The translations under genes were made by a program, and so were the position numbers. Of a stretch of DNA of 50,437 nt, positions 1-50,437 are shown piece by piece. The notes under the pieces are model-generated. The model saw only the letters and a list, made by a program, of their open reading frames with translations. It made no database searches and was not told the origin of the DNA. Within the stretch, counting starts at the first letter, position 1. The number at the start of each line of letters is the position of its first letter. Where the stretch lies: contig RECN01000175.1 of NCBI GenBank assembly GCA_007694005.1, positions 1 to 50,437 of the forward strand, written 5' to 3'. This DNA is from Spirochaetaceae bacterium. GTDB lineage: Bacteria; Spirochaetota; Spirochaetia; DSM-27196; SKKC01.

Positions 1-34
1 CATAAAAAAAGAACAATGAAAATACAAAATTTCG

Positions 35-64
35 TTGACAAAAATGTTTATGTGCTGGTATTTC
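35..64 (+). promoter_or_regulatory. Possible sigma70-type promoter upstream of the SUMF1-like gene
   Basis: A perfect TTGACA lies at 35-40 and a weak TATTTC at 59-64, 18 bases apart, in an AT-rich stretch that contrasts with the GC-rich coding DNA downstream. The distance to the gene start at 218 is long (about 150 bases). No other gene is supported in 1-217. The call rests on the -35 match alone, so confidence is low. Confidence 0.3.
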
Positions 65-217
65 TATTCATGAAATATACAGAGTCTGGTTCATACAGCT
101 TTGCTTTCCAACAGATGAACGACCGGAATATAACGTGGCCACCCCGCACTGCAGGGGCGGGCGTCAGGGCACCGAAACAGGGGTTCGGGCTTGGCGCCGG
201 AAGGGAAGGAGTGGTGT

Positions 218-1198
218 ATGAAGGCAAGAAATCTATTGATTTTACTATCTCTGATTTTGAGCGTTGGATTGCAGGAAGCAGCCGGCGGAGACGGTAACGG
301 GGGTAGTACCGGCAACTACACCTCACCGACTATCGGCACACTGGTGTACGTGCCTGCCGGCAGTTTTCAGAGACCCAGTGGTTTTCGGAGCGTCGATCCC
401 GAAAGCGATATCAGCATTATCAGCGAACCCTTCCGGATGAGTCGGCATCCTGTAACCCAGTCCCAGTTTGAAGAAGTGATGGGGGCAAACCCAAGCCACT
501 TTGCCGACGGTGATGATGCCCCAGGGCGCCCGGTAGAGCGGGTGAACTGGTATGCGGCAATAGCCTTTGCCAACAAGCTGAGTCTGCTGGAAGGTCTGAC
601 ACCGGTATATAGCGTCGATGGTGTAGATGACTGGGAAGCCCTTGCCCACGGAAATATCCCGATTAGCAACGATAATGACTGGAATGCCGCAACAGCCGAC
701 TGGGACGCTGACGGCTACCGACTGCCGACTGAGATGGAATGGATGTGGGCTGCTATGGGTGCCACAGAAGACGCGCTGGATGATTTCGATGCAGATGGCG
801 TGAATCGAAGCGGCTACACAAAACCCTTTGCCGGGTATAACGGAAGCAATAGCGTAGGTGACTATGCGTGGTATAGCGAAAACAGTAACACCGGTAATGG
901 AAATACAACCCACCCGGTAGGATCCAAAAACGCCAACGAGCTTGGCCTGTACGACATGAGCGGGAATGTGTATGAATGGATCTGGGACCGCTTGGCCGCG
1001 TATCCGGACGGAGCACTTATTGACTACCGGGGACCGGCTTCGGGCTCTGAACGCATACTACGCGGCGGCAGTCAAAACGGCCCTGCGACGAATTTGTCGG
1101 TCGAGCAACGCTTTGTCTTCGAACCGCATAGAAACTACACCTCGATCAGCTTCCCACCCCAAACCATCGATGTAGGGTTTCGGCTTGTCCGTCGTTGA
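218..1198 (+). CDS. Exported SUMF1/FGE-sulfatase-domain protein
   Basis: The product is about 326 residues. An N-terminal hydrophobic stretch (MKARNLLILLSLILSVGL) looks like a signal peptide, so the protein is probably periplasmic or surface exposed. The rest matches the formylglycine-generating-enzyme (SUMF1) fold family. It opens with a VYVPAGSF-type strand, then has RMSRHPVTQSQFEEVMG, the PVERVNWYAA segment, YRLPTEMEWMWAA, and near the end GLYDMSGNVYEWIWD, ILRGGS and GFRLVRR. I chose ATG 218 because AAGGAG at 206-211 sits at good spacing and the signal peptide starts there; an upstream TTG (191) in frame has no such support. Many bacterial members are not sulfatase activators, and no sulfatase gene is nearby, so the substrate is unknown. 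The strand and family are clear; the function is not. Confidence 0.85.
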   Translation: MKARNLLILLSLILSVGLQEAAGGDGNGGSTGNYTSPTIGTLVYVPAGSFQRPSGFRSVDPESDISIISEPFRMSRHPVTQSQFEEVMGANPSHFADGDDAPGRPVERVNWYAAIAFANKLSLLEGLTPVYSVDGVDDWEALAHGNIPISNDNDWNAATADWDADGYRLPTEMEWMWAAMGATEDALDDFDADGVNRSGYTKPFAGYNGSNSVGDYAWYSENSNTGNGNTTHPVGSKNANELGLYDMSGNVYEWIWDRLAAYPDGALIDYRGPASGSERILRGGSQNGPATNLSVEQRFVFEPHRNYTSISFPPQTIDVGFRLVRR

Positions 1199-1417
1199 GT
1201 TCTGTAAAGATAATGCACGGTAAAGCCACGATGGGATCATTGTCCGATTCACGAGCCCGATCGACACCCCCGCGGCCTGTGCTCAGGCGGCATGTCATTT
1301 ATGTACATCATGCCTTTCTATACGGGTGGAAGGGGCATTGTGTGGCTCGCTCCGTCGAACGATTGCTATTCCCGGGATCGAAAATCTCGTAAACTGCCTT
1401 CCGAGGTACGTTTGAAG

Positions 1418-3358
1418 ATGAGTATCGTTGTGACAGGTGCTGCCCTGGGCGGCGCGGTTGTGGCTACGGCGGTTCAGCTGTGTGTAAGTGCACTCCGTCG
1501 TCGGACGAAGAGACGTAGTCGGATGTCGGGCACAGGCACGGGCGCTGACGCAGCCGGCGTCGACAGCGGAATAGCCGGGAAACTGGGAGAGTCCGCTCTT
1601 GCCAGTGAGGCGGCCGCGATCAAACTGGGAACCCAGGTCGGTGAGACGCTGGCGGCGGCCACCGGTATAGCGGCGCATACAGGGAGCGTAAACCGACAGG
1701 TTTTCGACCTCTCGAATCAGGTCGTGGAAGGTGCGGCGGCTATGGAGGAGATCCACGCTACCATCGAGAGTCTGGTGCGCCGTATTTCCCAGCAGGGAAC
1801 TACGATTCAGGAATCGACGTATCTGGTAGAGCACATGGCTGGTTCCATCCGCAACGTGGCGGATGTTGCCGAAACGAGAAGCGCTACCTCGAAAACCCTT
1901 CAGGAAGTAACGACGCAGGGTGGCGCGGCGGTTAAGACCTCCGAAGCGGTCATGAGCGAGGTCAGCACAAGCCTTGCCGCTGTCCACGAGACGATCGGTG
2001 TGATCGACGATATTGCCTCACGGACGAACCTGCTTGCTATGAATGCTGCTATCGAAGCGGCTCACGCAGGGAAGGCCGGTGCCGGATTCGCAGTCGTGGC
2101 CACCGAGATTCGTGCGCTTGCCCAGATGACGACCACGAACGCAGCGAGTATCACCGCCCTGCTGAAACAGCTTACCGGACGGATCGAAGTTGCCCACAAC
2201 GCCAGTAGTGAGAGTCGTGCTGCCTTCACCAGGATCGAGCGCGAGGTGGCAGAGGTGAGTTCCGCTTTCGAGGAAATCACCGGGTTCACTCGGGAACTCT
2301 CCAGTGGCACTACCGGGATTGTCGATGCAACCGGGTTGCTGCGCGACATATCGAGCGAAATTGGTGGGAGTTCCGAGGAGATGCGGCTTGCCGCCGAGGA
2401 CCTGAATCGAGTTATCTCCAGCGCCCGGGAGACGGCAACGGCAACAGTAGAGGCGATGAGCGCGATTTCCGGCGCGTCAACTGACGTGATTCAGGCGATC
2501 AGTCGTATCGCCCAGCTGAGCGTTGAAACCAACAGCGCTATCATGGAGCTGCTCCAACGCGTCGGTGAGGAAGGCGCCGGCGATATCGCCAGCAGCAGGG
2601 AACGACTGCGCATCGCCACGCTTATCTGTGAACACATGAACTGGATTGGTATGATCCGGCTGGTCCTGGAACAACGGGAAACGCTGGTCGAGACAATGAC
2701 CGTCCCCGAACGGACCGAGCTGGGCACCTGGCTCTTAACCGAGGCAAAAACAGTCATTCCTGATGGCGAGACGTACCGGCGGCTCAAGACCCGACGTCAG
2801 TCCCTGCACGAAACGTTGAACGCGGTCGTGGACGCCCAGGAACGCTCGGCGATAGCCGAGCGGGAAGGGCACTTTGAACGTCTCCTCGTAATCTCACGGG
2901 AGATCGTGGAAATGCTCACTTCGCTGCAGAGCGCGGACATGGTCAGATGGAGCGAGGATTACGCCGTCTCGGTCCGCGTGTTTGACGATCACCACCAGAA
3001 GCTTTTCCAGCTTGTTGATAAACTGTATCAGGGTTTGCAGGCTGGCACCACGCGGGAGGACCTCATGGCACTCTTTGACGAACTGATCGATTACACCGGC
3101 TACCACTTTGCTGCCGAAGAGAAGGCCTTTGAGCACTTCGACTATCCGGGGTGTGACGTGCAGAAAAAGCAACACGCCGATCTGGTGCGAAGGGTAATCG
3201 GGCTGCGTTCAGATATGGAAAACGGCAAGTCCATGGTAGCAGTTGAGGTAATGGAGACGCTTCGGGACTGGCTGGTCAATCACATAAAAGGGTGCGATAA
3301 AAAGTATGCTGCATTTTTTGCAGACCGAGACATTGACGCAGCCCTGACGCGTTCCTGA
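1418..3358 (+). CDS. Chemoreceptor with MCP signalling, CZB-like and hemerythrin domains
   Basis: The product is about 646 residues. It has one N-terminal hydrophobic segment (about residues 3-26), a basic RRRTKRR stop-transfer run, and no periplasmic sensor or evident HAMP domain. The MCP signalling tip is at about 204-236 (NLLAMNAAIEAAHAG, FAVVATEIRALA). Residues about 395-490 resemble a CZB zinc-binding domain: H406-x-x-W, then T433-E-L-G-T-W where C-x-L-G-x-W is usual, then R460-x-x-x-H464 where H-x-x-x-H is usual. Residues about 510-640 form a bacteriohemerythrin domain with H525/H526, H563, E567, H586, H622 and D627, but Q582 where the family has His. The layout suggests cytoplasmic sensing of oxygen or redox state, feeding CheA/CheW. 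I chose ATG 1418 because the 42 upstream in-frame residues look non-coding and GAGGT lies at 1403-1407. Nothing else is seen in the 219-base gap before it. Confidence 0.87.
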   Translation: MSIVVTGAALGGAVVATAVQLCVSALRRRTKRRSRMSGTGTGADAAGVDSGIAGKLGESALASEAAAIKLGTQVGETLAAATGIAAHTGSVNRQVFDLSNQVVEGAAAMEEIHATIESLVRRISQQGTTIQESTYLVEHMAGSIRNVADVAETRSATSKTLQEVTTQGGAAVKTSEAVMSEVSTSLAAVHETIGVIDDIASRTNLLAMNAAIEAAHAGKAGAGFAVVATEIRALAQMTTTNAASITALLKQLTGRIEVAHNASSESRAAFTRIEREVAEVSSAFEEITGFTRELSSGTTGIVDATGLLRDISSEIGGSSEEMRLAAEDLNRVISSARETATATVEAMSAISGASTDVIQAISRIAQLSVETNSAIMELLQRVGEEGAGDIASSRERLRIATLICEHMNWIGMIRLVLEQRETLVETMTVPERTELGTWLLTEAKTVIPDGETYRRLKTRRQSLHETLNAVVDAQERSAIAEREGHFERLLVISREIVEMLTSLQSADMVRWSEDYAVSVRVFDDHHQKLFQLVDKLYQGLQAGTTREDLMALFDELIDYTGYHFAAEEKAFEHFDYPGCDVQKKQHADLVRRVIGLRSDMENGKSMVAVEVMETLRDWLVNHIKGCDKKYAAFFADRDIDAALTRS

Positions 3359-3451
3359 TCAATCGCCACACTCACGAGCTCCCGAAATAATAAATTTAAG
3401 AGATTTCTTTCAGAAAGTGGTAACAATATGGCATTCCCCGTTGTTTCTGAT

Positions 3452-3481
3452 TTGAGGAAACCCCGGGCTCCGGTATATAAT
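3452..3481 (+). promoter_or_regulatory. Sigma70-type promoter for the repeat/OmpA gene
   Basis: TTGAGG at 3452-3457 and a consensus TATAAT at 3476-3481 are separated by 18 bases. They lie about 75 bases upstream of the ATG at 3555, in the 196-base gap after the chemoreceptor gene. Position and -10 quality support a promoter for the downstream gene. Confidence 0.6.
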
Positions 3482-3554
3482 CGGGTATTGTGCGGGAAGT
3501 TTCGGTGTCGTATCTGAGACGGCATTTATCACGGACGAAAAGGATACAAGATAC

Positions 3555-6440
3555 ATGACTGGTCAATCAAAAATATTGCGGGTGTTGACACTTGCTCTCG
3601 TAGCACTGTCGATTGCAGCCCCGGTTTTTGCCGGTGGTGCGCAGGAAGACGGTGAGTTCGTCATTAATGTGCCCCGGCAGCCGCGGGTCTTTATCGCACC
3701 GGGCGTTGCGGAGGCCGACCATCAGGTGTTGCAGCTTGACCCGGAGATTGCGCCGGCTCCCGACCGTGTGATCCGATCCTTCGAACTGAATATATTCAAC
3801 GTCGAGGGAGACGTGGTGTATCAGCAGCTTGAGCAAGAAACTGCCACACGCGGGTTTTTCGGGAATCTCTTTAACATAGGCACGGTTCCACAGATAGACC
3901 CCGAGCTCATCAGAAATCTGCAGTGGGATGGTCGCGACAACGACGGGGACATTGTCCCTGACGGTGAGTACATCTATCAGCTTTTTGTTGTTGATGATGA
4001 AGGCGTCACCCGACGTACACCGCCACAGAATATTACCGTAGACACGACTGCACCCGAGATCGTGAGTCTGGACATACCTGTTCGAATCTTCAGCCCCGGA
4101 GTACCCGGTGGTCGCGAGAGTATAGAAATTGTACAGGACGGGAGCGCAGAGGTCTCCTGGGTTGGCGAGATCGTCAACTCGGCCGGTCAGACGGTTCGAA
4201 CTGTTCGTTTTGAGAACCCGGTACAGTACGACCCGGCAACGCCGACACGGCAGAACCTCGCAAACGACAGACGTCCTCAGACCTGGACGTGGGACGGACG
4301 GGACGCCGACGGCGAAATCGTACCGGATGGTGAATACAGCTACGTGCTGACCGGTCGTGATCGTCCCGGAAACCGTATTTCCGAGACAGTTACGGGTATA
4401 CGCGTTGCAACCGAAGACGGGGACGCGGTAGTCGTCGCGAACCGCCCGGCCTTTAATCCGTCGCCTAATGCGCGTGTCAGACGCGTCGAGCTGACCCTGT
4501 CGGTGCAGAATGTCCTTGAAATCGACCGCTGGAATGTTGAAGTTCGTGACGACGCAACCGAGACCACAGTCTTTCGCCGGTTCGAGGGCGAGGGAGCACC
4601 TCCTGCAACAATTCTGTGGAATGGCCTGAACGACGCGGGTCGACAGGTCGCAGACGGAACCTACCACGTTATCCTGACTGTCACCTTCGAAAACGGGGTC
4701 ACGCAACGATCGCTCGGTACGCCTGTCGCCGTAGACTCGGTTGCGCCGACCGCTCGGGTAACGACGGATCACGACGTGTTTGGGGGCGAAACAAAGCCCA
4801 CACTTCAGATCGGTGCCACATGGCCGACCGAAGCGTCCTGGGCCGGGTGGGTTCAGCTCGGGGATCAGCAGTTCCGCTTTGATCTTGACGAGGTTTTTGC
4901 AGACTTCAATGTTACCCCCGACCTTTTCCCGCTTGAATGGGATGGCCGCGATCTGGATGGAACGCCGCTTCCGGACGGTACCTATACCGCGTGGCTTGTC
5001 GGTGAAGATGCTGCCGGGAATATCGGTGAATCGAACAGAGTAACGTTTACCCTCGATACCCGCGCTACGCCGATCGGTCTGGCGCAGGAGTTTGACACCG
5101 TTTCGCCCGACTTCCAGGGTGTGAACGACGAAGTCATCTTCCGACCTGAACTCACGGTAACTGACAGTGTCGAGTCCATGCGGCTGACGATACGGTCGCT
5201 TGAAGGACGGGTTGTGCGTACATTTACGACGACACGTGTGGTCACCGAGTTTTCCTGGGACGGGCGCGACAACGCTGGCATAGCAGTCTCCGAGGGCACC
5301 TACGAAGCGGAGCTTCAGGTCTTCTACCGGAACGGCAACCAGCCTGTTGCTGTTGCGGGTCCTGTTGCAGTTGACCGTGATGCGCCTCAGATCGGTGTTA
5401 CGCTCGAGTACACAGCGTTCGCCCCGAATGGGGACGGATACCGTGACACCCTGCCTGTCCGCGTGACTCCTGCTCAGACCGAAGGGCTCGTGTCCTGGAC
5501 GGCGCTGGTCCGCACTGCCGCCGGAGATCTTGTCCGGACGGTAGCGGGAGACGGCGTACCGCCGAGTCGCATCGACTGGGACGGTCGCACCGACAGCGGC
5601 GACATAATCGATGGCCGCTATCGCGTCGGAATACGGCTGAACTACACCGGTGGTGGCAGGGTCGAGCACTTCGCTGAAGAAGAAGTTCTTCTTGATGCGA
5701 GTGCCCCAGACGTGCAGGTCACGGCCACACCACTCCCGTTCCGACCCGAGTTCAACGGGGTGAGCCAGGACCTGAACGTGCAGATTACTGCTACCGACGA
5801 GTGGTCGGACATCACCGACTGGACCATAGAGCTGATCGATCCTGCGGGCAACAACGCCGGGACCATTGAAGGTACCGGAACGCCTCCGGCGCGTCTGACC
5901 TGGGATGGCACCCTCGCCGACGGCAGCATGGTTCAGAGCGCCCAGATCTACACGGGCCGGATCACGGTCCGGGACAGTCTCAGAAACGTGGCAGTCGAAG
6001 ATCTGGAGATTCTGACAGACATCATTGTCCGGCAGGAAAACGGGCGGTTGAGGATCGTTATCTCCTCCATAGAGTTCGAGCCGAACAGCGGCTATCTGTT
6101 TGAGCGCCTGAACGATCGCCTGCAGGGTAATCTCGAAACGCTGCGGAACCTGGCCCGGATCCTGAATCAGTTCCCCGATCGTGACATCATTATCGAGGGA
6201 CACGCGAACCATATACGATACCGGACTGCCGCTGAACGGAGAGCCGAACAGCGTGACTTCCTCCTGCCGCTCAGTGAGCAGCGGGCGCGTCAGGTACGGG
6301 ATGCCCTTGCAATACTCGGCGTCGGTGTCGATCGCATGACGCTTCGCGCTATCGGTGGTGATCGCCCGGTCGTACCGTTTGACGACTACGCAAACACCTG
6401 GCAGAACCGGCGCGTTGAGTTCCTGCTTGAAAGGCCCTAG
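3555..6440 (+). CDS. Exported protein with seven FlgD-like Ig repeats and C-terminal OmpA domain
   Basis: The product is 961 residues. It starts with a clear signal peptide (hydrophobic to PVFA, cleavage near residue 26). Seven FlgD-like Ig units follow, marked by W-[DN]-G motifs with the Trp at residues 124, 246, 355, 462, 568, 675 and 783; most continue as WDGRD-x-x-G...DGxY. The last 130 residues are an OmpA-type peptidoglycan-associated domain: SSIEFEPNS, IIIEGHANH, PLSEQRARQVRDAL, AIGGDRP and NRRVEFLLE. The protein probably anchors an extended periplasmic or surface arm to the cell wall. The motif usually written GHTD is GHAN here. The gene has its own promoter upstream and a strong terminator 37 bases after its stop, so it is likely monocistronic. 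An 881-residue open frame on the opposite strand is a composition shadow. Confidence 0.92.
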   Translation: MTGQSKILRVLTLALVALSIAAPVFAGGAQEDGEFVINVPRQPRVFIAPGVAEADHQVLQLDPEIAPAPDRVIRSFELNIFNVEGDVVYQQLEQETATRGFFGNLFNIGTVPQIDPELIRNLQWDGRDNDGDIVPDGEYIYQLFVVDDEGVTRRTPPQNITVDTTAPEIVSLDIPVRIFSPGVPGGRESIEIVQDGSAEVSWVGEIVNSAGQTVRTVRFENPVQYDPATPTRQNLANDRRPQTWTWDGRDADGEIVPDGEYSYVLTGRDRPGNRISETVTGIRVATEDGDAVVVANRPAFNPSPNARVRRVELTLSVQNVLEIDRWNVEVRDDATETTVFRRFEGEGAPPATILWNGLNDAGRQVADGTYHVILTVTFENGVTQRSLGTPVAVDSVAPTARVTTDHDVFGGETKPTLQIGATWPTEASWAGWVQLGDQQFRFDLDEVFADFNVTPDLFPLEWDGRDLDGTPLPDGTYTAWLVGEDAAGNIGESNRVTFTLDTRATPIGLAQEFDTVSPDFQGVNDEVIFRPELTVTDSVESMRLTIRSLEGRVVRTFTTTRVVTEFSWDGRDNAGIAVSEGTYEAELQVFYRNGNQPVAVAGPVAVDRDAPQIGVTLEYTAFAPNGDGYRDTLPVRVTPAQTEGLVSWTALVRTAAGDLVRTVAGDGVPPSRIDWDGRTDSGDIIDGRYRVGIRLNYTGGGRVEHFAEEEVLLDASAPDVQVTATPLPFRPEFNGVSQDLNVQITATDEWSDITDWTIELIDPAGNNAGTIEGTGTPPARLTWDGTLADGSMVQSAQIYTGRITVRDSLRNVAVEDLEILTDIIVRQENGRLRIVISSIEFEPNSGYLFERLNDRLQGNLETLRNLARILNQFPDRDIIIEGHANHIRYRTAAERRAEQRDFLLPLSEQRARQVRDALAILGVGVDRMTLRAIGGDRPVVPFDDYANTWQNRRVEFLLERP
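3924..5990 (+). repeat. Seven tandem FlgD-like Ig repeats inside the 961-residue protein
   Basis: The conserved Trp codons start at 3924, 4290, 4617, 4938, 5256, 5577 and 5901. Protein spacings are 122, 109, 107, 106, 107 and 108 residues, so the array is very regular after the first unit. The DNA of the units has diverged, so this is an old protein-level repeat and not a recent DNA duplication. Confidence 0.8.
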
Positions 6441-6476
6441 ACAGATCGCTTAGAATAAGGATCAAGCCGAAACGAT

Positions 6477-6506
6477 GCCGGGTACCCTCAGGTACCCGGC
6501 TTTTTT
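6477..6506 (+). terminator. Strong intrinsic terminator
   Basis: A perfect 10-base-pair stem (GCCGGGTACC / GGTACCCGGC) with a CTCA loop is followed by six T residues at 6501-6506. It lies 37 bases after the stop of the repeat/OmpA gene and before the next promoter at 6534, so it separates two transcription units. Confidence 0.93.
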
Positions 6507-6533
6507 GAATCAGAAGTTCAGTTCGTATATGGG

Positions 6534-6561
6534 TTGACCTCCTGAACGGGCTCCCTATACT
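6534..6561 (+). promoter_or_regulatory. Sigma70-type promoter for the 6592-8690 operon
   Basis: TTGACC at 6534-6539 and TATACT at 6556-6561 are 16 bases apart, directly after the terminator. The first gene starts 30 bases downstream with AGGAG at 6581-6585. Confidence 0.75.
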
Positions 6562-6591
6562 CTTCGACTTCACATATTTCAGGAGAATCAT

Positions 6592-6948
6592 ATGTCCAAA
6601 GCACACAGAGGTGCAGGGATACGCGACCAGTTTAATCATGGCCGTGGAACCTGCCCGATCACCGGAAAGACCGGCGTTAAGCTCATGTACGAGCACGAGA
6701 TCGATGGAAAGAAAGTAATGATTTCCAAGGCTGCCAAGGCAACGATCACCAACCAGAAGCGACGGCAGGCAAAAGCGGGGAAAGCGGCAAAAGCCAGAGA
6801 GGAAGCTCAGAGTACGCCGAAGCCGGTGGAAGCAAGCCCCGTGGAAGCAAGTCCGGTAGAGACAAGCCAGGCTGAGGTCGAAAGCACTGATACCGCCGTT
6901 GAACCGGAAACCGCAGTTGAACCGGAAACCGAAACCGCCGCTGAATAA
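6592..6948 (+). CDS. Small conserved-looking basic protein, function unknown
   Basis: The product is 118 residues in two parts. The first 65 or so are basic and compact (MSKAHRGAGIRDQFNHGRG, CPITGKTGVKL, HEIDGKKVMISKAAKATI). The first part has a single Cys in a CPxTGKTGVKL context that recalls a reduced zinc-ribbon or ribosomal-type fold, but no metal site can be assigned. The tail (about 75-118) is low complexity and acidic, made of degenerate VEASP/VETSQ and AVEPET units, and is probably disordered. The start is firm: AGGAG at 6581-6585 lies six bases before the ATG, behind a good promoter. It is the first gene of a unit with the next two genes (gaps of 18 and 17 bases). I do not recognise a function; the N-terminal part has the look of a protein conserved among spirochaetes. 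Confidence 0.75.
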   Translation: MSKAHRGAGIRDQFNHGRGTCPITGKTGVKLMYEHEIDGKKVMISKAAKATITNQKRRQAKAGKAAKAREEAQSTPKPVEASPVEASPVETSQAEVESTDTAVEPETAVEPETETAAE

Positions 6949-6966
6949 GCCATCATCCTCCAGATA

Positions 6967-7860
6967 ATGGGTACACAGTCGTCGTGGGGGCCCCACAAAT
7001 TTGAAATAGGAGAAGAGCAGTACTTCTCCTTCGGGCGACTTGGCGTATATATACGGCGCACTGTTACCACCTGGCAGTATGCACTCCAACCACTGCCGGA
7101 ACCCTGCTCCGAGACCGACACAGAGACTACGGAAGAGAACGAAGATCCAGGCACTGAGGAGCTCACGGCTGATCTCGCGTGGGCCACATACATATGCGGT
7201 TCGTCGGACGACTTTGTCACGATCCTCCCGGCGGTGCCTGACAGACCCCTTGTCGTACGCGCCCAGCAGCAGATCAATATTGCTCCAGGAGCGACCTACA
7301 CATTTTTTACCGCGGTACCGCTCTGGGTGCAGGCGTGGGTTGGAAAGCCCGGCAAGCGGCTGCTCTTTGACGTGCCGACCAGTGGCTTTTCCAATACCTG
7401 GTTCGGCGGCGCCATGACCGGACGGCTCTGTTACACGAGCCCCGAGCAGGTCGTCCGACACGCCCACGATGTACACCCGGAATCGGCAGTGCCAACAGCG
7501 TACTGCCCTGTCGAGGTTCGGAACAATGCGCATACCCCCTTGAGTTTCAGCAAGCTTGCGGTGTTTGCAGATCTCCTGCGCATCTATGAAGTGACCGATG
7601 TGCAGGCTCCTGCAGGGGGAAGTAACCGGAAGCGCCGGATGGCACAGAAGAAGGTGCACATCCCGGTCAGTATCGGAGATTTCTGGACGAGTGATGCACT
7701 TGCCGTCTATACCACAGAAGAAGAACTCAGCATTTCGGTTACCGACCGGCCTCCATACGTGCCGTTCCAGCTGTCACTGGTGAACAGACCTCGTGGTGCC
7801 GACGCTGATACGATTATCCGTCGTGGTCTGATTCTGCTTCGCAAAATCAGTAATTACTGA
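6967..7860 (+). CDS. DUF432-like protein encoded next to an MscS channel
   Basis: The product is 297 residues with no signal peptide or membrane segment. It reads as a mostly beta protein, with GPHKFEIGEEQYFSFGRLGVYIRR at the start and PLWVQAWVG, GGAMTGRLCYTSPEQV and CPVEVRNNAHTPLSFSKLAV later. These resemble DUF432 proteins as I recall them, a family often encoded beside small mechanosensitive channels; the gene here sits 17 bases before an MscS gene. A charged Glu/Thr-rich loop (about residues 44-62) interrupts the N-terminal part. No convincing ribosome binding site precedes ATG 6967, so translation may depend on coupling to the upstream gene. The coding call is firm, the family moderately sure from memory of motifs, and the role in channel regulation is inference. 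Confidence 0.7.
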   Translation: MGTQSSWGPHKFEIGEEQYFSFGRLGVYIRRTVTTWQYALQPLPEPCSETDTETTEENEDPGTEELTADLAWATYICGSSDDFVTILPAVPDRPLVVRAQQQINIAPGATYTFFTAVPLWVQAWVGKPGKRLLFDVPTSGFSNTWFGGAMTGRLCYTSPEQVVRHAHDVHPESAVPTAYCPVEVRNNAHTPLSFSKLAVFADLLRIYEVTDVQAPAGGSNRKRRMAQKKVHIPVSIGDFWTSDALAVYTTEEELSISVTDRPPYVPFQLSLVNRPRGADADTIIRRGLILLRKISNY

Positions 7861-7877
7861 GAGACGAGGGACGAGTT

Positions 7878-8690
7878 ATGCGCAGTATACTCCCGGAACA
7901 GATCGTCGCTTTCTTTGAACCGGAGAATCTTACCCGGTTCTTCTGGGCGATCGTGGTACTCGTTTTCGGATTCCTCACACTCAAGCTTATAGTTTTCTTT
8001 GTCGGTCGATGGCTCGAGAAGCGCCTGTCACCGCAATCGGCCATGATCATTCGTAAGGTCATCCTGTATACGGGCATGACGATACTGGTTGTCTCGCTTC
8101 TCGCGCAGCTGGGCACGAATCTGACCGCGTTTCTTGGTGCAGCAGGTATTGCCGGTGTAGCCGTCGGTTTTGCAGCTCAGACGAGTATCTCGAATATCAT
8201 AAGCGGTCTTTTTCTTATTTCCGAGAAAGCGTTTACAGTCGGAGATGTGATTAACATCGGATCGACCACTGGAACCATTCTGTCCATAGATCTGCTCTCG
8301 GTGAAAATCCGGACCTTCGACAACAGGTTTGTACGTCTCCCGAATGAGAACCTTATAAAGACCGAAGTCACCAACATCACGCGCTTCCCCATACGTCGCA
8401 TGGACTTTGAGTTTACCCTCGAGCGCCACGGTGACCTGGTCCGTGTCCGGGAGCTGCTTCTGGACCTCGCGCGCGAAACGGCGGTAACCCTCGACGAGCC
8501 GGAGCCGTTCTTCGTAATCAAACAGATCACCCCTCTCGGTGTTGAGGTGCTTTTTGGCGTGTGGTTTCCCAAAGACCAGTTTCTTGCCACAAAGAACGGC
8601 ATCCTCATGGGAATGCACGAAAAGTTCGCAACCGAAGGTGTTGAACTTGCACAGTATCCCTTTGTGAACGATCCCGTTCTGAAGACCTGA
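7878..8690 (+). CDS. Small-conductance mechanosensitive channel (MscS family)
   Basis: The product is 270 residues, close to the size of E. coli MscS. Three hydrophobic segments are visible: about residues 20-42, 60-77, and the pore-lining helix with its Gly/Ala pattern (TAFLGAAGIAGVAVGFAAQTSISNIISGLFL, about 83-113, written in part). The beta domain follows (FTVGDVINIG, TGTILSIDLLSVKIRTFDNRFVRLPN) and then the C-terminal alpha/beta domain. It would act as an inner-membrane emergency valve during hypo-osmotic shock. It is the third gene of the unit from the promoter at 6534 and has GAGGGACGAG just before its ATG. Osmotic release fits the trehalose genes elsewhere in the window, but no direct link is shown. 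Confidence 0.93.
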   Translation: MRSILPEQIVAFFEPENLTRFFWAIVVLVFGFLTLKLIVFFVGRWLEKRLSPQSAMIIRKVILYTGMTILVVSLLAQLGTNLTAFLGAAGIAGVAVGFAAQTSISNIISGLFLISEKAFTVGDVINIGSTTGTILSIDLLSVKIRTFDNRFVRLPNENLIKTEVTNITRFPIRRMDFEFTLERHGDLVRVRELLLDLARETAVTLDEPEPFFVIKQITPLGVEVLFGVWFPKDQFLATKNGILMGMHEKFATEGVELAQYPFVNDPVLKT

Positions 8691-8706
8691 GATGCTCCGT
8701 GTGTGC

Positions 8707-8735
8707 TTGCGGGAACACTGCATGCACACTATGCT
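8707..8735 (+). promoter_or_regulatory. Possible promoter for the GH65 gene
   Basis: TTGCGG at 8707-8712 and TATGCT at 8730-8735 are separated by 17 bases. They lie in the 77-base gap between the MscS gene and the GTG start at 8768. Match quality is moderate. Confidence 0.45.
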
Positions 8736-8767
8736 TTTCGTAACCCTGATCTGGCGCGGGAGAGACA

Positions 8768-11137
8768 GTGAGCACCGAAAAACCAGAGCACGATAATCTT
8801 CATAGCTTTCCACTCGATACCTGGCGCATTGTCGAAAACGAGTTCGACCCGAAGCAGGCGGGACCTTCGGAGACCGTTTTTGCGCTCGGAAACGGATATC
8901 TCGGGATACGAGGTACCTTCGAAGAACAGCGGTGCATGTACCGTCCGGGAACGTATCTGAACGGCTTTTACGAGTCTTCACCTATCGAGTACGGTGAGTC
9001 CGCGTACGGTTTTGCACGTAATAATCAGAGCATGCTGAACGTGGCCGACGGAACTCATATAGATCTTTACGTGAACGATGAACCTTTCGACCTGTCTACT
9101 GGTACCGTTCGTTTGTGCAAACGCGTTCTCGACCTTCGCCTCGGACGCCTCGAGCGCGAGGTCGAGTGGATCAGCCCGGCAGGTGTGCGCGTCATTCTCA
9201 GGACAGTCAGAGTCGCCTCCTTTCTGCGGGAACATCTTTCGGCCCACCGATGGACGCTCGAACTGCCCGAGCAGAATGCCTATTTACGGATAGTGTCTGC
9301 ACTCGAGCTTCTTGACCGCTCCGGTGGTGATCCGGACGACCCCCGGGTTGGGGAGGATATTTCGAAAGAGTCCCTCCTGCTAAGAAACAAGCGCGTCGGT
9401 GACGGGTACGCCGTTCAGCGCTACGTGACGAATAGAATGCGCACCGAGCTGTTCTGCCGCATGACAAACCGCCTGACGACCGATTCATTCAACACGGAGT
9501 CAGCCCGCTCGCATGGAGGGCGTGTCTGGCACGAATGGCGGGTGCAGGGTGAGGCCGGTGTCCCTATCGAGCTTGAGAAGTTTGTCGCGTATTTCCACAG
9601 TTATGACGCTGAAAACGACAATCTTGAGGGTCTGGCCGAGCGCGAAACAGAACGCGCCATTTCTTCCGGCGTCGATGCCATACTCGGCGAGCAGGAGATG
9701 TATCTCGAGGAGTTCTGGACCGGGAGTGATATCCAGGTCGATGGTGACGAGTGGGTGCAGCAAAGTCTCCGCTTTAACCTCTTCCATGTCCTGCAGTCGA
9801 CGGGCCGCAACGGACGTACCAACATCGGTGCGAAAGGCCTGACAGGTGACGGGTACGAAGGACATTATTTCTGGGACACCGAGATATATGCACTGCCGTT
9901 TTACACGTATACGACCCCCTTTATTGCACGGCGGCTGCTTACCTTCCGCTACAATATTCTGGACAAGGCCCGCGACCGCGCTGCTGAACTGAAACATCCC
10001 GGAGCCTTGTATCCATGGCGCACGATCAACGGTGAAGAGGCGAGCGCCTACTATCCTGCAGGCACTGCGCAGTACCACATTAATGCCGACATAATGTACG
10101 CGATTCGGCAGTACGTCCGGGCGAGTGGAGACGAGGTCTTTCTGAAGCGCTATGGAGCGGAAATGCTGTTCGAGACAGCCCGATTCTATTACGATCTGGG
10201 AGACTACGTGGATGGACGCGGGTTCTGTGTGAACCTTGTCACCGGCCCTAACGAGTACACCGCGCTTGTCAACAATAATCTGTTCACAAATCTCATGGTA
10301 CAGGATCATCTTCGCTACGCTGTTGAAGTAGGCGAACTGCTTTGCCGGGATTTTCCGGACGACTGGAGCAGACTCGCCGAAACGACCGGAATCTCTGAAA
10401 GGGAGCTTGCCGACTGGAAGACTGCCGCGGACGCGGTGTTTATTGCACGTGACGAGCAGACAGGCCTGTATCCGCAGGATGATACGTTTTTCCAGAAGGC
10501 CGTATGGGACTTTCCAGGGACTCCCCCGAGTCATTACCCGCTCCTGCTGCATTATCATCCACTTTCCATCTACCGATATCAGGTCTGTAAACAGCCGGAC
10601 GTTGTACTCGCGCTGCTCTTACAGGGCGATCAGTTCACCCGCGAAGAAAAGAGGCGGAACTTCGACTACTACGATGCGCTGAACACCGGTGACAGTTCGC
10701 TGAGCTCGTGCATACAGTGCGTCATTGCCTCGGAGCTCGGATACGTCGAGCGCGCCTACGAGTATTTCATGAAAACCGCTCGAATGGATCTGGATGATAT
10801 AAACGGGAACGTTCGGGACGGGATACATTTCGCGAATATGGCCGGCTGCTGGCTCAGTCTGGTCTTTGGATTCGGAGGATTGCGGGACTGGAAGGGCCGA
10901 ATGCGCTTCAGCCCCCGTCTGCCGCGGAAGTGGTCCCGGGTAGGATTCCGCATCCGGATCGGTGACGTATTGCTGGAAGTACAGGTTACACGCGATCAGG
11001 TGTGCTACCGCGTCATCGAAGGGACGAGCATCGTCATTTACCATGAGTCTGAAGAACTTCACGTGTCGGGCGATACCGAAACTACCCGGCCGCTTCCGGA
11101 TATTCGTCCGGACTGGGAACGCGAAGTCAGAGCCTGA
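8768..11137 (+). CDS. Glycoside hydrolase family 65 disaccharide phosphorylase (maltose/trehalose/kojibiose type)
   Basis: The product is 789 residues, the usual length for bacterial GH65 phosphorylases. The N-terminal domain has the family opening WRIVENEFDP...ETVFALGNGYLGIRG. The (alpha/alpha)6 barrel contains KGLTGDGYEGHYFWDTEIY and TGPNEYTALVNNN, where E496 is the expected general acid. Later come HYHPLSIYRYQVCKQPDVVLAL and DINGNVRDGIHFANMAGCW. The enzyme would split an alpha-glucosyl disaccharide with phosphate to give beta-glucose 1-phosphate and glucose, in the cytoplasm. Which disaccharide cannot be read from motifs. No beta-phosphoglucomutase gene is adjacent. The start is a GTG with GGGAGA just upstream; no better ATG fits the conserved N-terminus. 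Confidence 0.9.
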   Translation: MSTEKPEHDNLHSFPLDTWRIVENEFDPKQAGPSETVFALGNGYLGIRGTFEEQRCMYRPGTYLNGFYESSPIEYGESAYGFARNNQSMLNVADGTHIDLYVNDEPFDLSTGTVRLCKRVLDLRLGRLEREVEWISPAGVRVILRTVRVASFLREHLSAHRWTLELPEQNAYLRIVSALELLDRSGGDPDDPRVGEDISKESLLLRNKRVGDGYAVQRYVTNRMRTELFCRMTNRLTTDSFNTESARSHGGRVWHEWRVQGEAGVPIELEKFVAYFHSYDAENDNLEGLAERETERAISSGVDAILGEQEMYLEEFWTGSDIQVDGDEWVQQSLRFNLFHVLQSTGRNGRTNIGAKGLTGDGYEGHYFWDTEIYALPFYTYTTPFIARRLLTFRYNILDKARDRAAELKHPGALYPWRTINGEEASAYYPAGTAQYHINADIMYAIRQYVRASGDEVFLKRYGAEMLFETARFYYDLGDYVDGRGFCVNLVTGPNEYTALVNNNLFTNLMVQDHLRYAVEVGELLCRDFPDDWSRLAETTGISERELADWKTAADAVFIARDEQTGLYPQDDTFFQKAVWDFPGTPPSHYPLLLHYHPLSIYRYQVCKQPDVVLALLLQGDQFTREEKRRNFDYYDALNTGDSSLSSCIQCVIASELGYVERAYEYFMKTARMDLDDINGNVRDGIHFANMAGCWLSLVFGFGGLRDWKGRMRFSPRLPRKWSRVGFRIRIGDVLLEVQVTRDQVCYRVIEGTSIVIYHESEELHVSGDTETTRPLPDIRPDWEREVRA

Positions 11138-11215
11138 CCGTAGATCCTCGCATAAAGCTGGTTAATTACCGCTGATTCATCAATCAGAATGAGTTTCCTG
11201 TGTGTATAGAACGGT

Positions 11216-12526
11216 GTGAATGGTATCACCCGCAGACACGCGCTCATAATCGTTTTCGCATTCCTGTGTACCGTCCTGACCGCGGCCACGCCGTCCGACG
11301 AGGGCGCCGCGGCCCGGCTGTCGCTGACATTGCGGACAGACGCGCCGCACCGCCAGGATCGTCGCGTCGTATACACGGATGACCGCCTGAGAATACTCTA
11401 CACCGACACGGTTCGCGACGGTATCCTTCAGAACTACACGGCAGGATTTGCCGTACCGGTGCTTCACGCGGGACCGCTTCAATACAGCGGTCTCGATCGT
11501 GATCTTCACACCGCACCACCGCTGTCGATGTCGCTTGATTCGCTGTTCGGAGCGGGGGGCGTAGCGCTCAATACCGATCCTCCGCAAAACGGTCCCCGGG
11601 GAATGGTCGGCAGCAGCGCCGGCACGGAGTTTTCGGTTCTGAGACTTGACAGTGAATGGACCCGGGTTGCGGTTGCGCTGCACATTCCTGTAGAGCCCTC
11701 TACCGAAACGGACCTGCGCATCGTTTTTATGCGAACGCAGCTTGAAGCCGTTGAGACTCCGACATCCTGGCGCTTACCCGAAACGTACCGGGAAGATCGT
11801 CGGTTGCATCATCTCGGCGTCGAGTTCCGGCATGCTGCGCTTCGATACCGGTTGATTGTCCCATACGGTGACTCCGTCAGGCCGGCAGTGCGAATGCAGA
11901 TGGGGTTCCGCAGGACGGGCAGGTCGTGGGACGCGGGCTTCGGCGGACTTCTGCAGACACCGGGCTATACCGACGCGCAGGGCAGGCGACCGAACGAAGA
12001 AGCCTCGGGGCTCGTTCAGCTCGGGGTCGGCATTGTACCTGCCGTCCGCCTGTCGTTCACCGGTCTGGCAGCCCTCTTGCACGCCGACGATCTTCCCCGA
12101 GCGTATCGGGAGACGGATACGCGGGGGAGTGTCCGCCTGAGCATTGATCGCGGACCGCTTGATATACGCATTTCCGCCGACCTCAGGCGTCGGACCGACC
12201 ATTACGCAAATGCCAGGCTCGATACGACCCTCGGCGCGAGGCTGCGATATTCCCTTAAGCAGCTACAGGTGGAGGGTTCGGCGGAGCGGACCGACAGCCA
12301 TGTAGATGCTGATGCTCGTCTTGAATACGCACTCGCGTCGCTACGTCTGAGCACGCAGGCTTCCTGGCGTTTCGAGGCGGAAGCCGTGTCGGTAAGGACA
12401 CGGCACGCGTTGGAGCACAGACGCGGCTATAGCGTTCTTCGCGTAGAGGCGCATATGGATGGTGATGATCAGCTCCCGATCGTGCTCAGGTGGACGTATG
12501 CGGGTCCTCTGCCCAGTCGCCAATAA
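11216..12526 (+). CDS. Predicted outer-membrane beta-barrel protein
   Basis: The product is 436 residues. It starts at a GTG and has a signal peptide (ITRRHALIIVFAFLCTVLTAA). The mature part has many short alternating polar/hydrophobic strands, Arg/Asp-rich turns and repeated patterns such as VRLSIDRGPLDIRISADLRRR, VSVRTRHAL and VLRVEAH near the C-terminus, typical of a transmembrane beta-barrel. I do not recognise a family. The last 41 bases overlap the 3' end of murB on the other strand. No strong ribosome binding site is visible for the GTG, and no alternative start gives a signal peptide. Confidence 0.7.
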   Translation: MNGITRRHALIIVFAFLCTVLTAATPSDEGAAARLSLTLRTDAPHRQDRRVVYTDDRLRILYTDTVRDGILQNYTAGFAVPVLHAGPLQYSGLDRDLHTAPPLSMSLDSLFGAGGVALNTDPPQNGPRGMVGSSAGTEFSVLRLDSEWTRVAVALHIPVEPSTETDLRIVFMRTQLEAVETPTSWRLPETYREDRRLHHLGVEFRHAALRYRLIVPYGDSVRPAVRMQMGFRRTGRSWDAGFGGLLQTPGYTDAQGRRPNEEASGLVQLGVGIVPAVRLSFTGLAALLHADDLPRAYRETDTRGSVRLSIDRGPLDIRISADLRRRTDHYANARLDTTLGARLRYSLKQLQVEGSAERTDSHVDADARLEYALASLRLSTQASWRFEAEAVSVRTRHALEHRRGYSVLRVEAHMDGDDQLPIVLRWTYAGPLPSRQ

Positions 12527-13400
12527 AAAGGATCTCAGGATCGAGCTCCCATCCCCGTTCGGTGTGCACGAGGTCGCGCAGCCTGTGTGTGAGCGTGCGT
12601 ATGTCTGACGCGGTTGCGTCGCCGGTGTTGACGATGATGTTGGCGTGGAGGTCCGACACCTTAGCCCCCCCACACGTCATTCCGCGTACGCCGAGCTCAT
12701 CGAGAATCTTGCCGCTCGGTGCGCCGAAGCGGCGGTCGTTCTTGAACACGCTTCCTGCACAGGGCAACATGAAATGACCCTTTGCACAGCGGTCCTCGTA
12801 GTATTCCTGCATGCGCTTCGTGAGTTCGTCAGCGTTGCCGTATCGCAAGGTGAACACGGCATCGACGATGGTCCAGTCATGGAGCTGGAAGGGGCTGAGC
12901 TTATAGTCAAACTCTTCGTGTGCCGCGGTGAGCGTGCACAGTTCGGAGGCCTCATTCAGGTAGTTTACCGAATCCAGAACCTCGTCGATGCTTGACCCGT
13001 AACAACGTGCATTCATCCAGACCGCCCCGCCGCAGGTGCCGGGCATTGAGTACAGGAACTCGAGTCCTTCCAGTCCCTGTCGGGCGGTTTCGGCTGCCGC
13101 GTCGCTGATCATGGCGCCTGCTTCAACCCGTACGGTGTTATCGGATATGCTGATGCGTGAGAGGCCGGTGGTATCGATTACGGCACCGCGTACGCCCCGG
13201 TCGGAAACGACGACATTGGCTCCGCCTCCGAGTATGAGGACGGGTATCTGTTCGCTGCGCAAAAGGGCAATGGTACGCTGTAATCCCGGAATGTCTGTCG
13301 GGCGAATGTACAGGTCAGCCGGTCCACCGACGCGAAAGGTCGTGTGCTGCTTCAGGGGCTCGTCCCGGCGTACCGTTCCGGGAATATTGATTTGGCTCAT
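12486..13400 (-). CDS. murB: UDP-N-acetylenolpyruvoylglucosamine reductase MurB
   Basis: The product is about 304 residues. It is the FAD-dependent enzyme that reduces UDP-GlcNAc-enolpyruvate to UDP-MurNAc in peptidoglycan synthesis. Visible motifs are TTFRVGGPADLYI, the FAD-binding LGGGANVVVSDRG, YSMPGTCGGAVWMNARCYG, and CAGSVFKND carrying the catalytic Ser. The C-terminal part (SDLHANIIVNTG, ASDIRTL) is also typical. An in-frame frame reaches back to 13466, but ATG 13400 is preferred: it precedes the conserved part closely, and a promoter-like pair lies just upstream at 13429-13457, inside the longer frame. The gene is divergent from cysS, and its 3' end overlaps the outer-membrane protein gene by 41 bases. 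Confidence 0.93.
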   Translation of the reverse strand: MSQINIPGTVRRDEPLKQHTTFRVGGPADLYIRPTDIPGLQRTIALLRSEQIPVLILGGGANVVVSDRGVRGAVIDTTGLSRISISDNTVRVEAGAMISDAAAETARQGLEGLEFLYSMPGTCGGAVWMNARCYGSSIDEVLDSVNYLNEASELCTLTAAHEEFDYKLSPFQLHDWTIVDAVFTLRYGNADELTKRMQEYYEDRCAKGHFMLPCAGSVFKNDRRFGAPSGKILDELGVRGMTCGGAKVSDLHANIIVNTGDATASDIRTLTHRLRDLVHTERGWELDPEILFIGDWAEDPHTST

Positions 13401-13428
13401 GATTTCGTGTAGCCTCGTCACACCACGC

Positions 13429-13457
13429 ATCATAAAGGAAGCACGCACTCCAGTCCA
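13429..13457 (-). promoter_or_regulatory. Possible murB promoter
   Basis: Read on the minus strand, TGGACT (13457-13452) and TATGAT (13434-13429) are 17 bases apart, placing transcription start shortly before the ATG at 13400. It lies in the short space between the divergent murB and cysS genes. Confidence 0.5.
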
Positions 13458-13477
13458 CGAGCGCATCGGTAGTATCT

Positions 13478-14917
13478 ATGAGTCTCAAACTGCACAACAC
13501 ACTGGGTCGCGAATTACAGGCCTTCGAGCCGATAGACCCTGACTCCGTGAGACTGTATTCCTGTGGCCCGACTGTCTACAATTATGCACACATCGGGAAT
13601 CTGCGTGCCTACGTCTTTGTGGATGTGTTGCGGCGAACGCTCGAGTACTTTGATTACGGTGTGCAACACGTCATGAACATCACCGACGTCGGTCATCTGA
13701 GCGACGACGGTGATCACGGCGAGGACAAGCTCGTGCGGCGCTCGCGCGAAAGCGGCAACAGTGTATGGGATATCGCGGCGTACTACACCGAAGCCTTTTT
13801 CCGGCATACCGCACAGCTGAACATACAGAGCCCTCATCAGGCGCCTCGCGCAACCGATCACATCCCCGAGATGATTTCGCTCATACAGAGGCTTGAAGAG
13901 AAGGGCTACACCTACACGGCAGGAGGAAACGTTTACTACGATATATCGCGTTTCCCCCGATACGGAGCACTCGCCGGTCTCGATCTGTCCGCGCTGAAAG
14001 CCGGTGCGCGGGTCGACGTCGACTCTAACAAGCGTAATCCCGGAGATTTCGTTCTCTGGTTCACCAGAAGCAAGTTCGAGAAACAGGCAATGGTGTGGGA
14101 TTCGCCCTGGGGTCGCGGCTATCCCGGGTGGCACATCGAGTGCAGTGCCATGAGCATGAAGTATCTCGGTGAGCAGCTGGACATACACTGCGGTGGAGTC
14201 GACCATATACCCGTTCACCACACCAACGAGATCGCCCAGGCCGAAGCGGTGACCGGAAAGCAGTATGTGAAGTACTGGCTGCACAACGAGTTTCTCGTCA
14301 TGGACCGCGGGAAAATGTCCAAGAGTGAAGGCGGTTTTCTGACCCTCGACACGCTGACCGAACGCGGCTACGAGGCACTCGATTACCGCTATTTCTGTCT
14401 CCTCGCCCACTATCGAAGCGAGCTGCGCTTTTCCTTTGATGCGCTGGATGCAGCGCGTTCGGCCCGCCGCAGGATCGTAGCCCGTATCAGGACCCGGATG
14501 TCCGAAGCCGGGCCCGATTTCGCCCCCGGCGACTCGAAAAAGGCACCAGTTTCCGACACATCACCGGCTCAGACGTATCTTGCGGCCTTCGCCTTCGATC
14601 TCGAAGATGATCTGAATACACCCCGTGCCGTTTCGCAACTGTGGGGGCTGTTGAAAGATGATGATGTTCCTGCTGCCGACGCACTCGCTGCCGCTCTGCG
14701 TATGGACGAGGTGCTCGGCATCGGTCTGGCTTCAGTGCAGCAGGAAGGAAACGCGAGTATTCCCGCGGAGGTGCTGTCGCTCGTTCAGGAGAGGCAGACA
14801 GCCCGCACGGAGCGTGATTTTGCCAGAGCGGATCAGATTCGTGATACGGTACGTGAAATGGGGTATGTGATCGTGGATAATGCCGATGGCCCCGAGGTCA
14901 AACGGCATGATGCCTGA
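13478..14917 (+). CDS. cysS: Cysteinyl-tRNA synthetase
   Basis: The product is 479 residues, the usual size for this class I synthetase. The Rossmann fold carries the HIGH-type motif (YNYAHIGNLRA, about residues 34-44) after the zinc-ligand segment SCGPTVYN. Also present are WHIECSAMSMKYLG, DIHCGGVDHIPVHHTNE and the KMSKS loop (GKMSKSEGGFLTL). The C-terminal helical domain ends with DFARADQIRDTVREMGYVIVDN. It charges tRNA-Cys in the cytoplasm. ATG 13478 fits the family N-terminus (MSLKLHNTLGRELQAFEP); the ribosome binding site is weak. It is followed by an A-rich stretch but no hairpin terminator. Confidence 0.97.
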   Translation: MSLKLHNTLGRELQAFEPIDPDSVRLYSCGPTVYNYAHIGNLRAYVFVDVLRRTLEYFDYGVQHVMNITDVGHLSDDGDHGEDKLVRRSRESGNSVWDIAAYYTEAFFRHTAQLNIQSPHQAPRATDHIPEMISLIQRLEEKGYTYTAGGNVYYDISRFPRYGALAGLDLSALKAGARVDVDSNKRNPGDFVLWFTRSKFEKQAMVWDSPWGRGYPGWHIECSAMSMKYLGEQLDIHCGGVDHIPVHHTNEIAQAEAVTGKQYVKYWLHNEFLVMDRGKMSKSEGGFLTLDTLTERGYEALDYRYFCLLAHYRSELRFSFDALDAARSARRRIVARIRTRMSEAGPDFAPGDSKKAPVSDTSPAQTYLAAFAFDLEDDLNTPRAVSQLWGLLKDDDVPAADALAAALRMDEVLGIGLASVQQEGNASIPAEVLSLVQERQTARTERDFARADQIRDTVREMGYVIVDNADGPEVKRHDA

Positions 14918-14977
14918 AAAAAAAGGACCAAATCAACCCGCGTGGTGTAACCTGCAGAACAGTGAGTTGTTAGCATT

Positions 14978-15508
14978 ATGAAGTCGGAGAATAGGGAGCG
15001 CGAAGAAGCGTTTCAGCACGTGTATGAAGACACCTTTCCTATTCTCGTCCGGGTTGTGTATCGTATTACCGGTAATATGGATGCTGCCGAAGAGATCTGT
15101 CAGGAGGCATTCATACGGTATTATCAGCGGATGGATTCCATCCCCGACGCCCAGCAGGGCAAGTATTGGCTGATACGGGTGAGTAAGAATCTGGCCTTGA
15201 ATCACGAGAAGCGCAAAGGTAGAGAACGCCGTGCGTACGAGCGCGCGTTCCATGAACCCTCACAACACATGAAGTCCGGCGAAGATCAGGTACTTCGTGG
15301 TGAGTCCGTAGACACGGTGCAGCATGCGCTTGATACCATCCCCGAAAAACTACGGACAGTCCTTATACTGAAAGAGTATGGTGATCTCAGCTATAAGGAG
15401 ATCGGTCGAGTGCTTGGAATCAGCGAGGGAAACGTAAAAATCCGGGTTTTCCGAGCGCGGGAAAAGCTCATGAACAATCTCAAAGCGGGAGACGTGTATG
15501 TGCCCTGA
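14978..15508 (+). CDS. ECF-type RNA polymerase sigma factor
   Basis: The product is 176 residues with the two-domain ECF layout. Region 2 is at about 10-75 (FQHVYEDTFPILVRVVYRITGN, AEEICQEAFIRYYQR, YWLIRVSKNLALNHEKRK). Region 4 is at about 110-165 (DTIPEKLRTVLILKEYGDLSYKEIGRVLGISEGNVKIRVFRAREKL, quoted here as a span), with a helix-turn-helix at LSYKEIGRVLGISEGNVKIR. It heads a four-gene unit: its last 11 bases overlap the putative anti-sigma gene, which in turn overlaps the next gene by an ATGA. The neighbours are membrane or exported proteins, so it probably responds to an envelope signal. Its own promoter was not identified with confidence. Confidence 0.93.
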   Translation: MKSENREREEAFQHVYEDTFPILVRVVYRITGNMDAAEEICQEAFIRYYQRMDSIPDAQQGKYWLIRVSKNLALNHEKRKGRERRAYERAFHEPSQHMKSGEDQVLRGESVDTVQHALDTIPEKLRTVLILKEYGDLSYKEIGRVLGISEGNVKIRVFRAREKLMNNLKAGDVYVP

Positions 15509-16052
15509 CGATCAATTGCTGTCGGCTCATTTCGATCATGAGGTTCCGTCCCCCTGGAAGGAACAACTCGATCGCATTATCGATTCCGATATTGTCTGCA
15601 GACAGAAATTTGATCGAATTGCGGCCGTGCATACTGCCCTGCACGCGGGTGCAGAACCGGACTTCGACGCAGCTAAAGACAGAATCTGGGACAGTATTCA
15701 GTCTCGAACCGCCTACGTACAGCCGCATCAACGCTTTCGAACCGTCTCGATTTCACTTCCGCTTGCCGCTGCGGCCGCTATGGCCATACTTGCCGTCGGA
15801 GTACTGGCAAGCTACATGCTGCTGCGAACGCCGGGGAATGCCGCCACAGCAGGCGTTTTCGAGTCTGGTGTGACGATACGCGTGGACGACGTCGAGCAGT
15901 TACTCAGAATCATCAACTCCGGTGACCCCGTACGACAGGTGCAGATCGATCTGCCCGAGCAGAGTCGTTTTCAGTTTTCCGGTGAACCACGCCTGATCCG
16001 CGCTGTCGATCAGGGGGGTGAGCGACCCTTTGGAGAAACTGAACAGCCATGA
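15498..16052 (+). CDS. Putative membrane anti-sigma factor
   Basis: The product is 184 residues. It begins MCPDDQLLSAHFDHEVPSPW, like the start of many anti-sigma factors, then has a helical cytoplasmic region, one membrane segment at about 77-100 (ISLPLAAAAAMAILAVGVLA) and an extracytoplasmic tail of about 80 residues. The zinc-binding HxxxCxxC signature is not present; the matching segment reads RIIDSDIVCRQKF with a single Cys. The gene begins inside the sigma factor gene (ATG 15498, 11-base overlap), which is the classic arrangement of a sigma/anti-sigma pair. The role is inferred mainly from this position and the single-span topology. Confidence 0.7.
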   Translation: MCPDDQLLSAHFDHEVPSPWKEQLDRIIDSDIVCRQKFDRIAAVHTALHAGAEPDFDAAKDRIWDSIQSRTAYVQPHQRFRTVSISLPLAAAAAMAILAVGVLASYMLLRTPGNAATAGVFESGVTIRVDDVEQLLRIINSGDPVRQVQIDLPEQSRFQFSGEPRLIRAVDQGGERPFGETEQP

Positions 16053-16540
16053 GGTCACCGTTGATACGAAAAGTGACTATCGTCGCATCTCTCGTTCTCC
16101 TCGGTGTCGCGAACCTGCACGCCATAGATATCGAAGACGCAATCGAACTGCTCCAGGACCGTGCGCTCGTGGTACGCATTATTGCCCGGGTAACCGAACA
16201 AGGTCGCGAGACGGTGTGGAACATGGAGCTGACCGAGATTACGATTTCCGGGCGCGCCGTTCAGATACAGCTCGAGGGTGGTGGTATGACCGCGAGGGCC
16301 CAGTTCACGCCCTATGCGTCAGACCAGTCGATCACACTCGTCGCACAGGGACAGACCTGGGTTACCAGTGAGGATTCAAGTGAAGTGACCTATCGCTCCG
16401 CATTCGAGAGTCTCCCCGTTACCTTTGGCGAGCCGGTGATCTTCTTTCCCCTCGGGGAGCAGAGACCCGGTCACTCCGATGCCCTGAATATCGAACTCGA
16501 AGTACGGATTGAGGCATTTCAACAGACCAGCCTAAACTGA
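16049..16540 (+). CDS. Small exported protein of the ECF sigma operon, function unknown
   Basis: The product is 163 residues. A signal peptide is evident (basic start, hydrophobic VTIVASLVLLGVANLHA, cleavage near residue 25). The mature part is rich in beta-type alternation (LVVRIIARVTEQG, MELTEITISGRAVQIQLEGG, QFTPYASDQSITLVAQGQTW). It has no Cys and no recognised catalytic motif. The ATG overlaps the anti-sigma stop (ATGA), so translation is coupled. Its place in a sigma/anti-sigma operon suggests an envelope-stress or regulatory partner, but that is inference. Confidence 0.7.
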   Translation: MRSPLIRKVTIVASLVLLGVANLHAIDIEDAIELLQDRALVVRIIARVTEQGRETVWNMELTEITISGRAVQIQLEGGGMTARAQFTPYASDQSITLVAQGQTWVTSEDSSEVTYRSAFESLPVTFGEPVIFFPLGEQRPGHSDALNIELEVRIEAFQQTSLN

Positions 16541-16556
16541 TATTCTTACCCGCATC

Positions 16557-18206
16557 ATGCTCAGGCTTCGCTTCTCGCGCACTATCATCACGATCGGATT
16601 ATTCTTTGCTGCAGTTCTGACTGCGGTCGTTGTACTTCTGATTCTCACCGAGTCGACACCCGTTGTACACGAGGTTGTGCCCGGTGAGTTTCGTGCGGGG
16701 GATGTTCTAAGCATTGTGGGCCGGAATTTTGGTGCCAGTCGGGACCAGTCCTACGTCTCGATAGCGGGACGCAGGATTACCGCGTCGGGCTATCTCTCCT
16801 GGGATGATAGCGAGATCCGGGTTCGCGTTCCTGACTTCTCCGCCTCGGGCCTGCTGGTGGTTCACCGTGCAGGGGATGCGAGTGAAGGCCTGCTGGTGAG
16901 ACACCGCGACGATATTCCGCAGGCGCTCGAACATATGCCGCGAAGCCGACCGGCTGTGGAGCAGATCGAATCGGGATCGCTCGCTGTCGGTGACGTGCTG
17001 ACGATCAGTGGGCGAAACTTCGGAGAGCGTCGCCGAGGCAGGAACATCGTTTTCGACGGCGCAGCGGGAGCTCCCGTCTATGCGCGGCATGACGAAATAG
17101 AAAGCTGGACCGATCGTGGAGTACGCGTGCGGGTGCCGGATGGCGCAGTTTCGGGACCGGTGACCCTCGAGACGCCTACGGGCAATCAAAGGCTCGGTGA
17201 GATCACGATCACAACCCCCGGGGTCACACGGAGATACGGCGAGGTGGTGCCGATTCCTCTTGAGCTCCATGCACGGATCAGTTCGGCGACGGGGCAGCTT
17301 CCGGCCGCTCTCTGGCTCTGGTGGCCGCAGCCGCGCGTGAGTCAGATGCAGGGGGCCTTGCGACGGATCACGACGCATCAGCCTGCTTCTCTTCCACATA
17401 CTGACGACATGACATTATTCGAGTGGCGGAACACCGAAGGTGCAGCTGCCGGTCTACGGCAGACGGTCATTGTTCCGCGGCGTTCTGTGGAGTTCGAGTT
17501 CACGACAGGACAGCTCCGCACCCAGTACAGCACGAATACTGCCGTGTACCGGCAGTATACCGTCTCTGAGGAGCTATACGGCATGTCAGAGAGCAGGGTA
17601 ACAGCAACTGCGCGACAGGTATTTGCCCAGAATAACCCCCTGACTACTGCGAGACGGGCTTTTGACGCAGCGGTGGGAGCTATAGCCTTCGATGAGTCGG
17701 GGTCCGACGACGTTTCAGAAGCTCTTGAAGCGAGCGCAGGCAGTTCCAGGGCGATAGCGCGCTACATGACCGGACTTCTTCGCCTCGGACTCGTTCCTGC
17801 ACGCGTTGTACAAGGTGTACGGGTTACCGAAGCGGGATCGCTGCCGGCGTACAGCTGGGTTGAGTTCCTTCTTCCCGGAGTCGGGTGGGTGCCCGCGGAT
17901 CCGGCAGCGCGTGCCGGAGCCGACGATTACTATTTTGCTCGCGACGAGTCCCTCTCTGGCTTCGGTCGTCTCGATGCCCGGCGCGTGGAGTTCAGCGCGG
18001 GTCAACAGACCGCAGTGCGGCTTCTGCCCGACTCGGAAACACTGTCACATTCTGCGTGGCTGACGCAGTCGGGCTTTCATGCCGAGTGGTCGCCGGAGGT
18101 CGCTGACCTGCAGGTGTCTCTGTCTCCTCCGACCCTGCTTGAGACACCGATCGCGTTCAGAGCTCCTCCGGTTCAGCCTGACCCTCCTGCCGATTCAGAA
18201 GACTGA
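16557..18206 (+). CDS. TIG-domain protein with catalytically degenerate transglutaminase-like fold
   Basis: The product is 549 residues. An N-terminal membrane anchor or signal (about 8-31) is followed by two IPT/TIG Ig-like domains, about 35-120 and 135-220, each with the G-D-x-L-x-I-x-G-R-N-F-G signature. Residues about 360-455 match a transglutaminase-like core: [36 protein letters not shown]. The catalytic positions are changed: Ser397 where Cys is expected and Tyr432 where His is expected; Asp448 is kept. The fold is therefore likely used for binding and not for peptide chemistry. The gene lies 16 bases after the previous one, as the last gene of the ECF sigma unit. Its last 50 bases overlap the convergent chemoreceptor gene. 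Confidence 0.83.
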
Positions 18207-20124
18207 TTCCGGTCTCCTCGTCCTCGGCCGGTGGTGCGGCCGACAGATCAGGGGAGGCAGTCTCCGCAGCGGCCTCGATTTTCGGCAGGCGGTACTCGGA
18301 GACGATGTTTTCAAGCTTGAGCATCTGACTTCTGTTCATCTCGGTGAGCTCACCGGTTTCCATCATACTCGTCAGAATCTCCTTCGCACCGGTCTCTATC
18401 TCTGTCATTCCGTTCACGACGTCGGTGGAGATATCCTGTACGGTCTCCATCGCCTGTCGGATCTCCGTGCTTCGTTCCGCCATGCGTCTGGAACTGCTGT
18501 TCAGTCGTCCAGTGAACTCCCGAACGCTCTGCGTTGAGCCGAGAACTTCCCGGCTGCCGAGCGCGAGCTCCTGCATGCTTTCCGAAATCTCTTTCATCGC
18601 CGAGGCGAAGTCCTGCATTCCGGTCTGAAGATCTTCGAAGGATGTCATGGAGGATTCGCTCGATCGGGTCGCCTCAGAGATCTTTGAGGTGATGTCCCGG
18701 AGGGTGCGGTCGATATTCCCCGCATTCTCGCTGGTGCTCTCCGCCAGTTTCCGGATCTCCTCGGCGACGACCGCGAACCCGCGGCCCGCCTCACCGGCGT
18801 GTGCGCTTTCTATTGCCGCATTCATGCTCAACAGATGCGTCTGTTCGCTGACTCCGTTTATGATTTCGATGATCTCGAGTATGTTATCCACGTCCTGTGC
18901 AACGCTTCGAATAGTGGAGGTTGTGGCCTCCATTTTCTCACTCCCCTCGCGAACAGTGGACGAAATCTCGTCTGCGCGGACCCGACGCTCCTCGCTGAGT
19001 CGGGCAACGTTCTGCACGTTTGCCGCCATCTGCTCGATAGAACTCGAAATCGACTCGATATTCTCGGTCTGCACCGACATGTCACCGCGCAGCGTCTGTA
19101 TCTTCTCGTCGATAGAACCGACTGCTTCACCCGAACCAAGGACGCTTTCGTTCAGTGAGTCGAATCGCTTCCGTATGTTCTCGATGTTCCGGGTAATCTG
19201 GTTCAGGGCGGACGCCGACTCTTCGTTGGCTGCACCGAGGGTCTGTTGTAGCTCGTCGGCGCGGCGGATTGCCTCGACAACCGATCCCAGAAACACCAGA
19301 AGGCTTTTCGTCACGGTCTGGACGTCAGACGCGAGGGCTCCGATTTCGTCCCTGGTCGTATCGGTATATGTGACCGTAAGGTCACGCTCGGCAATTCGGT
19401 TCACCGCGGCGGCCATGCGGGCCACCCGGACCGTAATCCGGCGTGTATAGAGGATCATGAACGACATGCCGCCGAGGGTCATGACGCCAGCCACGAGCAG
19501 GGATATCAGCAGAAACCGGTCGATGATACTCCGGGATGTCTCGGAGATGGCATCGCTGATGAGGCCGAGCCTGTCGGTGACAAACTCTGCCGACAGACCG
19601 ACAACGCGCGTTATCGTATTTTCAGTGTTCAGGATGCGAAACCGCAGAGCCTGGCTCGGCTGGTCATCATAGTCCTGAAGCTCTCGGGCCATTCGCATGA
19701 GACCGTTACGGTTGACCAGTGTCGGAAGGTCGGTATCGAGAATGACGCGAATGTTATCATCTGAACGACGGAACTGTTCCAGATTCAGCTCCCAGACCGA
19801 CAGGGAGCCACGGGCAACGTTCCTGATTTCAGCGGGGAGTAAAGCAAGCGTAGGATGAGCGGCAAGCTCCTGCATCGCAGCCAGTGCTTGCTCACGGCGT
19901 TCAAGATACTGGGTATAGGCAGGCTCGAGAGGCTCGTTTGTGGTAAGGAGGTTCTGTGAAGCGATGGTGGAACTGCTCGTGGCTAACAGAGCTCTCTGTG
20001 TTGCCGTCATGAGTTCCTGAAGCTGGCGGGCGCTCTGTATAGTGACGACCAGGAAACCGATGCTCACGAAGAAACCAATGACAACTACAAAAATAGAGAG
20101 ATTCAGTTTAGTACCGAGTTTCAT
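18157..20124 (-). CDS. Methyl-accepting chemotaxis protein
   Basis: The product is about 655 residues from ATG 20124. Topology is classical: a first membrane segment at about 8-28 ([21 protein letters not shown]), a periplasmic domain of about 170 residues, a second segment ([21 protein letters not shown]), a HAMP domain ([23 protein letters not shown]), and the signalling domain with tip [20 protein letters not shown] and [13 protein letters not shown]. It is an inner-membrane chemoreceptor; the ligand is unknown. The frame is open back to 20205, but that extension has no signal character and lies across the glyA promoter, so ATG 20124 is preferred although its ribosome binding site is poor. 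The C-terminus shows no CheR-docking pentapeptide. The 3' end overlaps the TIG gene by 50 bases. Confidence 0.92.
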
Positions 20125-20186
20125 GATTATAAGTGTAGCCCGTGCGGATACAGAGCACAAGAGAATCAGCTTTCGTTCCGCCGTCG

Positions 20187-20215
20187 TTGACATCGCCCGA
20201 TCCATTTCCTATTCT
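20187..20215 (+). promoter_or_regulatory. Sigma70-type promoter of glyA
   Basis: A perfect TTGACA (20187-20192) and TATTCT (20210-20215) are separated by 17 bases, 47 bases before the glyA ATG. It lies in the space divergent from the chemoreceptor gene. Confidence 0.72.
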
Positions 20216-20262
20216 CATGACAGTCCCGCAATCCACGGCATATAGCGCAAATGAGGTAATCC

Positions 20263-21572
<1,310 letters not shown>

Positions 21573-21576
<4 letters not shown>

Positions 21577-21602
21577 CAAAGGAAATCACCGGCTCCTATA
21601 CT
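21573..21602 (+). promoter_or_regulatory. Strong promoter overlapping the glyA stop codon
   Basis: A perfect TTGACA (21573-21578) contains the glyA TGA (21574-21576 lies within it), and TATACT follows at 21597-21602 after 18 bases. It is placed to drive the cyclic-nucleotide-binding gene that starts at 21632. Confidence 0.75.
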
Positions 21603-21631
21603 TTCCTCAAGGCTGTTAACCGGATTGTATC

Positions 21632-22861
21632 ATGAGTAACCCGCTTCAATTATCAATGGTCAACTTCAACAAGGGTGCGTACATCATTGTTGAAGGCAAA
21701 CAGAAGGCGGACAACTTCTACATTCTCCGGCAGGGAAAGATACGCATCAGCAAAGAGGTCGAGGTCGTCGAGGAAGAAGGCGGCAACGTGCTCGGTCCTG
21801 GTGACTTCTTCGGGGTCGTCTCGACTATGAGTAATCATAGTCATATTGAGACCGCCCAGGCCGTTACCGACGTAACGCTCATATCCGTACACCGTGATCA
21901 GTACGGCATGCTGATAGAGAAGAATACTCCGGTCGCAATGAAGATCATCGAAGGTTTTTCGCGTCGTATGCGATATCTCGACGAGCATCTTGCGCGTCTG
22001 ACCCTCAAGGAGCAGGCCGAGGTTGGAACCGAGCACCTCTTCTTCGTTGCAGAGTTCTATGCGAAGCAGAATCAGTACAACCAGGCCTACTACGCTTACT
22101 ATCAGTATCTGAAGTTCTGCCCGGAAGGGAAGAACCGCGATACCGCTTCCGAGCGTCTCCAGAAGATAGAGCCATACGCAAAGACCGTGTATCTTGACGG
22201 TGATGATACGCAGTTCAACCGCGTCTATCCGAAAGACACCATGATCTTTACCGAGAGCATGCCCGGACAGGAGCTCTACATCATTCAGAAAGGCAGCGTA
22301 AAGATCACCAAGGTGGTAAACAACACCGAGGTGCTGCTCGCGGTCCTCAAAGCGGGCGATATTTTTGGTGAGATGAGTCTCATCGAAAACAAACCGCGAA
22401 GCGCATCCGCGGTCGCCTACGAGGACGCCACGCTTCTTGCCGTGAACCGCGAGAACTTCGGCCGCATGGTCAGAAGCCAGCCGCAGATCATCGCCCGCCT
22501 GACAACTCTGCTCGCTGAGCGGATCTGGTTCATATACAAGCAGCTTGCCAACACGCTGCTGACCGACACGACCGGTCGTCTGTGGGACGCGCTCTGGATT
22601 CAGCTTGAAAAAGCCCGGGTGCCAATCAAGTCGGGACAGACACATACCTTTGATTTTGGGCCCAAAGAACTCATCAATATGATCGGTCTTCCTATCAGCG
22701 AAGGGAACGCCGCTATACGCGAGCTGCTCAAGAACAAGGTTGTCAAAGCGGTTGATAACCGCATTTTTGTTTCCGATATCGAAGAAGTCGAGAAACAGGC
22801 CAAATACTACCGAAAAATGCAGCGCATCGCCCGCCAGCGCGAAGAAACACGCAAGCGCTGA
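21632..22861 (+). CDS. Double cyclic-nucleotide-binding-domain regulator
   Basis: The product is 409 residues. Two cNMP-binding (Crp-type) beta-roll domains are visible at about 8-115 (NFYILRQGKIRISK, LGPGDFFGVVSTM) and about 190-305 (ELYIIQKGSVKITK, AGDIFGEMSLIENKPRSASAVAYED). A helical segment of about 65 residues between them (AEFYAKQNQYNQAYYAYYQYLKF, given as a span) looks TPR-like. The C-terminus (GPKELINMIGLPISEGNAAIRELLKNKVVKAVDNRIFVSD) resembles the winged helix of Crp/Fnr regulators. The second domain keeps the GEMSL...RSASA phosphate-binding cassette well; the first has lost it (GVVSTM...IETAQA), so probably only one domain binds nucleotide. The role may be transcriptional. The last 119 bases overlap the convergent RND gene. 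Confidence 0.88.
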   Translation: MSNPLQLSMVNFNKGAYIIVEGKQKADNFYILRQGKIRISKEVEVVEEEGGNVLGPGDFFGVVSTMSNHSHIETAQAVTDVTLISVHRDQYGMLIEKNTPVAMKIIEGFSRRMRYLDEHLARLTLKEQAEVGTEHLFFVAEFYAKQNQYNQAYYAYYQYLKFCPEGKNRDTASERLQKIEPYAKTVYLDGDDTQFNRVYPKDTMIFTESMPGQELYIIQKGSVKITKVVNNTEVLLAVLKAGDIFGEMSLIENKPRSASAVAYEDATLLAVNRENFGRMVRSQPQIIARLTTLLAERIWFIYKQLANTLLTDTTGRLWDALWIQLEKARVPIKSGQTHTFDFGPKELINMIGLPISEGNAAIRELLKNKVVKAVDNRIFVSDIEEVEKQAKYYRKMQRIARQREETRKR

Positions 22862-25493
22862 TCGTACCGACGCAGATTCTCAGTATCAGCCACCGCGTAT
22901 CGTTGTCGCCCGGCAGGAACAGTCCAGCCGGGAGTATCAACATGATCGCCGTGAGGACGGTGGGCTCGGGTCTCCGGACAGAAGACCGGTCATAGCTGTG
23001 CAGGACGGTGGAAACAGCGACGATGATCGCAGGATCAGGCAGAATTTCGAGAAAACCCGATCTCCCGCTGGCAGAAAACAGAAGTGCGGTGCAGGCCATG
23101 ACCACCCCGGCGGCCGAAGAGACCTGCAGACCTTTTTTCCACGATTCATGAACAGCTGCGGATAGCAGGAACACAAGGGCAGCACGCGAAAACAGCGTCG
23201 GAACATGCGATATCGCATCCGCTGTCAGGACCAGGTGATCAGACTGCGTAAGGTCGAGATGGACCTGGTAGCCCGCAGGCAAGCCTGCACCTTCGGCAGC
23301 GGCCTGCAGCGCCCTCCCGGCCGTCCGTGCTGATGCGGAGGTATAGGAAAAACTGAAGTGCGCCGACGGTTCGCGGTCGGCATGAGTGATTCGTTGTGGT
23401 CTGTGTTCGCGTGAAATCGTGAAGACCGATGCGAGATCCGCTCCGTACTCTCCGGCTCCTGCAACCGGGCTCGAATGGAGGATGCTCAGGAGATCTTCCG
23501 GGTCAGAAGCAGGCGAGTGTAACGCGAGTCGTATGTCAGTTTCGCGACCACCGGATATGCGCTTGTGATGCACCGCGGGGGAGAGGAGCGCGCGTACCTG
23601 CAGTGTGGCCTCCCGGAGGTCGACACCCGAACGATGCGCGTGAAACCGTCGCGGTCGCAGGATAAGTCGCTCGCTGTCATCGTGAAAATGCAGAACCGCG
23701 TCGTTGAACTCAGACGCGAGTGCCCGCGCGGCCCTCCGGGCCCCGGCGAAGGTGGGCCCGGTGACGTAGGCCGAAATCCTGTGTCCGGTATCCGGGAGAC
23801 CCGTTGAACGGAGAAAGAGCGACGACCGTCTGTTCTCACCGTTGAAGGACGCGATAGAACGCAGAAGAGCCTCGCGATCGAAATCCGTTCGAAGACCGAT
23901 CGACAGGGAGCCGGATACCGGGCCTGCCTGCGACTGTATAAACCGGAACTCGATGTTTTCTCCAAGCGCGTTTGCAGCTGCCTGCAGTTCGGTGTCGACG
24001 GTCTCCACCGATGCATACGCACCCGCATCGAGATGAACAAATACGACCGGCCCGTCGGCATCGGCCATCCTTGCAGGCAGGGTAGCGAAGACAAGCGCAA
24101 GGGCGATACCCGACAGGACCCGGACGTAGACGCGGGGTGCCGGATTCAACGTCGGCGCTCCCCGCAGCGCGCAGGCTGAAAGATATCGTGTCATCCAGAG
24201 GGCGGGCATCGCGAGCAGCTGCAGACCAATCGTGCAGGACGGCCCATTTTGGTGATACACCAGGGAAAGGCCGGCGAGCAGCCCGGTTACAAACAGTATC
24301 TGTCGACGATCACTCGAGAGCAGGCTGATGTGCGCGATCGAAAGGCTGGTCATGAGCTGCGGGAAGACCATGCGGGGCGGACACGCAGACAGGACCCGGG
24401 TTGCGATGGCAAAGAGGACGCACGCGGCGGTGATGACCGAAACACCTGCGATCAGCGTCTCACGCCGCGATCTGCCGGAAAGAAGGCTGCACAACAGAAA
24501 CCCGAGAAGACCTGCTGCATAGAGAATCGCTTCGGAGCGTCGGAGCGCGCGTTCTTCGTCCCCGGCATCGATGATGACACTCGCCGACAGGTCCACAGTC
24601 GCGTTCCAGCGACGGATCACACCGGTAAGCGCCGCCGACATGGCAGGCAGCGGTTCTGTTCCGTCGGCGACGATGCCCAGCATGAGATGCCTCATACCAT
24701 TCATCCGCACGATGCGATCCGGTCTGCGTTCGTGATACTCTATCGCCGCACCCGGGCCATGCGGCGATGACCTTCCCGGAAGCTGAAAACTCGTGTTCGC
24801 AGCGATCTCCGTCGCGGTGCGGGCGCGGCCGTCGTACACAATGTCGGTCGCGGTGCCTGAGTCACGAAACCGACCGGCCGGAGCGATGTATTCGGCCTGA
24901 CGCAGCCCTCCGGTGAGATCGCGCAGCGAGACCGACTGCGATGCGAGCCTTCCGGCAGAGACCGAAAACACAAGCTCCTGCTGCGAACCGCCGAGTGTAT
25001 CCACACGCGCGACCCCGGCAGTGCGCCCGAGGTGACTGCCAAGACCGTGTTCCAGGACCTGTCTGTCGGGAACCGAACCGTCCGGGGAATGCACCGAGAC
25101 GACGAAGCTGTAATCGGAGCCCGTCTGTGCAAGCGATACCCGTGGACGTTCCAGTCGGCCTCCGACTCTCTCATACACACGGTACGCTTCTTCGCGTACC
25201 TGCGCTGCCACCGAGGCCGGGTCGACCTTCGAGTCGAGGTAGAGGTGCATGGTTATGCTACCGTGTTCGGTTACGCTCCGGCTCTCGCGTATGCCGCTGA
25301 GCTCGCGCAGCATGCGGTCAAACTGAGGCAGCAGGGTCTCAACGAGTATCTCCGCCTGTGTATCGGCTTCTGTGAGCTCCAGGCGTACGACCGTCCCGTC
25401 CGCCGCCACCTCTCTTCCGGGAAGCACCGCGTATGCGATCCACGACATGGCCGTCACGATAAGCAGAAGCACGCGGGCGCGAAACGCTGTCAC
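22743..25493 (-). CDS. Divergent RND-type membrane protein lacking proton-relay residues
   Basis: The product is 916 residues and the last gene of the exporter operon. The overall RND plan is visible: one N-terminal membrane segment, a large periplasmic region (about 40-300), a block of about five or six membrane segments (about 315-475), a second periplasmic region, and a C-terminal membrane block. It is shorter than its neighbour and diverged. The fourth-helix region, which in AcrB-type pumps holds one or two Asp residues, reads MTSLSIAHISLLSSD with no Asp inside the helix. It begins with a GTG that overlaps the preceding RND stop (GTGA), with GGAG upstream. The 3' end overlaps the cNMP-binding gene by 119 bases. 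It may pair with the active pump as a non-pumping subunit; that is inference. Confidence 0.8.
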   Translation of the reverse strand: MTAFRARVLLLIVTAMSWIAYAVLPGREVAADGTVVRLELTEADTQAEILVETLLPQFDRMLRELSGIRESRSVTEHGSITMHLYLDSKVDPASVAAQVREEAYRVYERVGGRLERPRVSLAQTGSDYSFVVSVHSPDGSVPDRQVLEHGLGSHLGRTAGVARVDTLGGSQQELVFSVSAGRLASQSVSLRDLTGGLRQAEYIAPAGRFRDSGTATDIVYDGRARTATEIAANTSFQLPGRSSPHGPGAAIEYHERRPDRIVRMNGMRHLMLGIVADGTEPLPAMSAALTGVIRRWNATVDLSASVIIDAGDEERALRRSEAILYAAGLLGFLLCSLLSGRSRRETLIAGVSVITAACVLFAIATRVLSACPPRMVFPQLMTSLSIAHISLLSSDRRQILFVTGLLAGLSLVYHQNGPSCTIGLQLLAMPALWMTRYLSACALRGAPTLNPAPRVYVRVLSGIALALVFATLPARMADADGPVVFVHLDAGAYASVETVDTELQAAANALGENIEFRFIQSQAGPVSGSLSIGLRTDFDREALLRSIASFNGENRRSSLFLRSTGLPDTGHRISAYVTGPTFAGARRAARALASEFNDAVLHFHDDSERLILRPRRFHAHRSGVDLREATLQVRALLSPAVHHKRISGGRETDIRLALHSPASDPEDLLSILHSSPVAGAGEYGADLASVFTISREHRPQRITHADREPSAHFSFSYTSASARTAGRALQAAAEGAGLPAGYQVHLDLTQSDHLVLTADAISHVPTLFSRAALVFLLSAAVHESWKKGLQVSSAAGVVMACTALLFSASGRSGFLEILPDPAIIVAVSTVLHSYDRSSVRRPEPTVLTAIMLILPAGLFLPGDNDTRWLILRICVGTISACVFLRAGGRCAAFFGSIWPVSRLLRYRKQKCGYQPL

Positions 25494-28414
25494 CGTGGCC
25501 GCTCCCGCACCGACCAGCGATACAGGGCGGGTATCATGACGAGTGTCGCGATCGTACCCGAAAGCACACCTCCGATAATTACCGTCGCGGCGTTGCTCTG
25601 AACCGACCTGAGCCCCGGATCAACAGCCAGGGGGAACAGGGCAATGATCGTGGTGATTCCGGTCATGAGTACCGGTCGAATCCGACGCGCCGTTCCGGTC
25701 TGCAGGGTCTCAGTGACACCAGCTCCGGTTTTCCGAAGGGCATCGTAGGTTTCGATGAGTATGATGCCCGGATTGACCGTCAGCCCGGTCAGGACCAGTA
25801 GCCCGACGGCTGACTCGAGCGTCAGCGTTCGCCCCGCGATATTCAGCGCGAGCAGGGCACCCGCCCAGGAAAACGGCAGCATCAGAAGAATGGCGCAGGC
25901 AGGGAAGATCGCGTCGAAATGCAGGATGAGCACGAGGAACAATACCGCGACCGAGATCGCGAACACCGCCGACAGACGCTGCATGTCGCGATCCGGAAGC
26001 ACCGGGTCCGGCACACGTGGTCCATGCCCGGCCTGCATGATTACTGCGTCGAGCTGATCGATACGCAGACTCGTCGCGGGTGCTTCTTCGTGCTCGATGT
26101 CTGCGAGGATGTGCAGGGGCACGAGCTCACCAGCGGCGCCGACGATCTGAAGATCCGAAAGGGCGGTGAGCTGCGGAGCGCCGCCGTAGAGGAGGCGAAC
26201 ATCCCGTTCGTTTCCCGGCCTGCCTATGCGTCCGGCGATGAGACCCGTGGTTCCCGCGTAGATCAGCCGCGTCAGATCGACGCTGCTCAGTCCGTAGCGG
26301 TGCAGAACGCTCATGCGGGGACGCAGGTACACGCTTTCGACGCGAACAGCGGGAACGATCGCTGCCGCGAGCCCGGTTTCCGGAACGCCGGGGTTGTTTT
26401 CGACGAGAACACGGAGGGCAGCCGCGTGCGCCTCGGCGAAGCTCTGAGCACGCACCGGTTCGCCCCGGCCGAGTTCACCGCGCACGATATGAGCAAGCGG
26501 CGACGGGGGTATGAGCACGCGTGCGGGGATCGCTGCCTGCTCAAGGATGTCGCTGAGTTCCTTCGCGACCACAAACGAAGACCGGCCCGGTTGCAGGCGT
26601 ACCGTCGAGCGTATCTCGCCCGGCTCATGATCGATGGAGACGAGAAACATGGGATCATCGATCTCTCCTCCGCTTGTGGAGTTCACGTCGAGGACGGCAT
26701 CGTGAGCTGTAAGAACGTTCTCTATCACCCGGGTCCGCTCCTGCAGCACGCGGAACGAGCTGTTGGCACCGATCCCGGTGTGTACGGTGATGACTCCGGA
26801 GTCCAGTGATTCGGTCGGTGCAAAAGGAAGCGAGAGCGCTCCTGAGAGGCTCAGGGTTATGCACGCGAAAACGAATGACGCAGGTAGAAGCGATACACCG
26901 CCGGTGCGAACCGCCATGTCTTCGATCCATCGTACCGCAGAGGGGCTGTGCCGGGAGCTGGACTTCAGAGCGGTCCATATGGTCGGGACGACGATAATCG
27001 AGACGGCGTAGCTCGCGATGAGCGTGATCACGACCGAGATCACGAGGTCACGATACACGTCTCCGAGAACACCCGGCAGGCCGACGAGCGGCAGGAACAC
27101 GACGGCGGTTGTTGCCGTGCCCGAGAGTCCGGCGAAGGCGACCTCCGTGACTGCGGCTGCAGGCTGCTCGGGGTTCAGGTCGAGACTGTCGGCGACGACG
27201 ATGCTGCTGTCTACAATCATGCCGACGGCTACCGCGAGGCCACTGAGACTCATGAGGTTGATGCCCAGGCCCAACTGCTGCATGGTCAGAATTGCGATCG
27301 CCATGGTGATCGGAATCGAACAGAATACGGCAAACGCCGGACCCGAACTCCGGACAAAAAGCTTGATGACGCAAAACGCGCAGAAACTGCCGAGAACTGC
27401 CGCGATCAGAAGGTCGCGTAAAGCGGTGCGCAGGGCCTCGGCACCGTCGAAAGCGAGGACGAGATGCACATCCCGGTTATCGCGACGGTTGTAGTCCGTG
27501 AGAAAGGCTCTCACCCGGTCTGCAACCTGTGCGGGGCTACGGCCCGGCCGGGCGTACACCGCGATTCCGACCGCCTCGCGACCGAGATAGCTGAACAGTA
27601 CAGTGCGCTGTGCTGTCCCCGCCGCGACATCGGCGACGTCACCGAGGACAAGCGGATAGGCCTCAAGGCCGCCGGTAAGCACAAGCTGCCCGAGTGCTCC
27701 TGAGCTGTCTACAGACGCATCGGTAAGCACCCGCATTTCACGCTCCGCGGTCTGAATCGAACCCGCCGAGTACTCGAAGACCGAAGACTGCAGCGTTTTC
27801 CGTATCATCCCGAAGGCAGTTCCGGTCGCAGCAAGCCGCGCCGGGTCTGCCCGCACGTGAATTTCCTCTCGGTCACCGCCACGAACGACGATCGTTCCTG
27901 TACCGTCGATCTGCTGAAGGGCAGATCTGATCCCCCTATCGGCGCGATCGCGCGCTGCGGCAAGGTCGACGGAACGGGGAATGACGGCAATGACTGCCGA
28001 GGGCTCCCGGAATACGGGTATCGAGAGGACAGAAGGTCGTTCGACTCCGTCGGGCAAAGCCCTGTAGGCGCTGTCGACCGACTGTCGCACATCCGCTAAG
28101 GCGTGTTCCCTGACCGTTCCGGGGTGAAACCGCACCTCAACCGCGGAGACACCGCTGCGGCTGGTGCTGATCAGGGACGATACCGAGCTCACGCCTGAAA
28201 GCGCGCGCTCGACGGGAATCGTGAGAAGATCGATGATCTCCGCGGCCGGCAGACCCGGGAACTCGGTGCGGACGACGAAGGCCGGGACATCGACCTCCGG
28301 CATAAAGCTCACCGGCATGTCCTGTATGCTCAGTGCGGCGAGGATGAGAATCAGGGCTGTTGTGGACAGGACCGCTACCGGATGCGACAGCGTCCATGAT
28401 ATCAGGCGATTCAC
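25490..28414 (-). CDS. RND-family efflux transporter (AcrB-like)
   Basis: The product is about 974 residues. It matches the HAE1/AcrB family: the N-terminus has HPVAVLSTTALILILAALS and MPVSFMPEVDVP, then FPGLPAAEIIDLLTIPVERALSGV. The fourth-helix proton-relay motif is GMIVDSSIVVADSL, with D402 kept and Ser where AcrB has a second Asp. The second-half motif is GLTVNPGIILIETYDAL, then RIRPVLMTGITTIIALFPLA. It would be the proton-driven inner-membrane pump. I prefer GTG 28414 over the in-frame GTG at 28453: the former overlaps the previous stop as GTGA and has CGGAGG nine bases upstream. It follows two Ig-like protein genes and precedes a second RND gene with a four-base overlap. The substrate is unknown. 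Confidence 0.93.
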   Translation of the reverse strand: MNRLISWTLSHPVAVLSTTALILILAALSIQDMPVSFMPEVDVPAFVVRTEFPGLPAAEIIDLLTIPVERALSGVSSVSSLISTSRSGVSAVEVRFHPGTVREHALADVRQSVDSAYRALPDGVERPSVLSIPVFREPSAVIAVIPRSVDLAAARDRADRGIRSALQQIDGTGTIVVRGGDREEIHVRADPARLAATGTAFGMIRKTLQSSVFEYSAGSIQTAEREMRVLTDASVDSSGALGQLVLTGGLEAYPLVLGDVADVAAGTAQRTVLFSYLGREAVGIAVYARPGRSPAQVADRVRAFLTDYNRRDNRDVHLVLAFDGAEALRTALRDLLIAAVLGSFCAFCVIKLFVRSSGPAFAVFCSIPITMAIAILTMQQLGLGINLMSLSGLAVAVGMIVDSSIVVADSLDLNPEQPAAAVTEVAFAGLSGTATTAVVFLPLVGLPGVLGDVYRDLVISVVITLIASYAVSIIVVPTIWTALKSSSRHSPSAVRWIEDMAVRTGGVSLLPASFVFACITLSLSGALSLPFAPTESLDSGVITVHTGIGANSSFRVLQERTRVIENVLTAHDAVLDVNSTSGGEIDDPMFLVSIDHEPGEIRSTVRLQPGRSSFVVAKELSDILEQAAIPARVLIPPSPLAHIVRGELGRGEPVRAQSFAEAHAAALRVLVENNPGVPETGLAAAIVPAVRVESVYLRPRMSVLHRYGLSSVDLTRLIYAGTTGLIAGRIGRPGNERDVRLLYGGAPQLTALSDLQIVGAAGELVPLHILADIEHEEAPATSLRIDQLDAVIMQAGHGPRVPDPVLPDRDMQRLSAVFAISVAVLFLVLILHFDAIFPACAILLMLPFSWAGALLALNIAGRTLTLESAVGLLVLTGLTVNPGIILIETYDALRKTGAGVTETLQTGTARRIRPVLMTGITTIIALFPLAVDPGLRSVQSNAATVIIGGVLSGTIATLVMIPALYRWSVRERPR

Positions 28415-29862
28415 GGACTCGGGCCTCCGATCTGATTGAGGTCTATCCTCCACTCACGTTCGAGCAGGTTCCCGAGTGAATCACTCAGGCCGTCGCGCAG
28501 CTGCATCGATACGACGCCGAATCGTCCTGCTTCATCGATGATTTCAATACCCATGCGTACGCGGGTAGACCCGGGAGACAGTGCTTCGGCCGACGCTGAT
28601 ACGAGACGAAACCGGGCGGAATTCGACCAGGTGAGGATGCGAAAATGCCGAAAGACCTCGAGTGCAGAGACAGTCGCGTTTTCGGCGTGATCCAGGTATA
28701 TGTGCAGAGTTCCCTGCCTCTCTTCGGTGTGAGGGAAGAAGGCAGAAAGGTCGAGAAGTCCCCCGTCGGAGAGTGCTGTGCCTTCGAATTGTATCGCCGC
28801 AACCGACGGATCCCGGTAGTCGCGGGCCGCCGGTCGAAGCTTCGCGAAGCTGCTGTGCCCGGTGGTACGACCGTGGTGATCGCGAAGACTCTCTGCAAGC
28901 TCGAGCAGGTAGTCTGTTGAGGGATCAAGGGAAGAGTGCACGCGCACACCGACTTCCGTGACGTAGATTCCGGGACTTAGATCGAGATACAGAGGCACCG
29001 TCGGGCTGATCGTCAGAACACGGGATAGATCGGCTGCGTACACGGGAACGGCGAATCTCAGCGAGAATACGGTGTCGCGGTCGAAATCTTCGAGACCTGG
29101 TACAGGAGCAGGGTCACCGGAGTCGACAGACATGGCCGCGCAGCCGGAAACGTCGGCCGGGAAGAGCACGCACAGGGATATCACCTGTGGAGGTGCCTCT
29201 GCGTGACTGTCGGGCAGGACATACGTGAAGCGCTCGCCGAGGAGCCGGCCGTCAGCGGCAGGCATGCCGCGACCGATGGAGACGCTCACCTCTCTGTCGG
29301 ACCGGGGAGCAGACAGCAGGACGATCAAGGCGGTCACTCCCGAATCGGCGACCTCAATACGGTAGCGCTGCTCAGGGTGAACCGACAGGTGTTCGTAGAG
29401 CGCATGTGGACTGATCGGGTGTGAGAAGGAAATGAGGATCTCACGATCACCGGCAGGCGCCGCCGATATCTCGAAAGCTTCAAGCGTACGATCGGGTCCG
29501 AACTCGTGGATATAGGGTCGTTCAAGCGCGTTCCCGTGTACGTCCTCGGCGCGCGTTGAGATTGTCAGCGTATACCGTTCATCGGGATCGAGCGGGTGAT
29601 CGGGGAGAAAGCGTATCGTTGTTCCGGCTCGTGAGATCCGTCCGTACACCGCCCTGTTTCGCTGTCTCAGGAACAGTGCCGCCTCCACGCGGGGCAGATC
29701 AGGTATTGCCGAGAACTCTATCAACAGGCCTTGCGGGTCGGCGACGTCTACAGCGAGAACCTGAAGCGGTCTCATGGAAAAAAAACGGCACCCGACGGAA
29801 ATCACGACCAGGAGCAGAACTACCATGGAACGTCGTACATGGGTGCTCTGCGCTTTACTCAT
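28411..29862 (-). CDS. Ig-like (Big_5/SbsA-type) lipoprotein of the RND operon, copy 2
   Basis: The product is about 483 residues from ATG 29862, with GGAGA eight bases upstream. The signal (MVVLLLVVISVG) ends in Cys25 and looks like a relaxed spirochaetal lipobox. The mature protein carries repeated Ig-like modules of the Big_5 type: LLIEFSAIPDLPRVEAAL, IRFLPDHPLDPDERYTLTISTRAEDVHGNAL, VFSLRFAVPVYAADLSRVLTI, STDYLLELAESLRDHHGR. It is probably a periplasmic-facing lipoprotein. Its start overlaps the previous gene by eight bases and its stop overlaps the RND start as GTGA, so it is part of the coupled operon. Such proteins are not standard parts of RND tripartite pumps. The exact role is unknown. 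Confidence 0.82.
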   Translation of the reverse strand: MSKAQSTHVRRSMVVLLLVVISVGCRFFSMRPLQVLAVDVADPQGLLIEFSAIPDLPRVEAALFLRQRNRAVYGRISRAGTTIRFLPDHPLDPDERYTLTISTRAEDVHGNALERPYIHEFGPDRTLEAFEISAAPAGDREILISFSHPISPHALYEHLSVHPEQRYRIEVADSGVTALIVLLSAPRSDREVSVSIGRGMPAADGRLLGERFTYVLPDSHAEAPPQVISLCVLFPADVSGCAAMSVDSGDPAPVPGLEDFDRDTVFSLRFAVPVYAADLSRVLTISPTVPLYLDLSPGIYVTEVGVRVHSSLDPSTDYLLELAESLRDHHGRTTGHSSFAKLRPAARDYRDPSVAAIQFEGTALSDGGLLDLSAFFPHTEERQGTLHIYLDHAENATVSALEVFRHFRILTWSNSARFRLVSASAEALSPGSTRVRMGIEIIDEAGRFGVVSMQLRDGLSDSLGNLLEREWRIDLNQIGGPSP

Positions 29863-31225
29863 GTGAGTCTCCGTGTACAAGGATGAGCTCGTGCACTTCC
29901 CCGCGCGCTTGATACGGGATCGAAAGCGCATAGATGGCGGGGTCTGCCGCGTACTCCGAAGGCAGGAGCCCGGACCAGGCTGTCGTCAGCTCCCGTCCGT
30001 CGCTGGACCAGAGGAACTGGTTTAGTACGACCGGAAGTCCTCCTTCGGGCAGGAGACGCTGTATGCGCGTCTGGTCGAGCAGGGCCTGCCGGTCTGAAGC
30101 TCCCTCGACAGGCCGGTCGTAGGAACTGACTGCGAAGAGCAGAAAGTCGGGCCCTTCGGGCTCTATCGCTATCGCATCGGCAGCCTGAATATCTGTCTGC
30201 GTCGAGCTTCCACCGGACCACAGGATGGTCACCCCGGCAAGGCGGGCCTGGTCTTCCTGCGTGCGAAAGACGATCTCGTGTGCCCGGGTGAGAATGTTTC
30301 CGCTCCGGGATGCGAGTCCGGCGGAGACAGTCACGGTGTAGTCGGTATCACTGTCCCAGTGCTGCACGGGGCGCACTACGATCTCTTTGTCGGACCGCTG
30401 CTCTGTTTCAGTCGGTCGATGAGGCCTGAGCCTCACCGCGTGGTGCAGCTCACGGTGGTCTACCGCCTCGGAGAACTCGAGAACGAGCGCGTCGCGTCCC
30501 TGCGGTACAGGGACGGCAGCGGGTGGGTTTTCGCCGGCAATCTCAAAGTGATGGCTCTGCAGCTCGAGCGGAATTGCGCCGCTGTCGAAGCGGAAGAAAA
30601 GACGGAGCTCGTCGCCGTGTGCGGGATCGGGTACGCGAAGCTCGTAGCTGCGAGCGGACTGCCAGCCAGCATCGGGGCGTATGCTGAGCCGGGTATCATC
30701 GCTATCCCACTCGAATACGAGCGCCTCGGCAGGCAGGACGGATATCCCCGCTTCCAGACTGTCCCTGTCCATCGGTCTGCTGAAGCGCAGCTCAATCGGA
30801 CTCCGCGCATCGTCGAGGACACCGTCGGCAGGCTCGCTCGAGACAAGCTGAGTCGCCGTTTCGTCTGATTCATAGAACAGATGATGTACAAACGAAACCT
30901 CGTGTACGCGTCCCCGTTCGTCAGGAATCATTCCTTCGAGCCGAAGCTGATGTACGACTCCGGGCCTCGGGTCGTGTGCCGGTCGTATCGTGAGGTGTGC
31001 GTCCGTCCATTCGAAGCGCTGGGTCACCGTCCGTGAGGCGGTGCTGACCTGTAGCAGCTGCTCGACCTCGTGCCGGTCGACAGCGCGCGAGAACCGCAAT
31101 GTGACTCCGGATTCGGGACGCACCACGCTGTACCGCTTCGCAGGCTCGACATCGATCTGCAGAACCGCAAAGTCGACCAGCGCGCAGTGTGTGATTACTG
31201 CGCCGAAGAGGACGCTGAAACACAT
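29855..31225 (-). CDS. Ig-like (Big_5/SbsA-type) exported protein of the RND operon, copy 1
   Basis: The product is about 456 residues from ATG 31225; the frame is open to an ATG at 31300 that would overlap the adaptor gene by 29 bases and has a purine-rich GGGAGAGAGAG upstream, so the start is uncertain. From 31225 the N-terminus (CFSVLFGAVITHCALVDFAVLQ) reads as a signal, possibly with a lipobox at ITHC. At least three Ig-like Big_5 modules follow: SGVTLRFSRAVDRHEVEQLLQVS, RSPIELRFSRPMDRDSLEAGISV (written as spans) and ALVLEFSEAVDHRELHHAVRL, each with the F-S-x-[AP]-[VM]-D signature. The C-terminal 130 residues differ and contain LLFAVSSYDRPVEGAS. It lies between the adaptor and the second Ig-like gene. 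Function unknown. Confidence 0.78.
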   Translation of the reverse strand: MCFSVLFGAVITHCALVDFAVLQIDVEPAKRYSVVRPESGVTLRFSRAVDRHEVEQLLQVSTASRTVTQRFEWTDAHLTIRPAHDPRPGVVHQLRLEGMIPDERGRVHEVSFVHHLFYESDETATQLVSSEPADGVLDDARSPIELRFSRPMDRDSLEAGISVLPAEALVFEWDSDDTRLSIRPDAGWQSARSYELRVPDPAHGDELRLFFRFDSGAIPLELQSHHFEIAGENPPAAVPVPQGRDALVLEFSEAVDHRELHHAVRLRPHRPTETEQRSDKEIVVRPVQHWDSDTDYTVTVSAGLASRSGNILTRAHEIVFRTQEDQARLAGVTILWSGGSSTQTDIQAADAIAIEPEGPDFLLFAVSSYDRPVEGASDRQALLDQTRIQRLLPEGGLPVVLNQFLWSSDGRELTTAWSGLLPSEYAADPAIYALSIPYQARGEVHELILVHGDSHE

Positions 31226-31271
31226 GCGCGTGATGCTCGAACGACCGAAACAGGCGCGGCAGCGCTGATAA

Positions 31272-32612
31272 TTATTCGGTTCGAGGTGGGAACAATGCAT
31301 GAACTCTCTCTCCCTGCTGAAGCTGGGCTGTGTGTCGGGTCAGAATGACGGTATCCTCGTCAATCCCTGAGATCACTTCGACGGTGTCACCGTATCCCTG
31401 TGCTGCTATGCGTATTTCCCGGGAAAACACGTGGTCTGAGGCCAGCACCTGTACGAAGGCCGTGCCTGTATCAGTACGCAGTATCGCCGAGGATGGAATC
31501 CTCATGACCATTTCGGCGCTGCCTGTAGGAATGACGGCTTCCGCGTACATGCCGGGTCTGAGCGCAGGGTCAGCCTCGTTCAGACGCAGCCGCACGGGAA
31601 CCGCGCCCGAACGGGGGTCGGCTACGACGCCGATACGGAAGACCTCAGCGGGTCGTGGCGTCTCAGACACCGCGGGCAGGCTGATACGGGCCGGGTTCCC
31701 AACCGCGACGCGGTAGAGACTCGACTCGTGTACCCGCACCTGTACGTCCGGGGTTTCGCTGTCGACAAGGCTGCACAGAAGCGTCCCTGCATCTACGCGT
31801 TCGCCTTCCGCGACGTGCAGGGCTGCGACGCGGCCAGCGAAGGCGGCGCGGACGTCGAGAGACGATCGAAGATCGGCAACCGCCTCGCGCTCGGCCTCCG
31901 CAACGCGCAGGCGTGCTATGGCAGCAGAAAGCTCCGCCTCGCCGGTCTGCAGGTTGCTGCTCACGACCTCCTGCCGCTGTCGTGCCCGCGCTTCCGGCGC
32001 AGGCCTCAGCGGCAACTCGACCCCGAGCTCGGCGGCGAGGACCGTTTCATCGTTCGATGCGATGAGGACCTGCAGTTCGGCCCGGGATTCGGCGTGTCTG
32101 ACCGAAACGAGTTCTTCGGGCGAAACCGCTCCTGACTCGACACGAAGCTCCGTCTGCCTGCTCCGCTCGCGAGCGCGTTCGAACTCGATGCGCGCTAAGG
32201 ACGTCGCGTGGGCGAGACCTTCGAGGCGCGCGAGTCGCTGCAGTACGTGCCGTCTCGACGACTCAAGGCGTGCCGCAGCAAGCTCGACCGCCTGTTCGGA
32301 CGCGGCAAGCTCTCCGTCTACCTGACGCTGACGTGCGGCGAGCTGCGCGTTCGCTATGCGCAGGATGATCTGACCCTCTTCGACCTCATCGCCTTCGGCA
32401 AGGTACACGGTAGAAACGGATCCCGCCGCGGCGGCGTTGATGCGCATCTCCCGGCGCGGTACGAGGGCCCCGAAGACCTGGACTTCATCATCGCGTTCCT
32501 GCATCTGCACGCGCATGACCCGGACCGTCCGGACCTCCGCCGGAGGTGCTTCGGGCGACGGGGCAGTGCACGCGCTCATAGCGGCAAGAAGGACCGCGGC
32601 TGGATACTTCAT
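31272..32612 (-). CDS. RND periplasmic adaptor (HlyD/MFP family) lipoprotein
   Basis: The product is 446 residues. The signal ends in a lipobox (LLAAMSAC, Cys15), so it is a lipoprotein. The membrane-fusion-protein plan is present: a lipoyl-type half motif (MRINAAAAGSVSTVYLAEGDEVEEGQIILRI), an alpha-helical hairpin rich in Glu/Arg/Ala (about 90-235), the second lipoyl half (VRAAFAGRVAALHVAEGERVDAGTLLCSLVD, as a span), then a beta-barrel and membrane-proximal domain (LRPGMYAEAVIPTG, MRIPSSAILRT). It would link the inner-membrane RND pump to the TolC-like channel. ATG 32612 overlaps the TolC gene stop as ATGA. Confidence 0.93.
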   Translation of the reverse strand: MKYPAAVLLAAMSACTAPSPEAPPAEVRTVRVMRVQMQERDDEVQVFGALVPRREMRINAAAAGSVSTVYLAEGDEVEEGQIILRIANAQLAARQRQVDGELAASEQAVELAAARLESSRRHVLQRLARLEGLAHATSLARIEFERARERSRQTELRVESGAVSPEELVSVRHAESRAELQVLIASNDETVLAAELGVELPLRPAPEARARQRQEVVSSNLQTGEAELSAAIARLRVAEAEREAVADLRSSLDVRAAFAGRVAALHVAEGERVDAGTLLCSLVDSETPDVQVRVHESSLYRVAVGNPARISLPAVSETPRPAEVFRIGVVADPRSGAVPVRLRLNEADPALRPGMYAEAVIPTGSAEMVMRIPSSAILRTDTGTAFVQVLASDHVFSREIRIAAQGYGDTVEVISGIDEDTVILTRHTAQLQQGERVHALFPPRTE

Positions 32613-34012
32613 GGCTGCGACAGACCCGTGCGCTGCTGCAGCCTCTGGTGCAGCAGGATGAGCGCGAAGGAGCTTTCAAGGGCATTGAGTCGGGCCTCGG
32701 CGAGTTCCCGCTCGGCGTCGAGAATGGCCGTCCCCCGGCGGTGACCGGCTGCTACATCGGCCCTGATCCGTACGAGCGCGAGTTCGGCGAGTCGGACACC
32801 CTCTTCATCAGTCTCGAGGGCGGACCTCAGGTACGCATGATCACGGACGGTCTGTCTGATCCACGCTTCGGTCTGCTGCCGCCCGGTGGTATACGCGAAC
32901 CCGGCGCGCTCGGCGTTCATGCGCCGACGGATTGCGTCGTTCCGTGACTCGTAGCGTGTCCATGCACCCGTTTCCAGACCGACCGAGCGTGCCGTGTATC
33001 GGCCGCTGTCGGCACTGAAGACACCACCGAAGGAAAGACTTCCTGTGTTTACCCCCGGCCAGGAGAAACGGACGCCGAGGCTGACTTCGGGTGATGCGAG
33101 CGGGAGCGGTGTCCCGCGCATGGAAACACCCAAGGTGGACTGTATGACAGGAACGCTCACGGAGGGCAGAAAATCAAGCGCCGCGCGGGCCGTCTCCACC
33201 TGTACCCAGAGCTGCTGCAGGGCCGGGTCTTCACGAAGCGCGTGTTCCGTGAGGATGGAAACATCGTTCCGTAGCCTCCGGGGAAGCGAAAGCCCCCCGG
33301 TAACCGACGGTACACTGAGCACCGTGTCGTTTCCGAGCCCCAGTATCTGCCTCAGTTCGGTGTGCAGATCATCGACACGCGCCTGACGCTGTTGCGATTC
33401 GAGCGCTGTCCGCGCCGCCGAGAGCTGTGTGCGTTGCATCTCATACGCGGTCAGCAGTCCAAGCTCGTGGTCGCGGGCGAGACTTTCGAGTTCCCTGTCG
33501 ACCCGCTGCGTGTGCTGTCCGGCGATCAGTGCAGCGTGTGTTGCGAACTCGACCGCAGCGAGCAGCTCCTGCACGACAGTGCGCAAGCCGGCTTCGTAGT
33601 CACGCTGAAGTGCCTGCGCCATCGCGAGTTCAGCAACAGCCGTTCGCCGGGAGAAGTCCCTCATTCCTCCGTCGTAGATCGAATACGCGAGTCCAGCCTG
33701 CAGCTGAACGGCCTGCGTGTCGGCGGAGTGCACGATCCGGTCCCGACTGCTTGCGACCGTTGTCGTGAGCGAGGGCAGCCGCATCCGGTTCAGGCGTGCA
33801 AGCCCGCTCCGCGCGAGCTCGAGTTCGACCTGCCGGTGGTCGTGTGTAATGTCATGAGCCAGAGCCAGACGGAATGCATCGTCCACGCTCGAAATACTCA
33901 CAACGTCCGGAGCTTCGTCGGCGAACAGTACAACCGCCGTACCCGGCAGAAGCAGAACGAGAACTGTGAACAGCTTTGCAAGGAACTGAACGCAGACGTC
34001 GGATGAATGCAT
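32609..34012 (-). CDS. TolC-like outer-membrane efflux protein
   Basis: The product is about 467 residues, first gene of the six-gene exporter operon. A signal peptide spans about residues 1-31 (AKLFTVLVLLLPGTAVVLFA). Two structural repeats of the outer-membrane efflux family are visible: SSVDDAFRLALAHDITHDHRQVELELARS with LTTTVASSRD and LQAGLAYSIYDGGMRDFSRR in the first half, then ILTEHALREDPALQQLWVQVETARAALDFLPSVSVPV and VRFSWPGVN in the second (quoted as spans). It would form the outer-membrane exit duct. ATG 34012 is preferred over 34036 because GGAGGT lies five bases upstream. It is divergent from the giant protein gene; the 109-base space between them must hold both promoters, but I could not pick either with confidence. 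Confidence 0.9.
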   Translation of the reverse strand: MHSSDVCVQFLAKLFTVLVLLLPGTAVVLFADEAPDVVSISSVDDAFRLALAHDITHDHRQVELELARSGLARLNRMRLPSLTTTVASSRDRIVHSADTQAVQLQAGLAYSIYDGGMRDFSRRTAVAELAMAQALQRDYEAGLRTVVQELLAAVEFATHAALIAGQHTQRVDRELESLARDHELGLLTAYEMQRTQLSAARTALESQQRQARVDDLHTELRQILGLGNDTVLSVPSVTGGLSLPRRLRNDVSILTEHALREDPALQQLWVQVETARAALDFLPSVSVPVIQSTLGVSMRGTPLPLASPEVSLGVRFSWPGVNTGSLSFGGVFSADSGRYTARSVGLETGAWTRYESRNDAIRRRMNAERAGFAYTTGRQQTEAWIRQTVRDHAYLRSALETDEEGVRLAELALVRIRADVAAGHRRGTAILDAERELAEARLNALESSFALILLHQRLQQRTGLSQP

Positions 34013-34124
34013 GGCTACCTCCACCCCTCTGTACACCGCTCATACGCAGTTTGATTGTGAAAATCGGAAATCTCCTGCAATCGATTTGATGCTTTGTCTG
34101 GTATCAGAAGACGGAGGAAGAATG

Positions 34125-37100
34125 ATGAACACAAAGATCAGACAGCGATGGAGCATTCTCTGCGGATCAGCACTCATGCTGCCGGTCTGCATAGTCACTG
34201 CTGTGTACGGTCAGGCCTACGCTCCCTTCGATCTGTTTGACGACTACATGCTGCGTGCCGGGCGTTCCCGGACGAGCGAGGAGTGGTGGATCTACGCCGA
34301 GTCGGCTCGCGAGTACGCCGCTGATAGTGCTCACGTCGGCGCCGAGCGCAACCCTGATCTTTTGCAGGAGGTCGATCGCCATCTGCAGCGTGAGTTTGAC
34401 CGCTGGCTGACGACACGGACTGCACCATCGCAGGGGCACGAGGACGTGGAAATGCTCCTGCGGGCTGTGCGTGACGCATCGACCGCTGATCCGACGGTGC
34501 AGTCGCATATATGGGAAGATCTGCGCGAGCGGGCTCCCGGTCTTGATCACCTTATCGAGCTTGAAACACAGCGTCTGCTCTCGCGCTCGACCTACGATCA
34601 TCAGAGCCTGCGTCGACTGACCGAACGTTCCTCACCCCTCGAGATCGTCTCGTATCTCGAGGCGCCGTGGCTTCAGACTCACGCGCCGCCTGATGTACGG
34701 GACGCAGCTTTGACCGCGCGCATAGGGGAGATGAACTCCCGAGACCGGACCTATGGCGAGAGCCTGTCGCGCGCGCAGGATCTCTGGCAGGAAACGGAGG
34801 CCCACCTGCTGTCGGAACGCCTGCATTGGGAGCAGGCGATGCAGGCTGCTTACGCCGAGGATACACGCCACTGGGAGAACGCCTTCCGGCAGCTCGCCGA
34901 AGAGCAACGCGTCTGGCAGGAGGCTATCGATGAACTCATTCACGCCGAAGCGGGACGCCACCGGCAGGAGCTCTCGGCGCTCGACCTGCAGCGAAGCGGT
35001 GAGGCCGAGGCTTACGACCGTGCCGTAGCCGCACGCCGCAGCGCAGCTGACGCACAGCGCTCGGTAGCCTTCGAGCTCTACAGGGCGAGCAGGGACGCGG
35101 AGTATACCGCGCTGGCGGCGCTGGAGATCTGGCAGGCGGTCGATCATCCGGAAGCGGTGGCCGAGCGACAATTCTGGCAGGCCGAGGCAGAGCGGCACGC
35201 CGCAGTCGCCGACAGCCTCGCTGAGACGCTTGAAACGCTCGTCGAGGAGTACGCCGGGGGAGTCTTCTACGGTTCGCTCGGACGAGAGATTACCGAGGCC
35301 GAACAGCGGATCCGGCGAACCGAAGCGGAAGTAGACGTGTGGGAGGCGGTGTTGCAGTACGCAAACGACACGACCGCGGGTCGTGAGTCAGCCCCGGATA
35401 CCACCGATGAGCTTCAAAGGGCAAGCTCGGAACACGAGGCGGCTGTGCAGCAACTGCTTGATCTCACCGCGACCTTCGACGCCCTCTCTGGAGAGTTGCA
35501 GGCACGGCGGAGCGAACAGCAGGTCTACGAGCAGGCCATAGCCGGGATCGATCGTGAGATCGCTGCTCTTAACGCCTCGCAGCGTCACCTGCTCGAGCTT
35601 TTGAACGCGCCGTCGGTGGTCTTTCTCGAGCACCTCGTCGCAGAATCCCGCGAGCTTTGGGAAGACCGTACCGGCGGACCCGAAGGCATTCTCGATGCGG
35701 ACGACATCAGCGCTCTGACCCGACAGCTCATCGGTTCGGAGCAGCAGGCGCAGCAGCGGATCTACCGCGCAGAACGGCACAACGCCGTGGATGAACAGCG
35801 TGCGACGGTCCTGCACGGTCTCTCCCTGGAAACCGTCGGCAACCTCACGCGCGATCTGCGTACCGATGAACGCGAACGCGCCCTCGACACCATCGTTTCC
35901 GAAACAGCTGTAGACTCGCCCTTCCACCGCATGGCACTCGTCGCAAAAGCGTATCCTGAAGCGGCAGTGGTCCTGCAGGAAATGCTCGCAGCTGCGATGC
36001 TCGAAATAGAACGCTTTGAGGACCTTCTTGCCTCCGGCCCTACCGATGAGCGGGAGCAAGCCTCCGGGATTGAGGCGAGGCGAGAGCGCTTCGCGGAGCT
36101 CGAAGTGGACCGCATACGCGCGCAGGTCGCGCTCGAACGCGATACGCTCGCGTATCTGCACCGCGAGGCGGCGGAGGTGCCGGCTGACGAGGCAGGCGAG
36201 GCGCCGGGCGACGAGGCGGGGCAAGTGCCGGCCCCCGAGGCAGCGGCCCCCGAGGTGCCAGCCCCCGAGACCGGCGACGTTCCGGCCTCGGTCCTCCTGC
36301 TCGCGCCGTGGTACGCCGAACCCGCGGCCTACGAGCTTGAAGACCTGACGGACCTACTTCAGATAATCGATGCCCTCATCGCGGACGAAGAGCTTAACGG
36401 CCTTGCGCTGCACGCCGAGCTTATGCAGCGCGCGGTGACGAATCCTGCTCTGAGTCAGATCATGACCGGTGGAGGTGCATTCGAGGTGGCGCCTGGCGTC
36501 TCCCTGTCGCATGAACACGCCGCCGGTCTTGTCGAGGGGTGGCGGGAAGCGCACGCAGAGATCTCTGCGTCTGCTGCAGCCATGAGGTATGCGTATCTCG
36601 AGACCTATGTCCTGACCGCCGACATCATCGACGCCGCGAGAGATCTCGCAGATCTGCTCCCGACCGCCGAAGAAGCTCTCAGTTTTCTCGAGTCCGGGCT
36701 GCAGCACGAACTTGGGATCATGATCGATGTACCGCCGAGCCTGCAGGAGCAGTACCTCGAAACGGTCAGCGCACTGCTCGCCGTCGGCATGCCCTCAGAC
36801 CATCCGGAGGAGACGCTTCGCATCTACCGTCGCGAGCACGCGGTGTTGCACTCCCTGCTCGCAGATCTGCACGCGGATCCGACGCCGCCTTCGTCCGATG
36901 AGCCCGCCGACGTCCTCTTTGCCGAGGCCGAAGACATACTCGCTGAAGCGGCGTCCGTGTACGGGCAGCTCGTGAATCTTCGATCTGAATATCACCACCT
37001 GTACTCAGAACTCATCGCCCGTGAGCTGCAGCTTGCGGAGGCTCGCAGCCACAGTCCTGAAAGCCTTGCAGAGGCCGTACACGATCTGAACAATCAGCTC

Positions 37101-40100
37101 GAAGCGGCCCGACGCGAGCGAAGTCTGTTGACCTCGGCCTGGGAAGAAGCCGTCGATGAGCTCTCGGATGATTTTTCCGGTCTCGCTGCCATGCAACACG
37201 AGCTGCACGCCGCGCGGGAAGCCGAAGAGCTCGCGCGGCAGGAACTCAACAGGGCACAGAGCGTCGATCTGTACGCGAGGAGTTTCTCGCTGTCCACCTC
37301 CGACGTGCAGGAGCGTCACGAGCAAAGCCTTCGTGCGCGGGATAGCGCGCGTGAGCTGCTTCTTTTGCTCGAAGACATGGCAGGGCGCGATCCCGCGCAG
37401 ACACGGTACGAGGAAGCCCTTGAGGCGTACCGGGAGTCTCTTGCCGCACAACTGAAGGCCGGATATCTGCTCCGCGAGCTCGAACTGGCAACGGCCGACG
37501 TGCACGCGGAGATACACGATCTTGAACACGCTATGATAGAAGCTCGCGGAATGGTCTTCGAACACGAAGACGAAGCCGCGCATCACCAGTGGATGCTCTC
37601 ATTTTCGGAGCTGCTGCAGGATGGGGGGATTGAACTTCTGCATCGCTTCAGTCTGGCCCGCTACGCCGAGCAGTACGAGCGATACGAGGCTCAGGGATCA
37701 TCAACTGTGTTTCGAACACCAGAATCGATCGTCTCTCCTGCGCTGTACGCTGCGCTGACACAGGGCGGCGCGTTTCGCAGTCCCGTTGATCTCGGATCAT
37801 ACATGCTCGAAGAAGCCCGTCTCGCCCGGGACCTGATTCGAAGCAATCCTGAAGAAGAGCGGCGGTTTCAGGAGTATCGTGCGTTTCAGGAAGCGGGGGC
37901 GTTCAGGCGATCGCACGAACTCGCGGAAGTCGAATATCTTTCGGCTCCGGCGCACATGGTCGCACACGCGATCCGTCGAACCGATGAGCTCGCGCGACGA
38001 AACAGGAGGCAGAGCGGAACGCTCGCTGCGATTGGAATGAGTTACTATGTTGCCGGACTCGCGTCCTTCTTTTCACCCCCGCTCATGGCCACCCTCATGC
38101 TGCGCTCGACCCTCGAACTCGGGCTCGCCGCTGCTGCCGGCCGCGCGGCGGTGGCGTATGAGGAACTGAATCACGATCTGTCGCAGCTTAGCTACGCAGA
38201 CGACAGGCGCCACGCGGTATCCCTGCTTGAGACAGAGTTTCGTGCCTACGTCTCGCAGGCGACGCGCCTGGCAGGACACGAGGCCGAACTCGAGATGATC
38301 CTCGGGGGCGGCATCGAAGACCTCGGGCGGGTGGTCGAGACGGTTCTTGACTCCGACAACCCCGCAACGGCTATGGCGGTTTCTCTACAGGGCGCCGGTC
38401 TTCGTTACACCGGGACCGACGCGTACGGCCCTGCCGGGAGCCTTCTTACCTCGATCGCCGGACTTACCGCCTTTATCCGGGCCGAAACGGATGAGGCGCT
38501 GGTGAATCTCGATACCCTTGTCGGCGACGTGGAAGACGAACGGCAGACAGATCGCGCCGCCTGGCACCTCGCGCGCGATACATTTCTCGACGGCTGCGGC
38601 GAAGACGACTGCGACTACGTCGAGCTGTTAGAACGGGCGGAAGCGCTGTTTCTTTCCCGGACCCCGGACCCGGCATCGCACAGCATCAGGCTTCAGCAAA
38701 CGCTCCTGGACGCGTACGCACGGAGTCCGGTGACCCGTGCTCCCCATCAGCAGGTGCACCTGCACGAGCGCGCTGCCGCTGTTCAGGAGTACGGCAGACG
38801 AGTCTTCGATCGACGCGACGATCACGATCGCGATGTATTTCGTGACGCATCAGAAGGTCTGCGGGAGGCGCTTGTTTCGGCAGCCGCTGCGCGCGCAGAG
38901 CAGCTGCAGTACATAGTAGAACGCGGCCGGGACGAGTGGCGCAGCGCGACCGAGCAGCTCACCGCTTCCTACGAAGGCTGGCTCCGTGATCGGGCCGAAA
39001 TCTACGAGACGCGGTCGCGGCAGCACGCTGCCCGTCACGCGCTCATGCTCGAACTGCACAAAGCCTGGGCGCAGGACGCGGGAAGTCACCGCGCACCGGA
39101 CCGGCTCGCGGTTCAGTATCTCGCCGACCTGATCCTGCCGGAGGTACGCGTGGGGTTTGGTATGGATACGCCCGACCTTGATCGATCAGTGCGCGAGCTT
39201 TCACGCAGTGATCTGCTTTCAGATCTGCTGCAGGCGGCCGAAGAAGGCCTGCGTCTGCAGTCGCGGGCGGCAGCATCGAATATGCCTCTGCCCTCACCAC
39301 CAGCCGGTGGATTCGCGTCTGAGCTTGAAATCATGAGGCACGTACAGCAGACTCGGGCGATCGACAGCGAAGAGGCGGCGCACCGTCTCAGCATGGCGCA
39401 CGCAGGGAGCGTTCTGCACGAGCTGCAGGGTTTGCGCGATAGCGCTGTAGAGACTGTCGCTTCCGCGAACGCCTCGATCGCCGATTCCGTCCATCGGACC
39501 TTCACGCAGGCGGGGTTCAGACGCGACGGAAACGCCTTTCTGCGCGATACCCTCACCGGTAGCACCATCAATACCAGCGTACGCGTATCGCATCGGCTGC
39601 GCGGGTACGAAGCCTTCACCGATTATCGCTTTGAGCCTGCTTCGGGGCTGTCGCTCGCGGGTCTTGCGCGTTCCACAAGCCGAACGATCGCACGTCGTGT
39701 CGATGAAGCCCGGATTGCAATAGCTGCAGAGCTTGAGCGGGTGTTCGGGACCGATACCGAGCGGATGCAGGGCGGTACCACCGACCCGGATGCCGTTATG
39801 GAGATCAGGCGGTCGCTTGAGAGAGGCTGGCTCGCCGAGATTCTCGATTACGGTGAGTCGCATGAAACCCTGACGAGAAGCGGCTCCGCGATCGTCATGC
39901 CGGGTGCCTTCGGTGCACACGTCGGTTACGCTCCCGAGCTTTATCCACAGGTCGATCCGGCTCGCAGCTGGCAGGATAATATCGCCTTCGCAGGGAGCGG
40001 GGAGCTGCAGTATCTCTACGGGCCCTTTCTCTACTATCAGGCCCTGCAGGCGAGGGGATACGCGGAGTTGCAGCAGGGTTTCCACTCCGTCAGACTCTGG

Positions 40101-42224
40101 GACGGGGCGCACGCCGCCTCACTGTCCGACGTGCTGAACATTGGTGCCGGCATCGCCGGCGGCTTCGTCTCCGGTGGCGCGTCTCTGGCCTTGAGCCTCG
40201 GCGCTGGAGCCCTGACATCCGCCCTCGACGTGGTGTCCGGCGAGGCCGATCCGGCAGACGCGATCCTGAGAACCCTCAAGTCCGCTGCGTCCGCAGGTGT
40301 CGGCCACGTAAGCGGTGCAATCGCTCAGCCTGTTTCCGGCGTCCTCGGTCGGGGAATGAGCGGGCAGCTCGCCGCAACCGCGACGGAACTCGTGGTGGAC
40401 GCCGCAGGGCGTGCGGTCGTGCAGGCGGGCAGCCCCGACGGATTCTCTACAGAGCAGTTTCTTAAAGCGCTTACCGGACCGCAGGTGCTCGCCCGCGCGG
40501 CCGGACGCATGACCGGCAGTCTCGTTACCGGCGATCTTACGGGTTTCTCTGCCGGACACCAGGCGGCGGTCACCAGGGTATCCAGCGGTATAAGCAGCCT
40601 CGTCGAACTCGGAGTCGATCATGGCCTGACCGGGTCGCTCACGCTCAACGTGCTGAACTTCGCCGATCTGGCGCAGCGGTTCGGGATACAAGGATACCGA
40701 GACACGGCGTCGGCGGGAATCCTCGAGCTGCAGATCGGAGGAGCTTCTTCCGGTTTTCGGCTCGGCGCCGGAGGAGTGGACGCAAGCCACAGCCGGCTGC
40801 AGGCAGTCGCATCGGGCCTTCCACTCTACGGGCAGCAATTACGCATATCCGCGCATCGCATCAGCGGAAAAACCGAGTACGTCGACGGTTACAAAGGCGT
40901 GCGCTCGGTGGGTACCGCGCTACGGGCCCTGTACAGTTACGGGAGCGAAAGCGGCCGGGATCTGTACGAAGCGGTGCTCGCCGGAGGGGTGAAACTTGTT
41001 GTGGGAGGAAGTCCCGAAGACAGCCCGAACGGTGCGTTCATTGCCGAGCGGATCAGGGGATCCCGTGCGGACATTATCCATCTGGCGGGTCTCGGCGACC
41101 GCGGCTGGGACATGACCGCGATCGCGTCCCGACTGTTCGCCGGGCTCGTTCTGGAACACGAGTCGCACCGGGACGGTGTGGTATCCGCTGCGGATGTGCA
41201 GGCAGCGGAAACGGCCGAAGCGGTACGGGCCCGTCTGGAAATGGCCGATCAAATGATGTCGGAGTACGGTGTTGAACTCTCGCATCATGAAATTACCGTT
41301 TCGGAGCTCATGCTTTTTCGGATGGCGCAGACGCTCGGAGACCCGCAATACTTTAACGACTTTGTACAGCTTGCCTACGCTGGAGACCGTGACTACTTCT
41401 TTCTGCCGGTCCTAACGGGAGGCGATACACAGACCGACGAGCGTTATGCCAATGTCGCGCTCCTCGCCGGCTGGTCGCGCGAAGAAGTCGACAGGCAAAA
41501 CAGCGAGTCGCTCGATGAAGCCTGGCAGCGCTACGGAGCGTCGCAGCTGTACGAACACTTCTTTGCCTCGAAAGAAGAGTTCGGCGATGCGGTCAGGCGC
41601 GACCCGGCCCTCGCCGGGCAGTTCGGGTACGAACACACGAACTTCATCTCCATACAGGAATACGGCTGTGTCCTGTTCTCCATGGCCTACATGCTCCGGA
41701 CCGCGACCGGATCCTACCATTCCATCCTCGACATCAACGCAGCTATGGTCGAGAACGGGCTGTTCATCGACCGGAGTCTGCTGTCCTCTGAACTGATCGG
41801 GGACGCGCTGAATCAGCTGTCCGGGGGTGATATCAGCTTCGAGCTGCTCGCGCAGATCGCCCGACCTTCCGAAGACGACTTTCTCGCCGCGCATTTTTCT
41901 GATGAGGAGTATATGGGTCTGCTCCGTGTCGCTCAGGCGCAACACACCGGCTCTGAGGACCGGCACCGGTACGGATTTCACTCCGAGGTGCTGAGGACGC
42001 TGAATGTCGACCGGGATCGTGACGAAGACCGCTACCGCGTGCGGTCGGTAACGACGGCCAATCCCTATACCGGTTCCTTCGCTCATTCGGCACGGACCGA
42101 ACGGGAGATAGGCGAGTTTTCACGACTGGACCTGTTCCGTGTTGTGCGGCATGCGCCCCGGGAACGCTTCGCTGTCGCGCACGGCCGTTACCGGGACGCT
42201 CGTTTGTACTTTACCCATTTCTGA
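34125..42224 (+). CDS. Giant exported coiled-coil protein with C39-like C-terminal motif
   Basis: The product is about 2,699 residues. GGAGG at 34113-34117 supports ATG 34125 (ATG 34122 is adjacent). A signal peptide spans about residues 1-30 (ILCGSALMLPVCIVTAVYG). Residues about 150-1,150 are rich in Ala, Glu, Arg and Leu and look like long coiled coils, broken by a Pro/Glu/Ala low-complexity stretch (681-721). A hydrophobic segment lies at about 1,300-1,345 (FSPPLMATLMLRSTLELGLA). Another Gly/Ala-rich hydrophobic stretch is at about 2,003-2,040 (LNIGAGIAGGFVSGGASLAL). Near the C-terminus are EHESHRDG (about 2,343) and QEYGCVLFSMAYML with Cys2515, which recalls the Cys motif of C39-like peptidases. 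Large structural proteins of this kind are known in Leptospira (the TIGR04388 family as I recall); relation to them is a guess. Cell location is probably periplasmic or surface. Function unknown. Confidence 0.88.
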   Translation: MNTKIRQRWSILCGSALMLPVCIVTAVYGQAYAPFDLFDDYMLRAGRSRTSEEWWIYAESAREYAADSAHVGAERNPDLLQEVDRHLQREFDRWLTTRTAPSQGHEDVEMLLRAVRDASTADPTVQSHIWEDLRERAPGLDHLIELETQRLLSRSTYDHQSLRRLTERSSPLEIVSYLEAPWLQTHAPPDVRDAALTARIGEMNSRDRTYGESLSRAQDLWQETEAHLLSERLHWEQAMQAAYAEDTRHWENAFRQLAEEQRVWQEAIDELIHAEAGRHRQELSALDLQRSGEAEAYDRAVAARRSAADAQRSVAFELYRASRDAEYTALAALEIWQAVDHPEAVAERQFWQAEAERHAAVADSLAETLETLVEEYAGGVFYGSLGREITEAEQRIRRTEAEVDVWEAVLQYANDTTAGRESAPDTTDELQRASSEHEAAVQQLLDLTATFDALSGELQARRSEQQVYEQAIAGIDREIAALNASQRHLLELLNAPSVVFLEHLVAESRELWEDRTGGPEGILDADDISALTRQLIGSEQQAQQRIYRAERHNAVDEQRATVLHGLSLETVGNLTRDLRTDERERALDTIVSETAVDSPFHRMALVAKAYPEAAVVLQEMLAAAMLEIERFEDLLASGPTDEREQASGIEARRERFAELEVDRIRAQVALERDTLAYLHREAAEVPADEAGEAPGDEAGQVPAPEAAAPEVPAPETGDVPASVLLLAPWYAEPAAYELEDLTDLLQIIDALIADEELNGLALHAELMQRAVTNPALSQIMTGGGAFEVAPGVSLSHEHAAGLVEGWREAHAEISASAAAMRYAYLETYVLTADIIDAARDLADLLPTAEEALSFLESGLQHELGIMIDVPPSLQEQYLETVSALLAVGMPSDHPEETLRIYRREHAVLHSLLADLHADPTPPSSDEPADVLFAEAEDILAEAASVYGQLVNLRSEYHHLYSELIARELQLAEARSHSPESLAEAVHDLNNQLEAARRERSLLTSAWEEAVDELSDDFSGLAAMQHELHAAREAEELARQELNRAQSVDLYARSFSLSTSDVQERHEQSLRARDSARELLLLLEDMAGRDPAQTRYEEALEAYRESLAAQLKAGYLLRELELATADVHAEIHDLEHAMIEARGMVFEHEDEAAHHQWMLSFSELLQDGGIELLHRFSLARYAEQYERYEAQGSSTVFRTPESIVSPALYAALTQGGAFRSPVDLGSYMLEEARLARDLIRSNPEEERRFQEYRAFQEAGAFRRSHELAEVEYLSAPAHMVAHAIRRTDELARRNRRQSGTLAAIGMSYYVAGLASFFSPPLMATLMLRSTLELGLAAAAGRAAVAYEELNHDLSQLSYADDRRHAVSLLETEFRAYVSQATRLAGHEAELEMILGGGIEDLGRVVETVLDSDNPATAMAVSLQGAGLRYTGTDAYGPAGSLLTSIAGLTAFIRAETDEALVNLDTLVGDVEDERQTDRAAWHLARDTFLDGCGEDDCDYVELLERAEALFLSRTPDPASHSIRLQQTLLDAYARSPVTRAPHQQVHLHERAAAVQEYGRRVFDRRDDHDRDVFRDASEGLREALVSAAAARAEQLQYIVERGRDEWRSATEQLTASYEGWLRDRAEIYETRSRQHAARHALMLELHKAWAQDAGSHRAPDRLAVQYLADLILPEVRVGFGMDTPDLDRSVRELSRSDLLSDLLQAAEEGLRLQSRAAASNMPLPSPPAGGFASELEIMRHVQQTRAIDSEEAAHRLSMAHAGSVLHELQGLRDSAVETVASANASIADSVHRTFTQAGFRRDGNAFLRDTLTGSTINTSVRVSHRLRGYEAFTDYRFEPASGLSLAGLARSTSRTIARRVDEARIAIAAELERVFGTDTERMQGGTTDPDAVMEIRRSLERGWLAEILDYGESHETLTRSGSAIVMPGAFGAHVGYAPELYPQVDPARSWQDNIAFAGSGELQYLYGPFLYYQALQARGYAELQQGFHSVRLWDGAHAASLSDVLNIGAGIAGGFVSGGASLALSLGAGALTSALDVVSGEADPADAILRTLKSAASAGVGHVSGAIAQPVSGVLGRGMSGQLAATATELVVDAAGRAVVQAGSPDGFSTEQFLKALTGPQVLARAAGRMTGSLVTGDLTGFSAGHQAAVTRVSSGISSLVELGVDHGLTGSLTLNVLNFADLAQRFGIQGYRDTASAGILELQIGGASSGFRLGAGGVDASHSRLQAVASGLPLYGQQLRISAHRISGKTEYVDGYKGVRSVGTALRALYSYGSESGRDLYEAVLAGGVKLVVGGSPEDSPNGAFIAERIRGSRADIIHLAGLGDRGWDMTAIASRLFAGLVLEHESHRDGVVSAADVQAAETAEAVRARLEMADQMMSEYGVELSHHEITVSELMLFRMAQTLGDPQYFNDFVQLAYAGDRDYFFLPVLTGGDTQTDERYANVALLAGWSREEVDRQNSESLDEAWQRYGASQLYEHFFASKEEFGDAVRRDPALAGQFGYEHTNFISIQEYGCVLFSMAYMLRTATGSYHSILDINAAMVENGLFIDRSLLSSELIGDALNQLSGGDISFELLAQIARPSEDDFLAAHFSDEEYMGLLRVAQAQHTGSEDRHRYGFHSEVLRTLNVDRDRDEDRYRVRSVTTANPYTGSFAHSARTEREIGEFSRLDLFRVVRHAPRERFAVAHGRYRDARLYFTHF
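36165..36287 (+). repeat. Pro/Glu/Ala low-complexity tandem repeat inside the giant gene
   Basis: This stretch encodes residues 681-721 of the giant protein as degenerate units such as EVPADEAGEAPGDEAG and VPAPEAAAPEVPAPE. At DNA level GCCCCCGAG and GAGGCGG-type words recur at short spacing, so copy number may vary between strains. It probably forms a flexible linker between coiled-coil blocks. Confidence 0.75.
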
Positions 42225-42235
42225 GGTTAAACACG

Positions 42236-42961
42236 GTGTTCGCGAATTATGTTCTTGCCGGAGGGGGGAGAAGCGCATATCTTCTGCATATGAACGGCTA
42301 TATTCGCGGTTTAATGTTCGTCGTGCTCGTCGTCGGGTTTTTTGGTCTGGTGCAGGCATTCTCCTCAGGCGCAGGGGAAGGACCCAGCGCGGTGGTGCAC
42401 GAGGCTGAAGCAGGCCCGGTGCCCCGGTATAACGGGGAGGCCGAACCCATCCTTCTTGACGAACAGACGGAGTATGAATTTCCTATACGCCTCACAGAAC
42501 AGCAGTGGCGCGAGCGGCTGCAGGCGGACCAGTTTGCGACGCTCATACAACATCGCACTGAGCGCGCGTTCACCGGACGCTACGATGGGCACTGGCGACC
42601 GGGTATCTACTACTCCGCGGCAAGCGGTCAGCCGCTGTTCCGAAGCGAGGATAAGTACGAGTCCGGGACGGGCTGGCCGAGCTACGTCAGACCCATCAGC
42701 CCTGACGCGGTCTACCATCGAATAGACTCCAGTCTCTGGACGACCAGAATTGAAGTCATTGACAGTTTCAGCGGCGCACATCTCGGGCACGTGTTTACCG
42801 ACGGCCCGGAACCGACGGGTCTCCGGTACTGCATGAACTCGGCGGCACTGGTTTTTGTTCCCTACGCAGACAATCCGCCCGAGAATCTCTACGACTGGAC
42901 CGGTATCGCCGAGCTTCCCGCATACGGAGGACCTGACCTGCGTCCGGTGGCGTCGCGTTGA
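42236..42961 (+). CDS. msrB: Exported methionine-(R)-sulfoxide reductase MsrB
   Basis: The product is 241 residues from GTG 42236, which has GAGG nine bases upstream; ATG 42290 is an alternative that gives a shorter, more classical signal peptide. The N-terminus has a membrane signal (GLMFVVLVVGFFGLVQAF), so the enzyme acts outside the cytoplasm. The MsrB domain is clear: LTEQQWRERL, RAFTGRYDGHWRPGIYYSAASGQPLF (a span), ESGTGWPSYVRPI, GAHLGHVFTDGP, and GLRYCMNSAALVF with catalytic Cys199. The two zinc-binding CxxC pairs of many MsrB proteins are absent; the first is replaced by SAAS. It would repair oxidised methionine in envelope proteins. It lies 11 bases after the giant gene and may be co-transcribed with it. 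Confidence 0.93.
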   Translation: MFANYVLAGGGRSAYLLHMNGYIRGLMFVVLVVGFFGLVQAFSSGAGEGPSAVVHEAEAGPVPRYNGEAEPILLDEQTEYEFPIRLTEQQWRERLQADQFATLIQHRTERAFTGRYDGHWRPGIYYSAASGQPLFRSEDKYESGTGWPSYVRPISPDAVYHRIDSSLWTTRIEVIDSFSGAHLGHVFTDGPEPTGLRYCMNSAALVFVPYADNPPENLYDWTGIAELPAYGGPDLRPVASR

Positions 42962-42986
42962 GTCTGAACGGCAGGTGTCAGCTCAA
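42958..42986. terminator. Weak hairpin between convergent msrB and GH57 genes
   Basis: TTGAG-T-CTGA and TCAG-CTCAA form a nine-pair stem with one bulge and a ten-base loop. It spans the end of both convergent genes (stops at 42961 and 42978). There is no T-run on either side, so a terminator role for both strands is only possible. Confidence 0.3.
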
Positions 42987-45419
42987 GGGATAGCGACTGC
43001 CTTCGACCGCCGCAGCGGCGTCGATGTTCAGACGGTCGCCGAGATAGATCAGCGCGAGCGACCAGTCGGCGTCCGAGAGCAGTCCTTCGTCGAAGGTCGC
43101 ACGACATAGCAGAAAGAAGCGGTTCTGCGTCTCTGAGAGGTCAATGTCAACGGAAAACGTCTCGATAAGATCGAGGGTAAACAGCAGGGCGTCCATGGCA
43201 GCAACTTCTTCCGGAGCCGATGCAAGTTCGTCAATCAGCCCGCTCATTCGGTCCGAAACCGTCAGGCTGAAGTCCTCTCCGTGAGGCTTCATTCTCCAGC
43301 GAAGAAACTCCTGCACGCAGCTGTCGATGCGCTCGACGTCGAGTCGTTCGGCCTGGAATGCCCCTTTCAGGTCGCGCGTGAGAACCCGCCTAACCGTATG
43401 GTGCAGGTCCTCGGGCAGTCTGCCGCCCATACGCGAAACTGACTGTAGCATTGCGTAGTTTTCGTTTATGAGTTTTCTGTGCGCTTCGTGCAGGGCCGTC
43501 TGCGGTGTTTCCAGCATCTGTGCGATGACGACCGTCTGATCGTCGAGGAACAGCTGTTCCAGGATGCGGGAGTCCGATCCGAACATCGAATCGAGTTCGA
43601 TGATCAGACGCGGGGTCTCATGATTGAGAAACTGCCGCTGGAAGCGTACGCGGTGTTCGGCCCAGGCTTCGACATTATCCTCGCTCAGGGCGCCTCCGAA
43701 CAGGTTATGGTCTCCAAGACTCAGGACCGCGAACACGATGCGGCGTTCCTCAGTCGTGATGCGCGACCGGACCTGAACGGTACCGGCAAGAAAGCGATTA
43801 CGACCCGCTTCCTCGCGAACGATCTCGACCGGGGAAACCTCAAACCCGCTGAGCGTTGAGCCCGCGTCTTCAATCTGGAAGAGATGCGTGACCGCGTAGT
43901 GTACTGCTACGCGCTCGAGTTCCACAGACTCGTCGGCGACGTAGTGGAGGTAGACTGACTCGCCGGTCGGATGCTGCGGAGCGTTCGACGGGGCTCGGCG
44001 TAACACCTCGAGAAAGCGTGCTGTCGGATCGGTGTCGCTGATCTTGTGGCAGAGCTGCAGGGCCCGTGCGGCGTACTGCAGAATCTGCACGGTTTCTATG
44101 CCGGATATCTCGTCGAAGAACCAGCCACAACTGGTGTACATGAGCAGACAGTTCCGCTGCATCTCAAGCAGGGTCACGGTTTCTTCATAGGAGTGCGGAT
44201 CGAGCCCCGGAGCCTCGCTGGCGAGAAAACGCCTGAGCCCTGCCGAGCTTCTGTCCATCATGAACTCGATGTAGCGGTTTCTGACCTCCCATGGATCAGA
44301 AAACACGGCAGAAGCCTTCTGCTCGTAGACGGGGCGTAGTTGATCACGCACGATATCGAGCGCTTCCCGCAGAGGTGCTCTCCATTGTTGCTGCCATCGC
44401 GGGTTCCCACCCGAATTACAGCCGCAGGCCGCCCGCCAGCGTTCAACACCGTGTATACAGCTCCAGCTTGAGCGTTCGACGATCTCCACTTCGCGGGTCG
44501 GCGGATGCCGGTCGAGAAACTGTCCATAAATCGTGAGTTCGACGTCGCTGGTGCGTCGCAGCTGTTCGATGCAGAACGCAAGCGCCATCTCCCCGTTACG
44601 GTGGTGATGACCGTAGGTTTCCCCGTCGGTCGCTATGTGTGCAATGACCCCGCCTTCCGCGTCGGACTGTTCGGGCAGTAAGCCGAGCAGCCTTTGCGAC
44701 AGATTGTCGCCGTTGTGAAGAAGGTCTCCAAATGCGATCTCCTGTGATACCGGACCATCATAAAAAAACAGGTCTATGCTCCGTCCCGAGGGGAGATTAC
44801 AGCGGTACGCGACACGGGGGTCTATGCGTCCTCCGTGAACGTCGGTCCATTTCGCTTCCTTCGGGTCGCGGACGCGTGCCGCCTGATAGGGGCTGAGCAC
44901 GGTGAACCGTATCTCGTGCTCCGCGAGAACCTCGAGCGTCTCGGTATCGGCTGCTGTTTCGGCGAGCCACATGCCTTCAGGAAAGCGACCGAAACGGTGC
45001 TCGAAATCGCGTATACCCCACCGGACCTGAGTGACTTTGTCCTTTCGGTCGGCGAGCGGCATGATAATGTGATTGTATACCTGGGCCATGGCCGAGCCGT
45101 GACCTTCAAAGTTCTGCATGCTGATCCGGTCCGCGTCCAGTATTGCCTCGTAGGTCTCGGGCTGGTGCCGTTCCATCCAGCTCAGCAGCGTCGGGCCGAA
45201 GTTGAAGCTCATCCATGCGTAGTTGTTGACGATGCCGCGTATCGTTCCATCCTCGCCGAGCAGCCTCGCGAAGGCGTTTGCCTCGTAGCACTCGGCGTTT
45301 ATGCGGTCGTTCCAGTCGTGGTAGGGAGTGGCGGACTCCTGAAGCTCTACTTCCTCGAGCCACGCGTTTTCACGCGGCGGCTGATAGAAGTGGCCGTGTA
45401 TGCAAATGTAACGTTTCAT
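42978..45419 (-). CDS. Glycoside hydrolase family 57 protein (DUF3536-type)
   Basis: The product is 813 residues. The N-terminal third is a GH57 barrel: IHGHFYQPPRENAW carries the conserved HxHxxQP region, GMWLAETAADTETL holds the expected nucleophile E154, and IATDGETYGHHH holds the expected acid/base D265. The long C-terminal part matches, as I recall, the DUF3536 extension found on some GH57 proteins (HPPTREVEIVERSSWSC, GVERWRAACGC, LLMYTSCGWFFDEISGIE). Substrates of this subgroup are not settled; context suggests an alpha-glucan. No signal peptide is seen, so it is cytoplasmic. It starts one base after the treZ stop with AGGAA nearby, so it is translationally coupled to treZ. Confidence 0.9.
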   Translation of the reverse strand: MKRYICIHGHFYQPPRENAWLEEVELQESATPYHDWNDRINAECYEANAFARLLGEDGTIRGIVNNYAWMSFNFGPTLLSWMERHQPETYEAILDADRISMQNFEGHGSAMAQVYNHIIMPLADRKDKVTQVRWGIRDFEHRFGRFPEGMWLAETAADTETLEVLAEHEIRFTVLSPYQAARVRDPKEAKWTDVHGGRIDPRVAYRCNLPSGRSIDLFFYDGPVSQEIAFGDLLHNGDNLSQRLLGLLPEQSDAEGGVIAHIATDGETYGHHHRNGEMALAFCIEQLRRTSDVELTIYGQFLDRHPPTREVEIVERSSWSCIHGVERWRAACGCNSGGNPRWQQQWRAPLREALDIVRDQLRPVYEQKASAVFSDPWEVRNRYIEFMMDRSSAGLRRFLASEAPGLDPHSYEETVTLLEMQRNCLLMYTSCGWFFDEISGIETVQILQYAARALQLCHKISDTDPTARFLEVLRRAPSNAPQHPTGESVYLHYVADESVELERVAVHYAVTHLFQIEDAGSTLSGFEVSPVEIVREEAGRNRFLAGTVQVRSRITTEERRIVFAVLSLGDHNLFGGALSEDNVEAWAEHRVRFQRQFLNHETPRLIIELDSMFGSDSRILEQLFLDDQTVVIAQMLETPQTALHEAHRKLINENYAMLQSVSRMGGRLPEDLHHTVRRVLTRDLKGAFQAERLDVERIDSCVQEFLRWRMKPHGEDFSLTVSDRMSGLIDELASAPEEVAAMDALLFTLDLIETFSVDIDLSETQNRFFLLCRATFDEGLLSDADWSLALIYLGDRLNIDAAAAVEGSRYPLS

Positions 45420-45420
45420 C

Positions 45421-47268
45421 CTATTCCTGAGACAACAATATCACGCTTTGTGCTCGAACACGAATCGCTGTTTCCTCGGAAATATACGGTGGGTTCGCCT
45501 GCCCGGGGCCGGCCCAGTCGACAGCTGCCGTATCGAGCATGCAGTGAAAGGACAGGTGCCCGGAAGCAAACTCCGCGGTCTCATCGTGTTCGCCGAGATT
45601 TATGAGAATGATGATGAGGCCGTCACGGGTGCGGGTGCTTACGGCGATTATGTCGTCGTTCCGCTCTACGCTGTATGCGCTGTGCAGACCAAGACGCGAT
45701 CCCGGTGGAATCGGATCATCCCGGTCGCGGGAACGCAGGTCGGACCTCAGGCTGATCAGCCGCCGGTAGAGCTTCAGGAGCGCCTTCTGTTGCGGTGACT
45801 CCGCTTCTTCCGGTCGGATCCGGCTCGCGGCGTAGGTTGATGGTGCCTGCGGATCTGCGGGTGTGCGTCCGTCCCGCGAGTCGCCAAACATCGCGAGTCG
45901 GCCTTCTCGGACCGCAGCAACGAGATCGGGGTCGGAGTGACTGACGAAGTACTCGAACGGCGCCGTCTCGCCGTACTCCTCTCCCATAAAGAGCATGGGG
46001 ACGAAGGGTCCGAGCAGGATGACTGCAGCGAGCATTTTCTGCGCTTCGAAGGGAACAAGCGCAGCGATTCGGGCGCCGTCGGCGCGGTTACCGATCTGGT
46101 CGTGGTTCTGTATATAACTTACGAACTGCTCGGGTGCACAATCGAGCGCAGAGTTCCCGAAGGTACGCCGCCAGTAGCGGGAGTACCGCCGGGATAGGGC
46201 GTAGGCCTGAGAAAGGGATGCTTCGACCATCTCGCTGTCACCGAAGTCAGCGTAATAGCCTGAGCGTTCACCGGTCACGCGCGCGTGCAGCGCATGGTGC
46301 AGGTCGTCAAGCCACTCGGCGGTCATTCCGAGGCCTCCATCCGTGCGTGACCGGATAACGCGGCTGTCGTTCATGAGCGATTCTGCGATAAGGAAGCGAT
46401 TTTTCCCGGTATGTAGACTGATGCGTTCGGTGAGCTCGCTCATCTCGGCAAGAATCGGGGTTGCGCTCGTATCGATCATCGCATGAACCGCATCGAGGCG
46501 CAGGCCGTCAATGTGGAAGAGTTCAAGCCACTGCCGCACGTTCTCGAGGAAGAATCGACGTACTTCGTCGCTGTATGGCCCGTCGAAGTTCAGAGCCCGT
46601 CCCCACGGCGTCTCGTAATGAGCTGAGAGGTAGGGACCGAAGTCGCTGAGGTAGTTTCCCTCGGGTCCGAGATGGTTGTACACGACATCGAGGATCACCG
46701 CGATGCCGCGTCGGTGTGCCTCAGCGACGAAACCGGCGAGGCCGGCCGGACCGCCGTATGCGGTGTGCACTGCGTACGGATACACACCGTCATAGCCCCA
46801 GTTCCGGTTTCCCGGAAAATGGGCGAGCGGCATGAGTTCGACTGCCGTCACCCCGAGTTCCGCGAGATAGTCCAGACGCCCGGCGGCAGCCTGCAGGGTC
46901 CCCTCCACGGTGAAGGCACCGACGTGAAGCTCGTAGATCACGTGGTCGGCAAAGGGCAATGGTGTGTAGCGGGGATCATCCGGCTCGAAAAGCGAAAGGT
47001 CTACAAGGGTTGATGGACCATGAACACCACGCTGCTGCAGACGACTCGCCGGGTCGGGGCGGTCGGTAGTGCCGTCGAGTCGATAGAAATATTCCAGGCC
47101 GGGTTCGGCTTCGGCGATGGTCGCGGTCCAGTAACCCGAGCTATCCATCTCCATCGGCAAGATCATCTCTCCAGGCGAAACGATCTTTAATTCCACCGAC
47201 TGCTTCAGCGGAGCCCAGACGCAAAAGCTGGCGCCCGTTCTCCGCCGATACGTACTCCCTGTCGTCAT
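45421..47268 (-). CDS. treZ: Malto-oligosyltrehalose trehalohydrolase
   Basis: The product is 615 residues, typical for TreZ (GH13). An N-terminal E-set/CBM48-like domain is at about 10-95 (GASFCVWAPLKQSVELKI, PDPASRLQQRGVHGPS). The barrel has IYELHVGAFT, ELMPLAHFPGNRNWGYDGVYPYAVH (a span), ILDVVYNHLGPEGNYL, DGLRLDAVHAM with nucleophile D259, FLIAESLMND with acid/base E296, and YIQNHDQIGNR with the third Asp. PMLFMGEEYGE is characteristic of TreZ. The enzyme releases trehalose from maltooligosyltrehalose in the cytoplasm. Its usual partner treY is not in the window. GGAG five bases before ATG 47268 supports the start. It lies 29 bases after the treS-maltokinase gene. Confidence 0.92.
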   Translation of the reverse strand: MTTGSTYRRRTGASFCVWAPLKQSVELKIVSPGEMILPMEMDSSGYWTATIAEAEPGLEYFYRLDGTTDRPDPASRLQQRGVHGPSTLVDLSLFEPDDPRYTPLPFADHVIYELHVGAFTVEGTLQAAAGRLDYLAELGVTAVELMPLAHFPGNRNWGYDGVYPYAVHTAYGGPAGLAGFVAEAHRRGIAVILDVVYNHLGPEGNYLSDFGPYLSAHYETPWGRALNFDGPYSDEVRRFFLENVRQWLELFHIDGLRLDAVHAMIDTSATPILAEMSELTERISLHTGKNRFLIAESLMNDSRVIRSRTDGGLGMTAEWLDDLHHALHARVTGERSGYYADFGDSEMVEASLSQAYALSRRYSRYWRRTFGNSALDCAPEQFVSYIQNHDQIGNRADGARIAALVPFEAQKMLAAVILLGPFVPMLFMGEEYGETAPFEYFVSHSDPDLVAAVREGRLAMFGDSRDGRTPADPQAPSTYAASRIRPEEAESPQQKALLKLYRRLISLRSDLRSRDRDDPIPPGSRLGLHSAYSVERNDDIIAVSTRTRDGLIIILINLGEHDETAEFASGHLSFHCMLDTAAVDWAGPGQANPPYISEETAIRVRAQSVILLSQE

Positions 47269-47297
47269 AGTAACTCCGCCTCCCTTCGGGCTCCGTT

Positions 47298-50200
47298 CTA
47301 CCCGATGATGTAGCGTATGCCCTCAAGAGGGATGCGCAGCCAGTCGGGCCTGTTGTCCAGTTCGTACCCGAGCTCATAGATTGCCTTCTCAAGCAGGAAG
47401 AGCTCCAGAAGCACTCGCCGGTCCTGTTCGTCGCGGGGCACCAGATCGCTGTCTCCGATGGCCTCGAAGTAAGACTGCAGGTAGACGCTCGACGTAGCCA
47501 GATACCAGGGTTCAAGCCACTGATGCAGATCTTCCTGTTCGCTCAGACCACTGTTCCCGAGATAGCCCGCCCAGATCGCGTAGTGGAAGCTTCGAAGCAT
47601 GCCAGCGACATCCCGGAAGGGAGAAAATTTGAGCCGGCGTTCGGATATCGGCCTGGCCGGCTCACCTTCCATGTCTATGAATACGAAGTCACGACCGGTG
47701 AACAGTACCTGTCCGAGATGATAGTCACCGTGTATGCGCGTTTTCTTTGCGTCGATCTTGTGGTCACGGATGCGGCTGAGGCGGTCAACGATCGCGTCTT
47801 CGCGCGCGAGGATGAACTCAAGACGCGCTGCCGATTCGTCATCGACCTTTTTGATGGTTTTTCTGACCCGCTGCAATACCTGTTTCAACAGCGCGCGCGA
47901 GCTCTGATACATACCGCGCTGATAGAGAAGGCTGAACGGCTCCGGTGCCGACTGAGCGTCGGTACCGATGTTGCCGAGGGCGATGTGAAGCTCGGCGGTC
48001 TGGCGTCCGAGGGTTCGAATCATTTCCAGAAAGTAACCGTCGATCGCGTCGATGAACGGATGAGTCAGCTGATCGTCTACTGAGTCAAATATGCTCTTCT
48101 GTTTTGGTGCGGCCTGCTCGGGAGGGATTGAGGAACTGAGCATGAACTCCAGGTAGCGGTCGACTGCGCCGCGGGTAAACGCCCAGGCGTCGCCTTCGTT
48201 CGCGACAAAATCTACCATGAGACCAGCGGCCGAGCTTCCGCCCTGCTTTCCGGACCATTGATACGTGAGGTGACCTCTGTAGGTCGGCACAAGTCCGTCT
48301 GGTCCGCCGGGCGCGCTGAGTTTGCGTATGAGTTCGACGTCCGGATTCTCACCAGGCTCCAGTTTCCGGTACAATTTCAAGAACAGGCTGTTTCCGTAGA
48401 TGATGGACGTGTTCGACTGTTCGACTCCGAGGACCTTACTTTCGCGCAGGCCGTCTTCGGGGGATCGGCTCCGGCCAGCCGTAATACCCGCGAACTCTCC
48501 GCTCGCGCTTTTCAGTTTACGCTTACGCAGCAGCAGCTCGAGCAGTGCGCTGCGGAATGCGGACGAAAAGGTAGCATCGTAGAGGTACCCGTCTGTACCG
48601 CCGTACTGTATCGGGCAGATGATCGACTCCGGAGCCCGGCCATCGAGCTCGTCCGCTTCTTCTCCGGTGGCGACTGCAAGCGGGATCTGATAGTGTTCGG
48701 CGTCGCGGTCTGCGTACTCATACGTGAGGATGCAGAGCCGGTCCTCCCCGAGCGCCATGCAGTCGCTGATTCTGGTGCGGCGCACTTTCCGGCTCTTGCT
48801 GCGAAACCATCGGCAGGTCTCAACATACGACGGCAGAATCGTGGTGCCAAGTTCATCGAGCAGTTTCTGGCTCATGCGCTTCCAGTCGCCTTTGGCGACG
48901 GTCAGAACCCTGTCGCCGTCGCTCCCTGAACCGCGGTGATCCACGGGAGGGACAAGTTCAAACCAGAAGTAGTCGTACCCGCCTATGGTCAGAACAAAGT
49001 CCTCGTCAGGAATACGGTTGAACTCGTTCTGCCCGAAGACCTCTCGCAGTTGATAGCCGACCTGTTCGCGAAGGTCGAGATCGACCATCTGCACGTGGCG
49101 CGAAAGGTTGACAACACAAAGGATCGTTTCGTCATCTGTCTCACGCAGATAACTCAGGACGTGGGTGTTGCTCGACGGGACAAAGGTGAGTTTGCCGCGG
49201 CTGAAGGCGCGATAGCGCTTACGGGTTGCCAGAAGCCGCTTTGTCCACCAGAGCAGAGAACTCGGGTTCTCCTGCTGCGTGGCGACGTTGATACTTTCGT
49301 AGTGATACTCCGGATCGATGTTGACCGGCAGGTACAGCTTCTGCGGGTTCGCTGCAGAGAAACCCGCGTTCCGGTCCGGTGTCCACTGCATGGGTGTACG
49401 TACACCGTCCCGGTCTCCGAGGTAGACGTTGTCACCCATGCCGATCTCATCACCATAGTAGAGCACCGGAGTTCCCGGCAGCGACATGAGCAGCACGTTC
49501 AGCAGTTCCATGAGCCGCCGGTCGTTGTCGAGCAGGGGGGCGAGTCTGCGCCTGATCCCGACGTTCAGGCGTTGCCGGGGATCGCGAGCGTAGACCTGAT
49601 ACATGTAGTCCCGCTCTTCGTCGGTCACCATTTCGAGGGTCAGTTCGTCGTGGTTGCGCAGGAATATACCCCACTGCGCTGAGGTCGGTATGTCCGGTGT
49701 CTGCTCGAGGATATCGATGATGGGAAAACGGTCTTCGCGCTTCACCCCCATGAACAGACGTGGCATGAGGGGAAAATGAAAGCACATGTGGCACTCGTCG
49801 TTATCCCCGAAATATTTAACCGAGTCCTCGGGCCACTGGTTGGCTTCACCGAGCAGCATGCACCCGGGGTGATTGGTGTCGACGTGGGAGCGCATCTTTC
49901 GCAGGAACTCGTGGGTTTCCGGGAGGTTTTCGCAGTTGGTGCCTTCGCGTTCGAAAAGGTAGGGAATCGCGTCGAGACGAAGTCCGTCGACTCCCATCCT
50001 GAACCAGAAGTCCAGGACCTTCAGTACGGCATTCTGTACCTCGATGTTATCGAAATTCAGGTCGGGCTGATTCGAGTAGAAACGGTGCCAGTAGTAGGCC
50101 TTTGCCACCGGATCCCACGCCCAGTTACTCGTTTCGGTATCCTTGAAAATTATGCGGGCGTCTGCGTAGCGGTCCGGAGTATCACTCCACACATAATAGT

Positions 50201-50437
50201 CGCGAAACTTACTGTCCGGTTTTGCACGGCGTGCCCGGTCGAACCAGGGATGCTGATTGGAGGTGTGGTTAATGACGAGCTCGGTAATGACCTGCATGTC
50301 ACGAGCGTGGGCTTCTTTCAGGAAGCGCTTGAAATCCTGCAGCGTTCCGTAGGCAGGATGAACCTGGGTGTAATCGCTTATATCGTAGCCGTCGTCGAAC
50401 CATGCCCTGATCATTGAATCGGGCATGCGCGGCCGCG
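47298..50437 (-). CDS. treS: Trehalose synthase-maltokinase fusion (5' end outside the window)
   Basis: At least 1,042 residues are visible; the gene runs off the window, and the N-terminal strand and first helix of the GH13 barrel are missing, so the ATG at 50426 is probably internal. The TreS part covers about the first 530 residues: [50 protein letters not shown] with nucleophile D152, [12 protein letters not shown] with E194, and [13 protein letters not shown] with D260. A maltokinase follows: [31 protein letters not shown], and the kinase motif HGDYHLGQ at 899-906 with [11 protein letters not shown]. TreS interconverts maltose and trehalose; the kinase makes maltose 1-phosphate, the substrate of GlgE. 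No glgE is in view. It is the first visible gene of the operon with treZ and the GH57 gene. Confidence 0.93.

What the first reader, a model, noticed from the sequence alone, without database searches (positions are those of the whole stretch)
22743..34012. Six-gene exporter operon with two Ig-like proteins between adaptor and pumps
The order on the minus strand is TolC-like, adaptor, two Big_5-type Ig proteins, RND, RND. Nearly all junctions overlap (ATGA, an 8-base overlap, GTGA, GTGA), so the six products are probably made together. Ordinary tripartite RND systems have no Ig-like lipoproteins. They may be extra periplasmic parts that bridge a wide periplasm or grip a protein substrate. The overlaps and domains are seen; the role is inference.
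Basis: partly seen in the sequence, partly recalled or inferred. Interest (0 to 1): 0.72.

Follow-up and report, generated by a model that had tools for sequence, protein, structure and literature searches.

The report
Exporter tied to giant toxin-like protein
A six-gene pump operon found in many spirochaetes usually comes, in one large spirochaete class, with a giant protein that has a swappable, toxin-like tip, which suggests (but does not prove) that the pump is an undescribed machine for secreting giant bacterial toxins.

Summary
In detail: TolC, adaptor, two Ig lipoproteins, RND1 and RND2 lie in overlapping order. It is not local. Among 392 genomes of the phylum this adaptor family occurs in 86, of which 84 also have the Ig protein. 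Of 40 loci fetched by their Ig gene, 32 keep the exact order.

The 2,700-residue protein at 34122-42224 belongs to a family that travels with the exporter: 37 of 39 exporter genomes of the class have it, within 30 kb in 21 of 23 cases on one contig. Full-length forms occur in 35 genomes, 34 with the exporter. They look like polymorphic toxins: conserved body, swapped C-terminal tips, orphan cassettes, and a downstream partner gene that co-varies with the tip.

Best reading: a two-step exporter takes the Sec-exported giant from the periplasm through an RND/adaptor/TolC conduit, with Ig lipoproteins as holders. RND1 keeps the proton-relay Asp; RND2 has lost it in six families, the window's included. 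Linkage is shown; export and toxicity are inferred. The paper listings I saw describe no such operon.

The parts
32609..34012 (-). TolC-like outer-membrane factor (467 aa)
   Evidence: Pfam OEP 6.4e-11; ATG at 34012
31272..32612 (-). periplasmic adaptor (MFP) with a Cys-ending leader
   Evidence: Pfam HlyD_D23 and NCBIfam RND_mfp over cut-off; family in 86 of 392 genomes
29855..31300 (-). IgA: Ig-like lipoprotein, leader plus four beta-sandwich domains
   Evidence: Big_5 1e-22; invariant leader Cys in 14 of 14; model mean pLDDT 73.5, four sandwiches as I read its strands; single domains Z 10-13 to Ig domains of LdtMt, SbsC, CopC, TssM
28411..29862 (-). IgB: second Ig-like lipoprotein
   Evidence: Big_5 1.9e-12; invariant leader Cys in 11 of 11
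25490..28414 (-). RND1: pump subunit that keeps the TM4 Asp
   Evidence: ACR_tran 6.2e-124; Asp in 46 of 47 RND1; GTG start 28414
22743..25493 (-). RND2: shorter pump subunit (916 aa) without the TM4 Asp
   Evidence: ACR_tran 1.5e-23; Asp missing here, kept in 38 of 48 RND2
34122..42224 (+). giant exported protein (about 2,700 aa), toxin-like; probable substrate or partner of the exporter
   Evidence: leader-like N-terminus; ATG 34122 after GGAGGAAG; homologous family near the exporter in many genomes
41600..42224 (+). presumed C-terminal tip of the giant (border approximate); Cys at 41667, His at 41979, Asn at 42060 as possible catalytic residues, by eye only
   Evidence: alignment A8; last 249 residues related to those of G221; no fold obtained
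42236..42961 (+). MsrB-domain protein with a hydrophobic leader, 12 bases after the giant, in the position of the partner gene; role unclear
   Evidence: SelR 4e-39; position

Best explanation
The six genes encode a dedicated exporter for the giant protein encoded divergently beside them. The giant enters the periplasm by its Sec-type leader, is kept in an export-ready state by the two four-domain Ig lipoproteins, is taken up by a heteromeric RND1/RND2 pump powered by RND1, and leaves through the adaptor and the TolC-like duct. The giant is a polymorphic-toxin-like protein: a long conserved body carries an exchangeable C-terminal tip, in some members a peptidoglycan-hydrolase-like domain, and the gene after it encodes a co-varying partner that probably protects the producer's own periplasm. 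Shown: gene order, conservation, co-occurrence and neighbourhood, tip swapping between relatives, tip/partner coupling, loss of the Asp in RND2. Inferred: export of the giant by this pump, a mixed RND1/RND2 pump, the holder role of the Ig proteins, toxicity, immunity.
For: Co-occurrence: giant core in 57 of 86 adaptor genomes against 15 of 306 without the adaptor; in the class, window genome included, 37 of 39. Full-length giants (frame of 1,900 aa or more and 100 bits or more) occur in 35 genomes, 34 with the adaptor (one search had missed G363 and gave 33 of 34). Neighbourhood: of 39 genomes with giant and IgA placed, 21 have them within 30 kb, 2 far apart on one contig, 16 on different contigs; the giant is divergent just upstream of the operon or directly after RND2. 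One locus (G213, L147 with L298) has TolC-MFP-IgA-IgB followed directly by a giant and no RND gene in the 27 kb seen. Control: none of the 77 general RND loci without Ig has a giant (median 17.4 kb, 12 under 10 kb). Architecture: G156 and G190 are 88% identical over about 2,640 residues and then show no alignment over the last 335 and 269; G372 and G395 91%, then different over the last 96 and 80; downstream cassettes are 79% (G238b) and 76% (G373orph) identical to part of the giant before them. Tip/partner coupling: among 20 giants 11 related partner pairs, 13 related tip pairs, 10 shared, of 190. Tips: M23 in G028 (1.4e-9) with its HxGxD and HxH motifs also in two other tips; a shared Cys, His and Asn in four order-level tips. 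Leaders on giants (17 of 20 by a crude rule) and, by eye, on most partners point to the periplasm, where RND pumps load (recalled).
Against: 29 of 86 adaptor genomes have no detectable giant, 27 of them outside the class: there the giant may be too divergent to see, or the pump has another job. Of 8 exporter loci whose flanks were fetched without a prior giant hit, 4 showed one (G190, G373, G341, G252) and 4 did not (G413, G389, G308, G358). In G389 (2.9 Mb) and G335 (296 kb) giant and exporter are far apart. G061 has a giant and no detected exporter. Short forms occur without exporter. I recall no RND/TolC pump that exports a 300-kDa protein. The window's tip has no recognised family or fold, most other tips have no Pfam match, and the window's MsrB is an odd immunity gene: the related tip of G221 has an unrelated partner. 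Seven of the 10 coupled pairs are among genomes of the window's own order. Fisher tests are not corrected for relatedness.
Confidence: 0.57

Rival explanations
1. The exporter is a small-molecule or lipid RND pump with accessory Ig lipoproteins, and the giant leaves the cell by another route; the two are linked because both serve competition or the cell surface.
For: TolC, adaptor and RND proteins match families known from efflux (functions recalled); 29 of 86 adaptor genomes show no giant.
Against: Link to full-length giants in 34 of 35 genomes; L147 keeps TolC-MFP-IgA-IgB beside a giant without RND genes.
Confidence: 0.22
2. The RND complex does not export the giant but energises or assembles it at the envelope, for example by placing a surface fibre or its anchor.
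For: Giants are very long and their leaders look Sec-type; degeneration of RND2 fits a scaffold role.
Against: A TolC-like duct is part of each of the 32 canonical loci.
Confidence: 0.13
3. The giants are self-directed cell-wall enzymes or surface proteins and not toxins; the partner genes are cofactors.
For: Some tips look like peptidoglycan hydrolases (CHAP below its cut-off); no toxicity data.
Against: Abrupt tip exchange between near-identical giants, downstream cassettes and matched partners are the marks of polymorphic toxin systems.
Confidence: 0.2
4. The six-gene set is a chance local arrangement.
For: None found.
Against: Same order in 32 of 40 loci from many families.
Confidence: 0.01

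Closest known systems
Tripartite RND pumps with two different RND subunits (MdtABC-TolC type; recalled)
   Same: Outer-membrane factor, adaptor and two adjacent RND genes, so a mixed pump is likely
   Different: Two Ig lipoproteins in the operon; RND2 repeatedly loses the TM4 Asp; linked giant protein
Polymorphic toxin systems (Zhang et al. 2012, PMC3482391: listing, start of abstract and 12 passages seen)
   Same: Conserved body, exchangeable C-terminal tip, downstream partner gene, standalone cassettes; an ankyrin partner (Imm-ank in that paper; Ank in G395's partner)
   Different: The passages seen name T2SS, T5SS, T6SS, T7SS, TcdB/TcaC, PVC, PrsW and phage (MuF) routes; 'rnd' occurs 0 times in the held text, which is the first 300,000 characters
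Type I secretion (ABC exporter, adaptor, TolC; recalled)
   Same: Adaptor and TolC conduit for very large proteins
   Different: RND in place of ABC; the substrate has a Sec-type leader, so export would take two steps
Dispatched, animal RND protein that releases Hedgehog (recalled)
   Same: An RND protein acting on a protein substrate
   Different: No outer membrane and no conduit

Membership tests
Tripartite RND exporter | Outer-membrane factor, adaptor and RND permease encoded together | tested here: met
Tripartite RND exporter | TM4 Asp of the proton relay in a permease | tested here: met
   RND1 46 of 47, the exception L142 being a split ORF; RND2 only 38 of 48 and absent in the window
Tripartite RND exporter | TM10 Lys of AcrB (recalled) | tested here: not met
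   Asn in 45 of 47 RND1; but also in 79 of 80 general RND proteins, so it does not tell them apart
Tripartite RND exporter | Export activity | not testable with these tools
   no experiment
Polymorphic toxin system | Conserved body with exchangeable C-terminal tip | tested here: met
   G156/G190 and G372/G395; the window's only close relative, G021, shares its tip
Polymorphic toxin system | Standalone cassettes related to the giant downstream | tested here: met
   G238b, G373orph, and G372orph/G395orph, the latter two 73% identical to each other and more distant from the giants; none seen in the window
Polymorphic toxin system | Partner gene that co-varies with the tip | tested here: met
   20 of 21 giants have a same-strand ORF starting 2-117 bases on; 10 of 11 related partner pairs have related tips
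Polymorphic toxin system | Toxicity and neutralisation | not testable with these tools
   no experiment
Type I secretion system | ABC exporter | tested here: not met
   no ABC family among the six gene products
Two-partner secretion / CDI (T5SS) | Outer-membrane transporter partner encoded beside the giant | tested here: inconclusive
   none among the 20 window proteins scanned; not every ORF was scanned

The most novel reading that the evidence does not exclude
A new bacterial secretion system: an RND-energised, TolC-ended conduit with two Ig lipoproteins that secretes giant polymorphic toxins from the periplasm, spread through the spirochaete phylum.
Probability: 0.5. Interest if true: 0.93.

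Novelty: new variant of a known kind. Interest (0 to 1): 0.82.

Why it matters
It would add RND pumps, known as drug and metal exporters, to the machines that secrete proteins, and give spirochaetes a dedicated weapon system. It gives a function to test for a widespread operon, and a direct test is possible in cultured species: by exact genome length G409 is Spirochaeta smaragdinae and G238 Treponema caldaria. The repeated loss of the proton-relay Asp in only one of two paired RND subunits is a natural experiment on how mixed RND pumps divide labour.

Tried and rejected
Rejected: chance arrangement; ordinary pump with unrelated neighbours. No NCBIfam model matched the window giant up to E 0.5, so it is not filed with any named giant family there.

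Led nowhere: fold of the window tip (mean pLDDT 34.8); PDB sequence search with tips (no match; seven weak matches, best E 0.035); Pfam on most tips (only M23, passes its cut-off); promoter and terminator scan around 34000 (none). The TM4 Asp in 80 of 80 general RND proteins is no control, because those loci were found with a pattern that contains this Asp. The rpoB tree is partly faulty: rows on the minus strand were read in wrong frames; I use only the pairing of MohnsGC08_bin181 with a planctomycete, both full length.

L190, titled Planctomycetota, carries the system; it is a spirochaete contig in a planctomycete bin or a transfer, not settled. Of 198 further genomes of its group none showed a full-length IgA match; 73 had partial, weaker Ig matches, best 79 bits.

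Counting notes: the lists were transcribed by hand. 'Strong IgA' means best E of 1e-15 or less, 94 genomes (187 of 392 had any match at 1e-3). These searches score only a few candidates per genome after a first look, so absences are soft. Ten strong-IgA genomes lack the adaptor and two adaptor genomes (G125, G268) lack strong IgA. The 40 loci were chosen because they had IgA, so 32 of 40 measures order, not presence; the other 8 are 6 rearranged (L155, L156, L160, L165, L169, L175), one without RND genes (L147) and one cut by contig ends (L163). Among the 32, RND1 of L142 and TolC of L144 are split ORFs and RND2 of L137 is cut. In the tip/partner test G028 was left out, having no same-strand ORF in the 791 bases left.

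Papers: PMC3482391, start of abstract and 12 of 41 passages; PMC3035371, PMC3739177 and PMC4511686, passages found by search terms; all others only as search listings, and of the longer result lists only the top 12-20. AcrB residue names, MdtABC, T1SS, Dispatched and CDI are recalled.

Full report
OBSERVATION. The window lies in a 3.9-Mb genome in 204 contigs. Two relatives get a name through contigs of identical length: G022 (same family; 4,633 bases) is 'Spirochaetaceae bacterium isolate B1Sed10_148R1' and G014 (same order; 102,478 bases) is 'Spirochaetaceae bacterium isolate GEM2.Bin48'. So the window is from a spirochaete, probably uncultured. The six minus-strand genes are as described, with overlaps of 4, 29, 8, 4 and 4 bases. 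Both Ig proteins have an invariant Cys at the end of the leader (14 of 14 and 11 of 11 order-level sequences).

IG PROTEINS. A model of IgA from four sequences (mean pLDDT 73.5, pTM 0.34) shows a leader helix and, as I read its strands, four beta-sandwich domains in a row with uncertain relative placement. Single domains match the Ig domains of L,D-transpeptidases, S-layer protein SbsC, CopC and TssM (Z 10-13, 2.1-2.8 A over 86-102 residues); the sequence profile finds L,D-transpeptidases and TssM. A shared fold shows no function. IgB was not modelled.

THE SIX GENES ARE A UNIT ACROSS THE PHYLUM. Searches of the 46 held genomes of the order found tandem Ig genes with the pump in several families. 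In 392 genomes of the phylum an IgA profile gave 94 strong genomes and an adaptor profile 86; 84 have both, and in the class, window genome included, adaptor and IgA lie within 8 kb in 39 of 39. Of 40 loci fetched by their IgA, 32 have the order TolC-MFP-IgA-IgB-RND1-RND2; 6 are rearranged but keep the Ig pair with the pump, 1 lacks RND genes and 1 is cut. A TPR protein of about 220 residues with a lipobox-like leader and, in many class loci, a protein of about 165 residues with such a leader often precede TolC; the window has neither there. Of the best 80 named loci drawn by a general RND pattern, 77 lack Ig neighbours; the 3 that have them are system members.

RND1 AND RND2 DIFFER. The TM4 Asp (AcrB D407 position, name recalled) is kept in 46 of 47 RND1, the exception being a split ORF, and in 38 of 48 RND2. 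It is missing in the window, G021, G027, G028, L140, L141, L146, L160, L168 and L176, which belong to six families. Some of these RND2 are so degenerate that the column is uncertain, but none shows the motif. Asymmetric, repeated loss fits a mixed pump powered by RND1.

THE GIANT. The divergent gene at 34122-42224 encodes about 2,700 residues with a leader-like N-terminus and matches no Pfam or NCBIfam model. Homologues of similar size sit beside the exporter in the order (2,656-2,927 residues in six further genomes) and in the class (2,649-3,918), with one of 2,410 outside it (G056) and one split into two frames (G351). A core profile finds 72 of 392 genomes. With the adaptor set: 57 both, 29 adaptor only, 15 giant only, 291 neither; genomes are related, so the test value is only indicative. 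In the class 37 of 39 adaptor genomes have a giant. Full-length giants occur in 35 genomes, 34 with the adaptor, the exception being G061, 85% complete. The regions looked at in G009, G044, G244 and G302 show no exporter gene; in G009, G044 and G244 they hold rows of alternating long and shorter same-strand ORFs, some of which match the giant's core or C-terminal profile, several weakly. On shared contigs 21 of 23 giant/IgA pairs lie within 30 kb; 16 further pairs lie on different contigs and are undecided, though L138 (G415) and L151 (G396) show the start of a giant at the exporter.

TOXIN-LIKE ARCHITECTURE. G156 and G190 are 88% identical over about 2,640 residues and then do not align; G372 and G395 are 91% identical and then differ over the last 96 and 80. 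Downstream ORFs repeat part of the giant: G238b is 79% identical to residues 2733-3347 of its giant, G373orph 76% to 3080-3362; G372orph and G395orph are 73% identical to each other and differ at their ends. A same-strand ORF follows 20 of 21 giants within 2-117 bases, most with a hydrophobic leader by eye. Of 16 partners scanned, 12 hold a known domain: WG repeats (4), F5/8C-like (3), FGE-sulfatase, RCC1, SH3, ankyrin and leucine-rich repeats (1 each); 4 have none (10, 6). The window's partner holds MsrB. Among 20 giants, related partners and related tips coincide in 10 of 11 partner pairs: six pairs are among G012, G014, G015 and G016 and one is window/G021, all of the window's order, but three join genomes of different families or genera (G156/G213, G156/G409, G238/G351). 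Tips include an M23 peptidase in G028, whose metal-site motifs recur in G351 and G238 although Pfam does not call them, a shared Cys, His and Asn in four and a CHAP match below its cut-off in G341. The window's last 399 residues are 93% identical in G021, and its tip is related to that of G221; its fold is unknown.

MECHANISM. Leader on the giant, leaders on most partners, wall-directed tips in some members and an RND pump that loads from the periplasm (recalled) make a two-step export the simplest account. In G213 one locus (L147 with L298) has TolC-MFP-IgA-IgB followed directly by a giant with no RND gene in the 27 kb seen, while a complete six-gene copy lies elsewhere in that genome (L148). 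This ties the periplasmic parts, not only the pump, to the giant. Export itself is not shown.

LITERATURE. The listings (20 of 23, 15 of 26, 2 of 2, 12 of 121, 12 of 804 and 0 of 0 papers listed) show no paper on this operon. The library lacks most subscription papers and holds no preprints, so this is weak evidence of novelty.

Noticed in passing
L147 and L298 (G213:C1:86000-113000): TolC-MFP-IgA-IgB followed directly by a giant, with no RND genes in view; the same genome has a complete six-gene copy on another contig (L148).
   Followed up: yes
L190: A contig titled Planctomycetota carries the system and a giant; rpoB of its assembly pairs with a planctomycete, so contamination or transfer.
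   Followed up: partly
L316-L321: Genomes without the exporter (G009, G044, G244) hold rows of alternating long and shorter ORFs, some related to the giants' core and C-terminal regions.
   Followed up: partly
window 42236-42961: An MsrB-domain protein with a hydrophobic leader follows the giant, also in G021; odd as an immunity gene.
   Followed up: partly
L139, L152, L157 and others, upstream of TolC: A TPR protein and a roughly 165-residue protein without Pfam match above cut-off, both with lipobox-like leaders, precede the operon in many relatives but not in the window.
   Followed up: partly
window 21632-22861: Protein with cyclic-nucleotide-binding domains (Pfam cNMP_binding), convergent with RND2 and overlapping its end.
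   Followed up: no
window 42978-50426: Three genes with GH57/DUF3536, alpha-amylase/CBM48 and alpha-amylase plus maltokinase-cap domains.
   Followed up: no
window 16557-18206: TIG-domain plus transglutaminase-core protein.
   Followed up: no
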